This document shows, piece after piece, positions 1 through 64,000 of a stretch of DNA of 64,000 bases. The stretch covers positions 1 to 64,000 of the forward strand of contig JAFSTC010000071.1 of assembly GCA_017450705.1 (NCBI GenBank), read 5' to 3'. This DNA comes from Lentisphaeria bacterium. Its GTDB lineage: Bacteria; Verrucomicrobiota; Lentisphaeria; Victivallales; Victivallaceae. The stretch's first letter is position 1; each line of letters opens with the position of its first letter. The position numbers and the translations under genes were made by a program. The notes under the pieces are model-generated. The model was not told where the DNA came from and ran no database searches. It saw nothing but the letters and a program-made list of their open reading frames with translations.

Positions 1-1884
1 AGGGACTGGGTGTACAAGACGAAAGTCTTTCAGGGCATCCCCCACGGCGGGGAAAATCCCTTTGCCGGGATCGACGCGGAGTGCCTCAAGGCCTTCTACC
101 GCCACATGGAGTTCAAGGCCAAACAGCGTGAGTACGGCTTCCTGAACTGGGGCGACTGGTTCGGCGAGCGGGGCCGCAACTGGGCCAACAACGAGTACGA
201 CCTCGCCCACGGCATGTTCATGCTCTATCTGCGCACGGGCAACCGGGACGTCTTCCGCTGGGCCATGACCGCCGCGCGGCATCAGGCCGACGTGGACATC
301 ATCCACGCCTATCCCGATCCCATGTACATCGGCGCGAACGCCCAGCACGCGGTGGGACACACGGGGCAGATGCACAAGGTCCCCTCCACATGGAGCAATC
401 CCTTCGACTACCACTATCTCGGCTCAGGCGGCCACACGTGGAGCGAAGGCATGACCGAGGCCTGGCTGCTGGGCGGCGACGAGATTTCCATGGAGTCCGC
501 ACTTCTTCTCGGCGAACACCTGGTCAAATTCATCGCGCCGACGCTGGTCGATCTCGGTCATCACGAGCGCTCCGCGGGGTGGAGCATCACCGCGCTTCTC
601 GGCCTCTACCGGGCCACGGGCGAAAAACGTTATCTCGACGCCGCCCGCCTGCTGGTCGATGTGGCGCTGGATGAACAGAATTTCGAAATGGGCGGCGCCT
701 GGCCCCATCAGCTGCCCAGGGACCATGCCAACGGTCACAGAGACGCCTTCGGCAATTGTCCGTATCTGGTCGGGATCCTTACCGCGGCGCTGCAGCGTTA
801 TTACCGCGAGGATCCCGATCCCGCGGTGAAGAAATCCCTCATCGCCGCGGCGGGCTGGCTCCACAGGTGTCTGGATGAAAAACGGATCGGCTGGTCCTAC
901 GGGACCGGCTGGGACGGCGAACTCTACTGGCCTCCGAATCAGAATTTGAATCTGCTCACCGTTCCCGGCATGATGGCCGGCGGTCAGTTGGCCGACAGCA
1001 AGGAAATTTACAACAGTTCCCGGCTGGTGCTGACCTGCGCCGCAATCACGGGCCTGAGCTCCGTGGGCAAGGAACTGTCTCTGCGTACCTGCGTCTTGCC
1101 GCTGCTTTACGAGGAGCTGAACACCTACCGCGCCCGGCATCCCGAAACGAGCCGGAAACTTGATTTTTCCGGCGGCCTCATGGACGACCTCAAGGCCGGT
1201 GTCAGCGACCGTTTCCGCATGCGTGGGCCCGACAACATGGCCTTCGAGGTCCTCGCCCGCCGTTCGGCGGAGATCACCATAACCCGCGACACGACGGGCG
1301 CGAACCCGAAGCCGAAACCGGAATTCAAGTTTGCCGTGACCGACAAGACCGGGAGAGTCCTTGCCGCGTTCACGGGCAAGATCCGGGCAAAGGGGCAGTG
1401 GAAGGTCAAACTCCCCAAAAGTGGACTGTACAAGGTGGAGATCGAAGACAGCTGCACCGGCGTGTGGGACGTCCTCTCCAAGGACTGCCGCATCCGGACG
1501 GAACTGCGGCCCGGCTACATGTTCGTCAACGGCGGCATCTCGCGGCAGTTCCTCGTGATCCCCGGCGGGACGAAAGAGTTCACGCTCAAGTTCTTCGGGA
1601 CCCATGAGGGCCGCTGCAGCGCCTTCCTCTTCGATCCCCGGGGCAGGGCGGTCGGGAGCGATGTCGTTGAAACCTCCGGCAAGCCCCGTCTGCCGTGGTT
1701 CGAAGGCGCCGAAACGCTCCCCGTCGGCCGGATCGAAGTCACGACGGAACCATTCCCGGGAGAAACGCGCTGGAAACTGGTCGTGTTCTGCGGCGGCAGC
1801 GTTCGCCTGGACCTTGTCGGCGCAAAAGGCTATGTCGGGCTTCAGGAGGGTCACCGGAACCGTTCTGTGCGTCACCCGGAATAA
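1..1884 (+). CDS. Six-hairpin glycan-active protein (YetA/PcRGLX-like), 5' partial
   Basis: The frame is open from the first base and lacks the N-terminus; 627 residues are visible and the stop is TAA at 1882. The central part has the repeated helical pattern of an (alpha/alpha)6 barrel: NNEYDLAHGMF near base 187, a His/Gly-rich stretch (GHTGQMHK) near base 357, HTWSEGMTEAW near 433, and W/G-rich turns to about base 1100. The last 200 or so residues are beta-rich (K-F-A-V-T-D-K-T-G repeats), suggesting one or two C-terminal beta-sandwich domains. The NNEYD...R-T-G-N pattern resembles the YetA/PcRGLX (exo-rhamnogalacturonan-lyase-like) family. That placement is from memory of the family pattern and the true substrate is unknown. 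No signal peptide can be judged because the start is missing. The next gene has its own promoter. Confidence 0.75.
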   Translation, partial: RDWVYKTKVFQGIPHGGENPFAGIDAECLKAFYRHMEFKAKQREYGFLNWGDWFGERGRNWANNEYDLAHGMFMLYLRTGNRDVFRWAMTAARHQADVDIIHAYPDPMYIGANAQHAVGHTGQMHKVPSTWSNPFDYHYLGSGGHTWSEGMTEAWLLGGDEISMESALLLGEHLVKFIAPTLVDLGHHERSAGWSITALLGLYRATGEKRYLDAARLLVDVALDEQNFEMGGAWPHQLPRDHANGHRDAFGNCPYLVGILTAALQRYYREDPDPAVKKSLIAAAGWLHRCLDEKRIGWSYGTGWDGELYWPPNQNLNLLTVPGMMAGGQLADSKEIYNSSRLVLTCAAITGLSSVGKELSLRTCVLPLLYEELNTYRARHPETSRKLDFSGGLMDDLKAGVSDRFRMRGPDNMAFEVLARRSAEITITRDTTGANPKPKPEFKFAVTDKTGRVLAAFTGKIRAKGQWKVKLPKSGLYKVEIEDSCTGVWDVLSKDCRIRTELRPGYMFVNGGISRQFLVIPGGTKEFTLKFFGTHEGRCSAFLFDPRGRAVGSDVVETSGKPRLPWFEGAETLPVGRIEVTTEPFPGETRWKLVVFCGGSVRLDLVGAKGYVGLQEGHRNRSVRHPE

Positions 1885-1900
1885 AAAAACGCATCGAGGC

Positions 1901-1929
1901 TTGAAGAAAATCTGTATCCGGGTTATATT
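1901..1929 (+). promoter_or_regulatory. Promoter of the alpha/beta hydrolase-aconitase unit
   Basis: TTGAAG at 1901-1906, 17-bp spacer, TATATT at 1924-1929, followed directly by ATCCGCC, a discriminator also seen after the promoter at 12888. The leader to the ATG at 2062 is about 125 nt. It contains an A/T-rich hairpin CCCTTT-gaaa-AAAGGG near 1998-2015 followed by CTTCTTTT, which could be a weak attenuator. Confidence 0.7.
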
Positions 1930-2061
1930 ATCCGCCGGTTCGAGGGCGCTTTTTTAGGGAAGAACGCGCTTGTCCTGTTTTCGGAAAACAAAAAGTACCC
2001 TTTGAAAAAAAGGGCTTCTTTTCCTAAAATTCAATGTCCGCAACGGACGGGGAGTTGGATC

Positions 2062-3921
2062 ATGGCTGTGTTCGGCGATGTCGTTCAGGAGTACTACGTC
2101 AACAAATTCCGCAAAAATGCGGCGGTCCGCCAGAGGCGGCTGCGGTCTCTCGACTGCAAGGCGGCGGCGGAGCAGTATGTGGAGGAAGTGAAAACCCGCG
2201 TCCGCCGCGCCTACGACTTCCCCCGGGAAAAGTGCCCGCTGGATGCGAAGATCGCGGGGACCGTGGTCTGTCCCGGCTTCCGGATCGAGAAGATCATCTA
2301 CTTCAGCCGTCCCGGATTTCCCGTCACCGGGAATCTGTATATCCCCGACGGTCTGACCGCGCCGGCGCCGGCCGTTCTGTTCGTCTGCGGCCACTCCCTT
2401 GACGGCAAGGCCGCCGACGCCTACCAGCGTGCCATGCAGAGCTTTGCGCTTCAGGGCTACGTGGTCTTCGGCATCGAACCCTTCGGGCAGGGCGAGCGTC
2501 TGCAGTACGGCAAGGAGTCCGGCGTCATGGTCTGCTCCGAGCACAACATCGTCAGCCGCCGTCTGCTTCCCCTGGGGGAAACGACGGGCACATGGCGCAT
2601 TTGGGATGCGATCCGCGGTATCGATTACATGCTCACCCGCAAAGAGATCGACGGCAAGCGCATCGCCGTCAACGGCAACTCCGGCGGCGGCACCATGACG
2701 AGCTTGATCTTCGCCGTCGAGGACCGGGTCTGCATGGCCAGTCCCAACTGCTACATCACCAGTTGGCTGCGCAACGTCGAGAACGAGCTGCCCGTGGATG
2801 CCGAGCAGATCCCCGCGGGATGCGCCGTCGACGGCGGCGAAATGGCCGATCTGCTGATTGCCGGCGCGCCGCGCCCTGTGCTGATCCAGGGGCAGAAAAA
2901 CGATTTCTTCGATCTGCGCGGGACCCGCGAGGCCTATCTGCAGGTCAAAAAAGTCTATGAACTGCTCGGGTACGGCGACCGTGTCGGCTATTTCAACGGA
3001 CCGCAGGGGCACGGATACTCCATCCATCTGCGGGAAAACTGTTACAGGTTCTTCAACAAATTCATGGGCATTTCGGGGACCGACGGGGAGCCCGCGGCGG
3101 TTTCCCCGCTGCCGGAGAAGGAATTGTACTGTACTGCGGAGGGCAGCGTTTTGACCATGCCCGGCAACCGGACGGTCCACGAGATCATCGCCGAAAAAGT
3201 CGCCGAAACGGTCCGTTCCCGCAAAGCCCTGCCGCCTGAGGAACTGCGGGAAAAACTCGCGTGCTTGCTTGGCATTCCCGCGGCTTTGCCTCTTCCTCCC
3301 TACTACCGTCAGCTGCGCATCAAGGATATGGGCGGCGTCTTCATGTCCCGGTATCTTCTGGAGACGGAGCCGGATATGCGCGTCCCCATGTTTCTGCGGG
3401 ACGAGAAAGACGGGTTCTATCACATCCCCGAACTGGACGAAGTGGAACTCTACGTGCCGCATCAGGATGCGAAATCCGAAATGAAGTCTTTGACCCCTGC
3501 ACCCGGGAAACGGCTCTTCGGGATCGATTACCGCGGCGTGGGCGAGACCTGTCCCGACGGCTGCGATCAGCACAGCCGGGAGTTTTTCGCGCCCTACCTT
3601 TACGACTATCATTATGCCTCGCTGGGGCTCCTGCTGGGCGAGCCTTACATCGGCGGGAGAGTGCTGGATATCCTGAGTGCGATCTCCCTTCTGAAACAGC
3701 ACGGGGCGAAAAAAATCGTTCTGCGCTGCTCCGGCATCGGGCGCGTCCCGGCGCTGTTCGCGGCGTTCATCGCGGGCGCCGGATACGCGCCGGATCGGCC
3801 GCTTGAGAACTGCGCGGCGGCCAGCCTCGACAAAATGGGCCCGCTCCCGCAGTCGATGCTGCCGGCGGGCTTCCTCAAACTGACTGATTTCGATGAACTT
3901 GCGAAACTGGTCGCGGACTGA
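2062..3921 (+). CDS. Alpha/beta hydrolase with duplicated, degenerate second domain (acetylxylan-esterase-like)
   Basis: A 619-residue protein starting at ATG 2062, eight bases after a GGGGAG ribosome site; an in-frame TTG at 2002 has no such site. The first half is an alpha/beta hydrolase: strand and oxyanion region around VLFVCGHS, nucleophile elbow GNSGGG with Ser207, an acid in NDFFD (Asp281) and the histidine in GPQGHGYS (His317). The second half (about 400-619) keeps the fold pattern (GEPYIGGRVLDILSAI, then VLRCSGIGR) but has no G-x-S-x-G-G elbow, so it looks like an inactive second lobe. Such proteins usually deacetylate plant polysaccharides, which fits the window, but the substrate is not visible. 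There is no obvious signal peptide. It lies 25 nt before the aconitase gene and probably shares its mRNA. Confidence 0.8.
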   Translation: MAVFGDVVQEYYVNKFRKNAAVRQRRLRSLDCKAAAEQYVEEVKTRVRRAYDFPREKCPLDAKIAGTVVCPGFRIEKIIYFSRPGFPVTGNLYIPDGLTAPAPAVLFVCGHSLDGKAADAYQRAMQSFALQGYVVFGIEPFGQGERLQYGKESGVMVCSEHNIVSRRLLPLGETTGTWRIWDAIRGIDYMLTRKEIDGKRIAVNGNSGGGTMTSLIFAVEDRVCMASPNCYITSWLRNVENELPVDAEQIPAGCAVDGGEMADLLIAGAPRPVLIQGQKNDFFDLRGTREAYLQVKKVYELLGYGDRVGYFNGPQGHGYSIHLRENCYRFFNKFMGISGTDGEPAAVSPLPEKELYCTAEGSVLTMPGNRTVHEIIAEKVAETVRSRKALPPEELREKLACLLGIPAALPLPPYYRQLRIKDMGGVFMSRYLLETEPDMRVPMFLRDEKDGFYHIPELDEVELYVPHQDAKSEMKSLTPAPGKRLFGIDYRGVGETCPDGCDQHSREFFAPYLYDYHYASLGLLLGEPYIGGRVLDILSAISLLKQHGAKKIVLRCSGIGRVPALFAAFIAGAGYAPDRPLENCAAASLDKMGPLPQSMLPAGFLKLTDFDELAKLVAD

Positions 3922-3946
3922 CGCTTCTTAGGAGAATATTTGAAAA

Positions 3947-5887
3947 ATGGCAAAAGGAACTGTCGTTCAGAAGATCATCGACGCGCATTACGTCTCCGGT
4001 TCCCGCACGCCCGGCGAGCCGGTGGCGATCAAAATCGATCAGACGCTGACCCAGGACGCCACGGGGACCATGGCGTATCTGGAACTCGAGGCGATGAAGA
4101 CGCCCAAGGTCGACACGGAGCTCTCCGTCTCCTACGTGGACCACAACATGGCCCAGAACGGTCCGGAGAACCGCAACGACCACCTGTATCTGCGCACGGT
4201 GGCGGCGAACAAGGGCGTGCTGTTTTCCCCGCCGGGGAACGGCATCTGCCACCAGCTGCACCTGGAGCGCTTCGGCGCGCCGGGCAAAACGCTGATCGGT
4301 TCCGACTCCCACACGCCCACCGGCGGCGGCATCGGCATGATGGCCATCGGGGCAGGGGGGCTGGACGTGGCTCTGGCCATGGCGGGAAAGGCCTTTCACA
4401 TCCCCTATCCCAAAGTCATCGGCGTGAAACTTACGGGGAGCCTCTCCCCCTGGTGCGCGGCCAAGGATGTGATATTGAAACTCCTCTCCATCCTGACCAC
4501 CAAGGGCAATGTGGGATCCGTCGTCGAATATTTCGGGCCCGGCGTCGCGACGCTGAGCGTGCCCCAGCGCGCCACCATCACCAACATGGGGGCGGAGCTG
4601 GGGGTGACGACGAGCCTCTTCCCCTCCGATGAAATGACCCGCGCATGGCTCCGCCGCCAGAACCGGGAAAATGTTTTTGTGCCGCTGGAAGCGGATGCCG
4701 ATGCGGAATACGACCGGATCATCGAGATCGATCTCGCCGGGATCGTTCCGCTGGCGGCCTGTCCCTCCAGTCCCGATCAGGTGAAAGCCGTTTCCGAACT
4801 GGCGGGGATCGAGGTCGATCAGGTGCTCATCGGCAGCTGTACCAACGGCGGGTACCGCGATCTGGCCATGGCGGCCATGGCCCTGCGGGGCCGCAGGATC
4901 GCCCCCGGCGTGACGCTGGGCATCTCTCCCGGAAGCCGTCCCGTGCTGGAGATGCTGGCCCGCAACGGACTTCTGGCCGATCTGGTCGCCGCGGGCGCCC
5001 GGATCCTCGAAGTGGGCTGCGGCCCCTGCATCGGGCAGGGACAGAGTCCCGCCAACGGCACGGTCAGCGTGAGGACCTTCAACCGCAACTTCGCCGGACG
5101 CACGGGGACCAAGGGCGATCAGGCCTATCTGGTCAGCCCGGAAACGGCCGTGGCCGTGGCGCTCACCGGCCGGTTCACGGATCCCCGTACGCTGGGCTTC
5201 GACTGCCCCCGCGTGGAGGAGCCCGAGAAGTTCTGGAGCGACGACGCGCTGTTCCAGAAACCCGCCGCCGGCACGGAGATCATCCGCAAGCCCACCATCG
5301 GCGAACCGCCTCTCAATACGCCTCTGCCGGATGAACTTGCGGGGGAGATCGTGATCAAGGTCGGCGACAAGATCACCACCGATCACATCATGCCCGCCGG
5401 AGTCCATCTGAAACTGCGCAGCAATATCCCGGCCTATTCCAGGGTCGTTTTCGAGTGTTTCACGGAACCGGGCAAGCCTTCCTTCGCCGAACGGGCCGCC
5501 GCCGTGCGCGATGCCGGAAAAGCCGGCGTCATCATCGGGCGCGACAGCTACGGGCAGGGGTCCAGCCGGGAACACGCGGCGATCTGCCCCATGTATCTCG
5601 GCGTCAAGGTCGTCGCCGCGCTGGCCATCGAGCGCATCCACCGGGCCAATCTGATCAACTTCGGCATCCTGCCGCTTCTTTTCGCCGATCCGGCCGATTA
5701 CGACGCCATGGAGCAGGGCGACGCGCTGCTTTTCCACGGCTTGCGGCATCAGCTGGCCGTCGGGAAGCCCGTGACGGGCGAGCTGGTCAAGGCCGACGGG
5801 AAGAAAAAGACCATCCTTTTCAATCACCCGCTTTCGGGGGAGGACATCGTGATGGTCCTCGCCGGAGGAAGGCTCAACTGTCCGTAA
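3947..5887 (+). CDS. Aconitate hydratase, Aquifex-type
   Basis: A 646-residue protein of the aconitase superfamily, converting citrate and isocitrate through cis-aconitate. The [4Fe-4S] ligands are visible as SCTNGG (Cys298) and CGPCIGQG (Cys358 and Cys361). Upstream is the substrate loop SDSHTPTGGGIG; the C-terminal swivelling domain carries the active-site stretch GRDSYGQGSSREHA. The length of about 640 residues matches the short 'putative, Aquifex type' aconitases and not the 850-900-residue AcnA/AcnB enzymes. A related hydro-lyase substrate such as homoaconitate or isopropylmalate is less likely because both halves are fused in one chain. The start ATG follows TAGGAGA by 12 nt. A strong terminator follows the stop codon. 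Confidence 0.92.
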   Translation: MAKGTVVQKIIDAHYVSGSRTPGEPVAIKIDQTLTQDATGTMAYLELEAMKTPKVDTELSVSYVDHNMAQNGPENRNDHLYLRTVAANKGVLFSPPGNGICHQLHLERFGAPGKTLIGSDSHTPTGGGIGMMAIGAGGLDVALAMAGKAFHIPYPKVIGVKLTGSLSPWCAAKDVILKLLSILTTKGNVGSVVEYFGPGVATLSVPQRATITNMGAELGVTTSLFPSDEMTRAWLRRQNRENVFVPLEADADAEYDRIIEIDLAGIVPLAACPSSPDQVKAVSELAGIEVDQVLIGSCTNGGYRDLAMAAMALRGRRIAPGVTLGISPGSRPVLEMLARNGLLADLVAAGARILEVGCGPCIGQGQSPANGTVSVRTFNRNFAGRTGTKGDQAYLVSPETAVAVALTGRFTDPRTLGFDCPRVEEPEKFWSDDALFQKPAAGTEIIRKPTIGEPPLNTPLPDELAGEIVIKVGDKITTDHIMPAGVHLKLRSNIPAYSRVVFECFTEPGKPSFAERAAAVRDAGKAGVIIGRDSYGQGSSREHAAICPMYLGVKVVAALAIERIHRANLINFGILPLLFADPADYDAMEQGDALLFHGLRHQLAVGKPVTGELVKADGKKKTILFNHPLSGEDIVMVLAGGRLNCP

Positions 5888-5895
5888 TTTCCTCG

Positions 5896-5930
5896 CGGCC
5901 GGTCTCTTCCGAGGCCGGCCGTGTTCTTTT
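5896..5930 (+). terminator. Rho-independent terminator after aconitase
   Basis: An 11-bp GC-rich stem: left arm 5896-5906 (CGGCCGG-T-CTC), loop TTCC, right arm 5911-5921 (GAG-G-CCGGCCG), with one U-G pair, followed by TGTTCTTTT. It separates the aconitase unit from the transporter gene 15 nt further on. Confidence 0.85.
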
Positions 5931-5944
5931 GTCAGGAAGTCGAT

Positions 5945-6847
5945 ATGAATTTTACGGCATTCTTCTTCATCGTGGTCTCGGCGGTGCTTCACGCCTCGTG
6001 GAATCTGCTGGCCAAGAGATCCCGCATGTCGGTGGCGTTCTACACGGTGATCTGTTCGACGGCGGCGCTGGTCTGGCTGCACACGCAGTTTTGGACTCCC
6101 GTGCCGCTTCTTTCGATGCCGGGCAAGGTCCTGCTTCTCATGGCAGGATCGGTGGTCAGCGACGTCGTCTACTGTCTCGGACTGGTCCATGCCTACCGAA
6201 AACTTGAGATGTCCACGGCGTATCCCATGATGCGCTCTCTGCCGCTGATCTTCACGGCGCTCATCACCTCTTCCGCCGGACTGGGAAAGCCGCTGACTGC
6301 GGCCGCCCTTGCGGGGATGTTTGTCGTGTTCTGCGGCTGTCTGCTCATGCCCATGGCGAAAATTTCGGATTTCCGGCTCTCCAACTACTTCAACAGGAAC
6401 ATCCTGTTTCTCGTCGTCGTGGCGGTGGGGACGACGGGATACACCATTTTCGACAGTCAGGCGCAGCGGGCCCTGATGCAGACCTTCACGGATCTTGCGA
6501 AGCCGATGATCTCCATCAGCTACTACTCCTCGCGGGGCATCATGCTTTCGACGACGCTGTGGATCTGCACGCTGGGGACGGCCGAGGGCCGCAGCTGTGT
6601 GCGGCAGTTTGTCCGGGAACGGAATTTTGCGCCGGTCTATGCGGGGCTTTTCGCCTCCATGGCCTATGTGCTCGTGCTGCTGGCCATGAATTACGTGACT
6701 AACGTCTCGTTCGTCCAGGCTTTCCGGCAGATGGGACTGGTCTTTGCCATGATCGCCGGGATCGTGATCCTGAAGGAACGCTGTACGCTGCCCAAGATCC
6801 TCGGGTGTCTCCTGATCGTCTCGGGGCTGATCCTGTCGGTGTGCTGA
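5945..6847 (+). CDS. EamA/DMT-superfamily transporter-like membrane protein
   Basis: A 300-residue protein from ATG 5945, behind an AGGAAG site; an in-frame GTG at 5921 lies in the terminator tail and is rejected. It consists almost entirely of hydrophobic helices, about ten, with the DMT-type opening (F-F-I-V-V-S-A-V-L-H-A-S-W-N-L-L-A-K) and the mid-protein duplication typical of EamA transporters. The second repeat ends with IVILKERCTLPKILGCLLI, which matches the family's ERxxxxxxxGxxLI signature. These proteins export or import small metabolites; the substrate cannot be inferred. It is followed 27 nt later by an ArnT/PMT-like protein, so the two may be co-transcribed. Confidence 0.85.
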   Translation: MNFTAFFFIVVSAVLHASWNLLAKRSRMSVAFYTVICSTAALVWLHTQFWTPVPLLSMPGKVLLLMAGSVVSDVVYCLGLVHAYRKLEMSTAYPMMRSLPLIFTALITSSAGLGKPLTAAALAGMFVVFCGCLLMPMAKISDFRLSNYFNRNILFLVVVAVGTTGYTIFDSQAQRALMQTFTDLAKPMISISYYSSRGIMLSTTLWICTLGTAEGRSCVRQFVRERNFAPVYAGLFASMAYVLVLLAMNYVTNVSFVQAFRQMGLVFAMIAGIVILKERCTLPKILGCLLIVSGLILSVC

Positions 6848-6874
6848 AACCGCCTTTTGCGGGGGAGGGGGAAT

Positions 6875-8539
6875 ATGGAGTCTTTTCTGTACGCGTTTTT
6901 CGCCTGCTTCGCCGCCGTGTCCGCGGCGCTGGTCTCCGCGGCGCTTCACAAAGGAAAAAACGGGGATTTCCTGCTTCTTTTCCGGAAAAGGTTCCTCGTC
7001 TGCGCCGGCATCGTCGTACTGGCCGCCGCGGCGGGCCGTCTGCTGGGGGGGATCCGCAGCGGCATCGTCATATCGGTCACGCCGGATGCCGTGGAATACT
7101 ACTGGGGCGCTCTGCGGCTCTCGTGCGGAGAGCGTTTCGGCATCACATTGAACGGCGTCTGGTATCCCTCGCGCTACACGCCGTATTTTTCTCTTCTCCT
7201 GACGCCGTTCGTCCGTCTCGCGGGGGGCGAGGTCTGGGGCGCGGGCGTATGTTCCGCGCTCGCCACCCTGACCGTGCTCGGACTCCTCATGTTCGTTTTG
7301 TACAAGGCGCAGGACCTGTCCGCAGGCGTGCTCGCGGCGGGAATGATTTTGCTCTACCCGGGCGTGATACACTGCGGGAACATGGCCCGGCAGGAACCGG
7401 CCTACACGGCTCTGCTGGCCGGGATGTTCTGTCTCTATCTTCATGCGGTCCGCCGCGGATCGCTCTCCCGGCCGGTATGCCTTTCCTACGCCCTGCTCGC
7501 AGCGGTGTGCGGCGCTCTGCGCTGTACCGGATACGGCATGCTTCTGCCCTTTCTGCTGCTGATCTTGCGTGACGGATCGTTGAAGCGCCCGCAGAAGATC
7601 GCCGCACTGGCAGCGGTGATCCTGCCTTCGCTCTGCGCCGTTTGCGCCACGGCGGTCTTCAACGGATGCGTTTTCGGTTCCCCCCTGCGCAGCGGCTATC
7701 ATTTTCACTGTCCGCTCCCGTATGAATTTCCGGAGCTCCTGTTTTCGCCCGGCTACATCATCGACAATCTCCGCCATATCGTGCGGTTCGAGGCGAGGGC
7801 GGGGGTGATGCTGCCGGCCGCTTTTGCCGTGACGTCGGTCTGCGCGCTCAGGATCCTGGCGTCCGGGCGGAAGTCCAAGGAAACGCGTCTGTTTCTGTCG
7901 GCCTGGCTGTGGTGCAGTCTGCACTTGCTGTACTGCGTTGTGCTGTACCTGCCGCACTTTTATTTTGCCATGCGCTTCTTTCTGCCGTCCGGTGTTTTTT
8001 TTATGTTCCTCCTGGGATGGAGCTGCCGTCTGCTGCTGGAAGAGACCCGGGCGGACCGGGACTGCGCGGCGTTCGGGGCCGCGGCCGCCGGGATCCTTTT
8101 TGCCGCGGCGGGCGCCCTGGACATCCCCGTCGATTATGCGGGACGCGAGATCGCCGCACTGCGGCATTGCGCGAAGGCGCTTCCCCGTGATGCGGTCCTC
8201 ATCCACGATTGCGACACGGGAAGGGCGGAGATATTTTTCTGCCGGGGAACGGCACGGCGTCAGATCCCTTCCGACAGAAGTCTGGGGTATGCCGGGCTGG
8301 TGGGGCTTTCGGAAAAACTGAAAGTCAAGCCGCGTTTCCCCTTGAGTCTCGATTCTCAGGAACTGAGCGATTTTCTGAAGAAAGCGCCGGGGAGCGTCAT
8401 CTTTTTTCCGATGGTCTGGGAGAACGACGCGGAGGAGATCCTGCGGCGGTATGTCGACGCCCCCGGCGGACTTTTCATCATGCCCGGAGCGTTTTCCAAA
8501 CTTTCTCCCGAACGGAGAAACCGTCTGAAGAAATCATAG
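6875..8539 (+). CDS. Polytopic membrane protein, ArnT/PMT glycosyltransferase-like
   Basis: A 554-residue protein from ATG 6875 after a GGGGGAGGGGGA site. It has an N-terminal helix and about ten further hydrophobic segments to residue 430, then a soluble C-terminal part of about 120 residues. The order of features resembles GT39/GT83 (PMT/ArnT) lipid-linked sugar transferases: an acidic first loop (TPDAVEYYWGAL), then PSRYTPYFSLLL, then HCGNMARQEPAY. These enzymes move sugars from polyprenyl carriers onto lipid or protein at the outer face of the membrane. Similarity is by layout only and the substrate is unknown. A second protein of this type is encoded at 47229-48863. Confidence 0.65.
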   Translation: MESFLYAFFACFAAVSAALVSAALHKGKNGDFLLLFRKRFLVCAGIVVLAAAAGRLLGGIRSGIVISVTPDAVEYYWGALRLSCGERFGITLNGVWYPSRYTPYFSLLLTPFVRLAGGEVWGAGVCSALATLTVLGLLMFVLYKAQDLSAGVLAAGMILLYPGVIHCGNMARQEPAYTALLAGMFCLYLHAVRRGSLSRPVCLSYALLAAVCGALRCTGYGMLLPFLLLILRDGSLKRPQKIAALAAVILPSLCAVCATAVFNGCVFGSPLRSGYHFHCPLPYEFPELLFSPGYIIDNLRHIVRFEARAGVMLPAAFAVTSVCALRILASGRKSKETRLFLSAWLWCSLHLLYCVVLYLPHFYFAMRFFLPSGVFFMFLLGWSCRLLLEETRADRDCAAFGAAAAGILFAAAGALDIPVDYAGREIAALRHCAKALPRDAVLIHDCDTGRAEIFFCRGTARRQIPSDRSLGYAGLVGLSEKLKVKPRFPLSLDSQELSDFLKKAPGSVIFFPMVWENDAEEILRRYVDAPGGLFIMPGAFSKLSPERRNRLKKS

Positions 8540-8609
8540 TCATGGACGTATGCCGGCAGCGCTCCGCAGGGAGACGGCGTGCTGGCCCTCAAAAGGAAGA
8601 ATGCGGGCA

Positions 8610-9290
8610 ATGGACGCTGTGCCGAGTGAATTTCAGGTCTGGCCGACCATGCGGGCGCGGGAGTTCCGGCATGACGGGCAGTTCGTGACCGTTCCTGCTG
8701 ACTGGGTCTTCGTCCCCTCCGGAGATCCTGGGCTGACCCGCCGGCTCAAGGCTGCGGGAGAGTGCTGGATCGTCGTCCGCCGCCGGAAGAACCGCATCGA
8801 ATCCACAGGGCTGTGGACCCTTGCGGAAAACGTTGGACGCATCCGGGAGGAGCTGGAAAAAGAGCGCACAAGTCCCGAGTATCTCAAAAAACTGGAGGCC
8901 GCGCGCCGGGCGCGGATCGCCCGGCAGGACGCCTACGTGGTCGAGTTCCGACAGGCCGTGGTGGATTTTCTCGCTTTTGCGCCCCGTTATGAGGAGATGG
9001 CATGGGACATCGCCGACGCCGTCACCGATCAGGCCGTTCCCGTCGGCAGCGGCACGGTGGCCCGGACGCAGCGGATCCCGCTGGAAAAGCGGGCCGAGGC
9101 GGCGGTGATCGCCTGGATGCGCCATCAGACGACAGATTACGACCACCGCGTCATCGCCCGGATCCGCGGCGAACGGAGAAATGTCCGCCGCGAGCTGGCG
9201 GGAGAGTCCCGGAAACTGCTGGGAAAATATCGGCAGGGCGCTGACGTCGATCCGGAAACATGCCCTCTCGCACGGGCCCTGAAATCGTAA
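8610..9290 (+). CDS. DUF2293 domain protein
   Basis: A 226-residue protein. ATG 8610 stands about ten bases after AGGAAG; ATG 8601 is in frame but too close to that site. The C-terminal half contains the DUF2293 hallmark: VGSGTVARTQRIPLEKRAE followed by AAVIAWMRHQTTDYD. A Lys/Arg-rich helix occupies roughly residues 80-125. It is probably cytosolic; no biochemical role is established for the family. It ends 7 bp before the convergent propeller gene, with no room for a terminator between them. Confidence 0.8.
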   Translation: MDAVPSEFQVWPTMRAREFRHDGQFVTVPADWVFVPSGDPGLTRRLKAAGECWIVVRRRKNRIESTGLWTLAENVGRIREELEKERTSPEYLKKLEAARRARIARQDAYVVEFRQAVVDFLAFAPRYEEMAWDIADAVTDQAVPVGSGTVARTQRIPLEKRAEAAVIAWMRHQTTDYDHRVIARIRGERRNVRRELAGESRKLLGKYRQGADVDPETCPLARALKS

Positions 9291-9297
9291 AATCGCC

Positions 9298-10512
9298 TTA
9301 TCTGAAACCGGTCTTGTCCACGGTGAGGACCGGGGTCTTCTTCCATCTGCGTTTGGTGATCTCCAGCAGCATCACATTGGCGCGGCTGTCCACGAGGACG
9401 GCCCGGGCCGGCGTCCCCGAAAGGGCGAGCAGTTTCAGGTTGCCGTTGCGGCTGGCCGGCTTGAGTTTGCCGGGAACGACGGGTTTCCCCTCCGGTTCCG
9501 CGCCGGGGAGGGGGATTTTCGCGATAGCGTCGTTTTTGAGGAGCCCCAAAAGGAGCATGTTTTCCTCTTTGAAGAAGGCGGCGACGGGACCGCATTTCTC
9601 CGTCAGCGTTTTGGAACTGCCGTTGAGATAAAGGGCCGCCTGTTTTGCCGGTTCGACGAGGACCAGCGACGAAGCTCTGTCGTCGAGAACGAGGATCTGC
9701 GCGGGAGAAAAGGTCCCCGCCGTTTCGAAGGACTGCTGCAGTGCGGCCAGGTTGTCCGCAGAGGTTTTGAAAATTTCGCACATCCCCTTGCCGAAGGCGA
9801 CGAGGCGGCTCCCATCGGGGGAGAGCGAGACGCGGGGATCGGTGGCCCGCGTGCGGACGGAACCCGGTTCCGCAGAGAAGGCATCCAGCCGGAGCTCCCG
9901 GATCATGGTGCTGTCTTTGACCGTGTACCAGACTTTTTCCCCGTCGGTGCAAAGAGAGGTGACGGGGGCTTCTTCGGAGCGGGAGGGCGCGGAGATCTTG
10001 CCCCGTTTGAGATCGATCCTGACGAGGGCGTTGTCCCGTCCGAATTCCGGCTGGGCGGATTCGGCGGCGATGAGCGTATCCGTGCCGGGGATGAAGGCGG
10101 CGGCGGTGATGCGGCGTTCTTTCAGCGTCACGGCCCGGATGATCTTTTTGTCGCGCAGGCTCACCAGGATGAAGCGGGTCGAGTTGGGTTTGTTCTCTCC
10201 GCCGATCCTCTCCGCCATGACCAGAAGACTCTCGTCGGCGGAGAGGAGGATCTCCCGGATATCCGCCCCGCCGGTGGCTCTTCCCTCGATCTGCGACGGT
10301 GTCCACCGGAAATCCTTCCCTGCGGCCAGTCTTCCCGCCGCGGAGCCCCGGGGGGAACTGCTCTTGCCGGAGGACTCGAACTCGGTGAGTTTCCCGGTCT
10401 CGGCGACCTTCGGACGCTCATCGGTCTCTTCCATGCGGATCACGGGGACCGCCGGACCCGCCGGAAGCGAACAGAAGAAAACGGCCGCAAGAGGAAGAAA
10501 AATTCGTTTCAT
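9298..10512 (-). CDS. Secreted beta-propeller-like protein of unknown function
   Basis: A 404-residue protein from ATG 10512, preceded on the minus strand by GGAAAGGA. Signal peptide: MKRIFLPLAAVFFCSLPAG with cleavage near AVP. From about residue 75 it shows short repeated beta units of the type 'D-x-x-x-L-V-x-L-D...G' (DESLLVMAERIGG, DTLIAAES, DGSRLVAFGKG, DRASSLVLVE), as in WD40/NHL/YVTN-type propellers. No catalytic motif is seen, so a binding or sensor-like role at the cell envelope is inference. The gene is divergent from the histidine kinase, and the two promoters have adjoining start points, suggesting shared control. Confidence 0.65.
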   Translation of the reverse strand: MKRIFLPLAAVFFCSLPAGPAVPVIRMEETDERPKVAETGKLTEFESSGKSSSPRGSAAGRLAAGKDFRWTPSQIEGRATGGADIREILLSADESLLVMAERIGGENKPNSTRFILVSLRDKKIIRAVTLKERRITAAAFIPGTDTLIAAESAQPEFGRDNALVRIDLKRGKISAPSRSEEAPVTSLCTDGEKVWYTVKDSTMIRELRLDAFSAEPGSVRTRATDPRVSLSPDGSRLVAFGKGMCEIFKTSADNLAALQQSFETAGTFSPAQILVLDDRASSLVLVEPAKQAALYLNGSSKTLTEKCGPVAAFFKEENMLLLGLLKNDAIAKIPLPGAEPEGKPVVPGKLKPASRNGNLKLLALSGTPARAVLVDSRANVMLLEITKRRWKKTPVLTVDKTGFR

Positions 10513-10537
10513 CGCAACGATCCTTTCCAAAGAAGAT

Positions 10538-10566
10538 TTGAACTTTTCGCCGGGATGCGCTATTTT
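10538..10566 (+). promoter_or_regulatory. Promoter of the histidine kinase-dinB unit
   Basis: TTGAAC at 10538-10543, 17-bp spacer, TATTTT at 10561-10566. The predicted start point is near 10573, leaving a leader of about 35 nt. Confidence 0.65.
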
Positions 10567-10576
10567 ATTCCCTGTA

Positions 10577-10605
10577 AATATACACGTAAAAAAGGGATTT
10601 GTAAA
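10577..10605 (-). promoter_or_regulatory. Promoter of the secreted propeller gene
   Basis: On the minus strand: TTTACA (10605-10600), 17-bp spacer, TATATT (10582-10577). Its -10 box lies only 10 bp beyond that of the opposing histidine kinase promoter, so the two transcripts start almost at the same base pair and diverge. Confidence 0.6.
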
Positions 10606-10606
10606 C

Positions 10607-11764
10607 ATGGCAGTCAAAAAAAATTTCCTCGACAGGTTCAGCGAGCGTTTCGACGACCTGGATTCGGGCAGCCGTCAGGCGTATATTTTGCGTCTGGCGC
10701 GGGAGAAGGGGTTTCTGGAAACGGTCTTCAACTCCATCGAGGAGGGCGTGCTGGTCGTTGATCAGCATCTGCGGATCCGCTACTTCAACCGGGCGGCGAA
10801 ACGGCTGCTCGGCCTGCCAGACGACATTTCCCGGATCCGGGTCTCCCAGCTGCTCCGCGGCGTGAACTGGCGGCAGATCATCCAGGAGGATGAGGAGGAG
10901 TGGAGCCGCCTCGCCCGGCAGGAGGTGGAGATCCTCTACCCGGAAAAGCGTTTCATCCAGCTCTACCTCGTGCCGCTGCCTGAGGACACGCAACTGGCCT
11001 CGGTGATCCTCCGGGACGTGACCGAGAACCGCAAGCGCACGCTTTCGGAGCTGGAGAGCAGTACTGTGAAAGCCGTTTCCCAACTCGCCGCAGGCGTCGC
11101 CCACGAGATCGGCAACCCCCTCAACAGTCTCTATCTCAATCTGCAGATCCTTGAGAAGACTCTGGGTGACCTCGCTGGTTCCTCAGAAAAGGAGGAGATG
11201 GGGGAGATGATCCGGATCTGCAAGAGTGAGGTGGAGCGCCTCGACAGCATCATCCACGGCTTCCTGACGGAGATCAGACCGGCGGTCCCGGAGTTCCGCC
11301 CCGTCGACCTCAGGGAGCTCATCATTGAGGTCCTGAAGTTCATGCGGCCTGAGATCGAAGCCCGAAAGGTCGACGTCAAGTGCAACTGGTCGGCCATCCT
11401 GCCGCCCGTGCAGGGAGACGCCAAGCAGCTCAAACAGGCCTTTTACAACATCATCCGCAACGCCGTCCAAGCCATGAGCAACGGCGGGACGCTGGAGATC
11501 TTCGGCTATGCCGACTCCGAAAACTGGATCGTCGAGTTCTCCGACTCCGGCAGCGGCGTGGATCCCGAACGGCTCAGAAGCATGTTCAACGCCTTCGAGA
11601 CGGGCCGGGCCGGGGGCAACGGCATTGGGACCATGGTCATCGAACGGGTCTGCCGGACCCACGGCGCGGATTTCGGGATCGTCTCCGCGCCGGGGAGGGG
11701 ACTGGTCTTCCAGGTCAAGTTCCCCCTTGGCAAACGCCGCCTGCGGCTGCTTGGGGGCTCCTGA
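10607..11764 (+). CDS. PAS-domain sensor histidine kinase (cytosolic)
   Basis: A 385-residue protein from ATG 10607. The frame stays open far upstream, but the promoter lies inside that extension, so the short start is used. Order: a PAS domain at roughly 30-140 (FNSIEEGVLVVDQHLRIRYFN), then a HisKA dimerisation/phosphoacceptor helix with H-box GVAHEIGNPLN (His166), then a HATPase with N-box AFYNIIRNAVQAM, G1 DSGSGV and G2 GNGIGTM. There is no transmembrane segment, so the signal should be cytosolic. The H-box type is that of NtrB-like kinases. No response regulator is encoded next to it; the following gene, 17 nt on, is DNA polymerase IV, an unusual partner. Confidence 0.9.
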   Translation: MAVKKNFLDRFSERFDDLDSGSRQAYILRLAREKGFLETVFNSIEEGVLVVDQHLRIRYFNRAAKRLLGLPDDISRIRVSQLLRGVNWRQIIQEDEEEWSRLARQEVEILYPEKRFIQLYLVPLPEDTQLASVILRDVTENRKRTLSELESSTVKAVSQLAAGVAHEIGNPLNSLYLNLQILEKTLGDLAGSSEKEEMGEMIRICKSEVERLDSIIHGFLTEIRPAVPEFRPVDLRELIIEVLKFMRPEIEARKVDVKCNWSAILPPVQGDAKQLKQAFYNIIRNAVQAMSNGGTLEIFGYADSENWIVEFSDSGSGVDPERLRSMFNAFETGRAGGNGIGTMVIERVCRTHGADFGIVSAPGRGLVFQVKFPLGKRRLRLLGGS

Positions 11765-11781
11765 GAAAATTTCCCGTCAGG

Positions 11782-12861
11782 ATGCGGAAGATCATTCACA
11801 TCGACATGGACGCCTTCTTCGCTTCGGTGGAGCAGCGCGACCGGCCCGAATTGCGGGGGCGGCCCGTCATCGTGGGCGGTTCTCCCGCCCGCCGGGGGGT
11901 GGTCTCCACCTGTTCCTACGAGGCGCGGCGCTTCGGTGTCCACTCGGCGATGCCCAGCGCCTCGGCCATGCGTCTTTGTCCCGACGCCGTTTTCATCGAG
12001 CCGGATCACCGCCGGTATGTCGAAGAATCCAAGCGCATCATGGAGATATTCTGCGAAGTCACGCGGACGGTCGAACAGGTCTCCATCGACGAAGCCTATC
12101 TGGACGTCACGGAAAACTCTTTCGGCTGGTCCAGCGCGACACGCATCGCGCGTTACATCCGCAACGCCATCCGCACCCGCACGGGGCTGACTGCTTCCGC
12201 CGGGGTGTCGTACAACAAATTCCTCGCCAAAGTCGCTTCCGATTTCCGCAAGCCAGACGGCTTGACCGTCATTCCGCCGGAAAAGGCCGAAGCCTTCCTC
12301 GACGACCTGCCCGTGGAGAAATTCCACGGCCTCGGGAAAGTGGCGGCACAGAAACTGCGGTCGATGAATATCCGCCGCGGCGCCGATCTGCGTCAGCTGG
12401 AACTGCCCGTCCTCAAACGCCTTTTCGGCAAATCGGGCGAGTGGTTCTTCGCTGTCGTGCGCGGCATCGACGACCGGCCCGTCGAGACCGAGTACGATCC
12501 CAAGTCGGTGAGCCGTGAGACGACCTTCGACGCCGACCTTGTCGACCCCCGCGAAATGCGGATCGTTCTGCGTACCTTGGCCAGAAAAGTCTACCGCCGC
12601 GCCCTGCGCCGCGGCGTGACGGGAAGGACCGTCACTCTCAAGGTGAAATTCTCCGATTTCAAGTCAGTCACCCGTTCTCTCGGATGCGAAGACGCGATCT
12701 CCTCCGGCGAGCAACTGGGGGATCTGGCCGTCGAGCTTCTGGCGAAGACCGAGGCTGCGAAGCGCCCCGTCCGGCTTCTGGGCGTGGGGATCAGCTCTCT
12801 TCTGCCCGCGGGCGGACCCGTGGCGACGCAGCTCCATCTGCCGCTTCCGGAGACGCCCTGA
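11782..12861 (+). CDS. dinB: DNA polymerase IV (Y-family translesion polymerase)
   Basis: A 359-residue protein from ATG 11782, after a short CAGGA site. The N-terminus IIHIDMDAFFASVE carries the first metal-binding Asp, and SIDEAYLDV supplies Asp103-Glu104 of the palm. Next come the thumb (FHGLGKVAAQKL helix-hairpin-helix) and the little-finger domain (SVSRETTFDADL...VTGRTVTLKVKFSDF). The protein lacks the extra zinc finger of UmuC variants. It copies damaged DNA with low fidelity. Its C-terminus ends LHLPLPETP, reminiscent of a beta-clamp-binding tail (Q-L-H-L-P-L), as in E. coli Pol IV. It lies directly behind the histidine kinase, probably in one mRNA. Confidence 0.95.
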   Translation: MRKIIHIDMDAFFASVEQRDRPELRGRPVIVGGSPARRGVVSTCSYEARRFGVHSAMPSASAMRLCPDAVFIEPDHRRYVEESKRIMEIFCEVTRTVEQVSIDEAYLDVTENSFGWSSATRIARYIRNAIRTRTGLTASAGVSYNKFLAKVASDFRKPDGLTVIPPEKAEAFLDDLPVEKFHGLGKVAAQKLRSMNIRRGADLRQLELPVLKRLFGKSGEWFFAVVRGIDDRPVETEYDPKSVSRETTFDADLVDPREMRIVLRTLARKVYRRALRRGVTGRTVTLKVKFSDFKSVTRSLGCEDAISSGEQLGDLAVELLAKTEAAKRPVRLLGVGISSLLPAGGPVATQLHLPLPETP

Positions 12862-12864
12862 GAT

Positions 12865-12893
12865 TTGCATTCGCGCCGCGGCCGGTGTACATT
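12865..12893 (+). promoter_or_regulatory. Promoter of the MATE gene
   Basis: TTGCAT at 12865-12870, 17-bp spacer, TACATT at 12888-12893, followed by ATCCGCC as at the promoter at 1901. It begins 3 bp after the dinB stop codon. Confidence 0.65.
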
Positions 12894-12933
12894 ATCCGCC
12901 GACAGTTTTTTACGACAATTCCGGAAGTTTTTT

Positions 12934-14313
12934 ATGAATGCCGTGTTGCGGGGCGATCCCCGGCATCAGGTGGATATGTGCCGGGGACCTCTTCTGCGGA
13001 AGATCGTCCTCTTCTCCATTCCCCTCATCTTTTCGGGCATCCTGCAGCTGCTTTTCAACACGGTGGACCTGATTGTCGTCGGCCGCTTCGCCTCGTATCA
13101 GGCACTGGCTGCTGTGGGCGCGACGTCGTCTCTCACCCATCTGCTGGTGAATTTCTGTCTGGGGATCTCCATCGGCGCCAACGTCGCCGTCGCCCGCCGC
13201 CTCGGCGCCCGGAAAAAGCATGAAACCTCGCTTGCCGTCCACACGACCATCGCCTTTTCCCTGCTGTGCGGCCTCGTCGCAGGCGGCCTCGGCATCGCCG
13301 TCGCCCGGGGCATCCTCGGCGTCATGCGGACGCCCCCGGACATCATCGGCATGTCCGTGACCTACATGCGGATCTACTTTGCGGGGATGCCGATCGTGAT
13401 GCTTTACAACTTCGGCAGCGCCGTCATGCACGCCATGGGCGATACCAAAAGACCATTCTATTTTCTCATCATCGCGGGGATCGCAAATGTGCTGCTCAAT
13501 CTGTTTTTCGTCGTGGTCTGTCATTTTGACGTGGGCGGCGTCGCCGCCGCGACGGTCATTTCGCAGGGGATCGCCGCGCTTCTCATCCTCCGGGTGCTCC
13601 TGAAGACGCCGGGAGCCTGCCGGGTCAAACTGCGCTTGCTCCGGATCGACCGCGCGGTCCTTTCCGAGCTCCTCCGGATCGGCGTTCCGGCGGGTATCCA
13701 GCGGGGGTGTTTCTCTCTGGCGAATCTCTGGGTGCAGAGCTCCCTCAACACGTTCGGCTCCGTGGTCGTGGCCGGCAACACCGCCGCCATCGCGTGGGAG
13801 AGCATCGGCACGCTGCTGTCGTCGACCTTCGGGCAGACGCTGGTGAGTTTCGTCGGTCAGAATCACGGCGGGCGGCAGTATGCCCGGATCCGTACTTCGA
13901 TCAAATACTGCGGGATGCTGAGTTTCTTCTCGACGATGGCCTTCGCTGCGGCGCTTCTGGCGGGAGCGCGTCCGGCGCTGGCGCTTTTCAACACCGATCC
14001 CGACGTGATCGCCTGGGGCGTGGCCCGCTATTGGGTCATCATGCCGCCGCTCTGCATCTGCGGTTTTCAGGAGTGCTTCGCCTCCGCCCTGCGGGGCCTG
14101 GGCCACTCTCTGGGGCCGACGCTGGTCATGATCTTCTGCATCTGCGTGCTGCGCATCGTCTGGATCATGACGGTGTTCCGTTTCTGGCCGTCGTTCACCG
14201 TCCTCGTCATGACGTTCCCCGTCTCCTGGGCCAGCGCAGCCCTCTTCCTCGGCATCTATCTGCGGTACGCCCTCAAAAAGATCCCCCGCGAAAACCAGTC
14301 GCTCCCCGCGTGA
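12934..14313 (+). CDS. MATE family efflux transporter
   Basis: A 459-residue protein from ATG 12934, preceded by CGGAAG; in-frame TTG 12865 is part of the -35 box and is rejected. About twelve hydrophobic helices in two homologous halves start with LRKIVLFSIPLIFSGILQ and LLRIGVPAGIQRGCFSL. The family signature is seen in MYNFGSAVMHAMGDTKRP-type loops (bases about 13400-13460) and in the second half (FGQTLVSFVGQNHGG). MATE proteins export cationic drugs or metabolites in exchange for Na+ or H+. The stop codon lies exactly where the following mobile-element remnant begins. Confidence 0.92.
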   Translation: MNAVLRGDPRHQVDMCRGPLLRKIVLFSIPLIFSGILQLLFNTVDLIVVGRFASYQALAAVGATSSLTHLLVNFCLGISIGANVAVARRLGARKKHETSLAVHTTIAFSLLCGLVAGGLGIAVARGILGVMRTPPDIIGMSVTYMRIYFAGMPIVMLYNFGSAVMHAMGDTKRPFYFLIIAGIANVLLNLFFVVVCHFDVGGVAAATVISQGIAALLILRVLLKTPGACRVKLRLLRIDRAVLSELLRIGVPAGIQRGCFSLANLWVQSSLNTFGSVVVAGNTAAIAWESIGTLLSSTFGQTLVSFVGQNHGGRQYARIRTSIKYCGMLSFFSTMAFAAALLAGARPALALFNTDPDVIAWGVARYWVIMPPLCICGFQECFASALRGLGHSLGPTLVMIFCICVLRIVWIMTVFRFWPSFTVLVMTFPVSWASAALFLGIYLRYALKKIPRENQSLPA

Positions 14314-14364
14314 TTTTCGCCAACGTCGGGGAGGCGCCTTGCCGCCGAGGAATATATCGCCCAC

Positions 14365-17300
14365 ATGGCCGAGAGGGACGTCAAGCCCTCCTGGTGGCGG
14401 GAATTCATTCAGAAAATACGCATGGCGCTGTCGAAGTTGCCGCTTTTCAAAGACCTTGTCATGACTGACCGGGAGATCGAAACGCTCCTCGCCCGGGCCA
14501 GCCGCAGGATGCGCGCCCGGAACGGCGGCAACGCGACGCTGGATGTCATGTGGGGAGGACAGCCGGGGCAGGCGGGCGGTACGAACGCCCCGGCCAACAT
14601 CCGAGAATTCCTCGGCGGTCCCAGGGGCGCTTCCCGGATGCGCGACGCCGAAATGCGGCTGCAGAATCTGGAGACGGCCAGGTTCGCCGAAGGTTTTAAT
14701 GCGGACCCGAAGAAGATCTGGCTCGCCACGGGATGGACAAAACAGAAGGACGGGTGGAAGTTCGAGCTGCCCGATCTCAAACTCAAGCGGACGCAGACCC
14801 TTCCGGACGGGACGACGCAGGAACGGAGCTTCTTCGACATCAAGCTCACGGCGGGACGACTGGGGGATTACGTCGACGCGCCGGAGCTCTTCGAGGCCTA
14901 TCCGGAACTTGCGGAATACGATCTTCTGTTCGCGAACTTCGGGAAGAATTATGCCGGGTACTTTGACCACGTGCAGAAGCGGATCGTCGTCAATCTCGAA
15001 ACGAACGGCGCATTCCAGCAGGCCGATCTCGCCCACAGGCGGGCCAACGACGACCGGCTCCCGGAAGGCGACCGGGACCGGGCGAAAATGGAATACAAAA
15101 TCCTCATGGGCGAGGCGTTCAGGGAGTTCAACCGGGTGCTGATCCACGAGACACAGCACGCGATCCAGTACATCGAAGGGTTCGCCCCGGGGGCCAATAT
15201 CGAGCAGTTCAAAAAGATCGACGAACTGAAGCAGAAAGTCGCCGACTTCCGCAAAAAAGCGGACGCGAGCGAGAAATACCGTCGGTATGAAGAGATCGGA
15301 AAAGTATGGGACGAACTAAAGCCGGGGGAACAACTGACTGATGAATTCGAGGACGAGCTTGTTTCCCTGGGGGAAGATCCAGAAGTGAAAGCTCTCGAGG
15401 ACGAGCGGGTTGCCATCATCAAGGAAGAAGGAAACAATCTGGATCTCGCGTACGTACTGAAAGGCGAAAACGACACCAAATATTGGGAATCCATCATCAA
15501 GCGGGACGAGACCCGGGCCTTCAACTCCTACTGGAACACGGCCGGGGAGGTGGAAGCGCGAAACGCGGAAAGACGCTCCACCATGTCCGCGGAGGACCGG
15601 AAGAGCCGTCTGCCGGACGAAACCGCCGACGTGGCCCCGGAAGACCGGATCTATCTCGAGGAGGCGATGGGGGGAGGGACAAGCGCCTCCGTCGTCACCG
15701 AGCCGGATGTTTTGAAGGAACTGGACCGGCAGGAGGCCGAGGGGGAATATTTGACGCTGTACCGCGCTGTTCAAGTGATTGACGGAAAGCTTTATCCGAC
15801 GATGGCGGCAAAGGTCAACGGACAACTGGTTCCGCCCATCGAACTGGGCAAATGGGAGCAGTCAGACGAACACCCGGAGCTCGCCGACGAGGACGGATAT
15901 TTCAAACTCGACAAGGCCAACGGCAGCAGCATCAAGGCGCGATACAATCCCTACATCCACTCAAGTTCGAGCCCGCTCAACGATCAGTTTTCCTCGGCCT
16001 ACAAGAGGCCGAACATTGTCACGATCGAGGTCCACGTGCCTAAAAGCGAGCTCGCCAGCGGGTATCATGCGGAAAAGGCCTTCGATCCCGTGGGAATGAA
16101 AAAATGGAAAAGCGGCAGCGTTTCCAAAAAGATCTTCGGCGGCGACAAACGCCCGGTCATGCTCTCACGGTGGGATAAACCGATCCGCATTGTGCCCGAT
16201 TCCGAAGTCGCACAGAAGATCAAGGAGCTCATCGGCGATCGTGATATCACGATCCCGGCCAATGTCGTCACCCCCTCCCTGCGCCAGGAGCTGGAGAAGA
16301 TCGGCGTGCCGATGGAAGAGAAAAAAAGTCTTTCTGCAAAAGAGAACAGCCCGTGGGGAGAGGTGCATCCAGAATATTCAGGACAGGGAAGTCGTGCCGT
16401 TGATGCACTTCGCAAACTTGGGCGCGGATGGATTCCCGCGTTGTGGTCCCACAAGACAATCGGCGATATTGCATTGCCGTATGGAATGACTGATGAAGAT
16501 GCAAGAAAAATCGGCTATAAAACCGGGTATGGATTAGCACACATCGACGAAAGACACCCGGATTTGGACTGGGCTTCCGTAGACAAGACAATCTCGAACG
16601 GAAACATCAGACAAGATGGTAACAGGATTATTTTGACTGACACAGATTCGGCTCACAAGGCCATTGTGCAATTGACATTTGATGATCAGAAAGGAGCTTG
16701 GCTTGTTACAGCATACAAAATTGATGATGAAAGTGGAACGGAGCCCCTTGCCAATCCTCTTTCCACCGCTCATGGCGTTTATGGGGATGCGGACAATGTG
16801 ACCCCAAGAGACTCCGCTAATGACAATATATCACCGGATTCCGAAATGTCAAGCGGGGATACTGGGAATACTGGGAATACTGATATTCCTCATGGGAGGC
16901 TTGGCGATTTTGTCTATTATGTCGGAAACCTTCAAATGCCTCCGCAAGTCGCGCTTCAGCTGGCCGGGTGGGAATACGTTTCGCGCTCACCGTACAGCCA
17001 GAGTTACTACAATATGCCCGGGAAGTCTTGGGAGAATACGCCGGAAGGCGTGATCCGCATTTCGGACCATTGGAATTTCGAGAGCCGGAATGAAGTTCAT
17101 TGCACGACCGATTCCCCCGTCGAAAACAATTCCCATTGGACCGTTGCCCAATACAGAAACGGTGTCTACCGTGTTCTTTCTTCTGTTCCCAAGCTCGCGC
17201 CGGATGCGGCAAAGGCGATATCATCCAAGATAGAAGCCGAAAACGAGGAGGCCGCCCGCACCGCATATCCGAAAGCCTTTTCAAGCAGGCAAACGGACGG

Positions 17301-18180
17301 CGGCCTCGGGATCAACCATTGGGCGAGGAACAAAAAAACAGGAAAGATCATTGGCCGGATCGTCGAATCCGGGGGAAATCCGAAGATCTACAATATCGAC
17401 ACGATAGACGGAAGACAGATCAAAGTCCTTCGCGCCAACGTGGAAACTGTTTCTGCAAGCGATCTGCCGTCTGCGCAGAAATATGCCGTGAACACAGAGA
17501 CGAACGCCGTTCAGAAGGCTGAAACGGACGAAAACGGACGGGGACGGACGGATACGGACGGGGGGGAACTGCGGTTCTCCATCGACGAATACAGCGAGAG
17601 CACGCAGCGGGACATCATCGATCTGCTGCGGCCCTTCGTGGGCACGGTCGTGGAAAAGGAGCCGGAGGCATATGCGGCGTATTTGAAGAGAATGGGCGCG
17701 GACGTGCCGCCGGAGGACGCGATCAGGTTTGCCGTGATCGCCAAGTATGAGAACACCGAGGCCAGGGCCAAGCGCAAAAGGAAAATGCGGGACGATTGGC
17801 TCTACGAAAACGTCCCCCTGTGGAAGTGGGCCGTGGACTACGCCGGGACGCAGGATTTCAAGGTGCGTCTGGATCACCGAAACGAGGACAAGAATATTTC
17901 CGGCACGTTTCTCATCCATCAGGACGGCAAGGCCAACGTCCCCGTGATCGAACTTGAAGCGCTGGCCCGGGAGGTCGCCCGTGAACAGGGCCGGGACGAA
18001 CTGGACGTGGAATTTTTCCTGATGGTGCGCGGCGCGGGATTTGACAAGGCGGCGGGACGCCGCCGCAGAGCCGTGCCGCAGGCGCGGCAACCCCTCAAAA
18101 CAAATCAGCCGCGAACCGGAAGGAAAAAGAAGGAATTTCATTCCGGATTTTTTCCTGATGGTGCGCGGCGCGGGATTTGA
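14365..18180 (+). CDS. Truncated large polyvalent protein with nuclease-like toxin module
   Basis: 1271 residues from the first ATG, but the frame is open back to 14314 and the residues before the ATG (AAEEYIAHMAERD) look like interior sequence, so the N-terminus is missing. Order: an LPD23-like domain (about 120-290; GWTKQKDGWKFELPD, then HETQHAIQYIEGF); a coiled region; a domain starting LYRAVQVIDGKLYPTMAAKV (about 460-630) that recurs in gut phage and plasmid proteins; a barnase/EndoU/RelE-like nuclease module (about 690-800; GYGLAHIDERHPDLDW and ILTDTDSAHKAI); unknown domains; and a final domain (RFSIDEYSESTQRDIIDLLRP). Bases 16330-17520 are visibly less GC-rich than the flanks, suggesting a swapped-in cargo module. 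The last 56 residues are translated tRNA-repeat DNA. Such proteins travel with phages or conjugative elements; here it is probably non-functional. Confidence 0.7.
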   Translation: MAERDVKPSWWREFIQKIRMALSKLPLFKDLVMTDREIETLLARASRRMRARNGGNATLDVMWGGQPGQAGGTNAPANIREFLGGPRGASRMRDAEMRLQNLETARFAEGFNADPKKIWLATGWTKQKDGWKFELPDLKLKRTQTLPDGTTQERSFFDIKLTAGRLGDYVDAPELFEAYPELAEYDLLFANFGKNYAGYFDHVQKRIVVNLETNGAFQQADLAHRRANDDRLPEGDRDRAKMEYKILMGEAFREFNRVLIHETQHAIQYIEGFAPGANIEQFKKIDELKQKVADFRKKADASEKYRRYEEIGKVWDELKPGEQLTDEFEDELVSLGEDPEVKALEDERVAIIKEEGNNLDLAYVLKGENDTKYWESIIKRDETRAFNSYWNTAGEVEARNAERRSTMSAEDRKSRLPDETADVAPEDRIYLEEAMGGGTSASVVTEPDVLKELDRQEAEGEYLTLYRAVQVIDGKLYPTMAAKVNGQLVPPIELGKWEQSDEHPELADEDGYFKLDKANGSSIKARYNPYIHSSSSPLNDQFSSAYKRPNIVTIEVHVPKSELASGYHAEKAFDPVGMKKWKSGSVSKKIFGGDKRPVMLSRWDKPIRIVPDSEVAQKIKELIGDRDITIPANVVTPSLRQELEKIGVPMEEKKSLSAKENSPWGEVHPEYSGQGSRAVDALRKLGRGWIPALWSHKTIGDIALPYGMTDEDARKIGYKTGYGLAHIDERHPDLDWASVDKTISNGNIRQDGNRIILTDTDSAHKAIVQLTFDDQKGAWLVTAYKIDDESGTEPLANPLSTAHGVYGDADNVTPRDSANDNISPDSEMSSGDTGNTGNTDIPHGRLGDFVYYVGNLQMPPQVALQLAGWEYVSRSPYSQSYYNMPGKSWENTPEGVIRISDHWNFESRNEVHCTTDSPVENNSHWTVAQYRNGVYRVLSSVPKLAPDAAKAISSKIEAENEEAARTAYPKAFSSRQTDGGLGINHWARNKKTGKIIGRIVESGGNPKIYNIDTIDGRQIKVLRANVETVSASDLPSAQKYAVNTETNAVQKAETDENGRGRTDTDGGELRFSIDEYSESTQRDIIDLLRPFVGTVVEKEPEAYAAYLKRMGADVPPEDAIRFAVIAKYENTEARAKRKRKMRDDWLYENVPLWKWAVDYAGTQDFKVRLDHRNEDKNISGTFLIHQDGKANVPVIELEALAREVAREQGRDELDVEFFLMVRGAGFDKAAGRRRRAVPQARQPLKTNQPRTGRKKKEFHSGFFPDGARRGI

Positions 18181-18292
18181 CAAGGCGGCGGGACGCCGCC
18201 GCAGAGCCGTGCCGCAGGCGCGGCAACCCCTCAAAACAAATCCGCCGCGAACCGGAAGGAAAAAGAAGGAATTTCATTCCGGATTTTTTCCT
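18013..18292 (-). repeat. 136-bp tandem repeats carrying the tRNA-Leu 3' end and terminator
   Basis: Two near-identical 136-bp units (phase points 18021 and 18157, next copy at 18293). Each begins with a core, TTTTTCCTGATGG followed by TGCGCGGCGCGGGATTTGA, that equals the 3' end of tRNA-Leu plus its downstream flank; the third copy of the core is the tRNA itself. Only one difference is seen between the units (A or C near 18105/18241). Each unit also contains two GC hairpins (GGCGGCG-gga-CGCCGCC and TGCCGC-aggc-GCGGCA) and a copy of the tRNA terminator. The core is the probable attachment site. No gene lies in this stretch apart from the tail of the polyvalent frame. Confidence 0.85.
18259..18280 (-). 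terminator. Terminator of tRNA-Leu
   Basis: Read leftward from the tRNA CCA end: hairpin GGAAT-gaa-ATTCC (18280-18268) followed by TTCTTTTT. The stem is short, only 5 bp. An identical copy lies 136 bp further left in the repeat. Confidence 0.5.
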
Positions 18293-18294
18293 GA

Positions 18295-18379
18295 TGGTGC
18301 GCGGCGCGGGATTTGAACCCGCATGCCTTGCGGCGAAGGAACCTAAATCCTTTGTGTCTGCCAATTCCACCAGCCGCGC
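18295..18379 (-). tRNA. tRNA-Leu (anticodon UAG)
   Basis: 85 nt read from 18379 down to 18295. The acceptor stem GCGCGGC/GCCGCGC is fully paired, followed by discriminator A and an encoded CCA. The anticodon arm is AAGGA-TTTAGGT-TCCTT, giving anticodon UAG (reads CUN leucine codons). The long variable arm is typical of leucine tRNAs, and the T arm GCGGG-TTCAAAT-CCCGC is intact. It has its own promoter 9 bp upstream. Its 3' end served as an integration site, as the adjacent tandem repeats show. Confidence 0.97.
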
Positions 18380-18388
18380 GTGACGGCA

Positions 18389-18417
18389 AATATACACCGG
18401 AACGCCTGTTCTTTCAA
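18389..18417 (-). promoter_or_regulatory. Promoter of tRNA-Leu
   Basis: Minus strand TTGAAA (18417-18412), 17-bp spacer, TATATT (18394-18389). The tRNA 5' end is 10 bp downstream of the -10 box, so the primary transcript starts close to the mature end. Confidence 0.75.
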
Positions 18418-18527
18418 TCAAAATAAAAAAATATTCCGGGAAAGACTGGTTTTTTTGCCCCGGGGGATATATATTTACTTACTGGAGAAGCGGTGCGCCG
18501 CCGTCACCGCGGGAAAAAGTTTTTTTT

Positions 18528-19499
18528 ATGGAAAAACCGAGAATATATTTTCTGGGCTCCGGCAATATCGCCGTTCCCGTTTTCAAAACGCTGGCCGCCT
18601 CGCAAAAGGTCGAGCTGATCGGCGCGGGGACGCAGATCGACCGCCCCGCCGGCCGCAAGTGCCGTCTGGTGCCCACGCCCGTCGGCGCGGCGGCGGAGGA
18701 AATGGGGCTTGCCGTCGACAAGATCCCCTCCGTCAACACGCCCGAATTCATCGGTCGTCTGCGGGAGCTGCGGCCCGATATCCTGCTCGTCCTCTCTTTC
18801 GGACAGCTTCTGAAACAGCCAGTCCTCGAAATCCCGGTCCGGGGATGCGTAAATATCCATGCGTCGCTCCTGCCGGCCTACCGGGGCGCTTCGCCCGTGG
18901 TCTCGGCGATCCTCGCGGGCGACAGGGAAACCGGGGTGACCTTCATGCGCATGGCCCTTGCGCTGGATTCCGGTCCGGTCTATTGTCAGCTCCGCCGTCC
19001 GCTCACGGGCGGAGAACTGGCGGGGGCCCTCGAGATCGAACTGGGCGAAATGGCCGCCTCCGCCGTCGAGGACACCCTGATCAAAATCTGCGGCGGGGAA
19101 TTGCTCCCCGTTCCTCAGGACGACGGCGCCGCCACCTTCTGCCGCAAGATCAAAAAGTCCGACGGCGTCGTCGACTGGCGGAAACCGGCAGCGGAGATCC
19201 ACGCCATGGTCCGGGCGTTCTTCCCGTGGCCGGGAGCCCGCTTTCAGGTTTCCGCAGGGGAGGGCAGCTGCGTCGCGGCGACCATCGCCGCCTGTTGCGT
19301 GCATCCCGAACTGAACGGCGCCCCCGGCACATTTCTCTCTGCCGACCGCAAAAGCATGATCGTCGCCTGCGGAAGCGGCGCCCTCGAAATCCTCGAACTC
19401 ATCCCTTCCGGAGGACGGCGAATGGCCGCATCCGCGTTTCGAAACGGCATGCGCGGGGCCCCGCTGTCATTTCCTCCGCCTAAAGGAGCGATGCAATAA
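18528..19499 (+). CDS. fmt: Methionyl-tRNA formyltransferase
   Basis: A 323-residue protein that formylates initiator Met-tRNA using 10-formyl-THF. The N-terminal Rossmann domain runs from IYFLGSGNIAVPVFK. The formyl-transfer site VNIHASLLPAYRGASPV contains the Asn-His pair, and the matching acid lies in ALALDSGPVY. The C-terminal OB-like domain (KIKKSDGVVDWRKPA) binds tRNA. ATG 18528 follows a T-run with GGGAAAAAG about 8 nt upstream, a weak ribosome site. TATATT at 18470-18475 may be the -10 box, but a good TTG -35 is not seen at the usual distance. rng follows after 24 nt. Confidence 0.95.
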   Translation: MEKPRIYFLGSGNIAVPVFKTLAASQKVELIGAGTQIDRPAGRKCRLVPTPVGAAAEEMGLAVDKIPSVNTPEFIGRLRELRPDILLVLSFGQLLKQPVLEIPVRGCVNIHASLLPAYRGASPVVSAILAGDRETGVTFMRMALALDSGPVYCQLRRPLTGGELAGALEIELGEMAASAVEDTLIKICGGELLPVPQDDGAATFCRKIKKSDGVVDWRKPAAEIHAMVRAFFPWPGARFQVSAGEGSCVAATIAACCVHPELNGAPGTFLSADRKSMIVACGSGALEILELIPSGGRRMAASAFRNGMRGAPLSFPPPKGAMQ

Positions 19500-19523
19500 C
19501 GATTTTTACGGAAAGTATTCCCC

Positions 19524-21128
19524 ATGGAAGAAAAAGACACGAAACAGATCCTTCTCAACTGCGAAAACATGGAGAGCCGCTTCGCGCTGCTCCACAACGG
19601 CAAACTCGAGGAATATCAGATCGAGCGCCGGAACAACGAGCCCCGGACCGGAGACATCTACCTCGGCCGGATCGTCAATCTCGATCCCCTGCTTCAGGCG
19701 GCCTTTGTCGACATCGGCGCGCCGAAAAATGCGTTCCTCCATTTTCACGAAATGCTGCCCGGTTACAGCGAACTTGCGGAGAAATACCGCGAGGAGACCG
19801 CCCGGCAGGAAAATTCGAAACGGTCGAAGAAGAAGACCGAAGAGGACGGCAGCGCCGCTTCATCAGGCGGCAAGGAGCGCAAGATCACGGCCGCCGACAT
19901 CCCGCACATCTTCAAACCCGGGATGAATATCCTCGTCCAGGTCGTCAAAGGCCCCATCAGCACCAAGGGGGCCCGGGTCACGACCGACATCTCCATCCCC
20001 GGGCGTTTTCTCGTCCTCATGCCCAACAACGACCACATCGGCCTCTCGGCGAAGATCGAGGGCGCTCCCGAGCGGGAGAGACTGCGCAAGATCCTTTCCG
20101 AGCTGACGCTCCCCGAAGGCATGGGCGTCATCTGCCGGACCGTGGGGGAGGGAAGACGCTCCACCTTCTTCAAACACGATCTTACGCTGCTGCTGGATTA
20201 CTGGCATGGCATCGAAGAGGGCATCAAGCAGAACAAGGCGCCCAAGCTCCTCTACACCGAGCCCGATCTGATCGACCGGACGATCCGCGATTTCGTCACC
20301 GACGAGATCGACAGCATCGTCGTGGACGACAAGGAGGTCCGGCGGCACATCATCGAGACTTTCCGCCGGATCGGCGTGGGACGCATGGCCTCCAACGTCG
20401 TCTTCTACAACGGGACGAAACCCATTTTCGAGGAGTACAAGGTCAGCGATCAGCTCAAGGCCGTCTTCCAGCGGGAGGTCCGTCTGCCCAGCGGCGGCGG
20501 CATCTGCATCGACGAGACGGAGGCCCTGATCGCCATCGACGTCAACACGGGCAGGGGACACAACGCCGCCGACCAGCCGGAATTCATCCTCAAAACCAAT
20601 CTTGAGGCCGCCGAGGAGATCGCCCGGCAGCTGCGGCTGCGCAACGTGGGCGGACTGGTCGTGCTCGACTTCATCGACATGCGCTCCGCCCGGGACCGGG
20701 ACGAGCTTTTCCGCTACATGAAAAAGCTCGTCAAAAACGACCGGGCCAAGACCAAAGTCCTGCCGCTGAGCAAGCTGGGGCTCATGGAGATGACCCGCCA
20801 GCGGGAGCAGGAGAGCATCCTCGATCAGGTCTACACCAGCTGTCCCTACTGCGGGGGCAGGGGGCTTGTCAAATCCGTCGTGACCATGAGCGCCGAGATC
20901 CAGCGCAGGCTGAGTTCCGTTCTGCGGGACAGAAAGTACCGTGACGTCCAGTCCGTCCGGGTCTTCATGCACCCGGAGGTCCTGGCCCGTCTGCGCAACG
21001 AGGATGCCGTGTTCCTCCGTGAGCTGGAGGAGAAGTACAAGCACGAGTTGAGTTTCCGCGCCGACCCGTCTCTGCACTACGAGGAGTTCCGGCTGGTCGA
21101 TCCCGATACGGACGCGGAACTGCGCTGA
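19524..21128 (+). CDS. rng: Ribonuclease E/G family endoribonuclease
   Basis: A 534-residue protein of RNase G length. The N-terminal S1-like RNA-binding domain (GDIYLGRIVNLDPLLQAAFVDIG) is split by a charged insert of about 45 residues (KRSKKKTEEDG). The catalytic DNase I-like domain has the metal-binding Asp residues in IAIDVNTG and VLDFIDM. The zinc-link motif CPYCGGRG joins the dimer. There is no long disordered RNase E tail, so no degradosome scaffold. The enzyme processes rRNA precursors and starts mRNA decay. Its last 52 bp overlap the convergent tilS gene. Confidence 0.93.
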   Translation: MEEKDTKQILLNCENMESRFALLHNGKLEEYQIERRNNEPRTGDIYLGRIVNLDPLLQAAFVDIGAPKNAFLHFHEMLPGYSELAEKYREETARQENSKRSKKKTEEDGSAASSGGKERKITAADIPHIFKPGMNILVQVVKGPISTKGARVTTDISIPGRFLVLMPNNDHIGLSAKIEGAPERERLRKILSELTLPEGMGVICRTVGEGRRSTFFKHDLTLLLDYWHGIEEGIKQNKAPKLLYTEPDLIDRTIRDFVTDEIDSIVVDDKEVRRHIIETFRRIGVGRMASNVVFYNGTKPIFEEYKVSDQLKAVFQREVRLPSGGGICIDETEALIAIDVNTGRGHNAADQPEFILKTNLEAAEEIARQLRLRNVGGLVVLDFIDMRSARDRDELFRYMKKLVKNDRAKTKVLPLSKLGLMEMTRQREQESILDQVYTSCPYCGGRGLVKSVVTMSAEIQRRLSSVLRDRKYRDVQSVRVFMHPEVLARLRNEDAVFLRELEEKYKHELSFRADPSLHYEEFRLVDPDTDAELR

Positions 21129-22444
21129 ACGCACTGCAAACGGATCTTCCGCTTCGTTCCGCCCGTCACGGCCGCGATCGCGCCGTGTCTGATCCCCGGC
21201 GCCCAGAGGATTTCGCCTGCAGCGTTTTTCACTACCGGGAGCACGGGGTGTGAAGGCACTTTCGCATCTATGCGCAGTTTCTTGATTTTCAAGTTCTTTC
21301 CCGTTCCGAAAACCCGCATCCGGTCACCGGGCAGGGCAGGGGCGATCAGCAACACATCTCCCAGCGCCTCCGCGTCGAACACGGCCTCGTACTTCGATGC
21401 GACGCAGGTATCCCCGGTCGGTGCGGCGCAAAAACGCCAGTCACCCCAAACGACAGAACCGCCGTCGGTGATGTCCCACCGGAGCACGGGCAGGGCGGTT
21501 GTCTGCGCTTTCTCGGCCCAGTAGACGGAAGCCTTCTCGAAGACGAGAAACTCCGTGTCCGACCAGGGCAGGGACCGGCGTCCCGCGGGGGCGGAGCGGA
21601 GCAGTTCCTGCCGCAGACGCCGGAGAAAATCCCCGGAGGGAACGGCGTTTTTCCACAGGCGGATCACCCGCGGGACCAGCGCCGGATGGAGCTTTTTCCA
21701 GAAATCCCGTTCGTTCACCCGGCCGCGATCGAATGCCGCTCCGGCCGCGCTGTCAAGAAAATCGGCGTCCAACTCCAGCGACTCGAGACAGCGTCTCGCT
21801 CCCTCCTGCGCACCGCCGAAGAAGCCGTACATGACGGGCAGGATATCGTTTCTGAGCGCATTTCGTGCGCAGTCCGAAACGGCGTTCGTCGAGTCGGTCC
21901 GCCAGTCACGGATGCCGTTTTCCTGCAGAAAAAGCTCGATCTCCCGGCGGGGGAAGGGGAGGAGCGGGCGCAAAAAACGCACCCCCCCGACGTCGCACAC
22001 CGCCCGGGGGGAAAGCAGTCCGGAGAGATTGGAGCCCCGCAGCAGCCGAAGCAGAAAATTTTCGATCCGGTCGTCGGCGTGATGCCCCAGCACGACCGCG
22101 CAGCCGGGGCGGTCCCCCGCCAACATTTTCCAGCGTGCGAGGCGGGCGGCGCGGGCTTTTTCTTCCAGACTGCCGCAGGATGATGTATCGATCTTGAGGT
22201 CAATGACTTCGATGTCGATTCCCCGTTCTTCGGCAAACCGGCGGCAGAAAGCGGCGTCGGCGTCCGACTCGGCCCCCCGCAGATGATGATCGAAGTGGAC
22301 CGCCGTCAGCTGAAAACCGTATTCGCTCCGGAACCGGAGCGCCGTCAGCAGCGCGGCGGTACTGTCCGCGCCGCCGGAAAAACCGACGAAAATGCGGCCA
22401 CCCCGCTGGGAAGAAAAAATTTTTCGGCAAAGTTCGATATCCAT
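21077..22444 (-). CDS. tilS: tRNA(Ile)-lysidine synthetase
   Basis: A 455-residue protein from ATG 22444; GTG 22468 upstream is in frame but sits in the overlapping promoter region. The ATP pyrophosphatase P-loop is FVGFSGGADSTAAL, followed by HFDHHLRGAESDADAAFC and VVLGHHADDRIENFLLRLLRG, all typical of TilS. The C-terminal domain binds tRNA. The enzyme converts C34 of tRNA-Ile(CAU) to lysidine, so that AUA and not AUG is read; this is essential in most bacteria. The last 52 bp lie antisense inside the end of rng. Confidence 0.95.
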   Translation of the reverse strand: MDIELCRKIFSSQRGGRIFVGFSGGADSTAALLTALRFRSEYGFQLTAVHFDHHLRGAESDADAAFCRRFAEERGIDIEVIDLKIDTSSCGSLEEKARAARLARWKMLAGDRPGCAVVLGHHADDRIENFLLRLLRGSNLSGLLSPRAVCDVGGVRFLRPLLPFPRREIELFLQENGIRDWRTDSTNAVSDCARNALRNDILPVMYGFFGGAQEGARRCLESLELDADFLDSAAGAAFDRGRVNERDFWKKLHPALVPRVIRLWKNAVPSGDFLRRLRQELLRSAPAGRRSLPWSDTEFLVFEKASVYWAEKAQTTALPVLRWDITDGGSVVWGDWRFCAAPTGDTCVASKYEAVFDAEALGDVLLIAPALPGDRMRVFGTGKNLKIKKLRIDAKVPSHPVLPVVKNAAGEILWAPGIRHGAIAAVTGGTKRKIRLQCVQRSSASVSGSTSRNSS

Positions 22445-22461
22445 GTTTGCAATCCGGCCGT

Positions 22462-22489
22462 TTGACACGTATAATATAGCGTGTATTTG
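22462..22489 (+). promoter_or_regulatory. Promoter of rdgB
   Basis: TTGACA at 22462-22467, 16-bp spacer, TATTTG at 22484-22489. It is interleaved with the opposing tilS promoter, whose -10 box lies inside this spacer. Confidence 0.5.
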
Positions 22490-22502
22490 GCGAAAGAGCC
22501 AA
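22473..22502 (-). promoter_or_regulatory. Promoter of tilS
   Basis: Minus strand TTGGCT (22502-22497), 18-bp spacer, TATATT (22478-22473). It shares most base pairs with the rdgB promoter, so RNA polymerase can probably occupy only one at a time. Confidence 0.5.
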
Positions 22503-22536
22503 TTTTTTTGTGACGGAACAACGGAGAATCGATCAA

Positions 22537-23136
22537 ATGGCCTACATCGTCGTGGCGACTTCCAACGCGCACAAAGTCGATGAATACCGCAAACTTCTGG
22601 CGGATCAGAACGTGGAGCTCAAGTCCCTCCTTGATTATCCGGGATTTCCCGGCGTCGAGGAAAGCGGAGCGACGTTCGCCGAAAACGCCTCCATCAAGGC
22701 TTTGGCCGCATGCAAATACTGCGACGTCCCCGCTTTCGCGGACGATTCCGGTCTTGAGGTCGAGGCTCTCGGCGGCCGTCCCGGCGTCTTTTCCTCGCGC
22801 TATGCCCCCACCGATCCCGAGCGGATCGCCAAGCTCCTCAAGGAGCTGGAAGGCTGTGAAAACCGCAAGGCCCGCTTCGTCTGCGCCATCGCCATCGCCG
22901 TCAACGGCGAGGTCATCGAGACTTTCGAAGGCACCGTAAACGGCGTCATCACCTCGTCTCCCCGGGGTGAAGGCGGCTTCGGATACGATCCCGTCTTCCA
23001 GCCTGACGGATACGACCAGACCTTCGGCGAACTTTCGCAGGAAGTCAAAAACCAAATCAGCCACCGTGCAGCCGCCTTCAGGAAGGCGCTTGAATTCGTC
23101 GAAGACGAGATGTCGGTCCTCGACAACGAATTCTGA
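22537..23136 (+). CDS. rdgB: RdgB/HAM1 non-canonical purine NTP pyrophosphatase
   Basis: A 199-residue protein from ATG 22537 after CGGAG; the in-frame GTG at 22510 has no ribosome site. The N-terminus IVVATSNAHKVDEYRKLL and the motif ADDSGLEVEALGGRPGVFSSRYA are diagnostic, with the substrate region GEGGFGYDPVFQPDGYDQTFGEL and SHRAAAFRKAL. It hydrolyses ITP, dITP and XTP to monophosphates, cleaning the nucleotide pool. A strong terminator follows. Confidence 0.96.
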   Translation: MAYIVVATSNAHKVDEYRKLLADQNVELKSLLDYPGFPGVEESGATFAENASIKALAACKYCDVPAFADDSGLEVEALGGRPGVFSSRYAPTDPERIAKLLKELEGCENRKARFVCAIAIAVNGEVIETFEGTVNGVITSSPRGEGGFGYDPVFQPDGYDQTFGELSQEVKNQISHRAAAFRKALEFVEDEMSVLDNEF

Positions 23137-23161
23137 TCCACCGTTTTTTCCTTTGTTTTTC

Positions 23162-23194
23162 GACGGCGTGACATTTTCACGCCGTCTTTTTTTT
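23162..23194 (+). terminator. Rho-independent terminator after rdgB
   Basis: Stem GACGGCGTG (23162-23170), 7-nt loop, CACGCCGTC (23178-23186), then eight T residues. Confidence 0.92.
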
Positions 23195-23261
23195 CTTTTG
23201 ACATCCATTTTTTTCAAGTCCGGGAAAAAAAGTCTTTCCCGCGCCAAAAGTTTTCACAAAG

Positions 23262-23286
23262 TTATTAACAACCCCGTTGTCAATAA
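23262..23286. promoter_or_regulatory. Palindrome overlapping a -35 box (operator candidate)
   Basis: Arms TTATTAACAA (23262-23271) and TTGTCAATAA (23277-23286) around CCCCG, with one mismatch. The right arm contains the -35 box TTGTCA of the promoter that reads toward the small ORF at 23369. A repressor bound here would block that promoter. Confidence 0.5.
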
Positions 23287-23305
23287 TCCATAACACCTTT
23301 ATATA
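23277..23305 (+). promoter_or_regulatory. Promoter upstream of the 54-residue ORF
   Basis: TTGTCA at 23277-23282, 17-bp spacer, TATATA at 23300-23305. The start would be near 23312, about 57 nt before the ATG. Confidence 0.5.
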
Positions 23306-23368
23306 AAATATCTTATTGTTTTTGATCCTCCTCTTTTTCAGCATATTTGATTTTACATAACATATATT

Positions 23369-23533
23369 ATGCGACGTTACAAATGGCCGAAAAAGGCCCT
23401 TCTGAAACGAGATGATCCCGGGTGGTATGACGAAATACGGAAAGGGCCAGCGCGACTGGCACCGTGTCAAAACGCAAATAAACGGATGGTGTCGGGAAAG
23501 AAAAAATCGTCAGACGAAGAGATGGACAACTGA
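23369..23533 (+). CDS. Candidate 54-residue basic protein
   Basis: A short ORF from ATG 23369 to TGA 23531-23533. The N-terminus is strongly basic with aromatic residues (MRRYKWPKKALLKRDDPGW), the middle is neutral, and the tail reads KKKSSDEEMDN. I do not recognise the family. In its favour are a promoter with the window's usual 17-bp spacing and an overlapping palindrome 60-100 bp upstream, and base composition that rises sharply from the AT-rich leader to coding-like values. Against it, no clear ribosome site precedes the ATG. It converges on the GNAT gene, ending 19 bp from it. A short regulatory or nucleic-acid-binding protein is possible but is only inference. Confidence 0.35.
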   Translation: MRRYKWPKKALLKRDDPGWYDEIRKGPARLAPCQNANKRMVSGKKKSSDEEMDN

Positions 23534-23552
23534 CGGGCCGACAGCTTTCGGG

Positions 23553-24041
23553 TCAGATCTCCGGAGCGGAAGTGTCAAAGAGCAGCGCGGTCTCGTCGCA
23601 GCAGTGCTGCTTGGGGCATTTGGAGCAGTCGCTCCAGATTTTTTCGGGAAACATTTCCTTGGAAACGATTTTGAAACCGAGACGCTGGAAAAATCCCGGT
23701 TGGCCGGTGAGGGTGAAGAGGTGCCATTTTTCGTCGGGACGGGTCGTCCGAAGGTCGTTGATGACGAATTCGACAAGCAGACGGCCCACGCCCTGCCCGT
23801 GAAAGGCCCGTTCGACGACGAGAGAACGGACTTCGAGGAGACTGGCGCCGAAGTCGCGGACGGCAACACAGCCGCAGAGGCGGCTGCCGCAAAGAGCGAC
23901 GCGGAAATTGCGGATATACGACAGGATATCCGCCTCGCTGCGCCGCAGGACGATCCCGGCTTCGGCATAGGGCTCGAGCAGTTCGAAAATGGCCCTGACA
24001 TCCGTATCCAGTGCCCGGCGGACGAGAAAATCTGCACTCAT
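23553..24041 (-). CDS. GNAT acetyltransferase, short ArgA-like with C-terminal Cys cluster
   Basis: A 162-residue single-domain GNAT protein. The acetyl-CoA-binding motif A is RSLVVERAFHGQGVGRLLVEFV. Motif B/C (FTLTGQPGFFQRLGFKIVSKEMFPEKIW) is followed by DCSKCPKQHCCDE, a cysteine cluster typical of short stand-alone N-acetylglutamate synthases. The likely role is acetylation of glutamate as the first step of arginine synthesis, but other small-molecule substrates cannot be excluded. Its ATG overlaps the accA stop by 4 bp (ATGA), so it is translationally coupled at the end of the ldt-accA unit. Confidence 0.75.
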   Translation of the reverse strand: MSADFLVRRALDTDVRAIFELLEPYAEAGIVLRRSEADILSYIRNFRVALCGSRLCGCVAVRDFGASLLEVRSLVVERAFHGQGVGRLLVEFVINDLRTTRPDEKWHLFTLTGQPGFFQRLGFKIVSKEMFPEKIWSDCSKCPKQHCCDETALLFDTSAPEI

Positions 24042-25036
24042 TTTTCGACGGCGGCGGTTATGTCCTCATCACCGGACTCGACCGTCAGGAACCGGCCCAT
24101 GGCGCGGAATTTTTCGTAGCGCTGATCGCGGAGTTTCTCCCCGGAGAGTTTGCCCAGCGCAGAGAGATTCGACGCCAGGGCCTTGCCGACGAATTCCGCC
24201 GCCTTGAGGTAGTCCCTGTGGGCGCCGCCGAAGGGTTCCTTGATGATCTGATCGGCGACGCCGAGTTCCAGGAGCCGGTCGGCCGTCAGCTGAAGCGCCT
24301 CCGCCGCCTGCGGGGCGAATTTGCGGTCCTTCCAGAGGATCGCGGCGCATCCCTCGGGAGTGATGACGGAGTAGTAGGCGTTCTCCAGCACGAGGAGCCG
24401 GTTGCCGACGCCCAGACCGATGGCGCCGCCGCTGCCGCCCTCCCCGATGATGACGGAGATCACGGGAACGCTGAGGGAAAACATGTCCCGCAGATTGACG
24501 GCGATGGCTTCGGCGATGTGGCGCTCTTCGCTGGCGACGCCGGGATAGGCGCCGGGGGTGTCGATGAACGTGATGACGGGCACAGCGGCCTTGTCGGCCA
24601 GGTGCATGAGACGCATGGCCTTGCGGTAGCCTTCGGGAGACGGCCAGCCGAAATTGCGGAAGACGTTGGACTTCATGTCCCTGCCCTTCTGGGTCCCGAT
24701 GACCATGACGGGTGTGCCGCGGAAGAGCGCGAACCCGCCGACCACGGCGTGATCGTCGCCGAAGCGCCGGTCGCCCGAAAGCTCGGTGAATTCCGTGAAG
24801 AGGTGCTCGATGTAATCCAGCGTGTACGGCCGCTCGGGGTGGCGCGAAAGCTGGATGCGCTGCCACGGAGAAAGATGGGTATAGATATCCTTCGTCATTT
24901 TCGTGAGCTTCGCATTGAGCGCCTTCAATTCTTCGCTGACGTCGATCTGACTGTTGCGGGAGAGATTTTCCAGCTCTTCGATTTTTTTCCGCAGTTCGGA
25001 AATCGGTTTTTCGAATTCGAGGTATATGTCAGCCAT
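24038..25036 (-). CDS. accA: Acetyl-CoA carboxylase carboxyltransferase, alpha subunit
   Basis: A 332-residue protein from ATG 25036 (MADIYLEFEKPI); an upstream in-frame ATG at 25048 adds only four residues. Family motifs in order: RHPERPYTLDYI, GDRRFGDDHAVVGGFA, MKSNVFRNFGWPSPEGYRKA, FIDTPGAYPGVASEERHIAEAI, IGEGGSGGAI and YYSVITPEGCAAILWKD. It transfers carboxyl from biotin carrier protein to acetyl-CoA, the first step of fatty acid synthesis. accD, accB and accC are not in the window. It lies 28 nt downstream of the L,D-transpeptidase gene, linking envelope lipid and cell-wall functions in one transcript. Confidence 0.97.
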   Translation of the reverse strand: MADIYLEFEKPISELRKKIEELENLSRNSQIDVSEELKALNAKLTKMTKDIYTHLSPWQRIQLSRHPERPYTLDYIEHLFTEFTELSGDRRFGDDHAVVGGFALFRGTPVMVIGTQKGRDMKSNVFRNFGWPSPEGYRKAMRLMHLADKAAVPVITFIDTPGAYPGVASEERHIAEAIAVNLRDMFSLSVPVISVIIGEGGSGGAIGLGVGNRLLVLENAYYSVITPEGCAAILWKDRKFAPQAAEALQLTADRLLELGVADQIIKEPFGGAHRDYLKAAEFVGKALASNLSALGKLSGEKLRDQRYEKFRAMGRFLTVESGDEDITAAVEK

Positions 25037-25064
25037 TTTCAACTCCATTCGATATTGTTGGACA

Positions 25065-26342
25065 TTACTCTCCGATCTCGACGGGCGTTCCCGCGGGGAC
25101 GAGGAAATAGAGCTTCTCCACGTCGGCGTTGCGCATGCGGACGCACCCGTTGCTCAGGCTCCGCGTCACGCTGCTTTCGTCAGCGGTCCCGTGGATGCCG
25201 TATCCCAGAAGCGGACGGTTCGGCTTCCCGGACGCCGCAAGTTTGAGAAAATAATCCCCCAGTTCGTTGCCCTGTTCTCCGTGCTGGAAGACCCGCCCGT
25301 CCGACGTGCGGTAGACGGGGTGTTTCAGGCGGTCGACGATGGTGAAAGCGGCAGAGGGCGTTTTATCGAAGCGGCCGATACCCACATCGAACCCCATGAA
25401 AATGATGCCGTTCCGCCACAGTTCGAGCTGGCGGCGCTTTTTGGAAACGGTGATCTTCCAGGGGCCGGGGTGCAAAATCAGCTTCTGACCGACCATGATG
25501 TTCGTGTTTTTGAGCTTGTTGACGAACATGATCGCGGAGACCGTGGTTTTGTTCTTCCGGGCGACCCGCCCCAGGTACTCCCCTGCCCCGACGATGTGTT
25601 TCACGGCAAATCCGCCGGAAGTGTCCCCGGCGAGGAGCCGCGCCCAGTTGGCTTCCGTCAGAAGCCGGAGCGCGGCGCGGTAAGGTTCCGAACCGGGCGT
25701 CAGCTGCGGCAGGAGCTTCTGTGCGGAGTCCGAAACAAGCGCAAAATCCTTTTGTGCGAAAGCCGTTTCAATCTTCTTCAGCTCCTCCGCCGCGGAAGCC
25801 CCCTGCTTCTCTTCGGGGACGAGGGGCTTGTCTTTCTCGGGAGGCGTGTCCTGCGGACCGGGTCTGCCCTTCACATAACCGGGCGCCTGAGACGGACCGG
25901 ATTTTGCGGAAGACACCCCCTCCCCTCCGGCGGGATCAGCCGCACCGGAAACGGGGCCGACAGCGGATGCACCGCCGTTCCCGCCGGGGATTGCGGCGGA
26001 AGCACCGGCTCCGGGATCTGCAGATGTGCTTGGGCTCGCAGTCTGCGCCGGGGGCTCCCCCTGCCCTCCTCCCGGGACCGGGGGCGTTTCCCCGCCGGAA
26101 GAGGGAAGGACCGCTCCGGACTTTCCGCCGGGAACGGGATCCTGTTTCGGAGCCTCGGGGGAGACGCCCGCAGGGCGCTCCGGCCCCCCTTTCGGCGTGG
26201 GAACGGGATCGGCGGGGATGGTCTTCCAGATCACAAACGCCGTGAGCGCAGCGACGAAGAGGAATATGACCGCGAGCCGGAGCCTCTTCGCTCCGGATGC
26301 GCCGCGGGCCCGTCCGCTCTCATATAAGTAATCGTACTTCAC
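25065..26342 (-). CDS. Membrane-anchored L,D-transpeptidase (YkuD) with LysM-like domain
   Basis: 425 residues from GTG 26342, seven bases after GGAG. One transmembrane helix sits near residues 22-45 (LRLAVIFLFVAALTAFVIW). A Pro/Gly/Ala-rich linker (about 48-175) crosses the periplasm. A short helical repeat and a LysM-like segment follow (GEYLGRVARKNKTTVSAIMFVNKLKNTNI is its core). The C-terminal YkuD catalytic domain ends with HGTADESSVTRS and SLSNGCVRM, giving the catalytic His and Cys. Such enzymes make 3-3 crosslinks in peptidoglycan or attach proteins to it, so this organism has peptidoglycan, a point of interest in the PVC group. It is divergent from purT, with the -35 boxes only 4 bp apart. 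Confidence 0.92.
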   Translation of the reverse strand: MKYDYLYESGRARGASGAKRLRLAVIFLFVAALTAFVIWKTIPADPVPTPKGGPERPAGVSPEAPKQDPVPGGKSGAVLPSSGGETPPVPGGGQGEPPAQTASPSTSADPGAGASAAIPGGNGGASAVGPVSGAADPAGGEGVSSAKSGPSQAPGYVKGRPGPQDTPPEKDKPLVPEEKQGASAAEELKKIETAFAQKDFALVSDSAQKLLPQLTPGSEPYRAALRLLTEANWARLLAGDTSGGFAVKHIVGAGEYLGRVARKNKTTVSAIMFVNKLKNTNIMVGQKLILHPGPWKITVSKKRRQLELWRNGIIFMGFDVGIGRFDKTPSAAFTIVDRLKHPVYRTSDGRVFQHGEQGNELGDYFLKLAASGKPNRPLLGYGIHGTADESSVTRSLSNGCVRMRNADVEKLYFLVPAGTPVEIGE

Positions 26343-26392
26343 GATCCGCTCCGTTTCAGCCGGGGTCCCCCCCGCTTCTCTCAAGTCGACAT

Positions 26393-26421
26393 AATATATC
26401 TCCTGACAATCCGCTTTTCAA
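26393..26421 (-). promoter_or_regulatory. Promoter of the ldt-accA-GNAT unit
   Basis: Minus strand TTGAAA (26421-26416), 17-bp spacer, TATATT (26398-26393). Confidence 0.8.
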
Positions 26422-26425
26422 GACC

Positions 26426-26454
26426 TTGCAATAGACGCGGGGGCACTGTATATT
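26426..26454 (+). promoter_or_regulatory. Promoter of purT
   Basis: TTGCAA at 26426-26431, 17-bp spacer, TATATT at 26449-26454. Its -35 box lies back to back with that of the ldt promoter, 4 bp away. The leader to the ATG is about 95 nt; I see no known purine or ZTP riboswitch core in it. Confidence 0.8.
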
Positions 26455-26556
26455 ATTGAGAGGGACGGCTCCCGACCGGAGTTTTCCCTTTTTCCCGCTC
26501 GGCGGACCCCCGGAGTATTTCCGGAAAAAAAACAAAAAATTTAAGGATCGCGTACC

Positions 26557-27738
26557 ATGGCCTCACTTGGAACAGCACTGACTCCGTCTGCAAAAAAAGT
26601 CCTCATGCTCGGTTCGGGAGAACTCGGCAAGGAGGTCATCATCGAATTCATGCGCCTCGGCGTCGAAGTTGTCGCCGTCGACCGTTATCCCAACGCCCCC
26701 GGCATGCAGGTCGCCCACAGGAGCTATGTCATCAACATGCTGGACGCCAAGGCCCTCCGCGAAGTCATCGAGAAGGAGAAGCCGGATTTCATCGTGCCCG
26801 AGGTGGAGGCCATCGCCACCCCTGCCCTACTGGAACTTGAAAAAGAGGGCTTCAACGTGATCCCCACCGCCCGGGCCACCTTCCTCACCATGAACAGAGA
26901 GGGCATCCGCCGCCTCGCCGCCGAGGAGCTGGGGCTGCCCACCTCCCGTTACCGCTTTGCGGCAAATCACGACGAATTCGTCGCAGCCGTCAAGGAGATC
27001 GGCATTCCCTGCGTCGTCAAACCCATCATGAGCTCTTCCGGCCACGGCCAGAGCACGATCAAGTCCGCGGACGATGTCGAGAAGGCCTGGCAGGAAGCGC
27101 AGTCCGGCGGCCGTGCCGGTGCGGGAAAAGTCATCGTCGAAGCCTTCGTCGATTTCGACTACGAGATCACGCTCCTGACGGTGAGACATGTCGGCGGGAC
27201 GAGCTATCTCGAACCCATCGGGCACCATCAGGTCGACGGCGACTACCAGGAGTCCTGGCAGCCCCAGCCCATGACGCCTGCGGCGAAGGCCAAGGCGCAG
27301 GAGATCGCGCTCAAGATCACTTCCGCCCTCGGCGGCCGGGGCATCTTCGGCGTGGAAATGTTCATCAAGGGCGATCAGGTGATCTTCAGCGAAGTTTCGC
27401 CCCGGCCCCATGACACGGGGATGGTGACGATGATCTCCCAGGATCTCTCCGAGTTCGCGCTGCACGCCAGAGCCATTCTCGGACTGCCGATCCCCAACAT
27501 CTGCTTCCACGGGCCCTCCGCCTCCAAGGCCATCGTCGCCCGGGGCGACAGCGACAGCGTCTCCTTCGGCAACATCGACAAGGTGCTCGCCCGTCCCGAT
27601 ACGACCATGCGCATCTTCGGCAAGAAGGAGGTCCGCGGCCACCGCCGCGTCGGCGTGCTTCTGGCCCGCGCCGCGTCCGTCGAAGAGGCGAAGAAGACCG
27701 TCTTCGACATGTACGGCGATCTCGAAATCAAGCTCTGA
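26557..27738 (+). CDS. purT: Formate-dependent phosphoribosylglycinamide formyltransferase
   Basis: A 393-residue ATP-grasp enzyme that formylates GAR with formate and ATP in purine synthesis. The N-terminal substrate domain [21 protein letters not shown] is diagnostic for PurT, followed by [21 protein letters not shown]-grasp motifs: [15 protein letters not shown], then [29 protein letters not shown]. The start ATG follows AAGGAT. Use of formate fits an anaerobe with a formate pool. Confidence 0.96.
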
Positions 27739-27773
27739 ACCGTTTTTTTCGGCCGGAGGATCGGAAAAAAGGC

Positions 27774-27801
27774 TTGCAAAAGAGTCGATCGGGTGTATAT
27801 T
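27774..27801 (+). promoter_or_regulatory. Promoter of the Gfo/Idh gene
   Basis: TTGCAA at 27774-27779, 16-bp spacer, TATATT at 27796-27801. Downstream, ACTGC-ttgaatt-GCAGT (27818-27834) is an inverted repeat that could be an operator. Confidence 0.65.
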
Positions 27802-27864
27802 TTACTTTAACGTGAAACTGCTTGAATTGCAGTAAGAATTAAACCACACAGGAGTTTCTCTATC

Positions 27865-29157
27865 ATGGCAAAAAGAAGGTATGCCGTCTGCGGCGTGTCG
27901 TCGCGCGCCATCGGCATGTACATCAAACCGATGCTGAATGATTTCGGCCATTGCGCCGAACTCGTGGCCCTGCTGGACATCGATCCGCTGCGCTTCAAGA
28001 TCTGCAAGGAGGACGAGCCCAAAGCCGCGAACGTGCCGGAGTATCTGGCGGCCGATTTCGAAAAGATGATCAAGGAGACCTCGCCCGACGCCCTCATCAT
28101 CGTCGGCATGGACTGCTCCCACGTGGACTACCTCGTCGGCGGTCTGGAGCATGATCTGGACGTCATCAGTGAAAAGCCCATGACCACCAACGCTCCCGAC
28201 GCGCTGCGAGTTCTGGCGGCTGAGGCAAAATCCAAGGGCCGGGTCACCTGTACGTTCAACTACCGCTACAATCCGGTCCACCGCAAACTGCGGGAACTGG
28301 TCCTCGCCGGCAAGGTCGGCCGGGTCACCCACGTCGATCTCAACTGGTACATCGACATCCGTCACGGCTCCAGCTATTTCCACCGCTGGAACCGCATGCG
28401 CGAGAACTCCGGAAGTCTCTCCATCCACAAGTCCAGCCACCATTTCGATCTGGTCAACTGGTGGATCGACGGCATTCCGGAATACGTCCACGCCTTCGGC
28501 GCCCTGAATCATTACGGTCCCAACGGCGAATTCAATCCGTCGAAGAAGGACGGCCGCCACTGCAACGAGTGCCCCGAGCTGATGCAGTGCCCCTACAAGG
28601 CCCGCTGGGCTACCCGCAACTCCACCATCATGGCGCAGGACGATCACATCAACGATTTCCTGACCAAGCGGAAGCTCTTCACGACCTACCGGCCGGATCA
28701 GTGCATGTTCGACTCCAAGATCAACATCTACGACACCTTTGTTGTCAACGTGAAGTACCGCAACGGCGCGCTGCTGAACTATTCGGCGAACTTCTCCACG
28801 CCCTACGAGGGCTACCGGCTGGCCATCAACGGCACCCGCGGCCGTCTGGAGACGATGGAGTTCGGCGGAGCCGGCGGCATGGCGCTGCCCAACCTCAACG
28901 AGGGCGGGGTCCAGTACATTGATTACTTCCCGATCTTCGAGGGGCGTGAGCGGATCCACGTGCCGAAGGGCGAAGGCGGCCACGGCGGCGGCGATCCCCT
29001 GCTCCGCGAGGACATCTTCCTCGGCGAGGATCCCAACCGCAAGTACGACATCCTCGCCCGTTCCGTCGACGGACTGCGCGCCATCTCCATCGGTGACGCC
29101 GTCTTCAACTCCATCAAGGACGGCGGCGTCCAGGACCTCACCGGATTCATCCGGTAA
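27865..29157 (+). CDS. Gfo/Idh/MocA family oxidoreductase
   Basis: A 430-residue protein, ten bases after an AGGAG site. The N-terminal Rossmann fold (YAVCGVSSRAIGMYI) binds NAD(P). The catalytic Lys lies in the EKPMTT motif (about residue 111) and the His pair in SSHHFDLVNWW (about 192-202). Family members oxidise, reduce or epimerise sugars and inositols. An unusual cysteine cluster (RHCNECPELMQCPYKARW, about residues 231-248) lies in the substrate domain and could bind a metal. No signal peptide is seen. The gene stands alone between its promoter and a strong terminator. The substrate is unknown; in this setting a uronate or deoxy-sugar is plausible. Confidence 0.9.
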   Translation: MAKRRYAVCGVSSRAIGMYIKPMLNDFGHCAELVALLDIDPLRFKICKEDEPKAANVPEYLAADFEKMIKETSPDALIIVGMDCSHVDYLVGGLEHDLDVISEKPMTTNAPDALRVLAAEAKSKGRVTCTFNYRYNPVHRKLRELVLAGKVGRVTHVDLNWYIDIRHGSSYFHRWNRMRENSGSLSIHKSSHHFDLVNWWIDGIPEYVHAFGALNHYGPNGEFNPSKKDGRHCNECPELMQCPYKARWATRNSTIMAQDDHINDFLTKRKLFTTYRPDQCMFDSKINIYDTFVVNVKYRNGALLNYSANFSTPYEGYRLAINGTRGRLETMEFGGAGGMALPNLNEGGVQYIDYFPIFEGRERIHVPKGEGGHGGGDPLLREDIFLGEDPNRKYDILARSVDGLRAISIGDAVFNSIKDGGVQDLTGFIR

Positions 29158-29180
29158 CTCCGGTCCTTTTTCGGACGATA

Positions 29181-29217
29181 AAAAGCGGAGCCGGTTTCAT
29201 CCCGGCTCCGCTTTTTT
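29181..29217 (+). terminator. Rho-independent terminator after the Gfo/Idh gene
   Basis: Stem AAAAGCGGAGCCGG (29181-29194), 7-nt loop, CCGGCTCCGCTTTT (29202-29215), then TT. Confidence 0.93.
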
Positions 29218-29413
29218 CGTCTACCCCGGCCGTTCCCGGGCTGTGGACAGGCAGGATAAGTTATAAGTCAAGTAAGTCCTAAGTCAAATGGGCCGGAAGG
29301 GCGACAGCCCTCCGGCCCGCTCTCATCTCTTGTTTCCCCAAAAAGTTGCCGTCGGCCCCGTTGGAGGCGGCTGGGGACAATATGCCGGATAGGCCGGATA
29401 CCCGCCATCTCCC

Positions 29414-29448
29414 ACCTCATACCTCATACCTCATACCTCATACCTCAC
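29414..29448. repeat. Heptamer tandem repeat ACCTCAT
   Basis: Four perfect copies of ACCTCAT (29414, 29421, 29428, 29435) and a fifth with one change (ACCTCAC at 29442). It ends just beyond the stop codon of the leftward GH78-like gene and may be a slippage-prone tract. Confidence 0.9.
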
Positions 29449-29454
29449 ACCCTG

Positions 29455-32244
29455 TCACAGCGCGATGTCGTCCTCGAAATCGTCGGGGGGCTTGAGGAGC
29501 GTGACCTGTTCGCTCAGGGCGAAGGAGGTCTTCTTCAGGTGAGCTGCGCTCAGTTCGGGCATGATCGTCACGGGAACGTTGGCGTCGAGAAAGGCATCGA
29601 GGCCGCCGTCCGGGGTCCGCCGCCATCTGACCAGCAGACGGCCGTTGCTCAGAGGAATGCTGCCCTCAGCGCTGTCGACGAAATCCATTCCCGGGTGGAA
29701 AAAGAGGGTCGTCTGACCGTTCTCCCCCTGGCGGATGCCGAGGATCTCGCGGATGAGGAAAACATTGGGGGAGATGACTTCCCCGTTGGAGAACGCGGTC
29801 TTGCAGATATCCGTCCCGTTCCGGTCGAGCCAGCCCGCGCCGTCTTCGGCCAAACGGTTCTCCCAGTAGTCGCGCATATAGCGGTACACCCAGCGGCGCT
29901 GACCGCAGGCGAACAGAAGCTCCGTGAAGAGCATGCTCGAATACGGCGTCAGACTGCCGAACTTGTCGAAGGGCGGATCGTAGTTGAAGAACCTGTAAAA
30001 GAACGTCTCGAAATCGTCGGGCGACATGATGCCGCCGTAAAACGCGCAGAAATTGGTGAAGCAGTCGAAGGTTTTGTCGGTGCTGTCTTCGTCCGCCCAG
30101 CTGAAAAAGAGCCCGGTCTCGGGGTCCTTGCAGCGTTTTCTCACCTCGTCGGCGATGCTCTCCGCCAGCCGCATGCAGTGGACGACATCGCTTTTGCGGT
30201 TGCTGGAGAGACGGTACACGTCGGAGGCCGAAAGCAGGAAGCGGCAGAACAGCGAATTGAGACAGCTGGAGACCTTCCCCGCATTGAAGTCCAAAGTGCT
30301 GAGCCGGCTGCTGGTGTTGTACCAGGCTCCGGGGAAGACCAGCATGCCGTACTTGCTGTCGATCATGGATTCGAAGAACTCCCGGGCGAAATCCAGCGCG
30401 GGCAGACTGCGTTCCAGCTCGACGATGCTCCCCGAGAAACTGAAGTTGTGCATGATCCAGCGCGGCAGGAACAGCATGTGATGCAGCTGCGGCTGACGCC
30501 GCCTGCCGTGGGTGATGGCGGGGATGTCCCCGTTTTCCAGCTGGGAATCCAGGAACTGGCGCAGCCGTGAAGCCGTGTAGACGCTGTCGCCCAGCAGGGC
30601 GCAGGCGCTGACGGATTCGATGAATGCGTCGAAGAGGAAAACGTCCTGGGACACGCGGGAGTCGGCCGTCGGGACCATGCTGATGGACCGGCGGAGCGTC
30701 TGATATCCCGTATCCCACAACCGGTTCAGCAGCTCGTCGGAACACCGGAAGGCGGCCGTCCGGTAGACCTCGCGGCAGAGTTCCTTGAATTCGACGGAGA
30801 TGATCCTGACGGGACCGCGGGCGGACCGGACGAAGACACCTGCGTAGAGACAATCCGCCGGGAGGAAACTGAAACTGGTGAGGTTCCCTCCCCTGCCGGT
30901 CAGGGTGGATACGGTCCTGCGGCCGTTTTTGCCGACGAAGCCGCAGGATGTCCTTCCCGTCGCGACGGAGACGTCGATGACGTCGCCGATCCCGGCTTCG
31001 AGACAAATTTTGAGGAATCCGTAGCCGGTGCGTGGCAGTTTCCACACGCCGTACTCGCCGTTGCCGAGGCGGGTCCCGTCGCCGGAAACCTCGGACTTCA
31101 GAAACTCGGAGGCGTTGATCAGGGCCTCGGGACAGGGAACGTCACTGACAAGACAGCGGCATGTGTCGACGCGGAGCCGGTCGAAGTGCAGAGAGGGCGT
31201 CGCCTCCTCCATGGAAAGGCGCAGAGGTCCGGCCACGCACCACCCCTCCTCCGCGGAGTCGAGCATATCCTGTCGGACCCTGATCTTTTCGGAGTCAGGC
31301 CCCGTGAACACCATCATGAACCCCATGGAAGAGGCGCCCGGGGTCTGGAAGAGCAGCAGCCGGTTCCAGCCGGGCGAAAGGACGAGCGTCCTCACCTGGG
31401 AACCGTTTTCGAAATCCGCCTGCGCCGTGAAGTTGAGGCCGCAGAAAAGTTTGAAGTGATCGTCGGAATACAGGCGGACTCCGACTGTCCCCGCGCTTTC
31501 GGAAAAGATGTATCCCATGGCCGCGTAGGTATCCCGCCCGGAGGCGGAAACGGCGGATCTGAACCGGACGCCGGTCCAGTTCGGGAAGGCGGTGACGGCT
31601 CCGCGTTCGACGAAGGAAAACTCCGGATTTTCCGGGGCGATCACAGGCGGCGGCATGGGGAAGAGTTCCGGACGCAGAGCGAATTTATCCAGCGGCGTGA
31701 TGAGGTCGGGATTTTTCCAGAGCGCATTGGGCTTGAGCGAGACGGCGGCCCAGTTCTGCGGGCACTGTTCGGAGCGGAAGACTTCGGTCATCCCCTCCCC
31801 CCGCGCTACGACGGGACGCCTGCCGGCGCAGAAATCGGCCGGCAGCACCTGCCACGTTTCATCGCTGCAGAGCACGAGGGAGGTCCCTGCGGACATCTGG
31901 CACCAGAACCCCGGAGGACGGTCGTCGTGATCCCCCGCGCAGGAGGTGTTGTAGTATGCCTTCACGGCGATCACGTTGCGGCCCGGCTCGAGAAAGAATC
32001 CGACGCTGTGCTGGTCTATGTAGCAGGAATCCGGCCGGCAGTGGCCGCCGGGCCCGAAACCGATGAGCCGGTCGTTGATGAACAGCTGGTAAGCCGTGTT
32101 CGCGGAGATCCAGAGATCGACGTCCTCTTCGGAAAAATCTTTGTTGAACTCCTTGCGGAACAGAAGGAAAGAATCCTTCATCGCATGATCCTTGAGCCAG
32201 ATCCAGCTGCCGCAGATCCCGGCCGGCAAACGCACCTTGTTCAT
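29455..32244 (-). CDS. GH78-like (alpha-L-rhamnosidase fold) protein with altered catalytic motif
   Basis: 929 residues from ATG 32244, behind GGAG. The N-terminal beta domains carry galactose-binding-like motifs: LWISANTAYQLFINDRLIGFG and the GRNVIAVKAYY strand are standard in rhamnosidases. The (alpha/alpha)6 part follows from about residue 505 (AFRCSDELLNRLWDTGYQTLRRSISMV) and the C-terminal beta domain ends near LKPPDDFED. At about residue 525, where GH78 enzymes have the D-x-x-x-R-x-G-W-x-G-D motif, this protein reads PTADSRVSQDVFLFD, so the usual acid residues are shifted or lost. No signal peptide is seen, so it is cytosolic or has lost export. It may have altered substrate or be non-catalytic. 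Confidence 0.75.
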   Translation of the reverse strand: MNKVRLPAGICGSWIWLKDHAMKDSFLLFRKEFNKDFSEEDVDLWISANTAYQLFINDRLIGFGPGGHCRPDSCYIDQHSVGFFLEPGRNVIAVKAYYNTSCAGDHDDRPPGFWCQMSAGTSLVLCSDETWQVLPADFCAGRRPVVARGEGMTEVFRSEQCPQNWAAVSLKPNALWKNPDLITPLDKFALRPELFPMPPPVIAPENPEFSFVERGAVTAFPNWTGVRFRSAVSASGRDTYAAMGYIFSESAGTVGVRLYSDDHFKLFCGLNFTAQADFENGSQVRTLVLSPGWNRLLLFQTPGASSMGFMMVFTGPDSEKIRVRQDMLDSAEEGWCVAGPLRLSMEEATPSLHFDRLRVDTCRCLVSDVPCPEALINASEFLKSEVSGDGTRLGNGEYGVWKLPRTGYGFLKICLEAGIGDVIDVSVATGRTSCGFVGKNGRRTVSTLTGRGGNLTSFSFLPADCLYAGVFVRSARGPVRIISVEFKELCREVYRTAAFRCSDELLNRLWDTGYQTLRRSISMVPTADSRVSQDVFLFDAFIESVSACALLGDSVYTASRLRQFLDSQLENGDIPAITHGRRRQPQLHHMLFLPRWIMHNFSFSGSIVELERSLPALDFAREFFESMIDSKYGMLVFPGAWYNTSSRLSTLDFNAGKVSSCLNSLFCRFLLSASDVYRLSSNRKSDVVHCMRLAESIADEVRKRCKDPETGLFFSWADEDSTDKTFDCFTNFCAFYGGIMSPDDFETFFYRFFNYDPPFDKFGSLTPYSSMLFTELLFACGQRRWVYRYMRDYWENRLAEDGAGWLDRNGTDICKTAFSNGEVISPNVFLIREILGIRQGENGQTTLFFHPGMDFVDSAEGSIPLSNGRLLVRWRRTPDGGLDAFLDANVPVTIMPELSAAHLKKTSFALSEQVTLLKPPDDFEDDIAL

Positions 32245-32310
32245 ATGGGCTCCATTTTTGTAAAGCTGAAAAAAACGAGCTTTCCCGACGGGACTTCCCG
32301 TCAGGTATAA

Positions 32311-32338
32311 ACTATACCCCGCCTGCCGGATTTGTCAA
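32311..32338 (-). promoter_or_regulatory. Promoter of the GH78-like gene
   Basis: Minus strand TTGACA (32338-32333), 16-bp spacer, TATAGT (32316-32311). An inverted repeat CGACGGGAC-TT-CCCGTC lies between it and the gene (about 32286-32301). Confidence 0.6.
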
Positions 32339-32401
32339 ATGCCGCAACGGAAAAAACTGCGAATAAATATCCGTTTCCCCGGCGGATCCGGAAAAAAAAG
32401 C

Positions 32402-32430
32402 TTGTAAAGTCCGGCTTGCCGTGGTATATT
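32402..32430 (+). promoter_or_regulatory. Promoter of the NuoE/NuoF/GltD-like operon
   Basis: TTGTAA at 32402-32407, 17-bp spacer, TATATT at 32425-32430; leader of about 63 nt to the first ATG. Confidence 0.75.
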
Positions 32431-32499
32431 TATCGCTCACAAGAACACATCCCGGTCCCGTGCGGCCGGGAAATCATCACCTGGGAGTTGCGGAGTGAT

Positions 32500-32952
32500 A
32501 TGGACAGTCCGTTTTCATTTCTCGAGAAGGTAAGCCCCGAACCGAACAACCTGATCAAGGGGCTGCAGTTGATCCAGTCCGCCGAGGGATATGTCTCCGA
32601 TGACGCGATAAGGGCGGCGTCGGCGCATTTCGGCGTCCCCGCCGCGGAGATAGAGGGCGTGCTGACATTTTATGCCCAGTTCAAACGGGTCAAACCCGGA
32701 AAATTCAAGATCGCCGTGTGCGACGGGACGGCGTGCCACATCAAGGGCGCGCCCCAGGTCCACGAGTGGCTGCGGCAGGAGATCGGGCTCGTGCCCGGAG
32801 AAACGGACAAGGACGGCCTCTTTTCCCTCGAAACGGTCGCCTGTCTCGGCTGCTGCAGTCTTGCCCCGGTCATGAGCGTCAACGGAAAAGTCCACGCCAA
32901 ACTTGACCGGAAAAGTCTGAAAAAGATCCTAAGGGAGTATGCCGGAAAATGA
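32500..32952 (+). CDS. NuoE-like [2Fe-2S] subunit of a flavin-based oxidoreductase
   Basis: A 150-residue thioredoxin-like ferredoxin from ATG 32500, with a GGAG site just upstream. The helical N-terminus (IKGLQLIQSAEGYVSDDAI) is followed by the [2Fe-2S] site: CDGTACHIKGAP supplies two cysteines and ETVACLGCCSLAPV the other two, at the spacing of NuoE, HydC and HndA. It relays electrons within a complex built on the next gene's NuoF-like subunit. Its stop overlaps the next start (ATGA), so the subunits are made in step. Confidence 0.92.
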   Translation: MDSPFSFLEKVSPEPNNLIKGLQLIQSAEGYVSDDAIRAASAHFGVPAAEIEGVLTFYAQFKRVKPGKFKIAVCDGTACHIKGAPQVHEWLRQEIGLVPGETDKDGLFSLETVACLGCCSLAPVMSVNGKVHAKLDRKSLKKILREYAGK

Positions 32953-34658
32953 AGATAAAACTTTTACGCGTCGGCGTCGCCAGCTGCGGTGTTGCGGCCG
33001 GTGCCGACAAGGTGCTCGCCAAGCTTCGCGAAAAGGCCGCAGGGATCCCCGTGATCGGTGTGGGATGTCTCGGACACTGTTACGCCGAGCCCATTGTCGA
33101 AGCGGTCACCGAAACGGGCGAGTCCGTTTTCTTCCGCGATGTCAGGGATACCGACGAGGCCGTTGAAAACATCCTCTCCCTCGGCGTGGAAAACCGTTTC
33201 ACGGTCCCGGAAAAACGCAAATCGCATGAATTGGTCAAAGTCCTCGCCCTCGCCGGACGGGTCGATCCCACCGACATGGACGACTACATTGCCCACGGCG
33301 GATACGAGGGGTTGAAAAAAGCCCTCGCTCTCTCGCCGGAGGAAGTCGTCGAACAGGTGAAGATCTCCGGTCTCCGGGGCCGCGGCGGCGGCGGGTTCCC
33401 CACCGGGAACAAGTGGGGGTTCCTCGCCGCCAAAAAGGCCGATGAAAAGATCCTCATCTGCAATGCGGACGAGGGCGATCCCGGCGCGTTCATGGACCGC
33501 TCCCTCATGGAGAGTGTGCCCCATCAGGTTTTGGAGGGCATGCTCATCGCCGCCTACGCCACCGGCGCCACGAAGCTTTTCATCTACTGCCGGGCCGAGT
33601 ATCCCATGGCGATCAAACATCTCAAGATCGCCATAGATCAGATCCGCAAGGCAAAACTCGACGTCCTCAACAACCGGGAAGTGAGCATCACCATCAAAGA
33701 GGGCGCGGGCGCTTTCGTCTGCGGCGAGGAAACGGCCCTCATCGCCTCGCTGGAAGGCAAGCGCGGCACGCCGCGCTTCCGCCCCCCCTTCCCCACCGAC
33801 AGCGGTTACATGGGGCATCCCTCCATGATCAACAACGTCGAGACCTTCGGGAACGTGCCGCTCATCCTGCGCGAGGGCGGTGAAGCGTATGCGAAGATCG
33901 GGACGGCCGGCAGCAAGGGAACGAAGCTCTTCGCCCTGGCCGGAGACCTCGCCAATCCCGGACTGGTCGAAGTCCCCATGGGGACGACCATTGCCGAGAT
34001 CGTCTTCGAGATCGGCGGCGCCGACCGCGACAAAGTCAAAGCCGTGCAGACCGGCGGTCCCTCCGGCGGCTGCATCCCGGTGGAGCTTTTCGACACGCCC
34101 GTGGATTACGACTCCCTGAAGGCTCTTGGGGCCATCATGGGATCCGGCGGCATGATCGTCATCGGCAAGGACCGCTGCATGGTGGAGACCGCCCGGTATT
34201 TTCTCGATTTCACTCACAGGGAGAGCTGCGGCAAATGCACTTTCTGCCGCATCGGCACCACCCGCATGTTCGAGACGCTGGAACGCATCGTCGCCGGCAA
34301 AGGGAAGGAGTCCGACCTGGCTCTTCTGGAAGACCTCGGCAAAAAGGTCAAGGCGGGCGCGTTGTGCGGCCTGGGCCAGACCGCGCCGAATCCCGTGCTC
34401 GCCACGCTGCGCTACTACCGGCATGAATACGAGGCCCACGTCAAGGAGCACCGCTGCCCCGTCCATCAGTGCAACGCACTGGTGAAGCTCGAGATCGATC
34501 CCTCGAAATGCATCAAGTGCAGACTGTGCGTCAAAACGTGTCCCGTCGGTGCCATCGACGGCGAGCTCCGGATCGACGAAAAAAAGTGTACCCGCTGCAA
34601 CAGCTGTTTTGACGTCTGTCCGAAGAAAGCCATTTGCCGGACGGACATAGGAGAGTGA
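32949..34658 (+). CDS. NuoF-like NADH-binding subunit with extra ferredoxin domains
   Basis: 569 residues. The N-terminal thioredoxin-like segment (ASCGVAAGA near residue 12, VGCLGHCYAEP near 38) may hold a [2Fe-2S] cluster. The NuoF core follows: the NADH site GLRGRGGGGFPTGNKW and FMN site NADEGDPGAFMDR. The [4Fe-4S] N3-type site is ESCGKCTFCRIGTTRM with a fourth Cys in ALCGLGQTAP. At the end sit two [4Fe-4S] motifs, CIKCRLCVKTCPVGAI and CTRCNSCFDVCPKKAI. This is the HydB/HndC architecture, in which the FMN site can bifurcate electrons between NAD(H) and ferredoxin. No H-cluster hydrogenase subunit is encoded here; the partner is the GltD-like protein next door. Confidence 0.93.
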   Translation: MKIKLLRVGVASCGVAAGADKVLAKLREKAAGIPVIGVGCLGHCYAEPIVEAVTETGESVFFRDVRDTDEAVENILSLGVENRFTVPEKRKSHELVKVLALAGRVDPTDMDDYIAHGGYEGLKKALALSPEEVVEQVKISGLRGRGGGGFPTGNKWGFLAAKKADEKILICNADEGDPGAFMDRSLMESVPHQVLEGMLIAAYATGATKLFIYCRAEYPMAIKHLKIAIDQIRKAKLDVLNNREVSITIKEGAGAFVCGEETALIASLEGKRGTPRFRPPFPTDSGYMGHPSMINNVETFGNVPLILREGGEAYAKIGTAGSKGTKLFALAGDLANPGLVEVPMGTTIAEIVFEIGGADRDKVKAVQTGGPSGGCIPVELFDTPVDYDSLKALGAIMGSGGMIVIGKDRCMVETARYFLDFTHRESCGKCTFCRIGTTRMFETLERIVAGKGKESDLALLEDLGKKVKAGALCGLGQTAPNPVLATLRYYRHEYEAHVKEHRCPVHQCNALVKLEIDPSKCIKCRLCVKTCPVGAIDGELRIDEKKCTRCNSCFDVCPKKAICRTDIGE

Positions 34659-34665
34659 AGAGGAA

Positions 34666-36684
34666 ATGAGTATCGAATTCACCATTGACGGACGCCCCGT
34701 TTCCGCCGCCCCCGGACAGACGATCCTCGAAGCGGCCCGGGAACACGGCATAGAGATCCCCTCCCTCTGCAGGGAACAGCGCGTCAGCCGGACGACCAGC
34801 TGCTTCGTCTGCGTGGTCAGAGATTGCAAGACAGGGCGTTTCCTGCCCTCGTGCTCGGCCTGCCCTGCCCCGGGACAGGCGATCGAATCCGACTCGGAGG
34901 CCGTGCGGGATATGCGCCGGACCGCGCTCAATCTGCTTTTGAGCGAACATGCCGGCGACTGCGAGGCCCCCTGCGTGCTGGCCTGTCCCGCTCATGCGGC
35001 GGTGGAGGACTACGTGCGCGCCGGGCGGCAGGGCGATTTCCTCAAGGCCCTTGCCATCATCAAAAAACGCATTCCCCTGCCTATGACCGTCGGCCGCGTC
35101 TGTCCCCGCTTCTGCGAGAAGGACTGCCGCCGGAACGTCTACGGCAAGCCCGTCGCGATCAATGAATTCAAGCGCCTGGCCGCCGATCTCTTTTACGACA
35201 CCTACATGGAGGAACTGCCTCCCGAAACGGGCAAAAAAGCCGCCATTGTCGGTGCGGGGCCCGCGGGATTGTCGGCGGCCTACTATCTCCGTTTGGCCGG
35301 CGTGGCCGTCACGGTCTTCGACGCCATGCCCGCGGCCGGCGGCATGACCCGGTACGGGATCCCCGAGTACCGACTCCCGAAAAAAGCCGTCCTCGACAGA
35401 GAACTGGCGCATTTCGAAAAACTGGGCGTGACCTTTTCTTTCAACCGGACGCTCGGAAAAGATCTTCAGCTTGACGAGCTCAAGCGGGATTTCGATGCCG
35501 TTATCATCGCCATCGGCTGCTGGAAAAGCTCCGGACTGCGCTGTTCCGGCGAAGAGCTGGCCGTTTCCGGCATCGACTTTCTGCGCCGCGTGGCGGAAAA
35601 TGGAAACGTCGCGGACAATCCCGGACGCACCATCGTCGTCGGCGGCGGCAATACCGCCATGGACTGCGTCAGAACGGGCGTCCGGCTCGGGAGTCCCGAT
35701 GTCCGGTGCTTCTACCGCAGGACCGAGAATGAAATGCCCGCCGAAAAGATCGAGATCGCCGAATCGAGGGAGGAAGGCGTCTCTTTCGAGTTCCTCGTTG
35801 CGCCGGTCAAGCTGGAAAAATGCGACGGGAGTTTGATCCTGACCTGCCGCCGGATGAAGCTGGGAGAGCCGGACGCTTCCGGACGGCGCAAGCCCGTGGA
35901 GATCCCCGGCAGTGACTTCGAAACGGCTGCCGACACCGTCATCGCGGCCATCGGGCAGAGCACGAAAGCGCCGGAAGGGCTTCCCGTCAACCGGTTCGGC
36001 TATCTCGAAAACGAAAATCCCGCGCCGGGACTCTATGCGGCGGGAGACTGTGTCTCCGGAGCCGCCACCGTCGTCGAAGCTCTGGCTTCCGGACGCCGGG
36101 CGGCTGTCGCCGTCTGCCGCGATCTGCTCGGCATCGAGGAGCCGCAGGAGTCGAAAATATTCGTTTCCCGCGGTTCATGGCAGGACCTGAACCGCGGCGA
36201 TCTGGTCTTCCTGAGAAACGATGTTTCCGAACGGGACCGGGAAAAACTGGACTTCATCTCCCTCGAAGAACGCAAGACCACGTTCCGGGAAGTGACCTCC
36301 ACCATGCCCCGTGAGCGGGTGATGGCCGAAGGTGAACGCTGCATCGAGTGCAGCTGTACGGACAAAAAGAACTGCAAACTGCGCCTGCACGCCGATGAAT
36401 ACGGCTGCGACCCCGGGGCTTTCAAGGGCGGGAAACAGATCCTTGCCTACGACACGCGGCATCCCCTCATCATTCAGGACCGCGGCAAGTGCATCAAATG
36501 CGGCACCTGCGTGAAGATCTGCAAGGAAGTCGTCGGAAAATCGCTTCTCTCTCTGAAAAAACGCGGTTTCTCCACCTGTGTGGAAACGGCTTTCGATGCG
36601 GGATTCCCCGAAAGCTGCTCGGATTGCGGCGCGTGTGTGGAAGCCTGTCCCACGGGAGCTCTCGACTGGCGGCACAAAGCCTGA
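34666..36684 (+). CDS. GltD-like FAD/NAD(P) oxidoreductase fused to NuoG-type and ferredoxin domains
   Basis: 672 residues. Residues 1-80 form a NuoG-type [2Fe-2S] domain with Cys35, Cys46, Cys49 and Cys63. A cysteine-rich linker (DCEAPCVLACPAHAAVEDYV, VCPRFCEKDCRRNVYG) resembles the cluster-binding N-terminus of GltD and NfnB. FAD motif GAGPAGLSAAYYLRLAG is near residue 198, NAD(P) motif VVGGGNTAMDCVRTG near 325, and the second FAD stretch GLYAAGDCVSGA near 455. The C-terminus carries CIECSCTDKKNC, CIKCGTCVKICK and CSDCGACVEACPTGA, for two or more [4Fe-4S] clusters. Together with the two preceding subunits this matches the plan of Stn-type transhydrogenases that couple NADH and reduced ferredoxin to NADP. 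A formate dehydrogenase-linked role is an alternative. Confidence 0.9.
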   Translation: MSIEFTIDGRPVSAAPGQTILEAAREHGIEIPSLCREQRVSRTTSCFVCVVRDCKTGRFLPSCSACPAPGQAIESDSEAVRDMRRTALNLLLSEHAGDCEAPCVLACPAHAAVEDYVRAGRQGDFLKALAIIKKRIPLPMTVGRVCPRFCEKDCRRNVYGKPVAINEFKRLAADLFYDTYMEELPPETGKKAAIVGAGPAGLSAAYYLRLAGVAVTVFDAMPAAGGMTRYGIPEYRLPKKAVLDRELAHFEKLGVTFSFNRTLGKDLQLDELKRDFDAVIIAIGCWKSSGLRCSGEELAVSGIDFLRRVAENGNVADNPGRTIVVGGGNTAMDCVRTGVRLGSPDVRCFYRRTENEMPAEKIEIAESREEGVSFEFLVAPVKLEKCDGSLILTCRRMKLGEPDASGRRKPVEIPGSDFETAADTVIAAIGQSTKAPEGLPVNRFGYLENENPAPGLYAAGDCVSGAATVVEALASGRRAAVAVCRDLLGIEEPQESKIFVSRGSWQDLNRGDLVFLRNDVSERDREKLDFISLEERKTTFREVTSTMPRERVMAEGERCIECSCTDKKNCKLRLHADEYGCDPGAFKGGKQILAYDTRHPLIIQDRGKCIKCGTCVKICKEVVGKSLLSLKKRGFSTCVETAFDAGFPESCSDCGACVEACPTGALDWRHKA

Positions 36685-36685
36685 C

Positions 36686-37954
36686 ATGAAAAAAACCGCT
36701 GTCGTCCGCACATTGGGATGCCGGCTCAACAGCGCCGACACGGCGCTGCTGCAGGCCCGGCTGGAAGGTATCGGCTGTACGATCCTTCCGGACGATGCCG
36801 CGTCTTTCGACATCGCCGTGCTGAACACGTGCGCCGTCACGGCCGAAGCCGTGCGCAAGAGCCGGCAGGAACTGCGCAAGCTGCGGCGGCTTTCTCCCCA
36901 TGCCGTGATCGCCGTGGCCGGCTGTGCCGTCGAGGCGGCTGGCGATTCCTTCCGTCAGGACGGCGCGGATCTCATTTTGACCAATCCGGACAAAAAAGAC
37001 ATCGCGGATATTCTGGCCGGGCTCCCGGCCGCCAACCGCTCCAGTCTGGAAATGACGGAGAATTTCTGCGAGTCCGCGCAAGCCGTCTTTCCATTCCGCA
37101 GCAGAGCGTTCGTCAAGATCCAGGAGGGATGCGGCAACTTCTGCACCTACTGCATCGTCCCCCTGGTCAGGGGACCGGAGCGCTCGCGGAAATTCGATGA
37201 GGTCGTCTCCGAGTGCCGCCGTCTGACGGAGGAAGGGTTCCCCGAGATCATCCTCACCGGCGTCAACACCTGCGCCTACGCGGATGAAGGCAGGGATCTC
37301 GGCGATCTCGTCAGGGCCGTCGCGGCGCTTCCGGGGGATTTCAGGATCCGGCTGAGTTCGACGGAGCCTCATGTCGCCAACAGGTCCATCATCGACGTCA
37401 TGGCGGAGACGCCCAAGGTCTGCCGTTTCCTCCACCTGTCGCTTCAGCATGGCTGCGACCGCATTCTCAGAGCGATGAACCGCCACTATCTCGCGGAGGA
37501 ATATGCGGATTTCGTTTCCGAGGCCCGCCGGAAGATCCCCGGACTTCACCTGGGCAGCGATGTCATCGCGGGATTCCCCGGAGAGACGGAAGAGGATTTT
37601 GCCGAATGCGCGGCCTTTGTCAGACGGATGGATTTCGCCAATCTGCACGTGTTCACCTACTCGCCCCGGCCCGGGACGCCGGCGGCCGACATGCCGGACC
37701 GTCCCGATGGAAAAACCGCCGAACGCAGGGCCGCGGTCCTGCGGCAGATCGGAGCGGAGGGGAAGAAACATTTCATCCGCTCCCAGATCGGCTCCCTCCT
37801 GCCGGTCATATTTGAAACCGTTTCGGAGGGGACCGCCAGAGGCTGGAGCGACAATTACATCCAGGTCTCCGTTCCCGCCGATTCGGTCAAAACGGGCGTC
37901 ATCACTTCCGTCAGGGCCGACGAAAAAAATACGGGGCCGGCCGATGGCGGATGA
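36686..37954 (+). CDS. mtaB: tRNA t6A37 methylthiotransferase (MtaB-type radical SAM)
   Basis: 422 residues from ATG 36686, one base after the preceding stop, so coupled to the redox operon. The N-terminal UPF0004 domain holds the first cluster: TLGCRLN (Cys12), VLNTCAVT and VAGCAVE. The radical SAM site is CGNFCTYC, followed by VPLVRGPERSR. A C-terminal TRAM-like region runs from about residue 360. The RLN variant of TLGCKxN and the VPxxRG form favour the MtaB branch over MiaB (usual product ms2t6A37), though MiaB cannot be fully excluded. The enzyme needs reductant for its clusters, which may explain its place behind the ferredoxin-linked genes. Confidence 0.88.
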   Translation: MKKTAVVRTLGCRLNSADTALLQARLEGIGCTILPDDAASFDIAVLNTCAVTAEAVRKSRQELRKLRRLSPHAVIAVAGCAVEAAGDSFRQDGADLILTNPDKKDIADILAGLPAANRSSLEMTENFCESAQAVFPFRSRAFVKIQEGCGNFCTYCIVPLVRGPERSRKFDEVVSECRRLTEEGFPEIILTGVNTCAYADEGRDLGDLVRAVAALPGDFRIRLSSTEPHVANRSIIDVMAETPKVCRFLHLSLQHGCDRILRAMNRHYLAEEYADFVSEARRKIPGLHLGSDVIAGFPGETEEDFAECAAFVRRMDFANLHVFTYSPRPGTPAADMPDRPDGKTAERRAAVLRQIGAEGKKHFIRSQIGSLLPVIFETVSEGTARGWSDNYIQVSVPADSVKTGVITSVRADEKNTGPADGG

Positions 37955-37992
37955 AAAAGTGTTCTTTTTTTGAGAAAAAAAACTTTCTTCTC

Positions 37993-38021
37993 TTGAATAA
38001 TCCGCCGAACCGGCTTATATT
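37993..38021 (+). promoter_or_regulatory. Promoter of prc
   Basis: TTGAAT at 37993-37998, 17-bp spacer, TATATT at 38016-38021; leader of about 37 nt to ATG 38065. Confidence 0.75.
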
Positions 38022-38064
38022 CGCGGAAGTATCTGCAAGTTTCGTTTCAGGGGATCGTCTTGTG

Positions 38065-40281
38065 ATGAAAAGATCAAGTTTTCTGTCTGTTTTTCTGTCG
38101 TTTCTTCTTGTGACCTCGGGAGTTTGCGCCGCGGCGGAACGGCCTTACCGGGACGGTGAGTTGAGCCTGATAACCCGCCTGACGACGTGGATATTGTACC
38201 GCAACCACTATCGCCCGCTGGTGCTCAACAAAGACTTTTCACAGAAGCTCTTCGACGAGTATCTCGACACGCTGGATCCGCAGAGGATCTATTTCACGCG
38301 CGAAGACGTGGCCGCGTTCGAGACCTTCAGAGACACGCTGGGGCCCTCCCTGCTCCGGGGAGAGACGGAGTTCGCGTTCAGGCTCTATCAGCTGTACAGA
38401 AAGCGCCTGGGGGAATACATCCGTTTCGCCGAGGCGGAGTGCCGGAAAAAGGCGGACTTCACCGCGGATGAATACTGGGATCTCAAGCGCGACGAGGCGA
38501 AACGCCCCGCCGACGCAAGGGAGCAGCAGGAGTTGTGGCGCCTGCGGGTCAAGAACGACCGGCTCTATTATCACCTGGTCGATCGCGCCATGGCCGAGGA
38601 CAAAGATCTGCAGAAGGACAGAAAACAGGAAGCCGCCGCCGCCGCGTGGAAATGGGCCGGAGCCACACCGGAGAAATGTCTTCTCAAGCGCCTCAGGGAC
38701 ATTTCCAACGAAGTCATGAAAAAAGACAGGATCGACATTCTCGGGACCTATCTCAACACCCTGGCGCAGATATTCGGCCCCCACTCCAGCTACTACGCGC
38801 CAAAACTCTCAGAGGATTTCGACATCAACATGAGTCTGTCGCTGACGGGCATCGGCGCGACGCTCTCCAGCGACGACGGGTTCATCAAGGTCGTTTCCCT
38901 GGTCCCCGGCGGTCCCGCCGCCCGGGACGGGCGTCTGAGGGTCGAAGACAGGATCACCGTGGCCGTTCAGGAGAATCTGGAGACGAACAATCTCGTCGAC
39001 ATGCCCGTTTCTCAGGCCGTCCGTTACATCCGGGGCCCCGTGAACAGCCGGGTCTGTCTGGGGATCCTCACCGACAAACGTGGTGCCAATCCCCTGCCCC
39101 TGAACTCCGTGGCGACCTTTCTCAGCTACTTTTCGCGTCTCACGGGATCGACGGACTACTCCCGCGTCTTTCCCGAATGGCGGGGCAATATCTATCTGAG
39201 GCCCTATGTGCTGACGCGTTCCAAGGTGGAGCTGGTCGACGGAGGCGCCAAAGGCAGGATCAGGAACGTCAGGTCTTCCGACGGCGGGGTCCGCAGAGTC
39301 GGCGTTCTCGAACTGCCCAGTTTCTACCACGATTTTTCGGCCGTCCGCAGGGGTGACGCCAATGCCAGGCGGTGCAGCGCGGATGTGGCCAGGATCCTCA
39401 GAAAATTCAACCGCGAGAAAGTGGACGCGGTCCTGATCGATCTGCGTCTCAACGGCGGCGGCAGTCTCCCCGAGGCGCTGGAAATGACGGGACTTTTTAT
39501 CAAAAGGGGACCGATCGTTCAGGTGCGGACCGCCGACAAAAGCATCGAAGTCGAGGCGGACGACGATCCGGGGATGGTCTACGGGGGGCCTCTCGTGATC
39601 CTGACCAGCAAGCTTACGGCATCGGCGAGCGAGATCTTCACGGCCGCGCTGCAGGACTGCTCCCGGGCCATCGTCGTGGGCGACAGCCGGACTTTCGGCA
39701 AAGGGACGATCCTCAAGGTCGAGGAACTGACGCCTCACTTCCGCTGGCTGGCGCGCCGCCTGCCCGCCGGCTCCGTGACTTTCGAGACGGCGATGTTCTA
39801 CCGGATCACCGGCGATTCCGTCCAGCAGTTGGGGATCACCCCCGATTTCAAACTGCCCTCCTTTACGGAGGAGATCAAGGTGGGCGAAATGTTCCTTCCC
39901 CATCACCTGCCGTGGGATCAGATCCGTTCCGTTCCCTGCGATCACTTCGACACCGACATCAAACGCAAGGCAAAGCTGCTCCGGGAGGCGTCGGAGAAAC
40001 GCATAAAGGCCTCTCCCGAATATACCGTCCTCGAGAAGCGCATCGCCAACTACCGCGAGCACAAAAACAGGAACAGGATCAGTCTCCAGGAGTCGAAACG
40101 CTGGGCGGAATACCGCTCCGTCAAGGAGATGGATGAGGCCGCCGACCGTCTTCTCTCCGGAGATCAGGAACTCAGGAAGAAAGACAAAGCCCTCGGCGAC
40201 CCCGTTCTGACAGAAGCGGCCAACATTGCAGCGGATTACGCGGCGATGGAGCGTCCCCGGCTCCCGGCGGCGGAGAAATAA
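38065..40281 (+). CDS. prc: Tail-specific (C-terminal processing) periplasmic protease
   Basis: 738 residues from ATG 38065 after AGGGGAT. The signal peptide ends near SGVCA/AAERPY. A long helical N-terminal domain (about 25-245; FDEYLDTLDPQRIYFTREDV) is typical of Tsp/Prc. A PDZ domain follows (LTGIGATLSSDDGFIKVVSLVPGGPAARDGRL), then the S41 peptidase core with the nucleophile in LTASASEIFTAAL and the general-base Lys in TFGKGTILK. The C-terminal helical domain (to residue 738) corresponds to DUF3340. It degrades or trims periplasmic proteins at their C-termini, including peptidoglycan hydrolases in E. coli. Its stop lies 10 bp from the convergent ygjP-like gene. Confidence 0.95.
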   Translation: MKRSSFLSVFLSFLLVTSGVCAAAERPYRDGELSLITRLTTWILYRNHYRPLVLNKDFSQKLFDEYLDTLDPQRIYFTREDVAAFETFRDTLGPSLLRGETEFAFRLYQLYRKRLGEYIRFAEAECRKKADFTADEYWDLKRDEAKRPADAREQQELWRLRVKNDRLYYHLVDRAMAEDKDLQKDRKQEAAAAAWKWAGATPEKCLLKRLRDISNEVMKKDRIDILGTYLNTLAQIFGPHSSYYAPKLSEDFDINMSLSLTGIGATLSSDDGFIKVVSLVPGGPAARDGRLRVEDRITVAVQENLETNNLVDMPVSQAVRYIRGPVNSRVCLGILTDKRGANPLPLNSVATFLSYFSRLTGSTDYSRVFPEWRGNIYLRPYVLTRSKVELVDGGAKGRIRNVRSSDGGVRRVGVLELPSFYHDFSAVRRGDANARRCSADVARILRKFNREKVDAVLIDLRLNGGGSLPEALEMTGLFIKRGPIVQVRTADKSIEVEADDDPGMVYGGPLVILTSKLTASASEIFTAALQDCSRAIVVGDSRTFGKGTILKVEELTPHFRWLARRLPAGSVTFETAMFYRITGDSVQQLGITPDFKLPSFTEEIKVGEMFLPHHLPWDQIRSVPCDHFDTDIKRKAKLLREASEKRIKASPEYTVLEKRIANYREHKNRNRISLQESKRWAEYRSVKEMDEAADRLLSGDQELRKKDKALGDPVLTEAANIAADYAAMERPRLPAAEK

Positions 40282-40291
40282 GACGCCCGGC

Positions 40292-40951
40292 TCACGCCTG
40301 ACCGAACCACGGATGGGTCCGGGTGAAACGCCGCAGCGCGGTCCGGTGTTCCGCATAGAGAGGGTCCAGCCGGCTCAGCTGCCGGTAGAACGCTGGGGAG
40401 TGATTGAGTTCGATCCTGTGGGCGAGCTCGTGGCAGATCACGGAGTCGACGAGCTCCTCCGGACATCTCATCAGATGCCATGAGAAATTCAGATTTCCCT
40501 GTGCGGAGCAGGACCCCCATCGGGTGACGGCGCCGTTGATGCGGACCCCTGCGATGGAAATGCCGAATTTTTCCGCCAGCGCGGCCGCCCGGGGAACGAT
40601 GAACTTAACGGCCAGCGACCTGTAGATCTTTTCGAGCATCCCGAGCCGTTCCGCCCCGCTGCCCGGAGGGATCATGAACCTTTCCCCGTCGAACTGGACA
40701 AGGCGGCGGCTTGTGAAGAGGGGGTACTCCCGTCCCAAACAGAGGAGAGGCACGCCTTCCTCGAGAACGGGACGCTTTCTTTTCAGGACTTCCGCCCGCT
40801 GTTTCAACCGGTCAACGAGCCTGCTGTGGCGCAGAAGCAGAGCTTGGGCCTCTTCCTCGGTGAAGCCCGCAGGCGCGAGAATTTCGATCTCGCCTTCGGG
40901 AGTGACGCGAAGAGATATCCGCCGGCGGCGGGGGGAAAGGATCAGTTTCAT
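40292..40951 (-). CDS. YgjP/DUF45 family zinc metallopeptidase-like protein
   Basis: A 219-residue protein. The zincin motif is in CHELAHRIELNHSPAFYRQL, containing HELAH and the downstream His. The preceding block WGSCSAQGNLNFSWHLMRCP is the family hallmark. The N-terminal strand region is RRRRISLRVTPEGEIEILAP. The family (M48-related, formerly DUF45) is cytosolic and poorly characterised; some members act in type I restriction clusters, but no such genes are present here. It follows asnB after 21 nt and is probably on the same mRNA. Confidence 0.9.
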   Translation of the reverse strand: MKLILSPRRRRISLRVTPEGEIEILAPAGFTEEEAQALLLRHSRLVDRLKQRAEVLKRKRPVLEEGVPLLCLGREYPLFTSRRLVQFDGERFMIPPGSGAERLGMLEKIYRSLAVKFIVPRAAALAEKFGISIAGVRINGAVTRWGSCSAQGNLNFSWHLMRCPEELVDSVICHELAHRIELNHSPAFYRQLSRLDPLYAEHRTALRRFTRTHPWFGQA

Positions 40952-40972
40952 CTTTTCTGCCCCGCGGCGCGG

Positions 40973-42874
40973 TCAATCGTTTTTCTCGTTGTCGAGAAAG
41001 ATCGCGAGCGCCAGAAGACTCAGGAGCAGATAGCTCCAGTCTCTTCGCCCGGACTGATGGCTTTCCCAAAGCTCCCGCAGAACGTTCCGGTCCGCGAAGC
41101 CTTCGCGGCAGAGATCGCCGTCGAAAAGCGCGGCGCAGGCCCGGTCGCGCCACTCTCCGCGCAGCCAGCGGGCGACGGGGACGCCGAACCCCCGCTTGGG
41201 CCGTTTCCGCAGGGGGAGCGGGATGACGTCGGCAAAGGCCTCCTTGAGGATGTGTTTGCGTTCCGTCCCGTGCAGTTTGCAGTTCATGGGCAGACTGGCG
41301 GCGAACTCGACCACCTCCCGGTCCAGGAACGGAGAACGGACTTCCAGACCGCAGGACATGGAGGCCGTGTCCATCTTCGGCAGGATGTCCCCGGGAAGAT
41401 AGGTGAAAACATCCAGCTCCGAACAGCGTTCCTCCCTGTCGCGGGCCGTCAGATCGGGTTCGATGCGGGTGAACACCTCGCTGGAGTCATGACGGATCGC
41501 GTCGCGCATCCTCTCGCCGAAAAGCGCATTTTTGACGGAGGGCGGACAGCGGTCGAGCAAATCGAAATATGCGCAGCGCCCGTCCTGCGAAAGCAGCCGG
41601 AAGAGCCGGCGCAGCCGTCCGGGAAGAGTCCGCTCTCCGCGGTCGGGCAGTATCTGGGCAAGCCCGCCGAAAAGACCCTTGCGGAGCAGTGGGGACAAGA
41701 GCTCCGTATGCCGCAGGAGTTTCATGGCCGCGTACCTGTCGTAGCCGCAGAAAAGCTCGTCCGCCCCGTCACCGCTGAGAGCGACCGTGATATCCCGCCT
41801 CGCGAACCGGCACAGCTGCGCCGTGGGCAATATGGAAGCATCGGCATAGGGCTGCCCGATCTGCCGGAGCAGTCCCGTCAGCAGATCGAAACTGCCGGGC
41901 TCGATCACCTCTTCGTGACAGACCAGATCGACGCCCGGGAAGCGGCTGATATGCGCCGCCGCACAGCGTGCGCAGGGACGTTCATCGTAAAGCGCATCGG
42001 CAAACCCCGCCGTGTAGGCGTCGCAGCGGCCCGGCGCCAGCAGTTTTGCGGCCGTCGCGGCAACGATGGTGGAGTCGATGCCGCCGGAAAGGAACACGCC
42101 CAGAGGCACATCTGCGACGAGGCGCTTCCGGACGGCTTTTTCCACCAGAGCGCGAAGCTCATGGAGCGCGTCGCCGAATTGCATCTCCTGAGGCTTGAAC
42201 GCGAAGTTCAGATGCCAATAGCTCCGAAGGGAGAGCGCGCCGCTGTCGAGCTGGTACTCCAGCAGATATCCCGGCGGGAGTTTCTTCACCTTGCGGTAGA
42301 TGGTGTTGGGTTCGGGAACGTACTGCAGGGAGAGGTAATCGCTGACGGCGCTGGCGTCGAGCTCCCGGCTCATCTCGGGATGCTTTTTCAATCCGCACAG
42401 TTCGCTGGCAAAGACCAGACTGTTGCGGTGGAGGAAGTAGACCAGCGGCTTTTTTCCGAGCCGGTCCCGTGCCATGAGAACGCGGCGGCGGCTCCTGTCG
42501 TAGATGGCAAAGACGAACATGCCCGAGAGCAGCGGCAGGAATTCGCAGCCCATCTGTTCGTAGAGATGGATCAGCACCTCCGTATCCGACTGGGAGGAGA
42601 AATGATGCCCGACGGTCTCCAGTTCCCGGCGGAGATCGCGGTAGTTGTAGATCTCGCCGTTGAGGATCACTGTGATGCCGCCCCGGGTCATGGGCTGCTG
42701 CCCCGTCTCGAGGTCGATGACCGACAACCGACGATGACCGAGAGCCACGGCATCGTCCGAAAAGAAGCCGTCTGCGTCCGGCCCGCGGTGGGCCTGGGCG
42801 TCCGTCATCCGCCGGATGATCCGGTCGGCTTCCTCCCGGGAACGATGGTTGAGTATCCCGCTGATCGCGCACAT
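40973..42874 (-). CDS. asnB: Asparagine synthase (glutamine-hydrolysing)
   Basis: 633 residues from ATG 42874; this start places the catalytic Cys at position 2 (M-C-A-I-S-G-I-L), as the Ntn-type glutaminase requires, and AGAAAGGA precedes it. An in-frame ATG nine bases earlier is therefore wrong. The glutaminase domain shows HRGPDADGF, HRRLSVIDLETGQQPM and NGEIYNYRDLR. The synthetase domain has the PP-loop FLSGGIDSTIVA and ALSGDGADELFCGYDRY. It makes Asn from Asp, Gln and ATP. A role in amidating a cell-surface precursor is possible because related enzymes do so, but the plain reading is AsnB. Confidence 0.94.
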   Translation of the reverse strand: MCAISGILNHRSREEADRIIRRMTDAQAHRGPDADGFFSDDAVALGHRRLSVIDLETGQQPMTRGGITVILNGEIYNYRDLRRELETVGHHFSSQSDTEVLIHLYEQMGCEFLPLLSGMFVFAIYDRSRRRVLMARDRLGKKPLVYFLHRNSLVFASELCGLKKHPEMSRELDASAVSDYLSLQYVPEPNTIYRKVKKLPPGYLLEYQLDSGALSLRSYWHLNFAFKPQEMQFGDALHELRALVEKAVRKRLVADVPLGVFLSGGIDSTIVAATAAKLLAPGRCDAYTAGFADALYDERPCARCAAAHISRFPGVDLVCHEEVIEPGSFDLLTGLLRQIGQPYADASILPTAQLCRFARRDITVALSGDGADELFCGYDRYAAMKLLRHTELLSPLLRKGLFGGLAQILPDRGERTLPGRLRRLFRLLSQDGRCAYFDLLDRCPPSVKNALFGERMRDAIRHDSSEVFTRIEPDLTARDREERCSELDVFTYLPGDILPKMDTASMSCGLEVRSPFLDREVVEFAASLPMNCKLHGTERKHILKEAFADVIPLPLRKRPKRGFGVPVARWLRGEWRDRACAALFDGDLCREGFADRNVLRELWESHQSGRRDWSYLLLSLLALAIFLDNEKND

Positions 42875-42903
42875 AAGAAACAATCCTTTCTCTTCGGCCG
42901 ATT

Positions 42904-42932
42904 AATATAACTTGCAAAGGGCTTGTTTTCAA
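42904..42932 (-). promoter_or_regulatory. Promoter of asnB-ygjP unit
   Basis: Minus strand TTGAAA (42932-42927), 17-bp spacer, TATATT (42909-42904). Confidence 0.8.
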
Positions 42933-42944
42933 TCCCGTCCGACC

Positions 42945-42973
42945 TTGCAATACGACAAAAAAAGCGGTATATT
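42945..42973 (+). promoter_or_regulatory. Promoter of the thiL operon
   Basis: TTGCAA at 42945-42950, 17-bp spacer, TATATT at 42968-42973. Its -35 box is 12 bp from that of the divergent asnB promoter. Confidence 0.8.
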
Positions 42974-43011
42974 AACTGACCTGAAAAATCCGGGAACGAA
43001 AGGACGGCGGC

Positions 43012-43887
43012 ATGATGGATGAGATCGAGATTCTGCGCAAGCTCCCCGGACTTCTGCCCCTGAACGGCCGGATCGCCGTCGGCGCGGGAGACGATTGCGC
43101 CGTCGTCAACATGCCGGGCGGACGCCAGCTTCTCGCCGCGGCGGATCAGGTGATCGAGAATGTCCATTTCCTTCCCGATACGCCGCCCCGCCTCGTCGGC
43201 AGAAAACTCATGAACCGCAATCTGAGCGACATTGCCGCCATGGGCGGGACGCCGCTCACCGCGCTGCTGACCGTGGCTGCCGGCGGCCGGGATTCCCGGT
43301 GGATCGAAGAACTCATTTCGGGCGCCGCGGAAGCGGGGCGGCTCCACGATGTGCCGATCTGCGGCGGCGACACATCTTCCCTGCCCTGCGACGGCGTCGC
43401 GGCCTCGCTGACCATTTTGGGCGAGATACCCGAGGGAACAGCCGTCCTGCGTTCCGGAGCCAGACCGGGAGACGGCCTCTTCGTCACGGGGTGCATCGGC
43501 AACTCCTTCCCGTCCGGCCATCATATCGATTTTGTGCCGCGTCTGGCGGAGGGGGATTTTCTGCGGCCCCGGGCCTCGGCGATGATCGACGTGAGCGACG
43601 GACTCCTTTTGGACGCCATGCGGATCGCGGATGCCTCGGGCGTGTCGATCGTGCTGTATCCCGAAAAGATCCCGCTGCGGGAAGGCGCCGTCGCCCCCGG
43701 TGCGTTTTCGGATGGCGAGGATTATGAACTCCTCTTCACTTCCCTGCACGATTTTTCCGAAAAACTTCCCGCCGGGCTCGCCGGGATGACCCGTATCGGC
43801 CAGGTCGTCCCCCGCGGGACAAGTCCCCTTGTCACCCCGGGTCACCGGCCTTTCATCATGGAAAAAAGCGGATATGTGCACAGATAA
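43012..43887 (+). CDS. thiL: Thiamine-monophosphate kinase
   Basis: A 291-residue protein after an AAAGGA site; ATG 43015 directly follows and could serve instead. Motifs of the PurM-like kinase fold: GAGDDCAVV, VIENVHF (matching the usual D-x-x-V-E-x-x-H-F), NLSDIAAMGGTPLTALLT, CGGDTSS, and MIDVSDGLLLDAMRIAD with the C-terminal SDGEDYELLFT. It phosphorylates thiamine monophosphate to the active cofactor. It is the first gene of a tight four-gene unit with tsaE, a CPBP protease and a phosphatase. Confidence 0.94.
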   Translation: MMDEIEILRKLPGLLPLNGRIAVGAGDDCAVVNMPGGRQLLAAADQVIENVHFLPDTPPRLVGRKLMNRNLSDIAAMGGTPLTALLTVAAGGRDSRWIEELISGAAEAGRLHDVPICGGDTSSLPCDGVAASLTILGEIPEGTAVLRSGARPGDGLFVTGCIGNSFPSGHHIDFVPRLAEGDFLRPRASAMIDVSDGLLLDAMRIADASGVSIVLYPEKIPLREGAVAPGAFSDGEDYELLFTSLHDFSEKLPAGLAGMTRIGQVVPRGTSPLVTPGHRPFIMEKSGYVHR

Positions 43888-44311
43888 GGAAACCGTGTTC
43901 GTCTCAAGATCGGAATCGGAAACCGAAGAGGCCGGCTTTCGCCTGGCCCGGAGCCTCTCATCCGGGAGCACCGTCCTGCTCCGGGGAGACCTCGGCGCCG
44001 GTAAAACGGTCTTTTCCCGGGGATTCGCCCGGGGCCTCGGCATAACGGAACCCGTGTCGAGTCCGACTTACACCATCGTGCAGGAGTACGAACGGCCCGG
44101 CGGCGGCAGGCTCTACCATCTCGACCTCTACCGCATCTCCGGCGTCGAGGCTGCGCTGGCCTTCGGCGCGGACGAATTTTTCGCCGATCCCGCCGCCATC
44201 GCTCTCGTCGAATGGCCGGAGCGGATCGAGGGACTTTTGCCTCCCGGTGCGGTCAACGTCAGACTGGAACATCTTTCCGAGAGCGAAAGACGCATATCGA
44301 TATGCCGCTGA
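43874..44311 (+). CDS. tsaE: tRNA t6A biosynthesis ATPase TsaE
   Basis: 145 residues from ATG 43874, overlapping the thiL end by 14 bp. The P-loop is LLRGDLGAGKTVFSRGFARGLG, followed by VSSPTYTIVQEY and the HLDLYRI motif (Walker B region), then VEWPERI, all diagnostic of TsaE/YjeE. With TsaB, TsaC and TsaD, which are not in this window, it forms N6-threonylcarbamoyl-A37 of tRNAs. That product is the substrate of the methylthiotransferase encoded at 36686, though the two genes lie in separate operons. Confidence 0.93.
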   Translation: MCTDKETVFVSRSESETEEAGFRLARSLSSGSTVLLRGDLGAGKTVFSRGFARGLGITEPVSSPTYTIVQEYERPGGGRLYHLDLYRISGVEAALAFGADEFFADPAAIALVEWPERIEGLLPPGAVNVRLEHLSESERRISICR

Positions 44312-45006
44312 AAAACATGTTCCTTCCCGCCGGGGACGATCCGCCGGCTCCGGCGGCAAAATTCCTTCTGCCGGGATTCATCTGCGGCTGTCTCTTCGTT
44401 CTGGCTCCCTTCCCCCAGCTTCTCTGCGTGAGAAGCGGCATCTCCGTTCTGCTGGCGACGTCCTTCATCTCCCCGCTGTGCGGCGTAGGCCTCATGACCG
44501 CGCTGCTGATCTGTTCCGGAGGTCGGGAAATGCTTTCGCTCCGCATTCCCGACAAAACGGACGTCAAATACGCCTTTTTCGGAACATGTCTCATCGTGGC
44601 GGCGTACGCTTCGGCCGATGCGCTCTGGAAGCTCCTCCTCAAAAGCTGCGGCATCCCCTTTTCGGAGGAACAGCAGCTGATGACGCTCGCAAAAAATCTC
44701 CGCGGACCGGATTTTCTCCTGTTTTCCCTGCTGGTGACGATCCCCGTTCCCGTTGCCGAGGAACTGCTCTTCCGGAGGATCCTTTACGCGCTGCTGCGGC
44801 CCGCGGGGCGGACATTCGCGATCGTCTTCGGAGCGGCCGTCTTTTCGGCCGTGCATCTTTTTCCGGCGGGCCTGCCCGGGCTCTTCATCATCGGTGCGGG
44901 GTTCCAACTGCTCTTTCTGAACAGGAAAAATCTCGCGGTCTCCATTTTGGGCCACGCGTTTCTGAACGCATGCGCCGTTCTGTCCGCCGCCGTCGCGGCT
45001 CCATAA
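44302..45006 (+). CDS. CPBP family intramembrane metalloprotease
   Basis: A 234-residue membrane protein; ATG 44302 overlaps the tsaE stop. There are about six hydrophobic helices. The conserved motifs are the Glu pair with Arg in VAEELLFRRILYALL, the second-motif region AVHLFPAG, and the third motif HAFLNACA; together they form the glutamate protease site of the ABI/CAAX (Rce1-like) family. Bacterial members act in peptide-modifying systems or unknown membrane proteolysis; no prenylation or bacteriocin genes are nearby. Expression is coupled to thiL-tsaE. Confidence 0.85.
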   Translation: MPLKNMFLPAGDDPPAPAAKFLLPGFICGCLFVLAPFPQLLCVRSGISVLLATSFISPLCGVGLMTALLICSGGREMLSLRIPDKTDVKYAFFGTCLIVAAYASADALWKLLLKSCGIPFSEEQQLMTLAKNLRGPDFLLFSLLVTIPVPVAEELLFRRILYALLRPAGRTFAIVFGAAVFSAVHLFPAGLPGLFIIGAGFQLLFLNRKNLAVSILGHAFLNACAVLSAAVAAP

Positions 45007-45022
45007 AAAAAGGCCGTTTCCC

Positions 45023-45487
45023 ATGAAAAAGATCTTATTTGTCTGTCACGGCAATATCTGCCGCAGTCCGATGGCGGAGTCCGTCATGAAGGATCTGGTC
45101 GAAAAAAGAGGACTCGATGAACATTTTTACATCGAGTCCGCCGCCGTCAGCGCGGAGGAGCTGGGCAATGCCGTCTACCCGCCGGCGAGAGAGATCCTCC
45201 GCGCCCACGGTCTTTCATGCGCGGAAAAACGGGCCAGACAGCTGACTCCGGCGGACTATTCCCGTTTCGATCTGATCGTATGCATGGATCGCTCCAATAT
45301 CCAACGGGCCGGGCGCATTCTGTCAGGCGATCCGGAGGGAAAACTTTCGCTTCTCATGGACTGGACCGACCGCCCGGGGAATGTCTCCGACCCCTGGTAT
45401 ACAGGGGATTTCGAGGCGGCGTGGCGGGATATTTCCGAAGGCTGCCGGGCAATGCTCGAAAAACTGGAGCCGGAAAAGGCTCTGTGA
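45023..45487 (+). CDS. Low-molecular-weight protein tyrosine phosphatase
   Basis: A 154-residue protein with the P-loop FVCHGNICRSPMAE (C-x5-R-S signature) and the general acid in DPWYTGDFE near the end. This is the usual length for the family. Substrates in bacteria include autophosphorylated tyrosine kinases of capsule synthesis; no such kinase is seen here. Arsenate reductase activity is unlikely because the additional ArsC cysteines are not present in the right places. It is the last gene of the thiL unit, 16 nt after the protease gene, and converges on ispF. Confidence 0.9.
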   Translation: MKKILFVCHGNICRSPMAESVMKDLVEKRGLDEHFYIESAAVSAEELGNAVYPPAREILRAHGLSCAEKRARQLTPADYSRFDLIVCMDRSNIQRAGRILSGDPEGKLSLLMDWTDRPGNVSDPWYTGDFEAAWRDISEGCRAMLEKLEPEKAL

Positions 45488-45545
45488 TGCGTCCGGAGAG
45501 ACGTGCGCCAAAACGTTTCCGCAAGCGGAACTGCGGCCGGGAGAA

Positions 45546-46028
45546 TCAGAACAGTTTTTTTATCAGGGCGACGGCTTCGGCGGCGATCCCTTCGCCGCGG
45601 CCGGTGAACCCGAGTTTTTCCGTTGTCGTGAATTTGACGGAGACCCGGTCGAGGGCGATGCCGAGACAGTCGGCAAGCTTCGTGCGCATCTCCTCGCGCC
45701 ACGGGCCCAGTTTCGGCGCCTGGGCGATCAGCGTGACATCGACGTTGACGATGCCGTAGCTGGCAAAACGGGGCGACGTCACCACTTCCTTCAGGAGCCG
45801 GAGACTGTCCGCGCCCGCGTAGGCGGGGTCGCTGTCGGGAAACCACTGTCCGATATCTCCGAGAGCAGCGGCGCCCAGCAGTGCGTCGATGAGCGCGTGC
45901 ACGGCCACATCCGCATCGCTGTGCCCGTCAAGGCCGCGATCGTACGGGATCCTGACCCCGCACAGGACAAGGTCGCGATTTTCGACCAGCCTGTGAACGT
46001 CGTACCCCTGCCCCGTTCTGAAATCCAT
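45546..46028 (-). CDS. ispF: 2-C-methyl-D-erythritol 2,4-cyclodiphosphate synthase
   Basis: A 160-residue protein from ATG 46028 behind GGGAGG; upstream in-frame codons lie within a terminator and are rejected. The zinc ligands are in GYDVHRL and [20 protein letters not shown]; the substrate loop is [12 protein letters not shown] and the C-terminus [21 protein letters not shown]. It makes MEcPP in the non-mevalonate isoprenoid route. IspD, often fused to it, is absent here. A terminator between it and the small basic-protein gene suggests that it depends on read-through or on a promoter I cannot see. Confidence 0.96.
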
Positions 46029-46044
46029 GGCCGAAGCCTCCCTT

Positions 46045-46082
46045 GAAAGAAGAAAACTTTTTCCCGGTTTCCCGGGAAAAAG
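46045..46082 (-). terminator. Terminator between the 36-residue gene and ispF
   Basis: A perfect 11-bp stem, CTTTTTCCCGG with CCGGGAAAAAG, and a 4-nt loop (46057-46082), followed on the minus strand by TTTTCTTCTTTC. Confidence 0.85.
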
Positions 46083-46112
46083 TCCTCGCAAGATCGCTGG
46101 AGAAAACTCCCC

Positions 46113-46223
46113 TTACTTCTTTTTCGCGGCGGCCGCTTTTGCGGCCATATCCCGGGCGTGGACACGCTCCAGATACGCTTTGCGGCGGTTGCGCTTTTCG
46201 ACCTTGTTCAGCTGCTGACCCAT
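46113..46223 (-). CDS. Small 36-residue basic protein (ribosomal/RNA-binding-like)
   Basis: A short gene from ATG 46223 (start MGQQLNKVEKRNRRKAYLER) to TAA 46113, rich in Lys, Arg and Ala, ending AAKAAAAKKK. Its reality is well supported: a strong AAGGAG site six bases before the ATG, a textbook promoter 53 bp upstream and a perfect terminator downstream, so it forms a complete monocistronic unit. The motif N-K-x-x-K-R-x-R-R-x-A-Y-L resembles short basic proteins I recall from other PVC genomes, but I cannot name a family. RNA or ribosome binding is inferred only from charge and size. Confidence 0.75.
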   Translation of the reverse strand: MGQQLNKVEKRNRRKAYLERVHARDMAAKAAAAKKK

Positions 46224-46275
46224 TTTTAGCTCCTTATTGTCTTTATGCTGCCGTAAAACAGGATGAACTTGCTAT

Positions 46276-46304
46276 AATATAACCCGCGAGGAAGTCAATT
46301 GCAA
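46276..46304 (-). promoter_or_regulatory. Promoter of the 36-residue protein gene
   Basis: Minus strand TTGCAA (46304-46299), 17-bp spacer, TATATT (46281-46276) followed by ATAGC. Confidence 0.85.
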
Positions 46305-46340
46305 ACGAAGGTCCGGAAAATCCCGCGGTCCTCCGCCGCT

Positions 46341-47210
46341 TTACGCAAGAAAACCGGGGCGGGAACGGAAGAAAGTCCACTCTTCGAGGTGTTCAACGGA
46401 ACCCCCGGGGGCGAGCCGGACGAGCGGAGAGAGGCTTTCCGCCTCCAGCATGCCGCGGCAGGTGAAAAACTCGCAGTTGCAGCCGAAATCGGGGTATTCG
46501 CAGTCCCGTTTCGCGGCGAATCTCTTGACGAAATATTCCCCGCCCAGCTCATAGGCGACATATCCGGCGGAGTTGAACACGCCGAACTTGAGCGGTTTCC
46601 CGGAGCCGCCCGACTCGCGCATTTCGATGAAGCGCGTTCCCCAGGTGAACCGGGGATCGGCCATATCGGTGTAAGGCCACATCGCCATGGCCCGTGCCGG
46701 CAGCAGCGTCTGGCCCTCTCCGCAGCCCTGCGGGATGAATTTTTCCTGCGGCACGATCACCTTTCCTCCGGGCGCCATGACGGTGAGCGCCCACACGGCG
46801 GCCCGGATCTCCCAGCGCCCGGTGTTGATGAGACGATGAACGATCCGGACTTTTCCCCCTGCGAGACTTATCTCCAATTCCTTGCGCACGCCGTTTCCCC
46901 GTTCCTCGGGGCAGGAAAGAAAAACGACATCGTCCCGGATGCTGTACGGTACGGGCGTGTTGTCTGCGAAATAGGAGCGGGGAAAGGCCTCGGGCGCATG
47001 CCAGAAGCGGTGTCCCCCGTAACTCTGCCACTCCTGTTTCTCCACCGAGGCCAGCTGATCGGCGAATTCGCACATGAAGTTGCGTCCTCCGGAAAATCCC
47101 GCGCCGATGATGCGGGGACCGAACGTCGTCGTGATGAAGATGTCGATCGTTCCGTCCGACAGTTCGATGCAGTCGGGGATGCCGTGAAAATCACATTTTT
47201 CCGCTATCAT
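46341..47210 (-). CDS. Galactose-mutarotase-fold protein (DUF4380-like)
   Basis: A 289-residue protein, with AAAGGAACGGGAAA before the ATG. The opening ELSDGTIDIFITTTFGPRIIGAGFSGG and the later YGGHRFWHAPEAFPRSYFADNTPVPY follow the strand order of mutarotase-like supersandwich proteins annotated as DUF4380. The Trp/His-rich stretch is the probable sugar pocket. There is no signal peptide, so it acts in the cytosol, on an unknown sugar. It is the last gene of a leftward unit with the ArnT/PMT-like protein 18 nt upstream, suggesting a link to glycan assembly or sugar handling. Confidence 0.7.
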   Translation of the reverse strand: MIAEKCDFHGIPDCIELSDGTIDIFITTTFGPRIIGAGFSGGRNFMCEFADQLASVEKQEWQSYGGHRFWHAPEAFPRSYFADNTPVPYSIRDDVVFLSCPEERGNGVRKELEISLAGGKVRIVHRLINTGRWEIRAAVWALTVMAPGGKVIVPQEKFIPQGCGEGQTLLPARAMAMWPYTDMADPRFTWGTRFIEMRESGGSGKPLKFGVFNSAGYVAYELGGEYFVKRFAAKRDCEYPDFGCNCEFFTCRGMLEAESLSPLVRLAPGGSVEHLEEWTFFRSRPGFLA

Positions 47211-47228
47211 TTTCCCGTTCCTTTCGGT

Positions 47229-48863
47229 TTATTCCGGATTGGTCCGCAGGACACCTTTCCAGAGAGAAAGAGGATGCTTGTTGTAGGTGTATTCCGGCGG
47301 CAGAAGGTTGCTCCAGCTCCTGTCCGCGGTCCCCGGGAACTCGGTCCCGATCAGAAAGACGACGGGCTCGTCGCCCGGTATCTCGCCGATCGACCGGATC
47401 TTGACCGCGTCGACGCCCGCGTAGAACAGTTCGCCGTAAAGATCGTTGATGCCGATCTTGTACAATTTTTTGCCGCCCGCCTGGATCAGGACCTTTCTCA
47501 GATCGTTCCCGATGCGGCGCTTCTCCCTCTTCTGGGCCCGGTAGGGCGCCATGACGCCGCCGTAAAAGATGCCGCAGGCGACGGAAAAAAGCAGCAGCAT
47601 GATCCAGAGAGGCTGCTGTTTCCGGCAGAACCGGAAGAGGAAAAGGATGATCGTCAGCAAAACGCAGCAGACCGCGACGACGAAGGGGAAATGAAGGGCA
47701 TCCCGGAAGGCAAGGGAGTTCTTCAGACTGATGAAGAGACTCAGCCATCTTTCGGGAGCCAGCTGGACCGTCACGAAGGCGACGATGAGGCCGGCGGCAA
47801 AAATTTCGCCGGCGAAGAGAAGTTTGCGGATCCGCTCCCCGTACCGTCTCGTTCCCAGCTCGTAGGTGATGCCGGTCTGGATGGCCAGCGGTCCCAGCAG
47901 AAAGAAGATGTCCCGCGACTCGCTGTCGTTGAAAAGCCAGACGATGGCGAGGATGACAAAGGTGAGAGTCCGCAGATAGCGGCTGAAGATGGGGGTCTTG
48001 TCCAGCTCCTGAAGCGCCACGCAGAAGGGAAGCCAGGCGATCAGCGACCACGGCAGGAGCCGCAGAGGCAGAAGCAGCGGAAATTCGATGATGTCCAGAA
48101 AGTATTTCTTTTTGTAGAAGAGAACGCTCTCGAGCCACACGTCGTACACGCTGCCGTCCGTACGCAGGAAGAAGGGAAGAGTCCATGCCGTCACGATACC
48201 CGCCAGCAGCAGGACGGCGACGATGAATCCCGGACTGCGGAACTTCGACTTGACGGAGAGCGGGCGCCTGAAAAAGAACATGGGCGCAATGAAATACAGC
48301 AGCATCGAGAAGCCGCAGGCAAGAAAACTCGACGCGGCAAGCAAAGCAGAATAGATCCACGCCTTGTTCCAGTTCGATTTCCGGATCCCGTAGTAGAAAA
48401 ACACCAGTTGGGCGGCAAGCAGGAAAAAGGCGCCGGTCGTCGCGGGATTCCCCTCAACGGCCTTTTCCATGGCGATCAGCGGGGTCAGATAGAATGCCGC
48501 CGCCACGAACCCCGCCTTCGGGGTCCTTTGACTCGCCGCGGCGAAGTAGACGAGCACGGCCCCCGCCGCCAGCATCAGCATGGAAATGCCGCGCATGACC
48601 CGTTCCACGGGGGCTCCCGTCAGCCGGTGGATACCGCTGGTAACCGCGGGAAAAACGGGAAAAGCGTTGTACTCGGGTACCCCGTGGGCCGTGACCAGCG
48701 GCGAAAACGGATCGAACTCCATGGCCTCTACGGCGAAGATGCATTCCTGTCTGAAGAGCTCCCTCTCCGCGGCAAGCCACGGCAGATAGATCGCCAGAAA
48801 GGCCGCCGCCAGTGCGCAGATGCAGGCGGTCCTGCTCCAGGTCTTTTCCGAATAAAGTCCCAT
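47229..48863 (-). CDS. ArnT/PMT-like (GT39/GT83) membrane glycosyltransferase
   Basis: 544 residues from ATG 48863. About twelve hydrophobic helices. Between the first two helices lies the acidic loop ERELFRQECIFAVEAMEF and then VPEYNAFPVFPAVTSG, and later NDSESRDIFFLLGPLAIQTG; these follow the order in ArnT-type polyprenyl-phosphate sugar transferases, where the first-loop acid is catalytic. The C-terminal domain (about 430-544) is periplasmic. The acceptor may be lipid A, a cell-wall polymer or protein; none is indicated. The neighbouring mutarotase-like gene is on the same mRNA. Confidence 0.78.
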   Translation of the reverse strand: MGLYSEKTWSRTACICALAAAFLAIYLPWLAAERELFRQECIFAVEAMEFDPFSPLVTAHGVPEYNAFPVFPAVTSGIHRLTGAPVERVMRGISMLMLAAGAVLVYFAAASQRTPKAGFVAAAFYLTPLIAMEKAVEGNPATTGAFFLLAAQLVFFYYGIRKSNWNKAWIYSALLAASSFLACGFSMLLYFIAPMFFFRRPLSVKSKFRSPGFIVAVLLLAGIVTAWTLPFFLRTDGSVYDVWLESVLFYKKKYFLDIIEFPLLLPLRLLPWSLIAWLPFCVALQELDKTPIFSRYLRTLTFVILAIVWLFNDSESRDIFFLLGPLAIQTGITYELGTRRYGERIRKLLFAGEIFAAGLIVAFVTVQLAPERWLSLFISLKNSLAFRDALHFPFVVAVCCVLLTIILFLFRFCRKQQPLWIMLLLFSVACGIFYGGVMAPYRAQKREKRRIGNDLRKVLIQAGGKKLYKIGINDLYGELFYAGVDAVKIRSIGEIPGDEPVVFLIGTEFPGTADRSWSNLLPPEYTYNKHPLSLWKGVLRTNPE

Positions 48864-48903
48864 ATTCCGCCAGTTCTCTTTGTTTCTCTCCCGGCCCCCC
48901 GCG

Positions 48904-49455
48904 TCACCGAACAAGTTTTGAAACGGCCTTGAAGGCCGGATGTTTCGCGGTGCGCAGCAGCATAAAGAGGATGGCCTCGCTGCTCATGACCAGGACGCCG
49001 GAAGCCCGCATCTGGGCCAGAGCAAGTTCGCGGTCCTCCGGCTTGCGGCTGGTCACGGCATCCGCGGAAACGACCGTTCTGTATCCCGCCTCAAGACTGT
49101 CCAGCGCGCTTTGAAAGACGCACACGTGGGATTCGATCCCGCAGAAGATCAGCGTTTCCGGCTTGTTTTTCTTCAGTTCCTCGACGAAAAGCGGTTCTTC
49201 GAAGACGGAAAAACCCGTTTTGGCAATGACGGGCGCTTCGGGCGGCAGCAGCACGGAAAAATCCGGGAGCGTGCCCCCCAGCCCCTGAGGATACTGTTCC
49301 GTGACGATGACGGGCAAGGCCAGCTCCCGGGCACCGTTCAGGAGCAGACGGATCCTGTTCCCGGTCCCGTCGAAGCCGGACATGGCCGGAACGAGGCGCT
49401 CCTGCACGTCGATCATGACCAGACGGCTCGACCCTCCGGATGGAATGAAGCTCAT
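48904..49455 (-). CDS. Isochorismatase-like cysteine hydrolase
   Basis: A 183-residue protein behind GGGAGAG. The catalytic triad of the family is visible: Asp in RLVMIDVQERL (residue 16), Lys in VIAKTGFSVF and Cys in FCGIESHVCVFQSAL, with the cis-peptide region VTEQYPQGLGGT. The HVC form without further specificity loops matches the broad group of nicotinamidase/ureidoacrylate hydrolase relatives (YcaC-like) and not true isochorismatases of siderophore synthesis. The substrate is unknown. It sits second in the leftward unit, 16 nt after the small exported protein. Confidence 0.88.
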   Translation of the reverse strand: MSFIPSGGSSRLVMIDVQERLVPAMSGFDGTGNRIRLLLNGARELALPVIVTEQYPQGLGGTLPDFSVLLPPEAPVIAKTGFSVFEEPLFVEELKKNKPETLIFCGIESHVCVFQSALDSLEAGYRTVVSADAVTSRKPEDRELALAQMRASGVLVMSSEAILFMLLRTAKHPAFKAVSKLVR

Positions 49456-49471
49456 ATTCGATCTCTCCCTG

Positions 49472-49846
49472 TCAGTAATTTCCGCCCGTCGAAACGCCGG
49501 TCAGGGCAACGGGCAGAAGCACAATGTCCCATGTCATTTTTAACGGGGCCACCGCCCCGATAGTGGTGTTTTTGATGCCTTTTTCGAAATATCCGAACGG
49601 CCAGCCCAGGAGCGTCTGCCCCAAACCCAGCGGCAGACGGAATATGGCGACCATATCGTAGCCGATCTTGACCATGTGAACGGCTCCCGACTGCATCCCC
49701 CTCATCACGTAGGGCATGGCGATGGAAGCCGCTTTCAGAGCCAGCGGCGCGAACACGGCCATGGTCACGGGATCCATGGCGCGGACGCGGACCGGCAGCA
49801 GCACTGCCGCCGCCAGCAGAAGGATCAGGATCGCTTTTTTCGGCAT
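49472..49846 (-). CDS. Small exported protein of unknown function
   Basis: 124 residues from ATG 49846 behind GGAAAGAG; an in-frame ATG two codons earlier is possible. The signal peptide is MPKKAILILLLAAAVLLPVRVRA, with cleavage before MDP. The mature part is small, with hydrophobic stretches (MAVFAPLALKAASIAMPYV, then LRLPLG-like segments ending PLGLGQTLLGWPFGYF, and PLKMTWDIVLLPVALTGV). It may associate with the membrane or outer membrane. I do not recognise a family. It leads the unit with isochorismatase-like, PMT-like and mutarotase-like genes. Confidence 0.65.
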   Translation of the reverse strand: MPKKAILILLLAAAVLLPVRVRAMDPVTMAVFAPLALKAASIAMPYVMRGMQSGAVHMVKIGYDMVAIFRLPLGLGQTLLGWPFGYFEKGIKNTTIGAVAPLKMTWDIVLLPVALTGVSTGGNY

Positions 49847-49900
49847 CGTCAAATCTCTTTCCGGTCACGCCCGGCTTGTTTTTCTATCGTCCATCCTAAA

Positions 49901-49929
49901 AAAATACATCCGCAAACGTGTTTCGTCAA
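49901..49929 (-). promoter_or_regulatory. Promoter of the small exported protein operon
   Basis: Minus strand TTGACG (49929-49924), 17-bp spacer, TATTTT (49906-49901). Confidence 0.6.
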
Positions 49930-49957
49930 CCGCCGGCCCATACATTCAACGAAAAAG

Positions 49958-50731
49958 TCAGGACAATATTTTTTGCAGCCCCGAGAAAAACATGACGGTT
50001 CCGGCCAGACACAGCAGCCCGTACACGCACAGCCGGAAGAGCCGTTCGTCGACTTTCCGGTGCAGAAAGTCCCCCAGAAAGATCCCCGCGAAAACGAAGG
50101 GCAGCGCAACGAGGAACCCCTGTCCCATCCGGGCGTTCCAGACGGTCCCCCGAAGCGTCCACTCGGCGATGCGGACGAGATTCATGGTGAGCCAGAGCAA
50201 GGTCAGCGTCACGCGGAAGATGCCCTTTTCGGGCAGCGCCCGCGAGGCGTAGATGACGATGAAAGGACCGCCGGTGCCGAACGCGCCGTGAACGATCCCG
50301 CCGAAAAACAGAAGAAGGCGCATGAGGATCCCCCTGCCCTGTCCGGCGGGAGCCGGCTGCTCCCGCCCGTTCCGCCACGTCCGCAGGAATCCGGATGCGC
50401 CGACGGTGATCATGACGCAGGAGAGCAGGACTTCCAGTACGGGCGCGGAAAGCCGGTTGAAGAGAAAGATCCCGACGGGCAGGCCGAGGGCGACATGCAG
50501 GGCTATGAACCGGTACTCCCGCCACACGACGGACTTCCGGGAGCGGAGAACGATATGGACCGACAGCAGCATGCTGAGCGTGCAGAGATAGGGGATGCTC
50601 ATTTTCAATCCCAGCAGCATGCTCACGAAAGGCAGGGCGATGACCGTACTGCCGAATCCGGTGACTCCCTCGACGGTGAACGAGGCAAAAACGACGGCCC
50701 CGGCGAGAAGCAGTTTCGTCAATTCTTCCAT
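49958..50731 (-). CDS. TauE/SafE family transmembrane exporter
   Basis: A 257-residue protein with about eight hydrophobic helices in two halves. The family motif in the first half is VEGVTGFGSTVIALPFVSM and in the second FFGGIVHGAFGTGGPFIVIYAS, both containing the G-x-G-G/S core of TauE/SafE (DUF81). Members export sulfite, sulfoacetate or other organic anions. No sulfur-metabolism genes are next to it, so the substrate stays open. It has its own promoter 77 bp upstream and is transcribed alone. Confidence 0.9.
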   Translation of the reverse strand: MEELTKLLLAGAVVFASFTVEGVTGFGSTVIALPFVSMLLGLKMSIPYLCTLSMLLSVHIVLRSRKSVVWREYRFIALHVALGLPVGIFLFNRLSAPVLEVLLSCVMITVGASGFLRTWRNGREQPAPAGQGRGILMRLLLFFGGIVHGAFGTGGPFIVIYASRALPEKGIFRVTLTLLWLTMNLVRIAEWTLRGTVWNARMGQGFLVALPFVFAGIFLGDFLHRKVDERLFRLCVYGLLCLAGTVMFFSGLQKILS

Positions 50732-50807
50732 CGGACTTTTTTTCTCTCAAAAAAACGGACAGCGGTCCCCGTCCGCAGAGACCGTTCCCCGCTGAGAACC
50801 TGCGGAT

Positions 50808-50836
50808 AATATATCCCGCCCTCCCCCTTTTTTCAA
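50808..50836 (-). promoter_or_regulatory. Promoter of the TauE/SafE gene
   Basis: Minus strand TTGAAA (50836-50831), 17-bp spacer, TATATT (50813-50808) followed by ATCCGC, as after the promoters at 1924 and 12888. Confidence 0.8.
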
Positions 50837-50855
50837 TCGGGAAGCAGGGGGCTCA

Positions 50856-51800
50856 TCAGTCCGCGGAGATGCTGTCGAGATACTCCCTGTAGCGGTCGTA
50901 GAGGTGGTGCGCCGAGGGATACATGCTGTTGGGACTCATGAAGTGCGAAAACTCGAAGGTGAGCGCCCGCGTCACCCCCGCCCTTTCCGCCGCCTTGAGC
51001 TTCAGCAGGAGTTTCTCCCATTTGATGGGCAGAAAACGGATCGGCATGTCCCGGTCGAAGGATTCGCTGTTGGTCCAGAGTTCGATGCCGTATTTATCCG
51101 CCAGCCGTTTGTTGAGGAGCATCGCGGGACCGATCTCCTCGTACGTCACGTGTCCGTCCTGGAACGCGATGATGTCCACGCTGCCGGCGACCGTTTTCAT
51201 GATGCGGTCCCAGGTGCGTTCGTGGTCTTCGAAGTCGAGATCGTGAGCGCCGGGTTCGTTGGGCATCCAGGCCTTCCGCCCCAGCATGCCCGGTGAAATG
51301 AGCGTCGGCAGATTTCCGGAGATCTCCTTGCAGTAACGGCTGTACCGCAGGAACTCCCTGACGATCGCCTCGTCCCTGCCCGATATCTCTTTGGAAAGAT
51401 ACCAGCCCTTGAAGGCCTTTCTGTGACCGTAGCGGGACCACACCTCGTCGAGCAGACGGCGTTCGACGTCCCATCTGGCATCGAGATCGACGTCCCTGTA
51501 GTGCCCGTTGTGCCGGAGCGCATAGGTGCCGAAGAAATAACGCATGTCATATTTTTCCGCCAGATCGAGGAACAGATCGACCAGATCGACAGGGGGCTCG
51601 TAGCACCCGAATTCGCCGATGAGGATCTTCGAGGGATAGGTTATGAATTTCTCCAGCCCGGAGCGGATCATGATGACCGTGTCGATGCCGATGGCCTTCA
51701 TGGCGGCGAAATCCCGGTCCCACTCCTTGCGGCCCCAGTTCTGATGGGGGATGTCCGAACTGATCTCGTCCAGAAACGTGGCTTTTATCCGAATACTCAT
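50856..51800 (-). CDS. DUF4434 TIM-barrel protein (glycosidase-like)
   Basis: 314 residues behind an AAGAAGG site. The opening IKATFLDEISSDIPHQNWG and the W-D-R-D-F-A-A-M-K pattern are typical of DUF4434, a predicted glycosidase-type TIM barrel. Barrel strands include DTVIMIRSG, MRYFFGTYAL, FKGWYLSKEISG (a Glu at the end of a strand, a catalytic candidate), DIIAFQDGHV and LTFEFSHFM (second Glu candidate). There is no signal peptide. It is the last gene of the leftward pseudopilin/giant-protein unit, 19 nt after the 1774-residue gene, so it may finish intracellular breakdown of what the secreted partners release. Confidence 0.8.
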   Translation of the reverse strand: MSIRIKATFLDEISSDIPHQNWGRKEWDRDFAAMKAIGIDTVIMIRSGLEKFITYPSKILIGEFGCYEPPVDLVDLFLDLAEKYDMRYFFGTYALRHNGHYRDVDLDARWDVERRLLDEVWSRYGHRKAFKGWYLSKEISGRDEAIVREFLRYSRYCKEISGNLPTLISPGMLGRKAWMPNEPGAHDLDFEDHERTWDRIMKTVAGSVDIIAFQDGHVTYEEIGPAMLLNKRLADKYGIELWTNSESFDRDMPIRFLPIKWEKLLLKLKAAERAGVTRALTFEFSHFMSPNSMYPSAHHLYDRYREYLDSISAD

Positions 51801-51819
51801 AAATACCTTCTTCTGCCTT

Positions 51820-54800
51820 TTATTTGGAGGTGAACAAATAAACGAGTCCCTTCATCGTGACGGCGGCGACGGCATTCCCCGAAACGGCCGTCCGGGCCAT
51901 GATCTGGGAATCCAGCTGGGCCTGCCACAGGACTTTTCCCGAGGTCAGGTCGAGCACGTAAAGCTTGCCGTCGAGAGCGCCGCAGATCACCGTGCCGCCC
52001 GCGATGACGGGCGACGCGGAAACTTCGGGATATCCGCGTCTGTGATAAGGCGTGGCGGGGATCAGCGCCTTCCCCGGCTTGAAATGCCACGATTCTTTGA
52101 GCGTTTCCCGGTCAAGGGCATGCAGTCCGTCGGGAGAGCCGAAGACGATGATCTTCTCCGCAACGGCGGGCGCCGAAGCAGTCTCCATCCCGGCGGGCTT
52201 GGCCGTTTCCCGGAGGATCTTTCCCGTCGCGGGATCGATGACGAAAAATATCTTCCGGCCCTTGAAATACATTTCCCCGCCGGCAATGACAGGAGACGCG
52301 TCGAGATAGGTGAAGTCCCGTCCCCGGCGCAGGTTCCATAGGATCTTCCCCGTCGCCGTATCGAAGCCTTTCAATCCGTACCGCCAGGAGACGCCGGAGA
52401 TGCCGATGTTGCCGGAAACGGCGACGCCGCCTGTCCAGACGCCGCCCGTTTCCCGGGTCGTCGGGCCCTGATATTTGATCTTTCCCGTGGCGCAGTCGAT
52501 GAGCACGGGAGCTTCGTTGTAGAGCAGGAGCGTGCCGTTGTCAATGACCGGAGCCCCGTACATGCCGTTGGTCTTTTCCGCATCGGCCACGGCGGTCTTC
52601 CAGAGGATCTCGCCGGTGCTCTGCCGCAGGGAGAACACCTGGCCGTCGACGCAGCAGACGTAAAGGTTTTTCCCGTCGGAGGCGATGCCGCCCTTGACGG
52701 CGGCGCCGACGGTCTGTCTCCAGAGCTGTTTCCCGTCGGAAGCGTCGAATGCGGTGACCGCGGACTTTTCGGCGTTGTCATTGTCGCTCGCCGCGACAAA
52801 GATCCTGCCGCCGCAGATGACGGGCGGGGCATGATGGACCGCGCCCCCCGCGTCGGCACGCCACCGGAGGAAGAGCGGGGGAGGAACCTCTTCCGGGACG
52901 ACCGCGTTGCGGCTGCTGCCGAAGCCGGCCATGAGACAGGAGCCTCCGAGCCTCACGGCAGGCGCCGACGGATCGGGGGAAACAACGGGGTCGGCGACCT
53001 TTCCCGGATCGGAGTGAACGACCTCCGAAACGAGCCTGCCGTCGACTTCCCGGAAGATCCGGAAGGCCCGCGGGGAACCGTCAAGACCGCCCCCCGGCGC
53101 GGGAGAACACTCCCAGACGGGGATCCCGCCGGGGAACTTGCGGCACAGCAGGCTGTGAGTGTGTCCGCAGATGAAGCCGGCTATTTTTCCGGCATGTTCG
53201 GAAAAGAGGTGATCGATCAGCCGGTCGCCATACTGGGGCGGCTCATGACGGTGGATGACGATCTTTTTCCCCGCCGGAAGAAGAGCCAGTTCCCGTTTCA
53301 GCCACGCCCTCTGATTTTCGGGATCTTTGAGATTCCGCTCGTAAACGATGTTGAAGAATCGGAAGTTTCCGGCATCGAAGGAGTAGTACACGGGGCCGAA
53401 GTGTTTTTCGTAGGCCTCGCGGGTGTGCTCCGTCCCCTTGCTTTCCATGTCGTGATTGCCGGGGATGACGAAAACGTCCATTTGACACAGGGGCATCTTT
53501 TCCGCATGGCCGGCCAGACCGACGATATCGCCCGAATGGAGCAGAAAATCCCCCTTGTCCTTTTTCCCCAGCGCCGTGATCTCGCCGAGCCATGTCTCAG
53601 GTCTCCTCGCCTCCGTGTCGGTCACCTGATAGAAGACCAGCGGACGTTTTTCGGCGGGCGCAAATCCGAACGCGAGATCGTCGCTGTCCGCCGTCCTGTA
53701 AAACGGCGTACTGCATTTGTACCCCGCAGGACGGGAGGCGAAAATGAAACGCGCGGCTTCGTTTTTTGCGATCGAAAAGGATCCGTCTGCGGCGGTCTGC
53801 ACGACGGTCACTCCGTTGGAGACCCGGATCCCGGCCAGGCCCTTTTCGCCGTCGTCTCTTTTCCCGTTGCCGTTTTTGTCCTCGAAGACGATCCCCGTGT
53901 ACTTGTCGGACTTCTTCCCTGCCTTGCGGATGCCGCGATAGGTCACGCGCTGACGGATCACTGCCTTTTTCCCGGAGGGGATTTTGAAACGGTACAGCGG
54001 CTCCACCGTGAGGATCCCCGCGTTTTCACGCCACAGATGAACGCCGTAACAACCGTCGTCGAAGGAGAACTCCACGGCCTCCTCTTCTCCGAAGGATCTG
54101 ACGGAAAAGCGGACTTTGCCGCCGTTCCAGATCTCCCGTTTCGCATTGGAGAACTCGAGGACGGCATTCTCCTTGTGCCAGACCGTCGAGATCGGGGAGC
54201 CGACGGGCGAGAGAAGTTTTCCTGAGGAGACTTCCGCCGCGGCGCCCGGAAGTTTCCCCTCGGGGATCAGCGCGCCGGGCATCGGGATGTTGCGGATCCT
54301 TGCGAAAAATTCGATCGCTTTTCCGGAACTGCCGGGGTTGACGATCTCCCACTCGCAGTCGACGGTGTTGCCGCCGTCGGCAAGAGTCACGCGCTTGACG
54401 ATCTCGACCCCCGTGTATTTCTCAGCCTCGGGATTGGCGTCCTCCGGCGCCGGGACAACGTAACGGAACTCGATGCCGCCGTCTGTTTTCCGTGCGGAGA
54501 ACTTCTCTCGGCCGCCGAGGAAGGGGACGACCAGTTCGGCCAGCTTTCCCCGGGTCCCCCGCAGATCCAGGAGATCGTTGAGCGCCGAGGCCGCGGAGCG
54601 CCAGCCCATGACGAGGGCCTGATTCCCGGGGGCGATGTAGACGGCGCGTTTTTCCGCGGTCAGTTTGATCATGGCGATCTTTTCCGGCCGCAGAAGCCCG
54701 TAAGTCAGGCCGCCGCCGGTCGTTTTTCCGGAAGCGGAGGAATGGAATTTTTCCAGTTCGGCCGCGAGCTTTCCGGCGGGGACGGCTTTGTTCTCCGCGG

Positions 54801-57144
54801 AGAAGACCCAGATCCCCGCGTCGCAGGACTTGATCTTGACCAGATACTTCCCGTCAGCCGTGCGTTCCGGGGGCGTACAGCCGGCGAGAGCACGGGGGAC
54901 AAGTCCCGCATCCCTGGACGCGAGCTCGAGGATGACATCCTCTTCCGGATGATAGTTGAGGACCGTCAGCAGCAGCTGATCCCCTGCCCTGTGAACGGTG
55001 TGCCGGAGGAACGGCGCGAAATCAGGGGTCTGCATGACAAAGGTCTCCCCGTCGTCGGAGAGTTTGCGGTCGATCGTGTTCTTCGGGACGAAGGAGACGG
55101 CGTCGTCGCAGCGGGCCCCCGCCATGTAGAAGTCTTCGGCCGCCCCAACGATGCGGGAGGCGCGGAGCATTTCATGCAGGTAGGCTCCGTCGAAAAAGTC
55201 GTTGGGCCAGAAGCCGATGCCGACGCCGCCCAGCATGGCCGTGGCGACGATGTTGAGTTTGACGCCGGCCGGCGTATAGCGGATGTAAAACCGGCGGTTC
55301 ACTTCCGAGGGGTCGATAAAGGGGAACCAGGGGGTCTTGAGCTGCTTCCGGTTGAAGGCCGTGGTGTCGTAAAAACTCGTCCCCTCGAAGTAGGGCATGT
55401 TCCGCATGTAATCCAGCCCGATGCTGTCGCTCTGGCGGCAGTCCACGGCGCACCAGTCTGAGATGAGCGACCCGGTGGGGTGCAGGATATCCGTGACGAG
55501 AGAGACCTTCCTGCCCGGAAAATGTTTCCGGCAGGAGTCGAGATAACGCCGGATGATCCGCCGGTGCTGTTCGACCCGGAACTTGAACCAGGTGCCGGAA
55601 TGCCGCGCAAGGATCTGCTCCCGGGTGGGAACGGTTTTCATTTTTGCGAATTTCGCGAATTCCTCCAGACAGACCGGACAGAAGCAGTGACGGGTCGGAT
55701 GGGGTTCCAGGTCGAAATCGATGAGATCCACTTCGATTTTCCCGGCGCGCTCGCGCAGAAGCGTGGGGACATAATTGTCCCAGATGTATCCCTCGGGATC
55801 ACGGATGAGATAATCGGGGCAGAGGACTTCATCCGGCTCCCGGGGAGACCGGGGGACGCAGAGCGGGAACTTGACGTTCCTCGTCTTGGGGTCGTTGCGT
55901 TTCCACCGGGCGAACCCGAGCCGCGGCATGCTGCCCATGCTGCCGATCTCGATGGCTTTTTTGAAACCGGCGGTCTTCCGGCCGATGACGGAGGGATCGA
56001 CGTGACGCCACGCCCAGGGATCGATGCAGATCACCTGCGGAACGGAAAGGGCTTTCCAAAGTTCGACGTGCTGTTTACCGATCTCCTCGGGAGCCCCGAC
56101 CAGATTCGGGATGTACGAAGGGCAGATGATGAACTTTTCGGGGACTTTCCCGCCGTACTCGAGAGGCGGCAGGATCTCGAGGTTCAATGGCTGCGGCGTA
56201 TCGTTTCCGGCATACCATCGGCCCGCGCCCCGGGTGCCGGGAGCGCCGGTGGCCCGGACGAACACGCGGTAGGTGTTGTTCCAGGCCCGCCAGTCCTTCA
56301 TCACATGGGGCGGCAGCGTCAGTGTGTAGCGGGTCATGCCGCCGGAGAGTTTTTCCTTCCGGGGCGTTTCACAGCTCCACTTCCAGAAAGGGTCCCTGTC
56401 TTCGGCGGGCCGGGTGGCGGCGCCGCCTGCGATCTCGAACCCCGCCGGAAGCTCAAAAAAAAGGGACTGCGTTTCTTTCGGTCTCTGACCGGTGAAAGTG
56501 CAGTCCCAGGTCGCCGTGAACCCCCGGGGAATGCGGTATCTCCCGTTCTGGAACTCAACGGGGAAGAGATTCACCCTTTTTTTTTTATCCGCCGAGGCGG
56601 CGGGCGGGGGCTGCTCCCCGATCTCCTCGAGACTTATATCCGCAAAATCCGCCGGTCCCGTGGCCAAGGTCAGGGAGAGGTAAACGGAGACCAGCTGACT
56701 GGGCTTGAGCGTCCCGGTTTTGAACGTGCCCCGGTAATCCGTCCAGCCGGTGGTCCCGTCGATCATGTGCCACATTCGGGCGGCGCCGGAGAAAAGATAT
56801 TTCCCGGCGGTGAAACTGATGCCCGCGCCATGGGTGACCTTGTTGGGCAGCTGGCGTTTCACGTCCTTCGTCCGCATGCGGAACTTGAACATGTACGTCG
56901 TATCCGACTTCAGTTTCACCTGCTGGACGCACAAAGTCGCGAATTTGTTGTCCTTGTGGTTGTAGATGGAGAGATAGTGCTCGTCCCCTTCGGTCTTCAC
57001 CTCCCGTCCGCCGGGGGTCTTCGTCCAGGAGGAAAAAGTCCAGGACTTCGCGCCGTTGGTGAATTTGCCGTTGACGAGCAGGTTTTCCCCCGCCTGGAGG
57101 ACGAAAAGGCACAAAAATGCCCAAATGACCGCAAATTTCTTCAT
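51820..57144 (-). CDS. Giant secreted protein: barrel domain, metallophosphoesterase and PQQ-type propeller
   Basis: 1774 residues from ATG 57144 behind AAGGGGAT. The signal peptide is MKKFAVIWAFLCLFVLQAGE. Order: a carbohydrate-binding-module-like sandwich (20-185); beta-rich linker domain (190-335); a TIM-barrel-like region (about 340-720) with FDLEPHPTRHCFCPVCLEEF near 481, whose cysteines may bind zinc; beta domains to about 1070; a MetallophosN-type domain (DKNGNGKRDDGEKG near 1090, a calcium-binding-like loop); and a calcineurin-type phosphoesterase with LLHSGD (about 1200), IPGNHDME (1228), HRHEP and CGHTHS (1326). The C-terminal 350 residues form a PQQ-type beta-propeller (repeats such as FDASDGKQLWR, IDPATGKILRET, LDLTSGKVLWQ). 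It is likely exported to the periplasm or surface, acting on a phosphorylated or complex glycan. I know of no family with this full fusion. Confidence 0.82.
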   Translation of the reverse strand: MKKFAVIWAFLCLFVLQAGENLLVNGKFTNGAKSWTFSSWTKTPGGREVKTEGDEHYLSIYNHKDNKFATLCVQQVKLKSDTTYMFKFRMRTKDVKRQLPNKVTHGAGISFTAGKYLFSGAARMWHMIDGTTGWTDYRGTFKTGTLKPSQLVSVYLSLTLATGPADFADISLEEIGEQPPPAASADKKKRVNLFPVEFQNGRYRIPRGFTATWDCTFTGQRPKETQSLFFELPAGFEIAGGAATRPAEDRDPFWKWSCETPRKEKLSGGMTRYTLTLPPHVMKDWRAWNNTYRVFVRATGAPGTRGAGRWYAGNDTPQPLNLEILPPLEYGGKVPEKFIICPSYIPNLVGAPEEIGKQHVELWKALSVPQVICIDPWAWRHVDPSVIGRKTAGFKKAIEIGSMGSMPRLGFARWKRNDPKTRNVKFPLCVPRSPREPDEVLCPDYLIRDPEGYIWDNYVPTLLRERAGKIEVDLIDFDLEPHPTRHCFCPVCLEEFAKFAKMKTVPTREQILARHSGTWFKFRVEQHRRIIRRYLDSCRKHFPGRKVSLVTDILHPTGSLISDWCAVDCRQSDSIGLDYMRNMPYFEGTSFYDTTAFNRKQLKTPWFPFIDPSEVNRRFYIRYTPAGVKLNIVATAMLGGVGIGFWPNDFFDGAYLHEMLRASRIVGAAEDFYMAGARCDDAVSFVPKNTIDRKLSDDGETFVMQTPDFAPFLRHTVHRAGDQLLLTVLNYHPEEDVILELASRDAGLVPRALAGCTPPERTADGKYLVKIKSCDAGIWVFSAENKAVPAGKLAAELEKFHSSASGKTTGGGLTYGLLRPEKIAMIKLTAEKRAVYIAPGNQALVMGWRSAASALNDLLDLRGTRGKLAELVVPFLGGREKFSARKTDGGIEFRYVVPAPEDANPEAEKYTGVEIVKRVTLADGGNTVDCEWEIVNPGSSGKAIEFFARIRNIPMPGALIPEGKLPGAAAEVSSGKLLSPVGSPISTVWHKENAVLEFSNAKREIWNGGKVRFSVRSFGEEEAVEFSFDDGCYGVHLWRENAGILTVEPLYRFKIPSGKKAVIRQRVTYRGIRKAGKKSDKYTGIVFEDKNGNGKRDDGEKGLAGIRVSNGVTVVQTAADGSFSIAKNEAARFIFASRPAGYKCSTPFYRTADSDDLAFGFAPAEKRPLVFYQVTDTEARRPETWLGEITALGKKDKGDFLLHSGDIVGLAGHAEKMPLCQMDVFVIPGNHDMESKGTEHTREAYEKHFGPVYYSFDAGNFRFFNIVYERNLKDPENQRAWLKRELALLPAGKKIVIHRHEPPQYGDRLIDHLFSEHAGKIAGFICGHTHSLLCRKFPGGIPVWECSPAPGGGLDGSPRAFRIFREVDGRLVSEVVHSDPGKVADPVVSPDPSAPAVRLGGSCLMAGFGSSRNAVVPEEVPPPLFLRWRADAGGAVHHAPPVICGGRIFVAASDNDNAEKSAVTAFDASDGKQLWRQTVGAAVKGGIASDGKNLYVCCVDGQVFSLRQSTGEILWKTAVADAEKTNGMYGAPVIDNGTLLLYNEAPVLIDCATGKIKYQGPTTRETGGVWTGGVAVSGNIGISGVSWRYGLKGFDTATGKILWNLRRGRDFTYLDASPVIAGGEMYFKGRKIFFVIDPATGKILRETAKPAGMETASAPAVAEKIIVFGSPDGLHALDRETLKESWHFKPGKALIPATPYHRRGYPEVSASPVIAGGTVICGALDGKLYVLDLTSGKVLWQAQLDSQIMARTAVSGNAVAAVTMKGLVYLFTSK

Positions 57145-57180
57145 TTCTGCATATCCCCTTGCTGTGAAGGTTGTAAACCG

Positions 57181-57966
57181 TCAGAGTGCCTTGATGGAAC
57201 CGATGACCTTGTAGTATTCGAAGCCGACCTTGAGCGGGACTTTGTAGTCGTTGGTGGTCGCACCGTCCTCGAGAAACTCCTGCCCGGTCCTGGCCCCGGC
57301 GTGGCCGTCCATGTAGGCGACCTGGCATTTCCCGCCCTGAATGGGCGCGGCGGTGCTTCCGTAGGGCCTTGTCTCGCTTGCTCCGTGACGGAACCTGCCG
57401 TAGAGAAGACTTGCGGCGACGATCTGATTCTGGACGCCGCTGTCATAGCAGTATACGGCCTTGGTCGGCTGTGTCAACGCCGACGTCTTCCGGAAAAAGT
57501 TGTAATCCGCCAGAGAGATATACCCGGCAAGCCACGGATTGACGACGTAGTGCGTATAGCGGAATCCGGCCGACGCGTGGAAATTGATCGACTCGCTGGG
57601 ACAGGCGAAACTGCCTTTGGCGACATAGCCGTAATAGGTCAGTCCGTAACCGCTGCCGCTGAGCTGGTGAGGATCTCCGTTCACGGTCCGCCCGCTGAGC
57701 AGATTGTACCACAGTTTTCTCGTGGTGTCGCCGCCGTTGGAGGGCGTGATCCAGTCGTCGCTGGCTCCGGCGTACATCTGGACCCCCGTGCCGATCTGTT
57801 TGAGATTGTTCATGCACGTGGAGGTCTTGGCCCGGTCCCGGGCCGCCTGCAGCGCGGGCATGAGCATCGCGGCCAGAATGGCGATGATGGCGATGACGAC
57901 CAGCAGCTCTATCAGGGTGAAGGGACGCAGTTTGCCGATGTTCCGGCGACGTGAGAAATCCGACAT
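57181..57966 (-). CDS. Pseudopilin-type protein with prepilin leader
   Basis: 261 residues from ATG 57966 behind AAGGAG. After a 20-residue basic leader ([10 protein letters not shown]) comes the type IV prepilin core [20 protein letters not shown], cleavable before Phe with Glu at +5. The remainder is a DUF1559-like globular head with GSFACPSES and a C-terminal YMDGHAGA, corresponding to the H-x-DG motif of such proteins. No type II secretion or type IV pilus assembly gene is in the window. It heads the leftward unit with the giant secreted protein (36 nt downstream) and is divergent from the GntR regulator gene. It probably displays or carries glycan-binding surface structures; that role is inference. 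Confidence 0.9.
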
Positions 57967-58027
57967 GATCGACTCCTTACTTTCAAGTTGATGCGAGTTT
58001 GACCCACCATTTCGCAGTGACAGGCAT

Positions 58028-58056
58028 ATTATACACGGGGAGCGGGGCGTTGTCAA
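58028..58056 (-). promoter_or_regulatory. Promoter of the leftward glycan unit
   Basis: Minus strand TTGACA (58056-58051), 17-bp spacer, TATAAT (58033-58028): a near-consensus promoter that would need strong repression. Confidence 0.85.
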
Positions 58057-58087
58057 TGTCAAATCCTGTCAATATCAATGTCAAATC
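58053..58087. promoter_or_regulatory. Direct repeats TCAATGTCAAATC (operator candidate)
   Basis: Two perfect 13-bp copies at 58053-58065 and 58075-58087, 22 bp apart (two helical turns). The first covers most of the -35 box of the leftward promoter. The GntR regulator encoded just to the right is the natural candidate to bind here. Confidence 0.65.
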
Positions 58088-58141
58088 GTAACATCACATC
58101 TCCGGAGAGGCCTGCCGTTTTTCAGTTTTCGACCGGGGCAC

Positions 58142-58170
58142 TTGACAGCAAAAAAACATCGGGCTATATT
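58142..58170 (+). promoter_or_regulatory. Promoter of the gntR-pseudopilin-beta-helix unit
   Basis: TTGACA at 58142-58147, 17-bp spacer, TATATT at 58165-58170. Confidence 0.85.
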
Positions 58171-58175
58171 ATAAC

Positions 58176-58193
58176 TGGACTGGGTTGGACTGG
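58176..58193. promoter_or_regulatory. Direct repeats TGGACTGG at the gntR start point
   Basis: Copies at 58176-58183 and 58186-58193, exactly 10 bp apart, directly after the -10 box and across the expected transcription start. They could be an autoregulatory site of a different type from the 13-bp repeats. Confidence 0.45.
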
Positions 58194-58231
58194 ATTTATT
58201 CAAAATTTATTCATTCACGGGTAAAAAACTC

Positions 58232-59257
58232 ATGACGCCCAAAGAACAAATGTCCTTTGCCGATCAGCTGGCGGAGTCGCTGCGCAAGGCGATCCGGAGC
58301 GGTCAGTTCGCCCCGGGGAGCAAACTGCCTGGAGAGCGCAAACTCTCCCAATATTACGGGGTCTGCCGGGCGACGGTGGTTTCCGCACTGGAAAAACTCG
58401 AGACGGAAAATCTCATCAAAAAGATCCCGGCCCGGGGAAATTTCGTACTCGACCGCAGCATCCCGCCCCGCATTCTGCTTGTCTGGCCGGGGGAGGAACT
58501 CGGCAAGGCCGACAAACCCGAAACCACGTTTTCCTTTTTCGAATTTTACAGGGGGATGCTCCACGAAGCGGCGAACTGCAATACGGAGATTTCCACGGTC
58601 TGCGTTCCCGAAGGACTCTCCGGCAAGGCGCTGGAACGGTGCATCGCCAGGATCGACGCCTTCGACTCGATCGTTTTCCCCGCGCACCAGCTTCTTGAAC
58701 TGCGGCGGCATTTCTGCGGTCGCAAGACACTGGTCGCAAAATACAGCTTCATCACCCCGCCCTCCCCCGGGGAGCGGGCGCATATCTCTCTGATCACGAC
58801 GGATTACGTTCTCGCGTTCCGTCGTTTTGCGGAGCGGATCCGCCGGGCCGGACACGGGGAACTGACGATCCTGACCCCCGCCCCCAATGCGTGGTTTCGG
58901 GAGCGCGCCCGGGTGCTTCGCACGGCGGCGGAAGAATCGGGATTGTCCGCCGAAGATATCGTGTGCCCTCCCGAAAGATTCGCGGACATCCTGCCGGAAC
59001 TGCGGGGAAAGCAGATCTTTTTCAATCACACGAACACGCTGAATCTCTTTTACCACGCCTGCCTGATGGCGGGACTCCTTCCCGGCAGGGATATGATATT
59101 GACATCCATGTGTTCCGGGGAAACGCTTTCCGGCCTGATCCCGCCTCCCTCGTACATCAGGATCCCGAACTATGAAACGGGGCGGAAGGCCTTCCAGCTC
59201 GCGTGGAAACAATCCCCGCCGCAGCTCGTCGCCGTTCCCGCGGAATTCGTCGAATGA
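58232..59257 (+). CDS. GntR-family regulator with LacI-like sugar-binding domain
   Basis: 341 residues. Residues 1-75 are a GntR winged helix: [42 protein letters not shown], followed by the wing [12 protein letters not shown]. From residue 78 the chain alternates strands and helices as in LacI/periplasmic-binding effector domains ([51 protein letters not shown]). This combination (as in AraR) senses sugars and usually represses catabolic genes. Its position between two divergent units with operator-like repeats supports local control of both. The first ATG is at 58232; no strong ribosome site is seen. Confidence 0.88.
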
Positions 59258-59304
59258 CCGGACACCCTAACAGTTTTACCCATAAACAAATGAAAGGACG
59301 ACCA

Positions 59305-60054
59305 ATGAAAAAAACGAACACGCACTTCACTTTGATTGAGCTCCTGGTCGTCATCGCCATCATCGCCATCCTGGCCGCGATGCTCATGCCCGCGCTGCAG
59401 CAGGCCCGCGAGCGGGGCAAGACGACGACGTGCGTCAACCAGCTCAAGCAGATCGGTCAGGCGATGTTCTCCTATCAGGCGGAATACGACGACTTCTACC
59501 CCTGGTCGTCCTACACGGCGCACAAGTGGGCGTGGATATTCTATCAGAAGTACCTGCCGTCGCGAAAAGCTTGGAAGTGCCCCTCCGCCAGCGTCTTCAC
59601 CAACAATTACATCGACGGTTCCGAGGATGTTCTCAACTGCGCCGAAAGCAATCTGCAAAGCCGCTTCACGAGCTACATGCCCTACGGCTACAACTACGTG
59701 GGCTTCGCCTCGACGAGGGCCTGGGGAGCGACGCTCAATGCCGACGTCGTTTTCGGCGTCAAGGTCTCTCAGGTGCGCAAGCCTTCGATCAAAATACTGC
59801 TGGGCGACAGCGCCCGCAACAACGCGGACGGCACACCGAAACTTGATACACAGTGCGGCTGCAACCTGTGGTTCCAGCCGACCAGCACCTCGTGGAGTGC
59901 GCTTCACGACCGGCACGGCGGCGAGTCGGCCAACATCGGCTGGGCCGACGGGCACGTCACCAACGAACATGATTCCCGCTTCAAGTACATCCGCATCGAC
60001 GGTTCCGAAGACACCGCCGTCAAAAGACACTGGATGGCCTGTACGGTCAAATGA
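59305..60054 (+). CDS. Second pseudopilin-type protein with prepilin leader
   Basis: 249 residues from ATG 59305 after AAAGGA; ATG 59290 in frame is possible and would add five residues. The very short leader (MKKTNTH) precedes [20 protein letters not shown], cut before Phe. The head has paired cysteines ([20 protein letters not shown]) and a C-terminal H-x10-DG motif ([16 protein letters not shown]), one residue longer than the usual H-x9-DG. It lies 47 nt after gntR and 17 nt before the first beta-helix gene. Except for the leader and tail motif it is unlike the pseudopilin of the leftward unit, so each unit has its own type. Confidence 0.9.
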
Positions 60055-60071
60055 TTTTTGAGGAGAGATCA

Positions 60072-62405
60072 ATGAAACGCCTGATCACGACCGTCTGCGC
60101 CCTCTTCTGCATCTGCGGGGTCGGGGCCTTCGACGTCAAAGAGTTCGGCGCCAAGGGCGATGGAAAGACCGACGACACCGCGGCGATCCAGAAGGCCCTG
60201 CGCCATATCGCCAAACGGATCAAATACGACCGGTTCCGTCAGGAGGACGGCTGGAACGGCGGCGGGACGGAGACCCATGTGGACGAACTGTTCTTCCCCG
60301 AGGGAACCTATGTGATCTCCCGCACGCTTCTTGCCGACGGCTCCGTCTCGCTGCGGGGCGTCAGGAACAAAGGCATCATCAAAATGACCGATCCGAAACA
60401 GGACGTCTTCTACTGCCGCGTCTACCGCAGGCTCCTCGTGGACGGCATGACCTTCGACGGCGGTTTCACCCAGATCGACGTCTGGAGCGGCAACTGGAAC
60501 GCAAGCTCCGTGCACATCACCCGGACGGTGTTCAAAAACGCCGCGGCTCCGGCTTTCCGCAACGTCAGCCGGCGGGTGAAGCGGAAAAAGGTGGACTGGT
60601 CCGTCGGACTGGCGAAGCTGATCAAATCGGACGTCATCAAAATGATCCCGACCCACGAGGTCACCTTCGAGGGCGAAACGCCCGTTCTCAAGCGCAGCAG
60701 TCAGGCAAACTCCATCTCCTGGTTTTCCAGCAACATCATCAGCATCCGGGAGTGCGAATTCCTCAACTGCGCCCGGGCCTTCGAAAACAATGCGGACGGG
60801 ACGCTGATGGAAAACTGCACCGTGACCGCCTCCCCCGGCGCCGAAGGTCCCGTCTGTCTCGTCCGGACCGGATCGGCGCCCAACATGCTGACCATGAAAA
60901 ACTGCACCTTCCTCGCCCACGCGACGACGAAGAAACAGCTCTGGTTCAAAAACGACGGGTTCTACTTCACGCTCAGGAACTGCCGCTTCGAAGCGCAGCA
61001 GCCCATGCCGCTTCTGGAGCAGGAAACGGCGAAGATCCCCCACTCCTCCACGGCGGGGAACATCCTGATCGCCGGCTGCGTTTTCGAACAAAAGGGAACG
61101 CCGCCGCCCCAGGTCATCCTGAAGCGGGTGCCCAGCTATTTTCTCTTCAGGGGAAACCGCTTCAAGGGGGAAACGCCCCGGCTTTTCGACTGGGCTGTGA
61201 AGGATCTCGACGAAAAATATCTTCAACGCGACAGTTTCGCCGGGAAACATCAGGGCGTTCCGTGGGCTCTCGAAAACAAGTACCAGTTCATCTTTGCCCG
61301 CAACGAAAATGTGGATATCAACTGCCCCGAGATCATCAGGCGGTTCATTCACAAGGAAGTCCCACGGCTGCACACCGTTCCGGAAAAAATGCCGGAGATC
61401 GCGGATGTTTTCAAAGGGGAGCTGCGCGCGGCCGATTTCGGCGTCAGAGCGGACGGAAAAACCGATGACGCCGATTCTCTGGAACGGGCCATGGCCGCCG
61501 CCGCGAAACAGAATAAAACTTTGATCATTCCGACGGGAAGGATCCGTGCGGCGCGCACGGTCAAACTCCCCCCGCGGATCTCGCTTCGGGGCGAAGGCAT
61601 GCCCGTGATCGGCGGCGATACCCGCAGCGGATACGATCTCTTCGAAGCGGAAGAACCGGAAGACATCCGTTTCCGCGGCCTGATCCTGCGCAACGGACGG
61701 CACATCCTCAAAGCGAAACTCGGGACAAAATCGAAAATCGTCTCCTTCCGCGACGTGCTGATCGTCGACACGGACCGGCTGAGCATCCTGCTGGAAGGTA
61801 AGGAAAACAACTGTCTTCTCGAACTTGTCGGCTCCCTCTGGAACGGCGCGGGCGGCATCGATTCTTCCGCGAGGTACAACGCCGTCTCCCTCTGCTGGTT
61901 CGCCAACAACTTCTGGATGGACGACATGGCCTTCTTCACGGCGAGACGGGGCACGACCGTCATGCAGAACGGCTTTTTCGTGCCCTACATCGCAAAAAAC
62001 ATCAAACGCACCAACAGGAAAACGGGGGAATCCAAACTCTGGCCCCTTGGCGGCGATCTGCGCTGGGTCGACAATGCCGGGAGCCGGGTCTTCATGTACG
62101 ACTGCCGCGGCGGCGGTGAGGCCGGCGGCTACTGCTCCTGTTACCACACGGCCCCCGGCGGCTTCGACGTGATCGAGGGGGGACTTGCCCGCATGACTTA
62201 CAAATATACGAAAAACGCCATCGTCTATGCGGCGGCGGCTCCGGACTGGGTCCTCGTTTCCGCCGTCGGCGGGTATCCGATCCACACCGTTCTGGGTGTG
62301 CGGCACCGGGTGTGGATGAAGGCCGACGGCGTCGGCGACTTCCCCGTCTACATCCTCGGTTCCATGACGCCCCAGAAGGGACCGGAAAAGAAGAACGGCA
62401 AATAA
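60072..62405 (+). CDS. Secreted double beta-helix protein (pectate-lyase-3 fold)
   Basis: 777 residues from ATG 60072 behind AGGAGAG. The signal peptide MKRLITTVCALFCICGVGA is followed by the fold-start signature FDVKEFGAKGDGKTDDTAAIQKAL. Right-handed beta-helix rungs follow (FLNCARAFENNADGTLMENC, MLTMKNCTFLAHA, FYFTLRNCRFEAQQ). At residue 452 the start signature recurs (LRAADFGVRADGKTDDADSLERA), followed by LIIPTGRIRAARTVKLP and a second helix, so two helices are fused. The family includes pectate lyases, polygalacturonases and phage tail lyases; catalytic residues cannot be assigned. The following gene is a close paralogue. Confidence 0.88.
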   Translation: MKRLITTVCALFCICGVGAFDVKEFGAKGDGKTDDTAAIQKALRHIAKRIKYDRFRQEDGWNGGGTETHVDELFFPEGTYVISRTLLADGSVSLRGVRNKGIIKMTDPKQDVFYCRVYRRLLVDGMTFDGGFTQIDVWSGNWNASSVHITRTVFKNAAAPAFRNVSRRVKRKKVDWSVGLAKLIKSDVIKMIPTHEVTFEGETPVLKRSSQANSISWFSSNIISIRECEFLNCARAFENNADGTLMENCTVTASPGAEGPVCLVRTGSAPNMLTMKNCTFLAHATTKKQLWFKNDGFYFTLRNCRFEAQQPMPLLEQETAKIPHSSTAGNILIAGCVFEQKGTPPPQVILKRVPSYFLFRGNRFKGETPRLFDWAVKDLDEKYLQRDSFAGKHQGVPWALENKYQFIFARNENVDINCPEIIRRFIHKEVPRLHTVPEKMPEIADVFKGELRAADFGVRADGKTDDADSLERAMAAAAKQNKTLIIPTGRIRAARTVKLPPRISLRGEGMPVIGGDTRSGYDLFEAEEPEDIRFRGLILRNGRHILKAKLGTKSKIVSFRDVLIVDTDRLSILLEGKENNCLLELVGSLWNGAGGIDSSARYNAVSLCWFANNFWMDDMAFFTARRGTTVMQNGFFVPYIAKNIKRTNRKTGESKLWPLGGDLRWVDNAGSRVFMYDCRGGGEAGGYCSCYHTAPGGFDVIEGGLARMTYKYTKNAIVYAAAAPDWVLVSAVGGYPIHTVLGVRHRVWMKADGVGDFPVYILGSMTPQKGPEKKNGK

Positions 62406-62446
62406 AGCCCGATATTTTCATATACAAAAAAAAAGAAGGAGAATCT

Positions 62447-64000
62447 ATGAAACACGCGATCGCAATCATCTGCGCCGTTCTCTGCATCTGCGGAGCGGAG
62501 GCCTTCAACGTCCGGGATTTCGGCGCCAAAGGCGACGGGAAGACGGACGACACGGCGGCTGTTCAGGCGGCCCTCGACCACATCGCAAAACGGATCAAGT
62601 ACGACCGTTTCCGCCGGGAGGACGGCTGGTATCGGGGCAGCACCGAAACCCACGTGGACGAGCTGTACTTCCCCGAAGGGACCTACGTCATCTCCAAAAT
62701 GCTTTTCGCCAACGGCTCCGTCTCGCTGCGGGGCGTCAGGGGAAAAACGACGATCCGCATGACCGACCCGAAAAAGGACATCTTCTACGGCTACATCTAC
62801 CGCCGGATGATCTTCGACGGGATCATCTTCGAGGGAGGTGCAACGCAGATCGATCTCTGGAGCAACAACTGGAACGCCAGCACCGTCCACATAACGGAAT
62901 GCGTTTTCAAGGACGCCTCCGCCCCCGCGTTCCGCAGCGTGGGCATGAAAAAGAAACCCGCCGCCCGGGGAGAGAAACCCAAAAGGCTCCCCACCTATGA
63001 AGTCAAGTTCGGGAACGGCGCCCCGCGTTTCGAACGCGTGGATTTCAGTGATGCCGTTCCGGACTACTCCAGCAACATCATCTCCGTCCGCGACACGGCG
63101 TTCCTCAACTGCGCAAAGGCCTTCGAAGTCAACAACGACGGAGCGATCTTCGACAACTGCACCATCACGGCGAACCCGGATTCCCCCGGGCCCGTCTGTC
63201 TCGTCGGTCTCGGCCTTGCCCCCAACATGATAACGCTGCGCAACTGCCGGTTGACCGCGCCCGCGACAAAACACCGGCAGGTGTGGATCAAACACACGGG
63301 GTTTTACCTCACTTTGCGGGGATGCTCTTTTGCGTCCGCAAATCCGATGTCCGTTCTGGATCAGAAGACGCAGAAGGTCCCGCCGTCAGCGGGCAACATC
63401 GTCATCGCCGACTGCACTTTCAAGCAGGGTTCCCCTGCCCTGCCGCTTGTGGTCCTGCGCCGCGTGACCAGTTATTTCGTCTTCCGGGACAACGTCTCCC
63501 TCGGAGAAAAGGTCCCTCTCTTCGACTGGGTCGTCAAACCCGATCAAAAGTATTTCGAGACCGACAGCTACCGGGGAAAACACGAGAAGATCCCCTGGTC
63601 GCTCCACAACAAATACCAGTTCGTCTTTTCGCGGAACGAAAACATCGCGATCAATTATCCGGATGTGCTGAAACAGTTCATCCACGAGCCCGTCCCCCAG
63701 CTCCACACGAAACCGGAGAAAATGCCGCCCCTGCCCGAAGGACCTCGCGGTGAACTGCGGGCCGCCGATTTCGGCGTGAAACCGGACGGCGAAAACGACA
63801 ACGCCGACGCGCTGGAACGGGCCCTTGCGGCGGCTGAAAAGGAGGACAAGACCCTCGTCATCCCCCAGGGGCGGATCCGGATCGCCCGCACGGTGCGCCT
63901 GCCCCGCAAAGTTTCGCTGCGCGGGGAAGGCATGCCCATCATCTTCGGCGACAAACGCGACGGATACGATCTCTTTTCGGCGGAGCATCCCGAGGATATC
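62447..64000 (+). CDS. Paralogous secreted double beta-helix protein, 3' partial
   Basis: 518 codons from ATG 62447 (AGAAGGAG site) to the window edge, still open. The signal peptide MKHAIAIICAVLCICGAEA precedes FNVRDFGAKGDGKTDDTAAV. It parallels the previous protein along its whole visible length (for example RIKYDRFR, THVDEL, FPEGTYVIS, GSVSLRGVR, FLNCA, NKYQF), including the second start signature LRAADFGVKPDGENDN at about residue 436. A tandem duplication with clear divergence is the simplest reading; residues about 165-190 differ (a Lys/Pro-rich insert). The end is outside the window. Confidence 0.88.
   Translation, partial: MKHAIAIICAVLCICGAEAFNVRDFGAKGDGKTDDTAAVQAALDHIAKRIKYDRFRREDGWYRGSTETHVDELYFPEGTYVISKMLFANGSVSLRGVRGKTTIRMTDPKKDIFYGYIYRRMIFDGIIFEGGATQIDLWSNNWNASTVHITECVFKDASAPAFRSVGMKKKPAARGEKPKRLPTYEVKFGNGAPRFERVDFSDAVPDYSSNIISVRDTAFLNCAKAFEVNNDGAIFDNCTITANPDSPGPVCLVGLGLAPNMITLRNCRLTAPATKHRQVWIKHTGFYLTLRGCSFASANPMSVLDQKTQKVPPSAGNIVIADCTFKQGSPALPLVVLRRVTSYFVFRDNVSLGEKVPLFDWVVKPDQKYFETDSYRGKHEKIPWSLHNKYQFVFSRNENIAINYPDVLKQFIHEPVPQLHTKPEKMPPLPEGPRGELRAADFGVKPDGENDNADALERALAAAEKEDKTLVIPQGRIRIARTVRLPRKVSLRGEGMPIIFGDKRDGYDLFSAEHPEDI

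Follow-up and report, generated by a model that had tools for sequence, protein, structure and literature searches.

The window analysed here, a stretch of 64,000 nucleotides (G000:C39:1-64000), belongs to a Lentisphaeria genome that is 97% complete. Its minus strand carries a single open reading frame that starts with ATG and encodes 1774 amino acids in 1774 codons without an internal stop codon (Table 1). An earlier note on this DNA had described the product as one chain with a signal peptide, and this description holds, as the frame is continuous and opens with a Sec-type signal peptide (MKKFAVIWAFLCLFVLQA-GE) recognized by inspection of the sequence. Three Pfam families were found above their gathering scores, namely MetallophosN (PF16371, residues 1098-1146, 45.8 versus 35.6 bits), Metallophos (PF00149, residues 1186-1331, 35.8 versus 21.5 bits), and PQQ_2 (residues 1460-1686, 116 versus 27.6 bits). 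The claimed D-x-N-x-N-G-type loop of MetallophosN was found as an SdrD-B-like Ca-loop, DKNGNGKRDDGE (D-K-N-G-N-G-K-R-D-D-G-E), at the start of this domain, and the claimed PQQ-type propeller was likewise recovered. For the proposed binding module, CBM_4_9 was indeed matched at residues 21-150, but only weakly and below the cut-off (E 0.0015, 19.3 versus 25.9 bits), and a Foldseek search with the first half yielded the hyaluronan-binding module 4d0q. Residues 186-1075 had no Pfam match, and NCBIfam added nothing but sub-threshold propeller models. The domains listed in the earlier note were thus present; one further domain, a galactose-mutarotase-type beta-supersandwich at residues of about 812-1075, had been missed.

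Table 1. Features of the fusion gene and its neighbourhood (window positions; residues refer to the fusion protein).
Feature	Position	Strand	Basis
TauE/SafE-type anion exporter	49958..50731	-	domain match
DUF4434 protein, 20 bp downstream of the fusion gene	50856..51800	-	E 3e-68
Fusion gene	51820..57144	-	signal peptide + CBM-like + beta-sandwich + (beta/alpha)8 barrel + supersandwich + MetallophosN + metallophosphoesterase + BamB-like propeller
BamB/YxaL-like 8-bladed propeller, residues about 1416-1774	51823..52899	-	PQQ_2 116 bits; fold match
Calcineurin-like phosphoesterase core, motif I to motif V, residues 1176-1331	53152..53619	-	Pfam and motifs
MetallophosN, residues 1098-1146	53707..53853	-	Pfam, 45.8 bits, cut-off 35.6
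Fusion junction, residues about 1068-1085	53890..53943	-	G020 homologue ends at the position matching residue 1076
C-terminal beta-sandwich and galactose-mutarotase-type supersandwich, residues about 679-1076	53917..55110	-	fold match to GalM
(beta/alpha)8 barrel, residues about 336-672	55131..56138	-	AF2 secondary structure, GH42/PgaB fold match, conservation
C-x-C-x2-C (CFCPVC, residues 487-492), shortly past Glu480	55669..55686	-	sequence; GH42 alignment
Beta-sandwich before the barrel, residues 186-335	56139..56589	-	AF2 strands
CBM-like jelly roll, residues 20-185	56590..57087	-	CBM_4_9 and Foldseek 4d0q
Sec-type signal peptide, residues 1-20	57085..57144	-	read from sequence: KK, hydrophobic run, QA-GE
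DUF1559 pseudopilin-like protein, directly upstream, conserved in G005	57181..58062	-	domain match and G005 comparison
GntR-family regulator, divergent	58232..59257	+	domain match
Rhamnogalacturonase/pectate-lyase-like beta-helix protein, divergent arm	60051..62405	+	E 2.7e-24

The divergent arm also contains another DUF1559 gene. Because genes of this family are abundant throughout the genome, they are weak evidence by themselves; judged by its gene content, the combination of GntR, DUF1559, and rhamnogalacturonase-like genes looks like a polysaccharide-use locus.

The earlier note had named an assembly fusion of two genes as one of the findings that would undo its reading, and there are indeed relatives that carry two genes. 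In G020, a third species, the first half is 72% identical and ends with ...VNYLGIKKVK-stop at the equivalent of residue 1076, followed by the DUF4434 gene; the 5' part of this gene runs off the contig, and the second half was not found in the genome, which is 76% complete. On another contig (C49) of G005, the goat-rumen MAG RGIG3718, which represents a second species, the first half (1168 aa), the second half (884 aa, with a CBM-like N-terminal region of its own), and DUF4434 are encoded by three consecutive separate genes in the same order as in the fusion. However, G005 also contains an identically fused frame (on C243) with 78% identity over all 1774 residues, and this MAG is independent of the window's genome. 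The Ka/Ks ratio between the two genes (Nei-Gojobori) is 0.15 overall and 0.086 over junction residues 1050-1110, and both are flanked by DUF1559, DUF4434, TauE, isochorismatase-like, and PMT genes. We therefore regard as negligible the probability that two genes were merged into this frame by an error of assembly or sequencing. The simplest history is gene adjacency followed by fusion, and in G020 the second half may have been lost or may never have been present.

The search for the same fusion order elsewhere yielded only this one further genome, so that the fusion occurs in 2 of 197 genomes of the class. It was not encountered in a sample of 387 genomes of the phylum, and no record of a plasmid collection covers it or encodes the barrel half, for which reason spread on plasmids was rejected. 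The statement that no protein with this domain order has been described is consistent with these results. The fusion is thus real, conserved, and rare, and it joins two known kinds of module, of which the barrel family is unclassified. About 1 kb upstream of the G005:C243 orthologue, an open frame (L022:13131-14069) holds a second CBM-like copy, possibly a partial duplicate, which shares about 51% identity with residues 20-175 of the fusion protein. The TauE exporter was considered as a clue to sulfite, and hence to a sulfated or sulfonated substrate, but this idea was dropped, as the gene is kept in G005 but was not found in the G020 stretch.

An AF2 model of residues 20-1076 was built from ten sequences and reached a pLDDT of 80 (model residue 1 corresponds to protein residue 20). 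Eight strands, at residues 339-342, 370-374, 394-403, 474-478, 546-552, 579-583, 606-610, and 642-645, alternate with helices; a barrel was therefore present in the prediction for residues 340-720, where the earlier note had proposed a TIM-barrel-like region. The closest solved structures were GH42 beta-galactosidases, PgaB, a GH164 beta-mannosidase, and beta-amylase (VIA-align, Z 18-20 over 285-380 residues; for the GH42 and PgaB matches, Z of about 20 and an rmsd of about 4 over 298-380 residues). The model and these structure matches identify a clan GH-A-type (beta/alpha)8 fold. Foldseek also returned neopullulanase, GlgE, and GH2 entries, but at high rmsd, and these were taken as multi-domain alignments and not as evidence for a family. 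The supersandwich, at residues of about 812-1073 (model residues 793-1054), matched GalM (4bze) with Z 18.1 over 229 residues and an rmsd of 3.2.

GH42 enzymes have their catalytic glutamates at strands 4 and 7 and a Zn-binding cysteine cluster. In the window protein, Glu480 lies at the end of strand 4 in a D-x-E-P motif that is invariant in 17 of 17 aligned family members, and Glu614 lies four residues past strand 7 in a D-P-x-E motif that is present in 16 of 18. On the model, the two residues are candidates for the positions of the clan GH-A catalytic pair. What had been described as a Cys/His cluster in the barrel is the C-x-C-x2-C motif, which is fully kept in about half of the aligned members. 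A profile of the barrel family aligned with the GH42 protein 3tts, albeit weakly (E 0.43), and this alignment placed DxEP on the region of the strand-4 catalytic Glu and C-x-C-x2-C on the CYC..C of GH42. The similarity to GH42 structures (Gan42B 4oif, BiBga42A 8ibs, 3tts) includes the barrel and the next domain, about 370 residues in total, with Z of about 18-20. In contrast, sequence identity is only 9-13%, and the window protein has extra CBM, sandwich, and mutarotase-type domains in addition to the fused phosphoesterase. In the barrels of 17 members, neither GH42 nor another Pfam family was matched at E 0.5, apart from CBM9 and spurious hits confined to individual members, and no NCBIfam family was found in them either. 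The barrel was therefore not assigned to GH42; based on the fold, the invariant E480, the frequent E614, and the partially retained Cys cluster, we call it clan GH-A-like.

Contig scans for the barrel with the single protein gave no match, and a 17-row alignment was too divergent, whereas a 7-row alignment detected nine loci. Roughly 70 matches to the family (E<=1e-40) were found in 41 of 197 genomes of the class. DUF4434 genes adjoin barrel genes in G005 (twice), G020, G053, and others. In 12 genomes, which were not chosen at random, 8 of 25 barrel genes had DUF4434 as a neighbour no more than about 3.1 kb away, compared with a chance expectation of about 0.2 (a rough value from gene counts and genome sizes); 3 of the 8 pairs are orthologous. 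DUF4434 is a steady partner of the barrel family. The barrel family has no Pfam or NCBIfam name and may well prove to be a new family of glycoside hydrolases, for which E480 and E614 are the candidate catalytic residues to be tested.

The second half, residues 1077-1774, was said to contain a complete calcineurin-type active site. Motifs II to V are intact (GD1206, GNHD1229-1232, H1300, GHTH1327-1330), but motif I reads D1176-T-E1178, i.e. D-x-E instead of the usual D-x-H. On the strength of the profile score and motifs II to V, the domain was classified as a PF00149 variant; as Glu replaces the motif I His, metal binding may be altered. The D-x-E form is shared by most Lentisphaeria relatives and by a Bacteroides homologue, and D-x-H was found only in one small clade (L056, L087, L094). 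Another clade (L079, L089, L097) has D-x-Q in motif I and GGH (GGHD) in place of GNH in motif III, and judging from these residues catalysis may have been lost or changed there. The AF2 model of the second half was built from three sequences and had a pLDDT of 63; the propeller was modelled well, and MetallophosN and parts of the phosphoesterase core had low confidence. The propeller is 8-bladed and of the BamB/PQQ_2 type, with Z 39 to 7cqy, 38 to YxaL, and 33-38 to BamB, and with tetrathionate hydrolase among the matches at 33-39. Its scores stay far below the cut-offs of all NCBIfam models for BamB or PQQ dehydrogenases, and it was not assigned to the PQQ-dependent dehydrogenases (TIGR03075, 63.5 bits versus a cut-off of 480).

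Proteins of Lentisphaeria and Bacteroidales annotated as "PQQ-binding-like beta-propeller repeat protein" share the order MetallophosN-Metallophos-PQQ_2, the D-x-E motif, and the propeller with residues 1077-1774. In contrast to the window module, which has neither a signal peptide nor a CBM of its own and forms the continuation of the barrel protein, they are mostly separate genes of 690-880 aa, and in the class most genes for this metallophosphoesterase (MPE)-propeller module stand alone. In the MPE-propeller tree, however, fusions occupy three places, i.e. the window fusion, L024, and a group with DUF4838, a domain that we take to be a kind of GH-like barrel. On this phylogeny, the module appears to have been fused to large proteins independently at least three times. 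The DUF4838 fusions (L034-L036, 1346-1348 aa) resemble the window protein in combining the module with another large domain, but their partner domain comes after the module, whereas the barrel comes before it, and they form a separate branch. L024:5464-10002 encodes a 1513-aa protein in which the module is joined to an 800-aa region with a YDEP motif and no Pfam match. Standalone genes adjoin DUF4838 genes (L079, L080) or, in L096, a melibiase-like gene, and three other proteins with the module bear a Laminin-G lectin domain. The Bacteroides finegoldii homologue (L128, plasmid NZ_OY725915.1) has D-x-E, and only 4 bp separate its gene from two preceding GH3 genes. The whole run, with two phosphodiester-glycosidase-family genes, BACON, DUF6528, the two GH3 genes, and the MPE-propeller gene, is a candidate locus for phosphodiester-bearing glycans. 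The link to phosphodiester glycosidases holds only for this plasmid. A NAGPA-type phosphodiester glycosidase is absent from the window's genome, and as a linked partner in Lentisphaeria it was rejected, because none was found on the examined contigs with MPE-propeller genes, except one far off in G051.

With evenly divided confidence, we propose that the fusion of two neighbouring genes has generated a secreted bifunctional polysaccharide degrader, in which the barrel cuts and the phosphoesterase removes phosphate from one and the same substrate. The single secreted chain would thus carry two activities. The clan GH-A-like glycoside hydrolase of the first half would cleave the backbone or a side chain of a polysaccharide, with E480 as the likely acid/base and E614 as the likely nucleophile. 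The phosphoesterase would take phosphate, as a monoester or diester, off the same polymer or its fragments, the non-enzymatic BamB-like propeller might serve as a scaffold for binding the substrate or a partner, and the fusion would keep cutting and phosphate removal together. The folds, the motifs, the fusion with its conservation, the unfused relatives, and the type of locus are observations; the hydrolase activity of the barrel, its catalytic pair, phosphate as the group removed, and the common substrate are what we infer. When two genes are fused, their products probably work together, for which fusion is strong evidence, and the fold, the conserved Glu positions, and the motifs bear out the earlier description of a glycanase-like barrel joined to a phosphoesterase. 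A phosphorylated glycan, the target suggested at that time, is the natural joint reading and plausible, because the locus looks like one for polysaccharide use, GH-like genes recur as fusion partners or neighbours of the MPE-propeller module, and the Bacteroides neighbourhood contains the GH3 genes together with two phosphodiester-glycosidase-type genes; the examples given, phosphomannan or a teichoic-type polymer, found no specific support. The proposal is weakened by the lack of Pfam and NCBIfam matches for the barrel, the absence of a NAGPA-type gene from the genome, the motif I Glu, the low-confidence model of the phosphoesterase, and the small number of fusions.

Two other explanations were weighed against this. 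The barrel might be a glycoside hydrolase while the phosphoesterase-like half scavenges phosphate from other organic sources, such as nucleotides, phytate, or glycerophosphodiesters, or has degenerated into a binding module; in either case, the fusion would share only secretion and surface anchoring. The motif I Glu of most relatives, the side clade without the motif III Asn, and the prevalence of standalone genes are in line with this possibility. Nevertheless, a general phosphatase would not be expected to be fused to or encoded beside GH-like proteins time and again, and both Lentisphaeria and Bacteroides retain the other metal ligands, so that we find it doubtful. We deem it distinctly improbable that the barrel, instead of being a hydrolase, binds sugars as a non-catalytic or transferase-type domain and that the whole chain binds or senses glycans. 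Such a role would fit the lack of a characterized homologue and the missing strand-7 Glu in 2 of 18 aligned relatives, but DxEP is invariant, DPxE is nearly so, and the top structural matches are catalytic GH barrels.

An extension of the bifunctional degrader, which we rate as unlikely, is that the barrel half defines a glycoside-hydrolase family of its own, whose substrate is a polysaccharide with phosphomonoester or phosphodiester substituents, with the D-x-E MPE-propeller as its dedicated dephosphorylating partner. If true, Lentisphaeria and Bacteroidales would have a recurrent "dephosphorylate and cut" pairing, here united in one enzyme. The recurrent pairing of MPE-propeller and GH-type proteins, in this fusion, in other independent fusions, and in gene neighbourhoods, yields a testable prediction on the handling of substituted glycans by gut and rumen bacteria. 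A literature search on Lentisphaeria metallophosphoesterases and glycoside hydrolases, DUF4838, DUF4434, and MPE-propeller PULs retrieved no relevant paper.

Elsewhere in the window, positions 3947-18180 contain phage-related genes. Their PHROG matches comprise a DNA polymerase (11380-12861) as well as kinase-type and unknown phage families. A 1271-aa protein at 14365-18180 has weak matches to the polyvalent domains LPD23 and PBECR1. This region is probably a prophage or a prophage remnant. On the minus strand, a 1443-aa open frame (3875-8206), which has no Pfam match, runs antisense to the phage-like genes and is probably a chance antisense frame.
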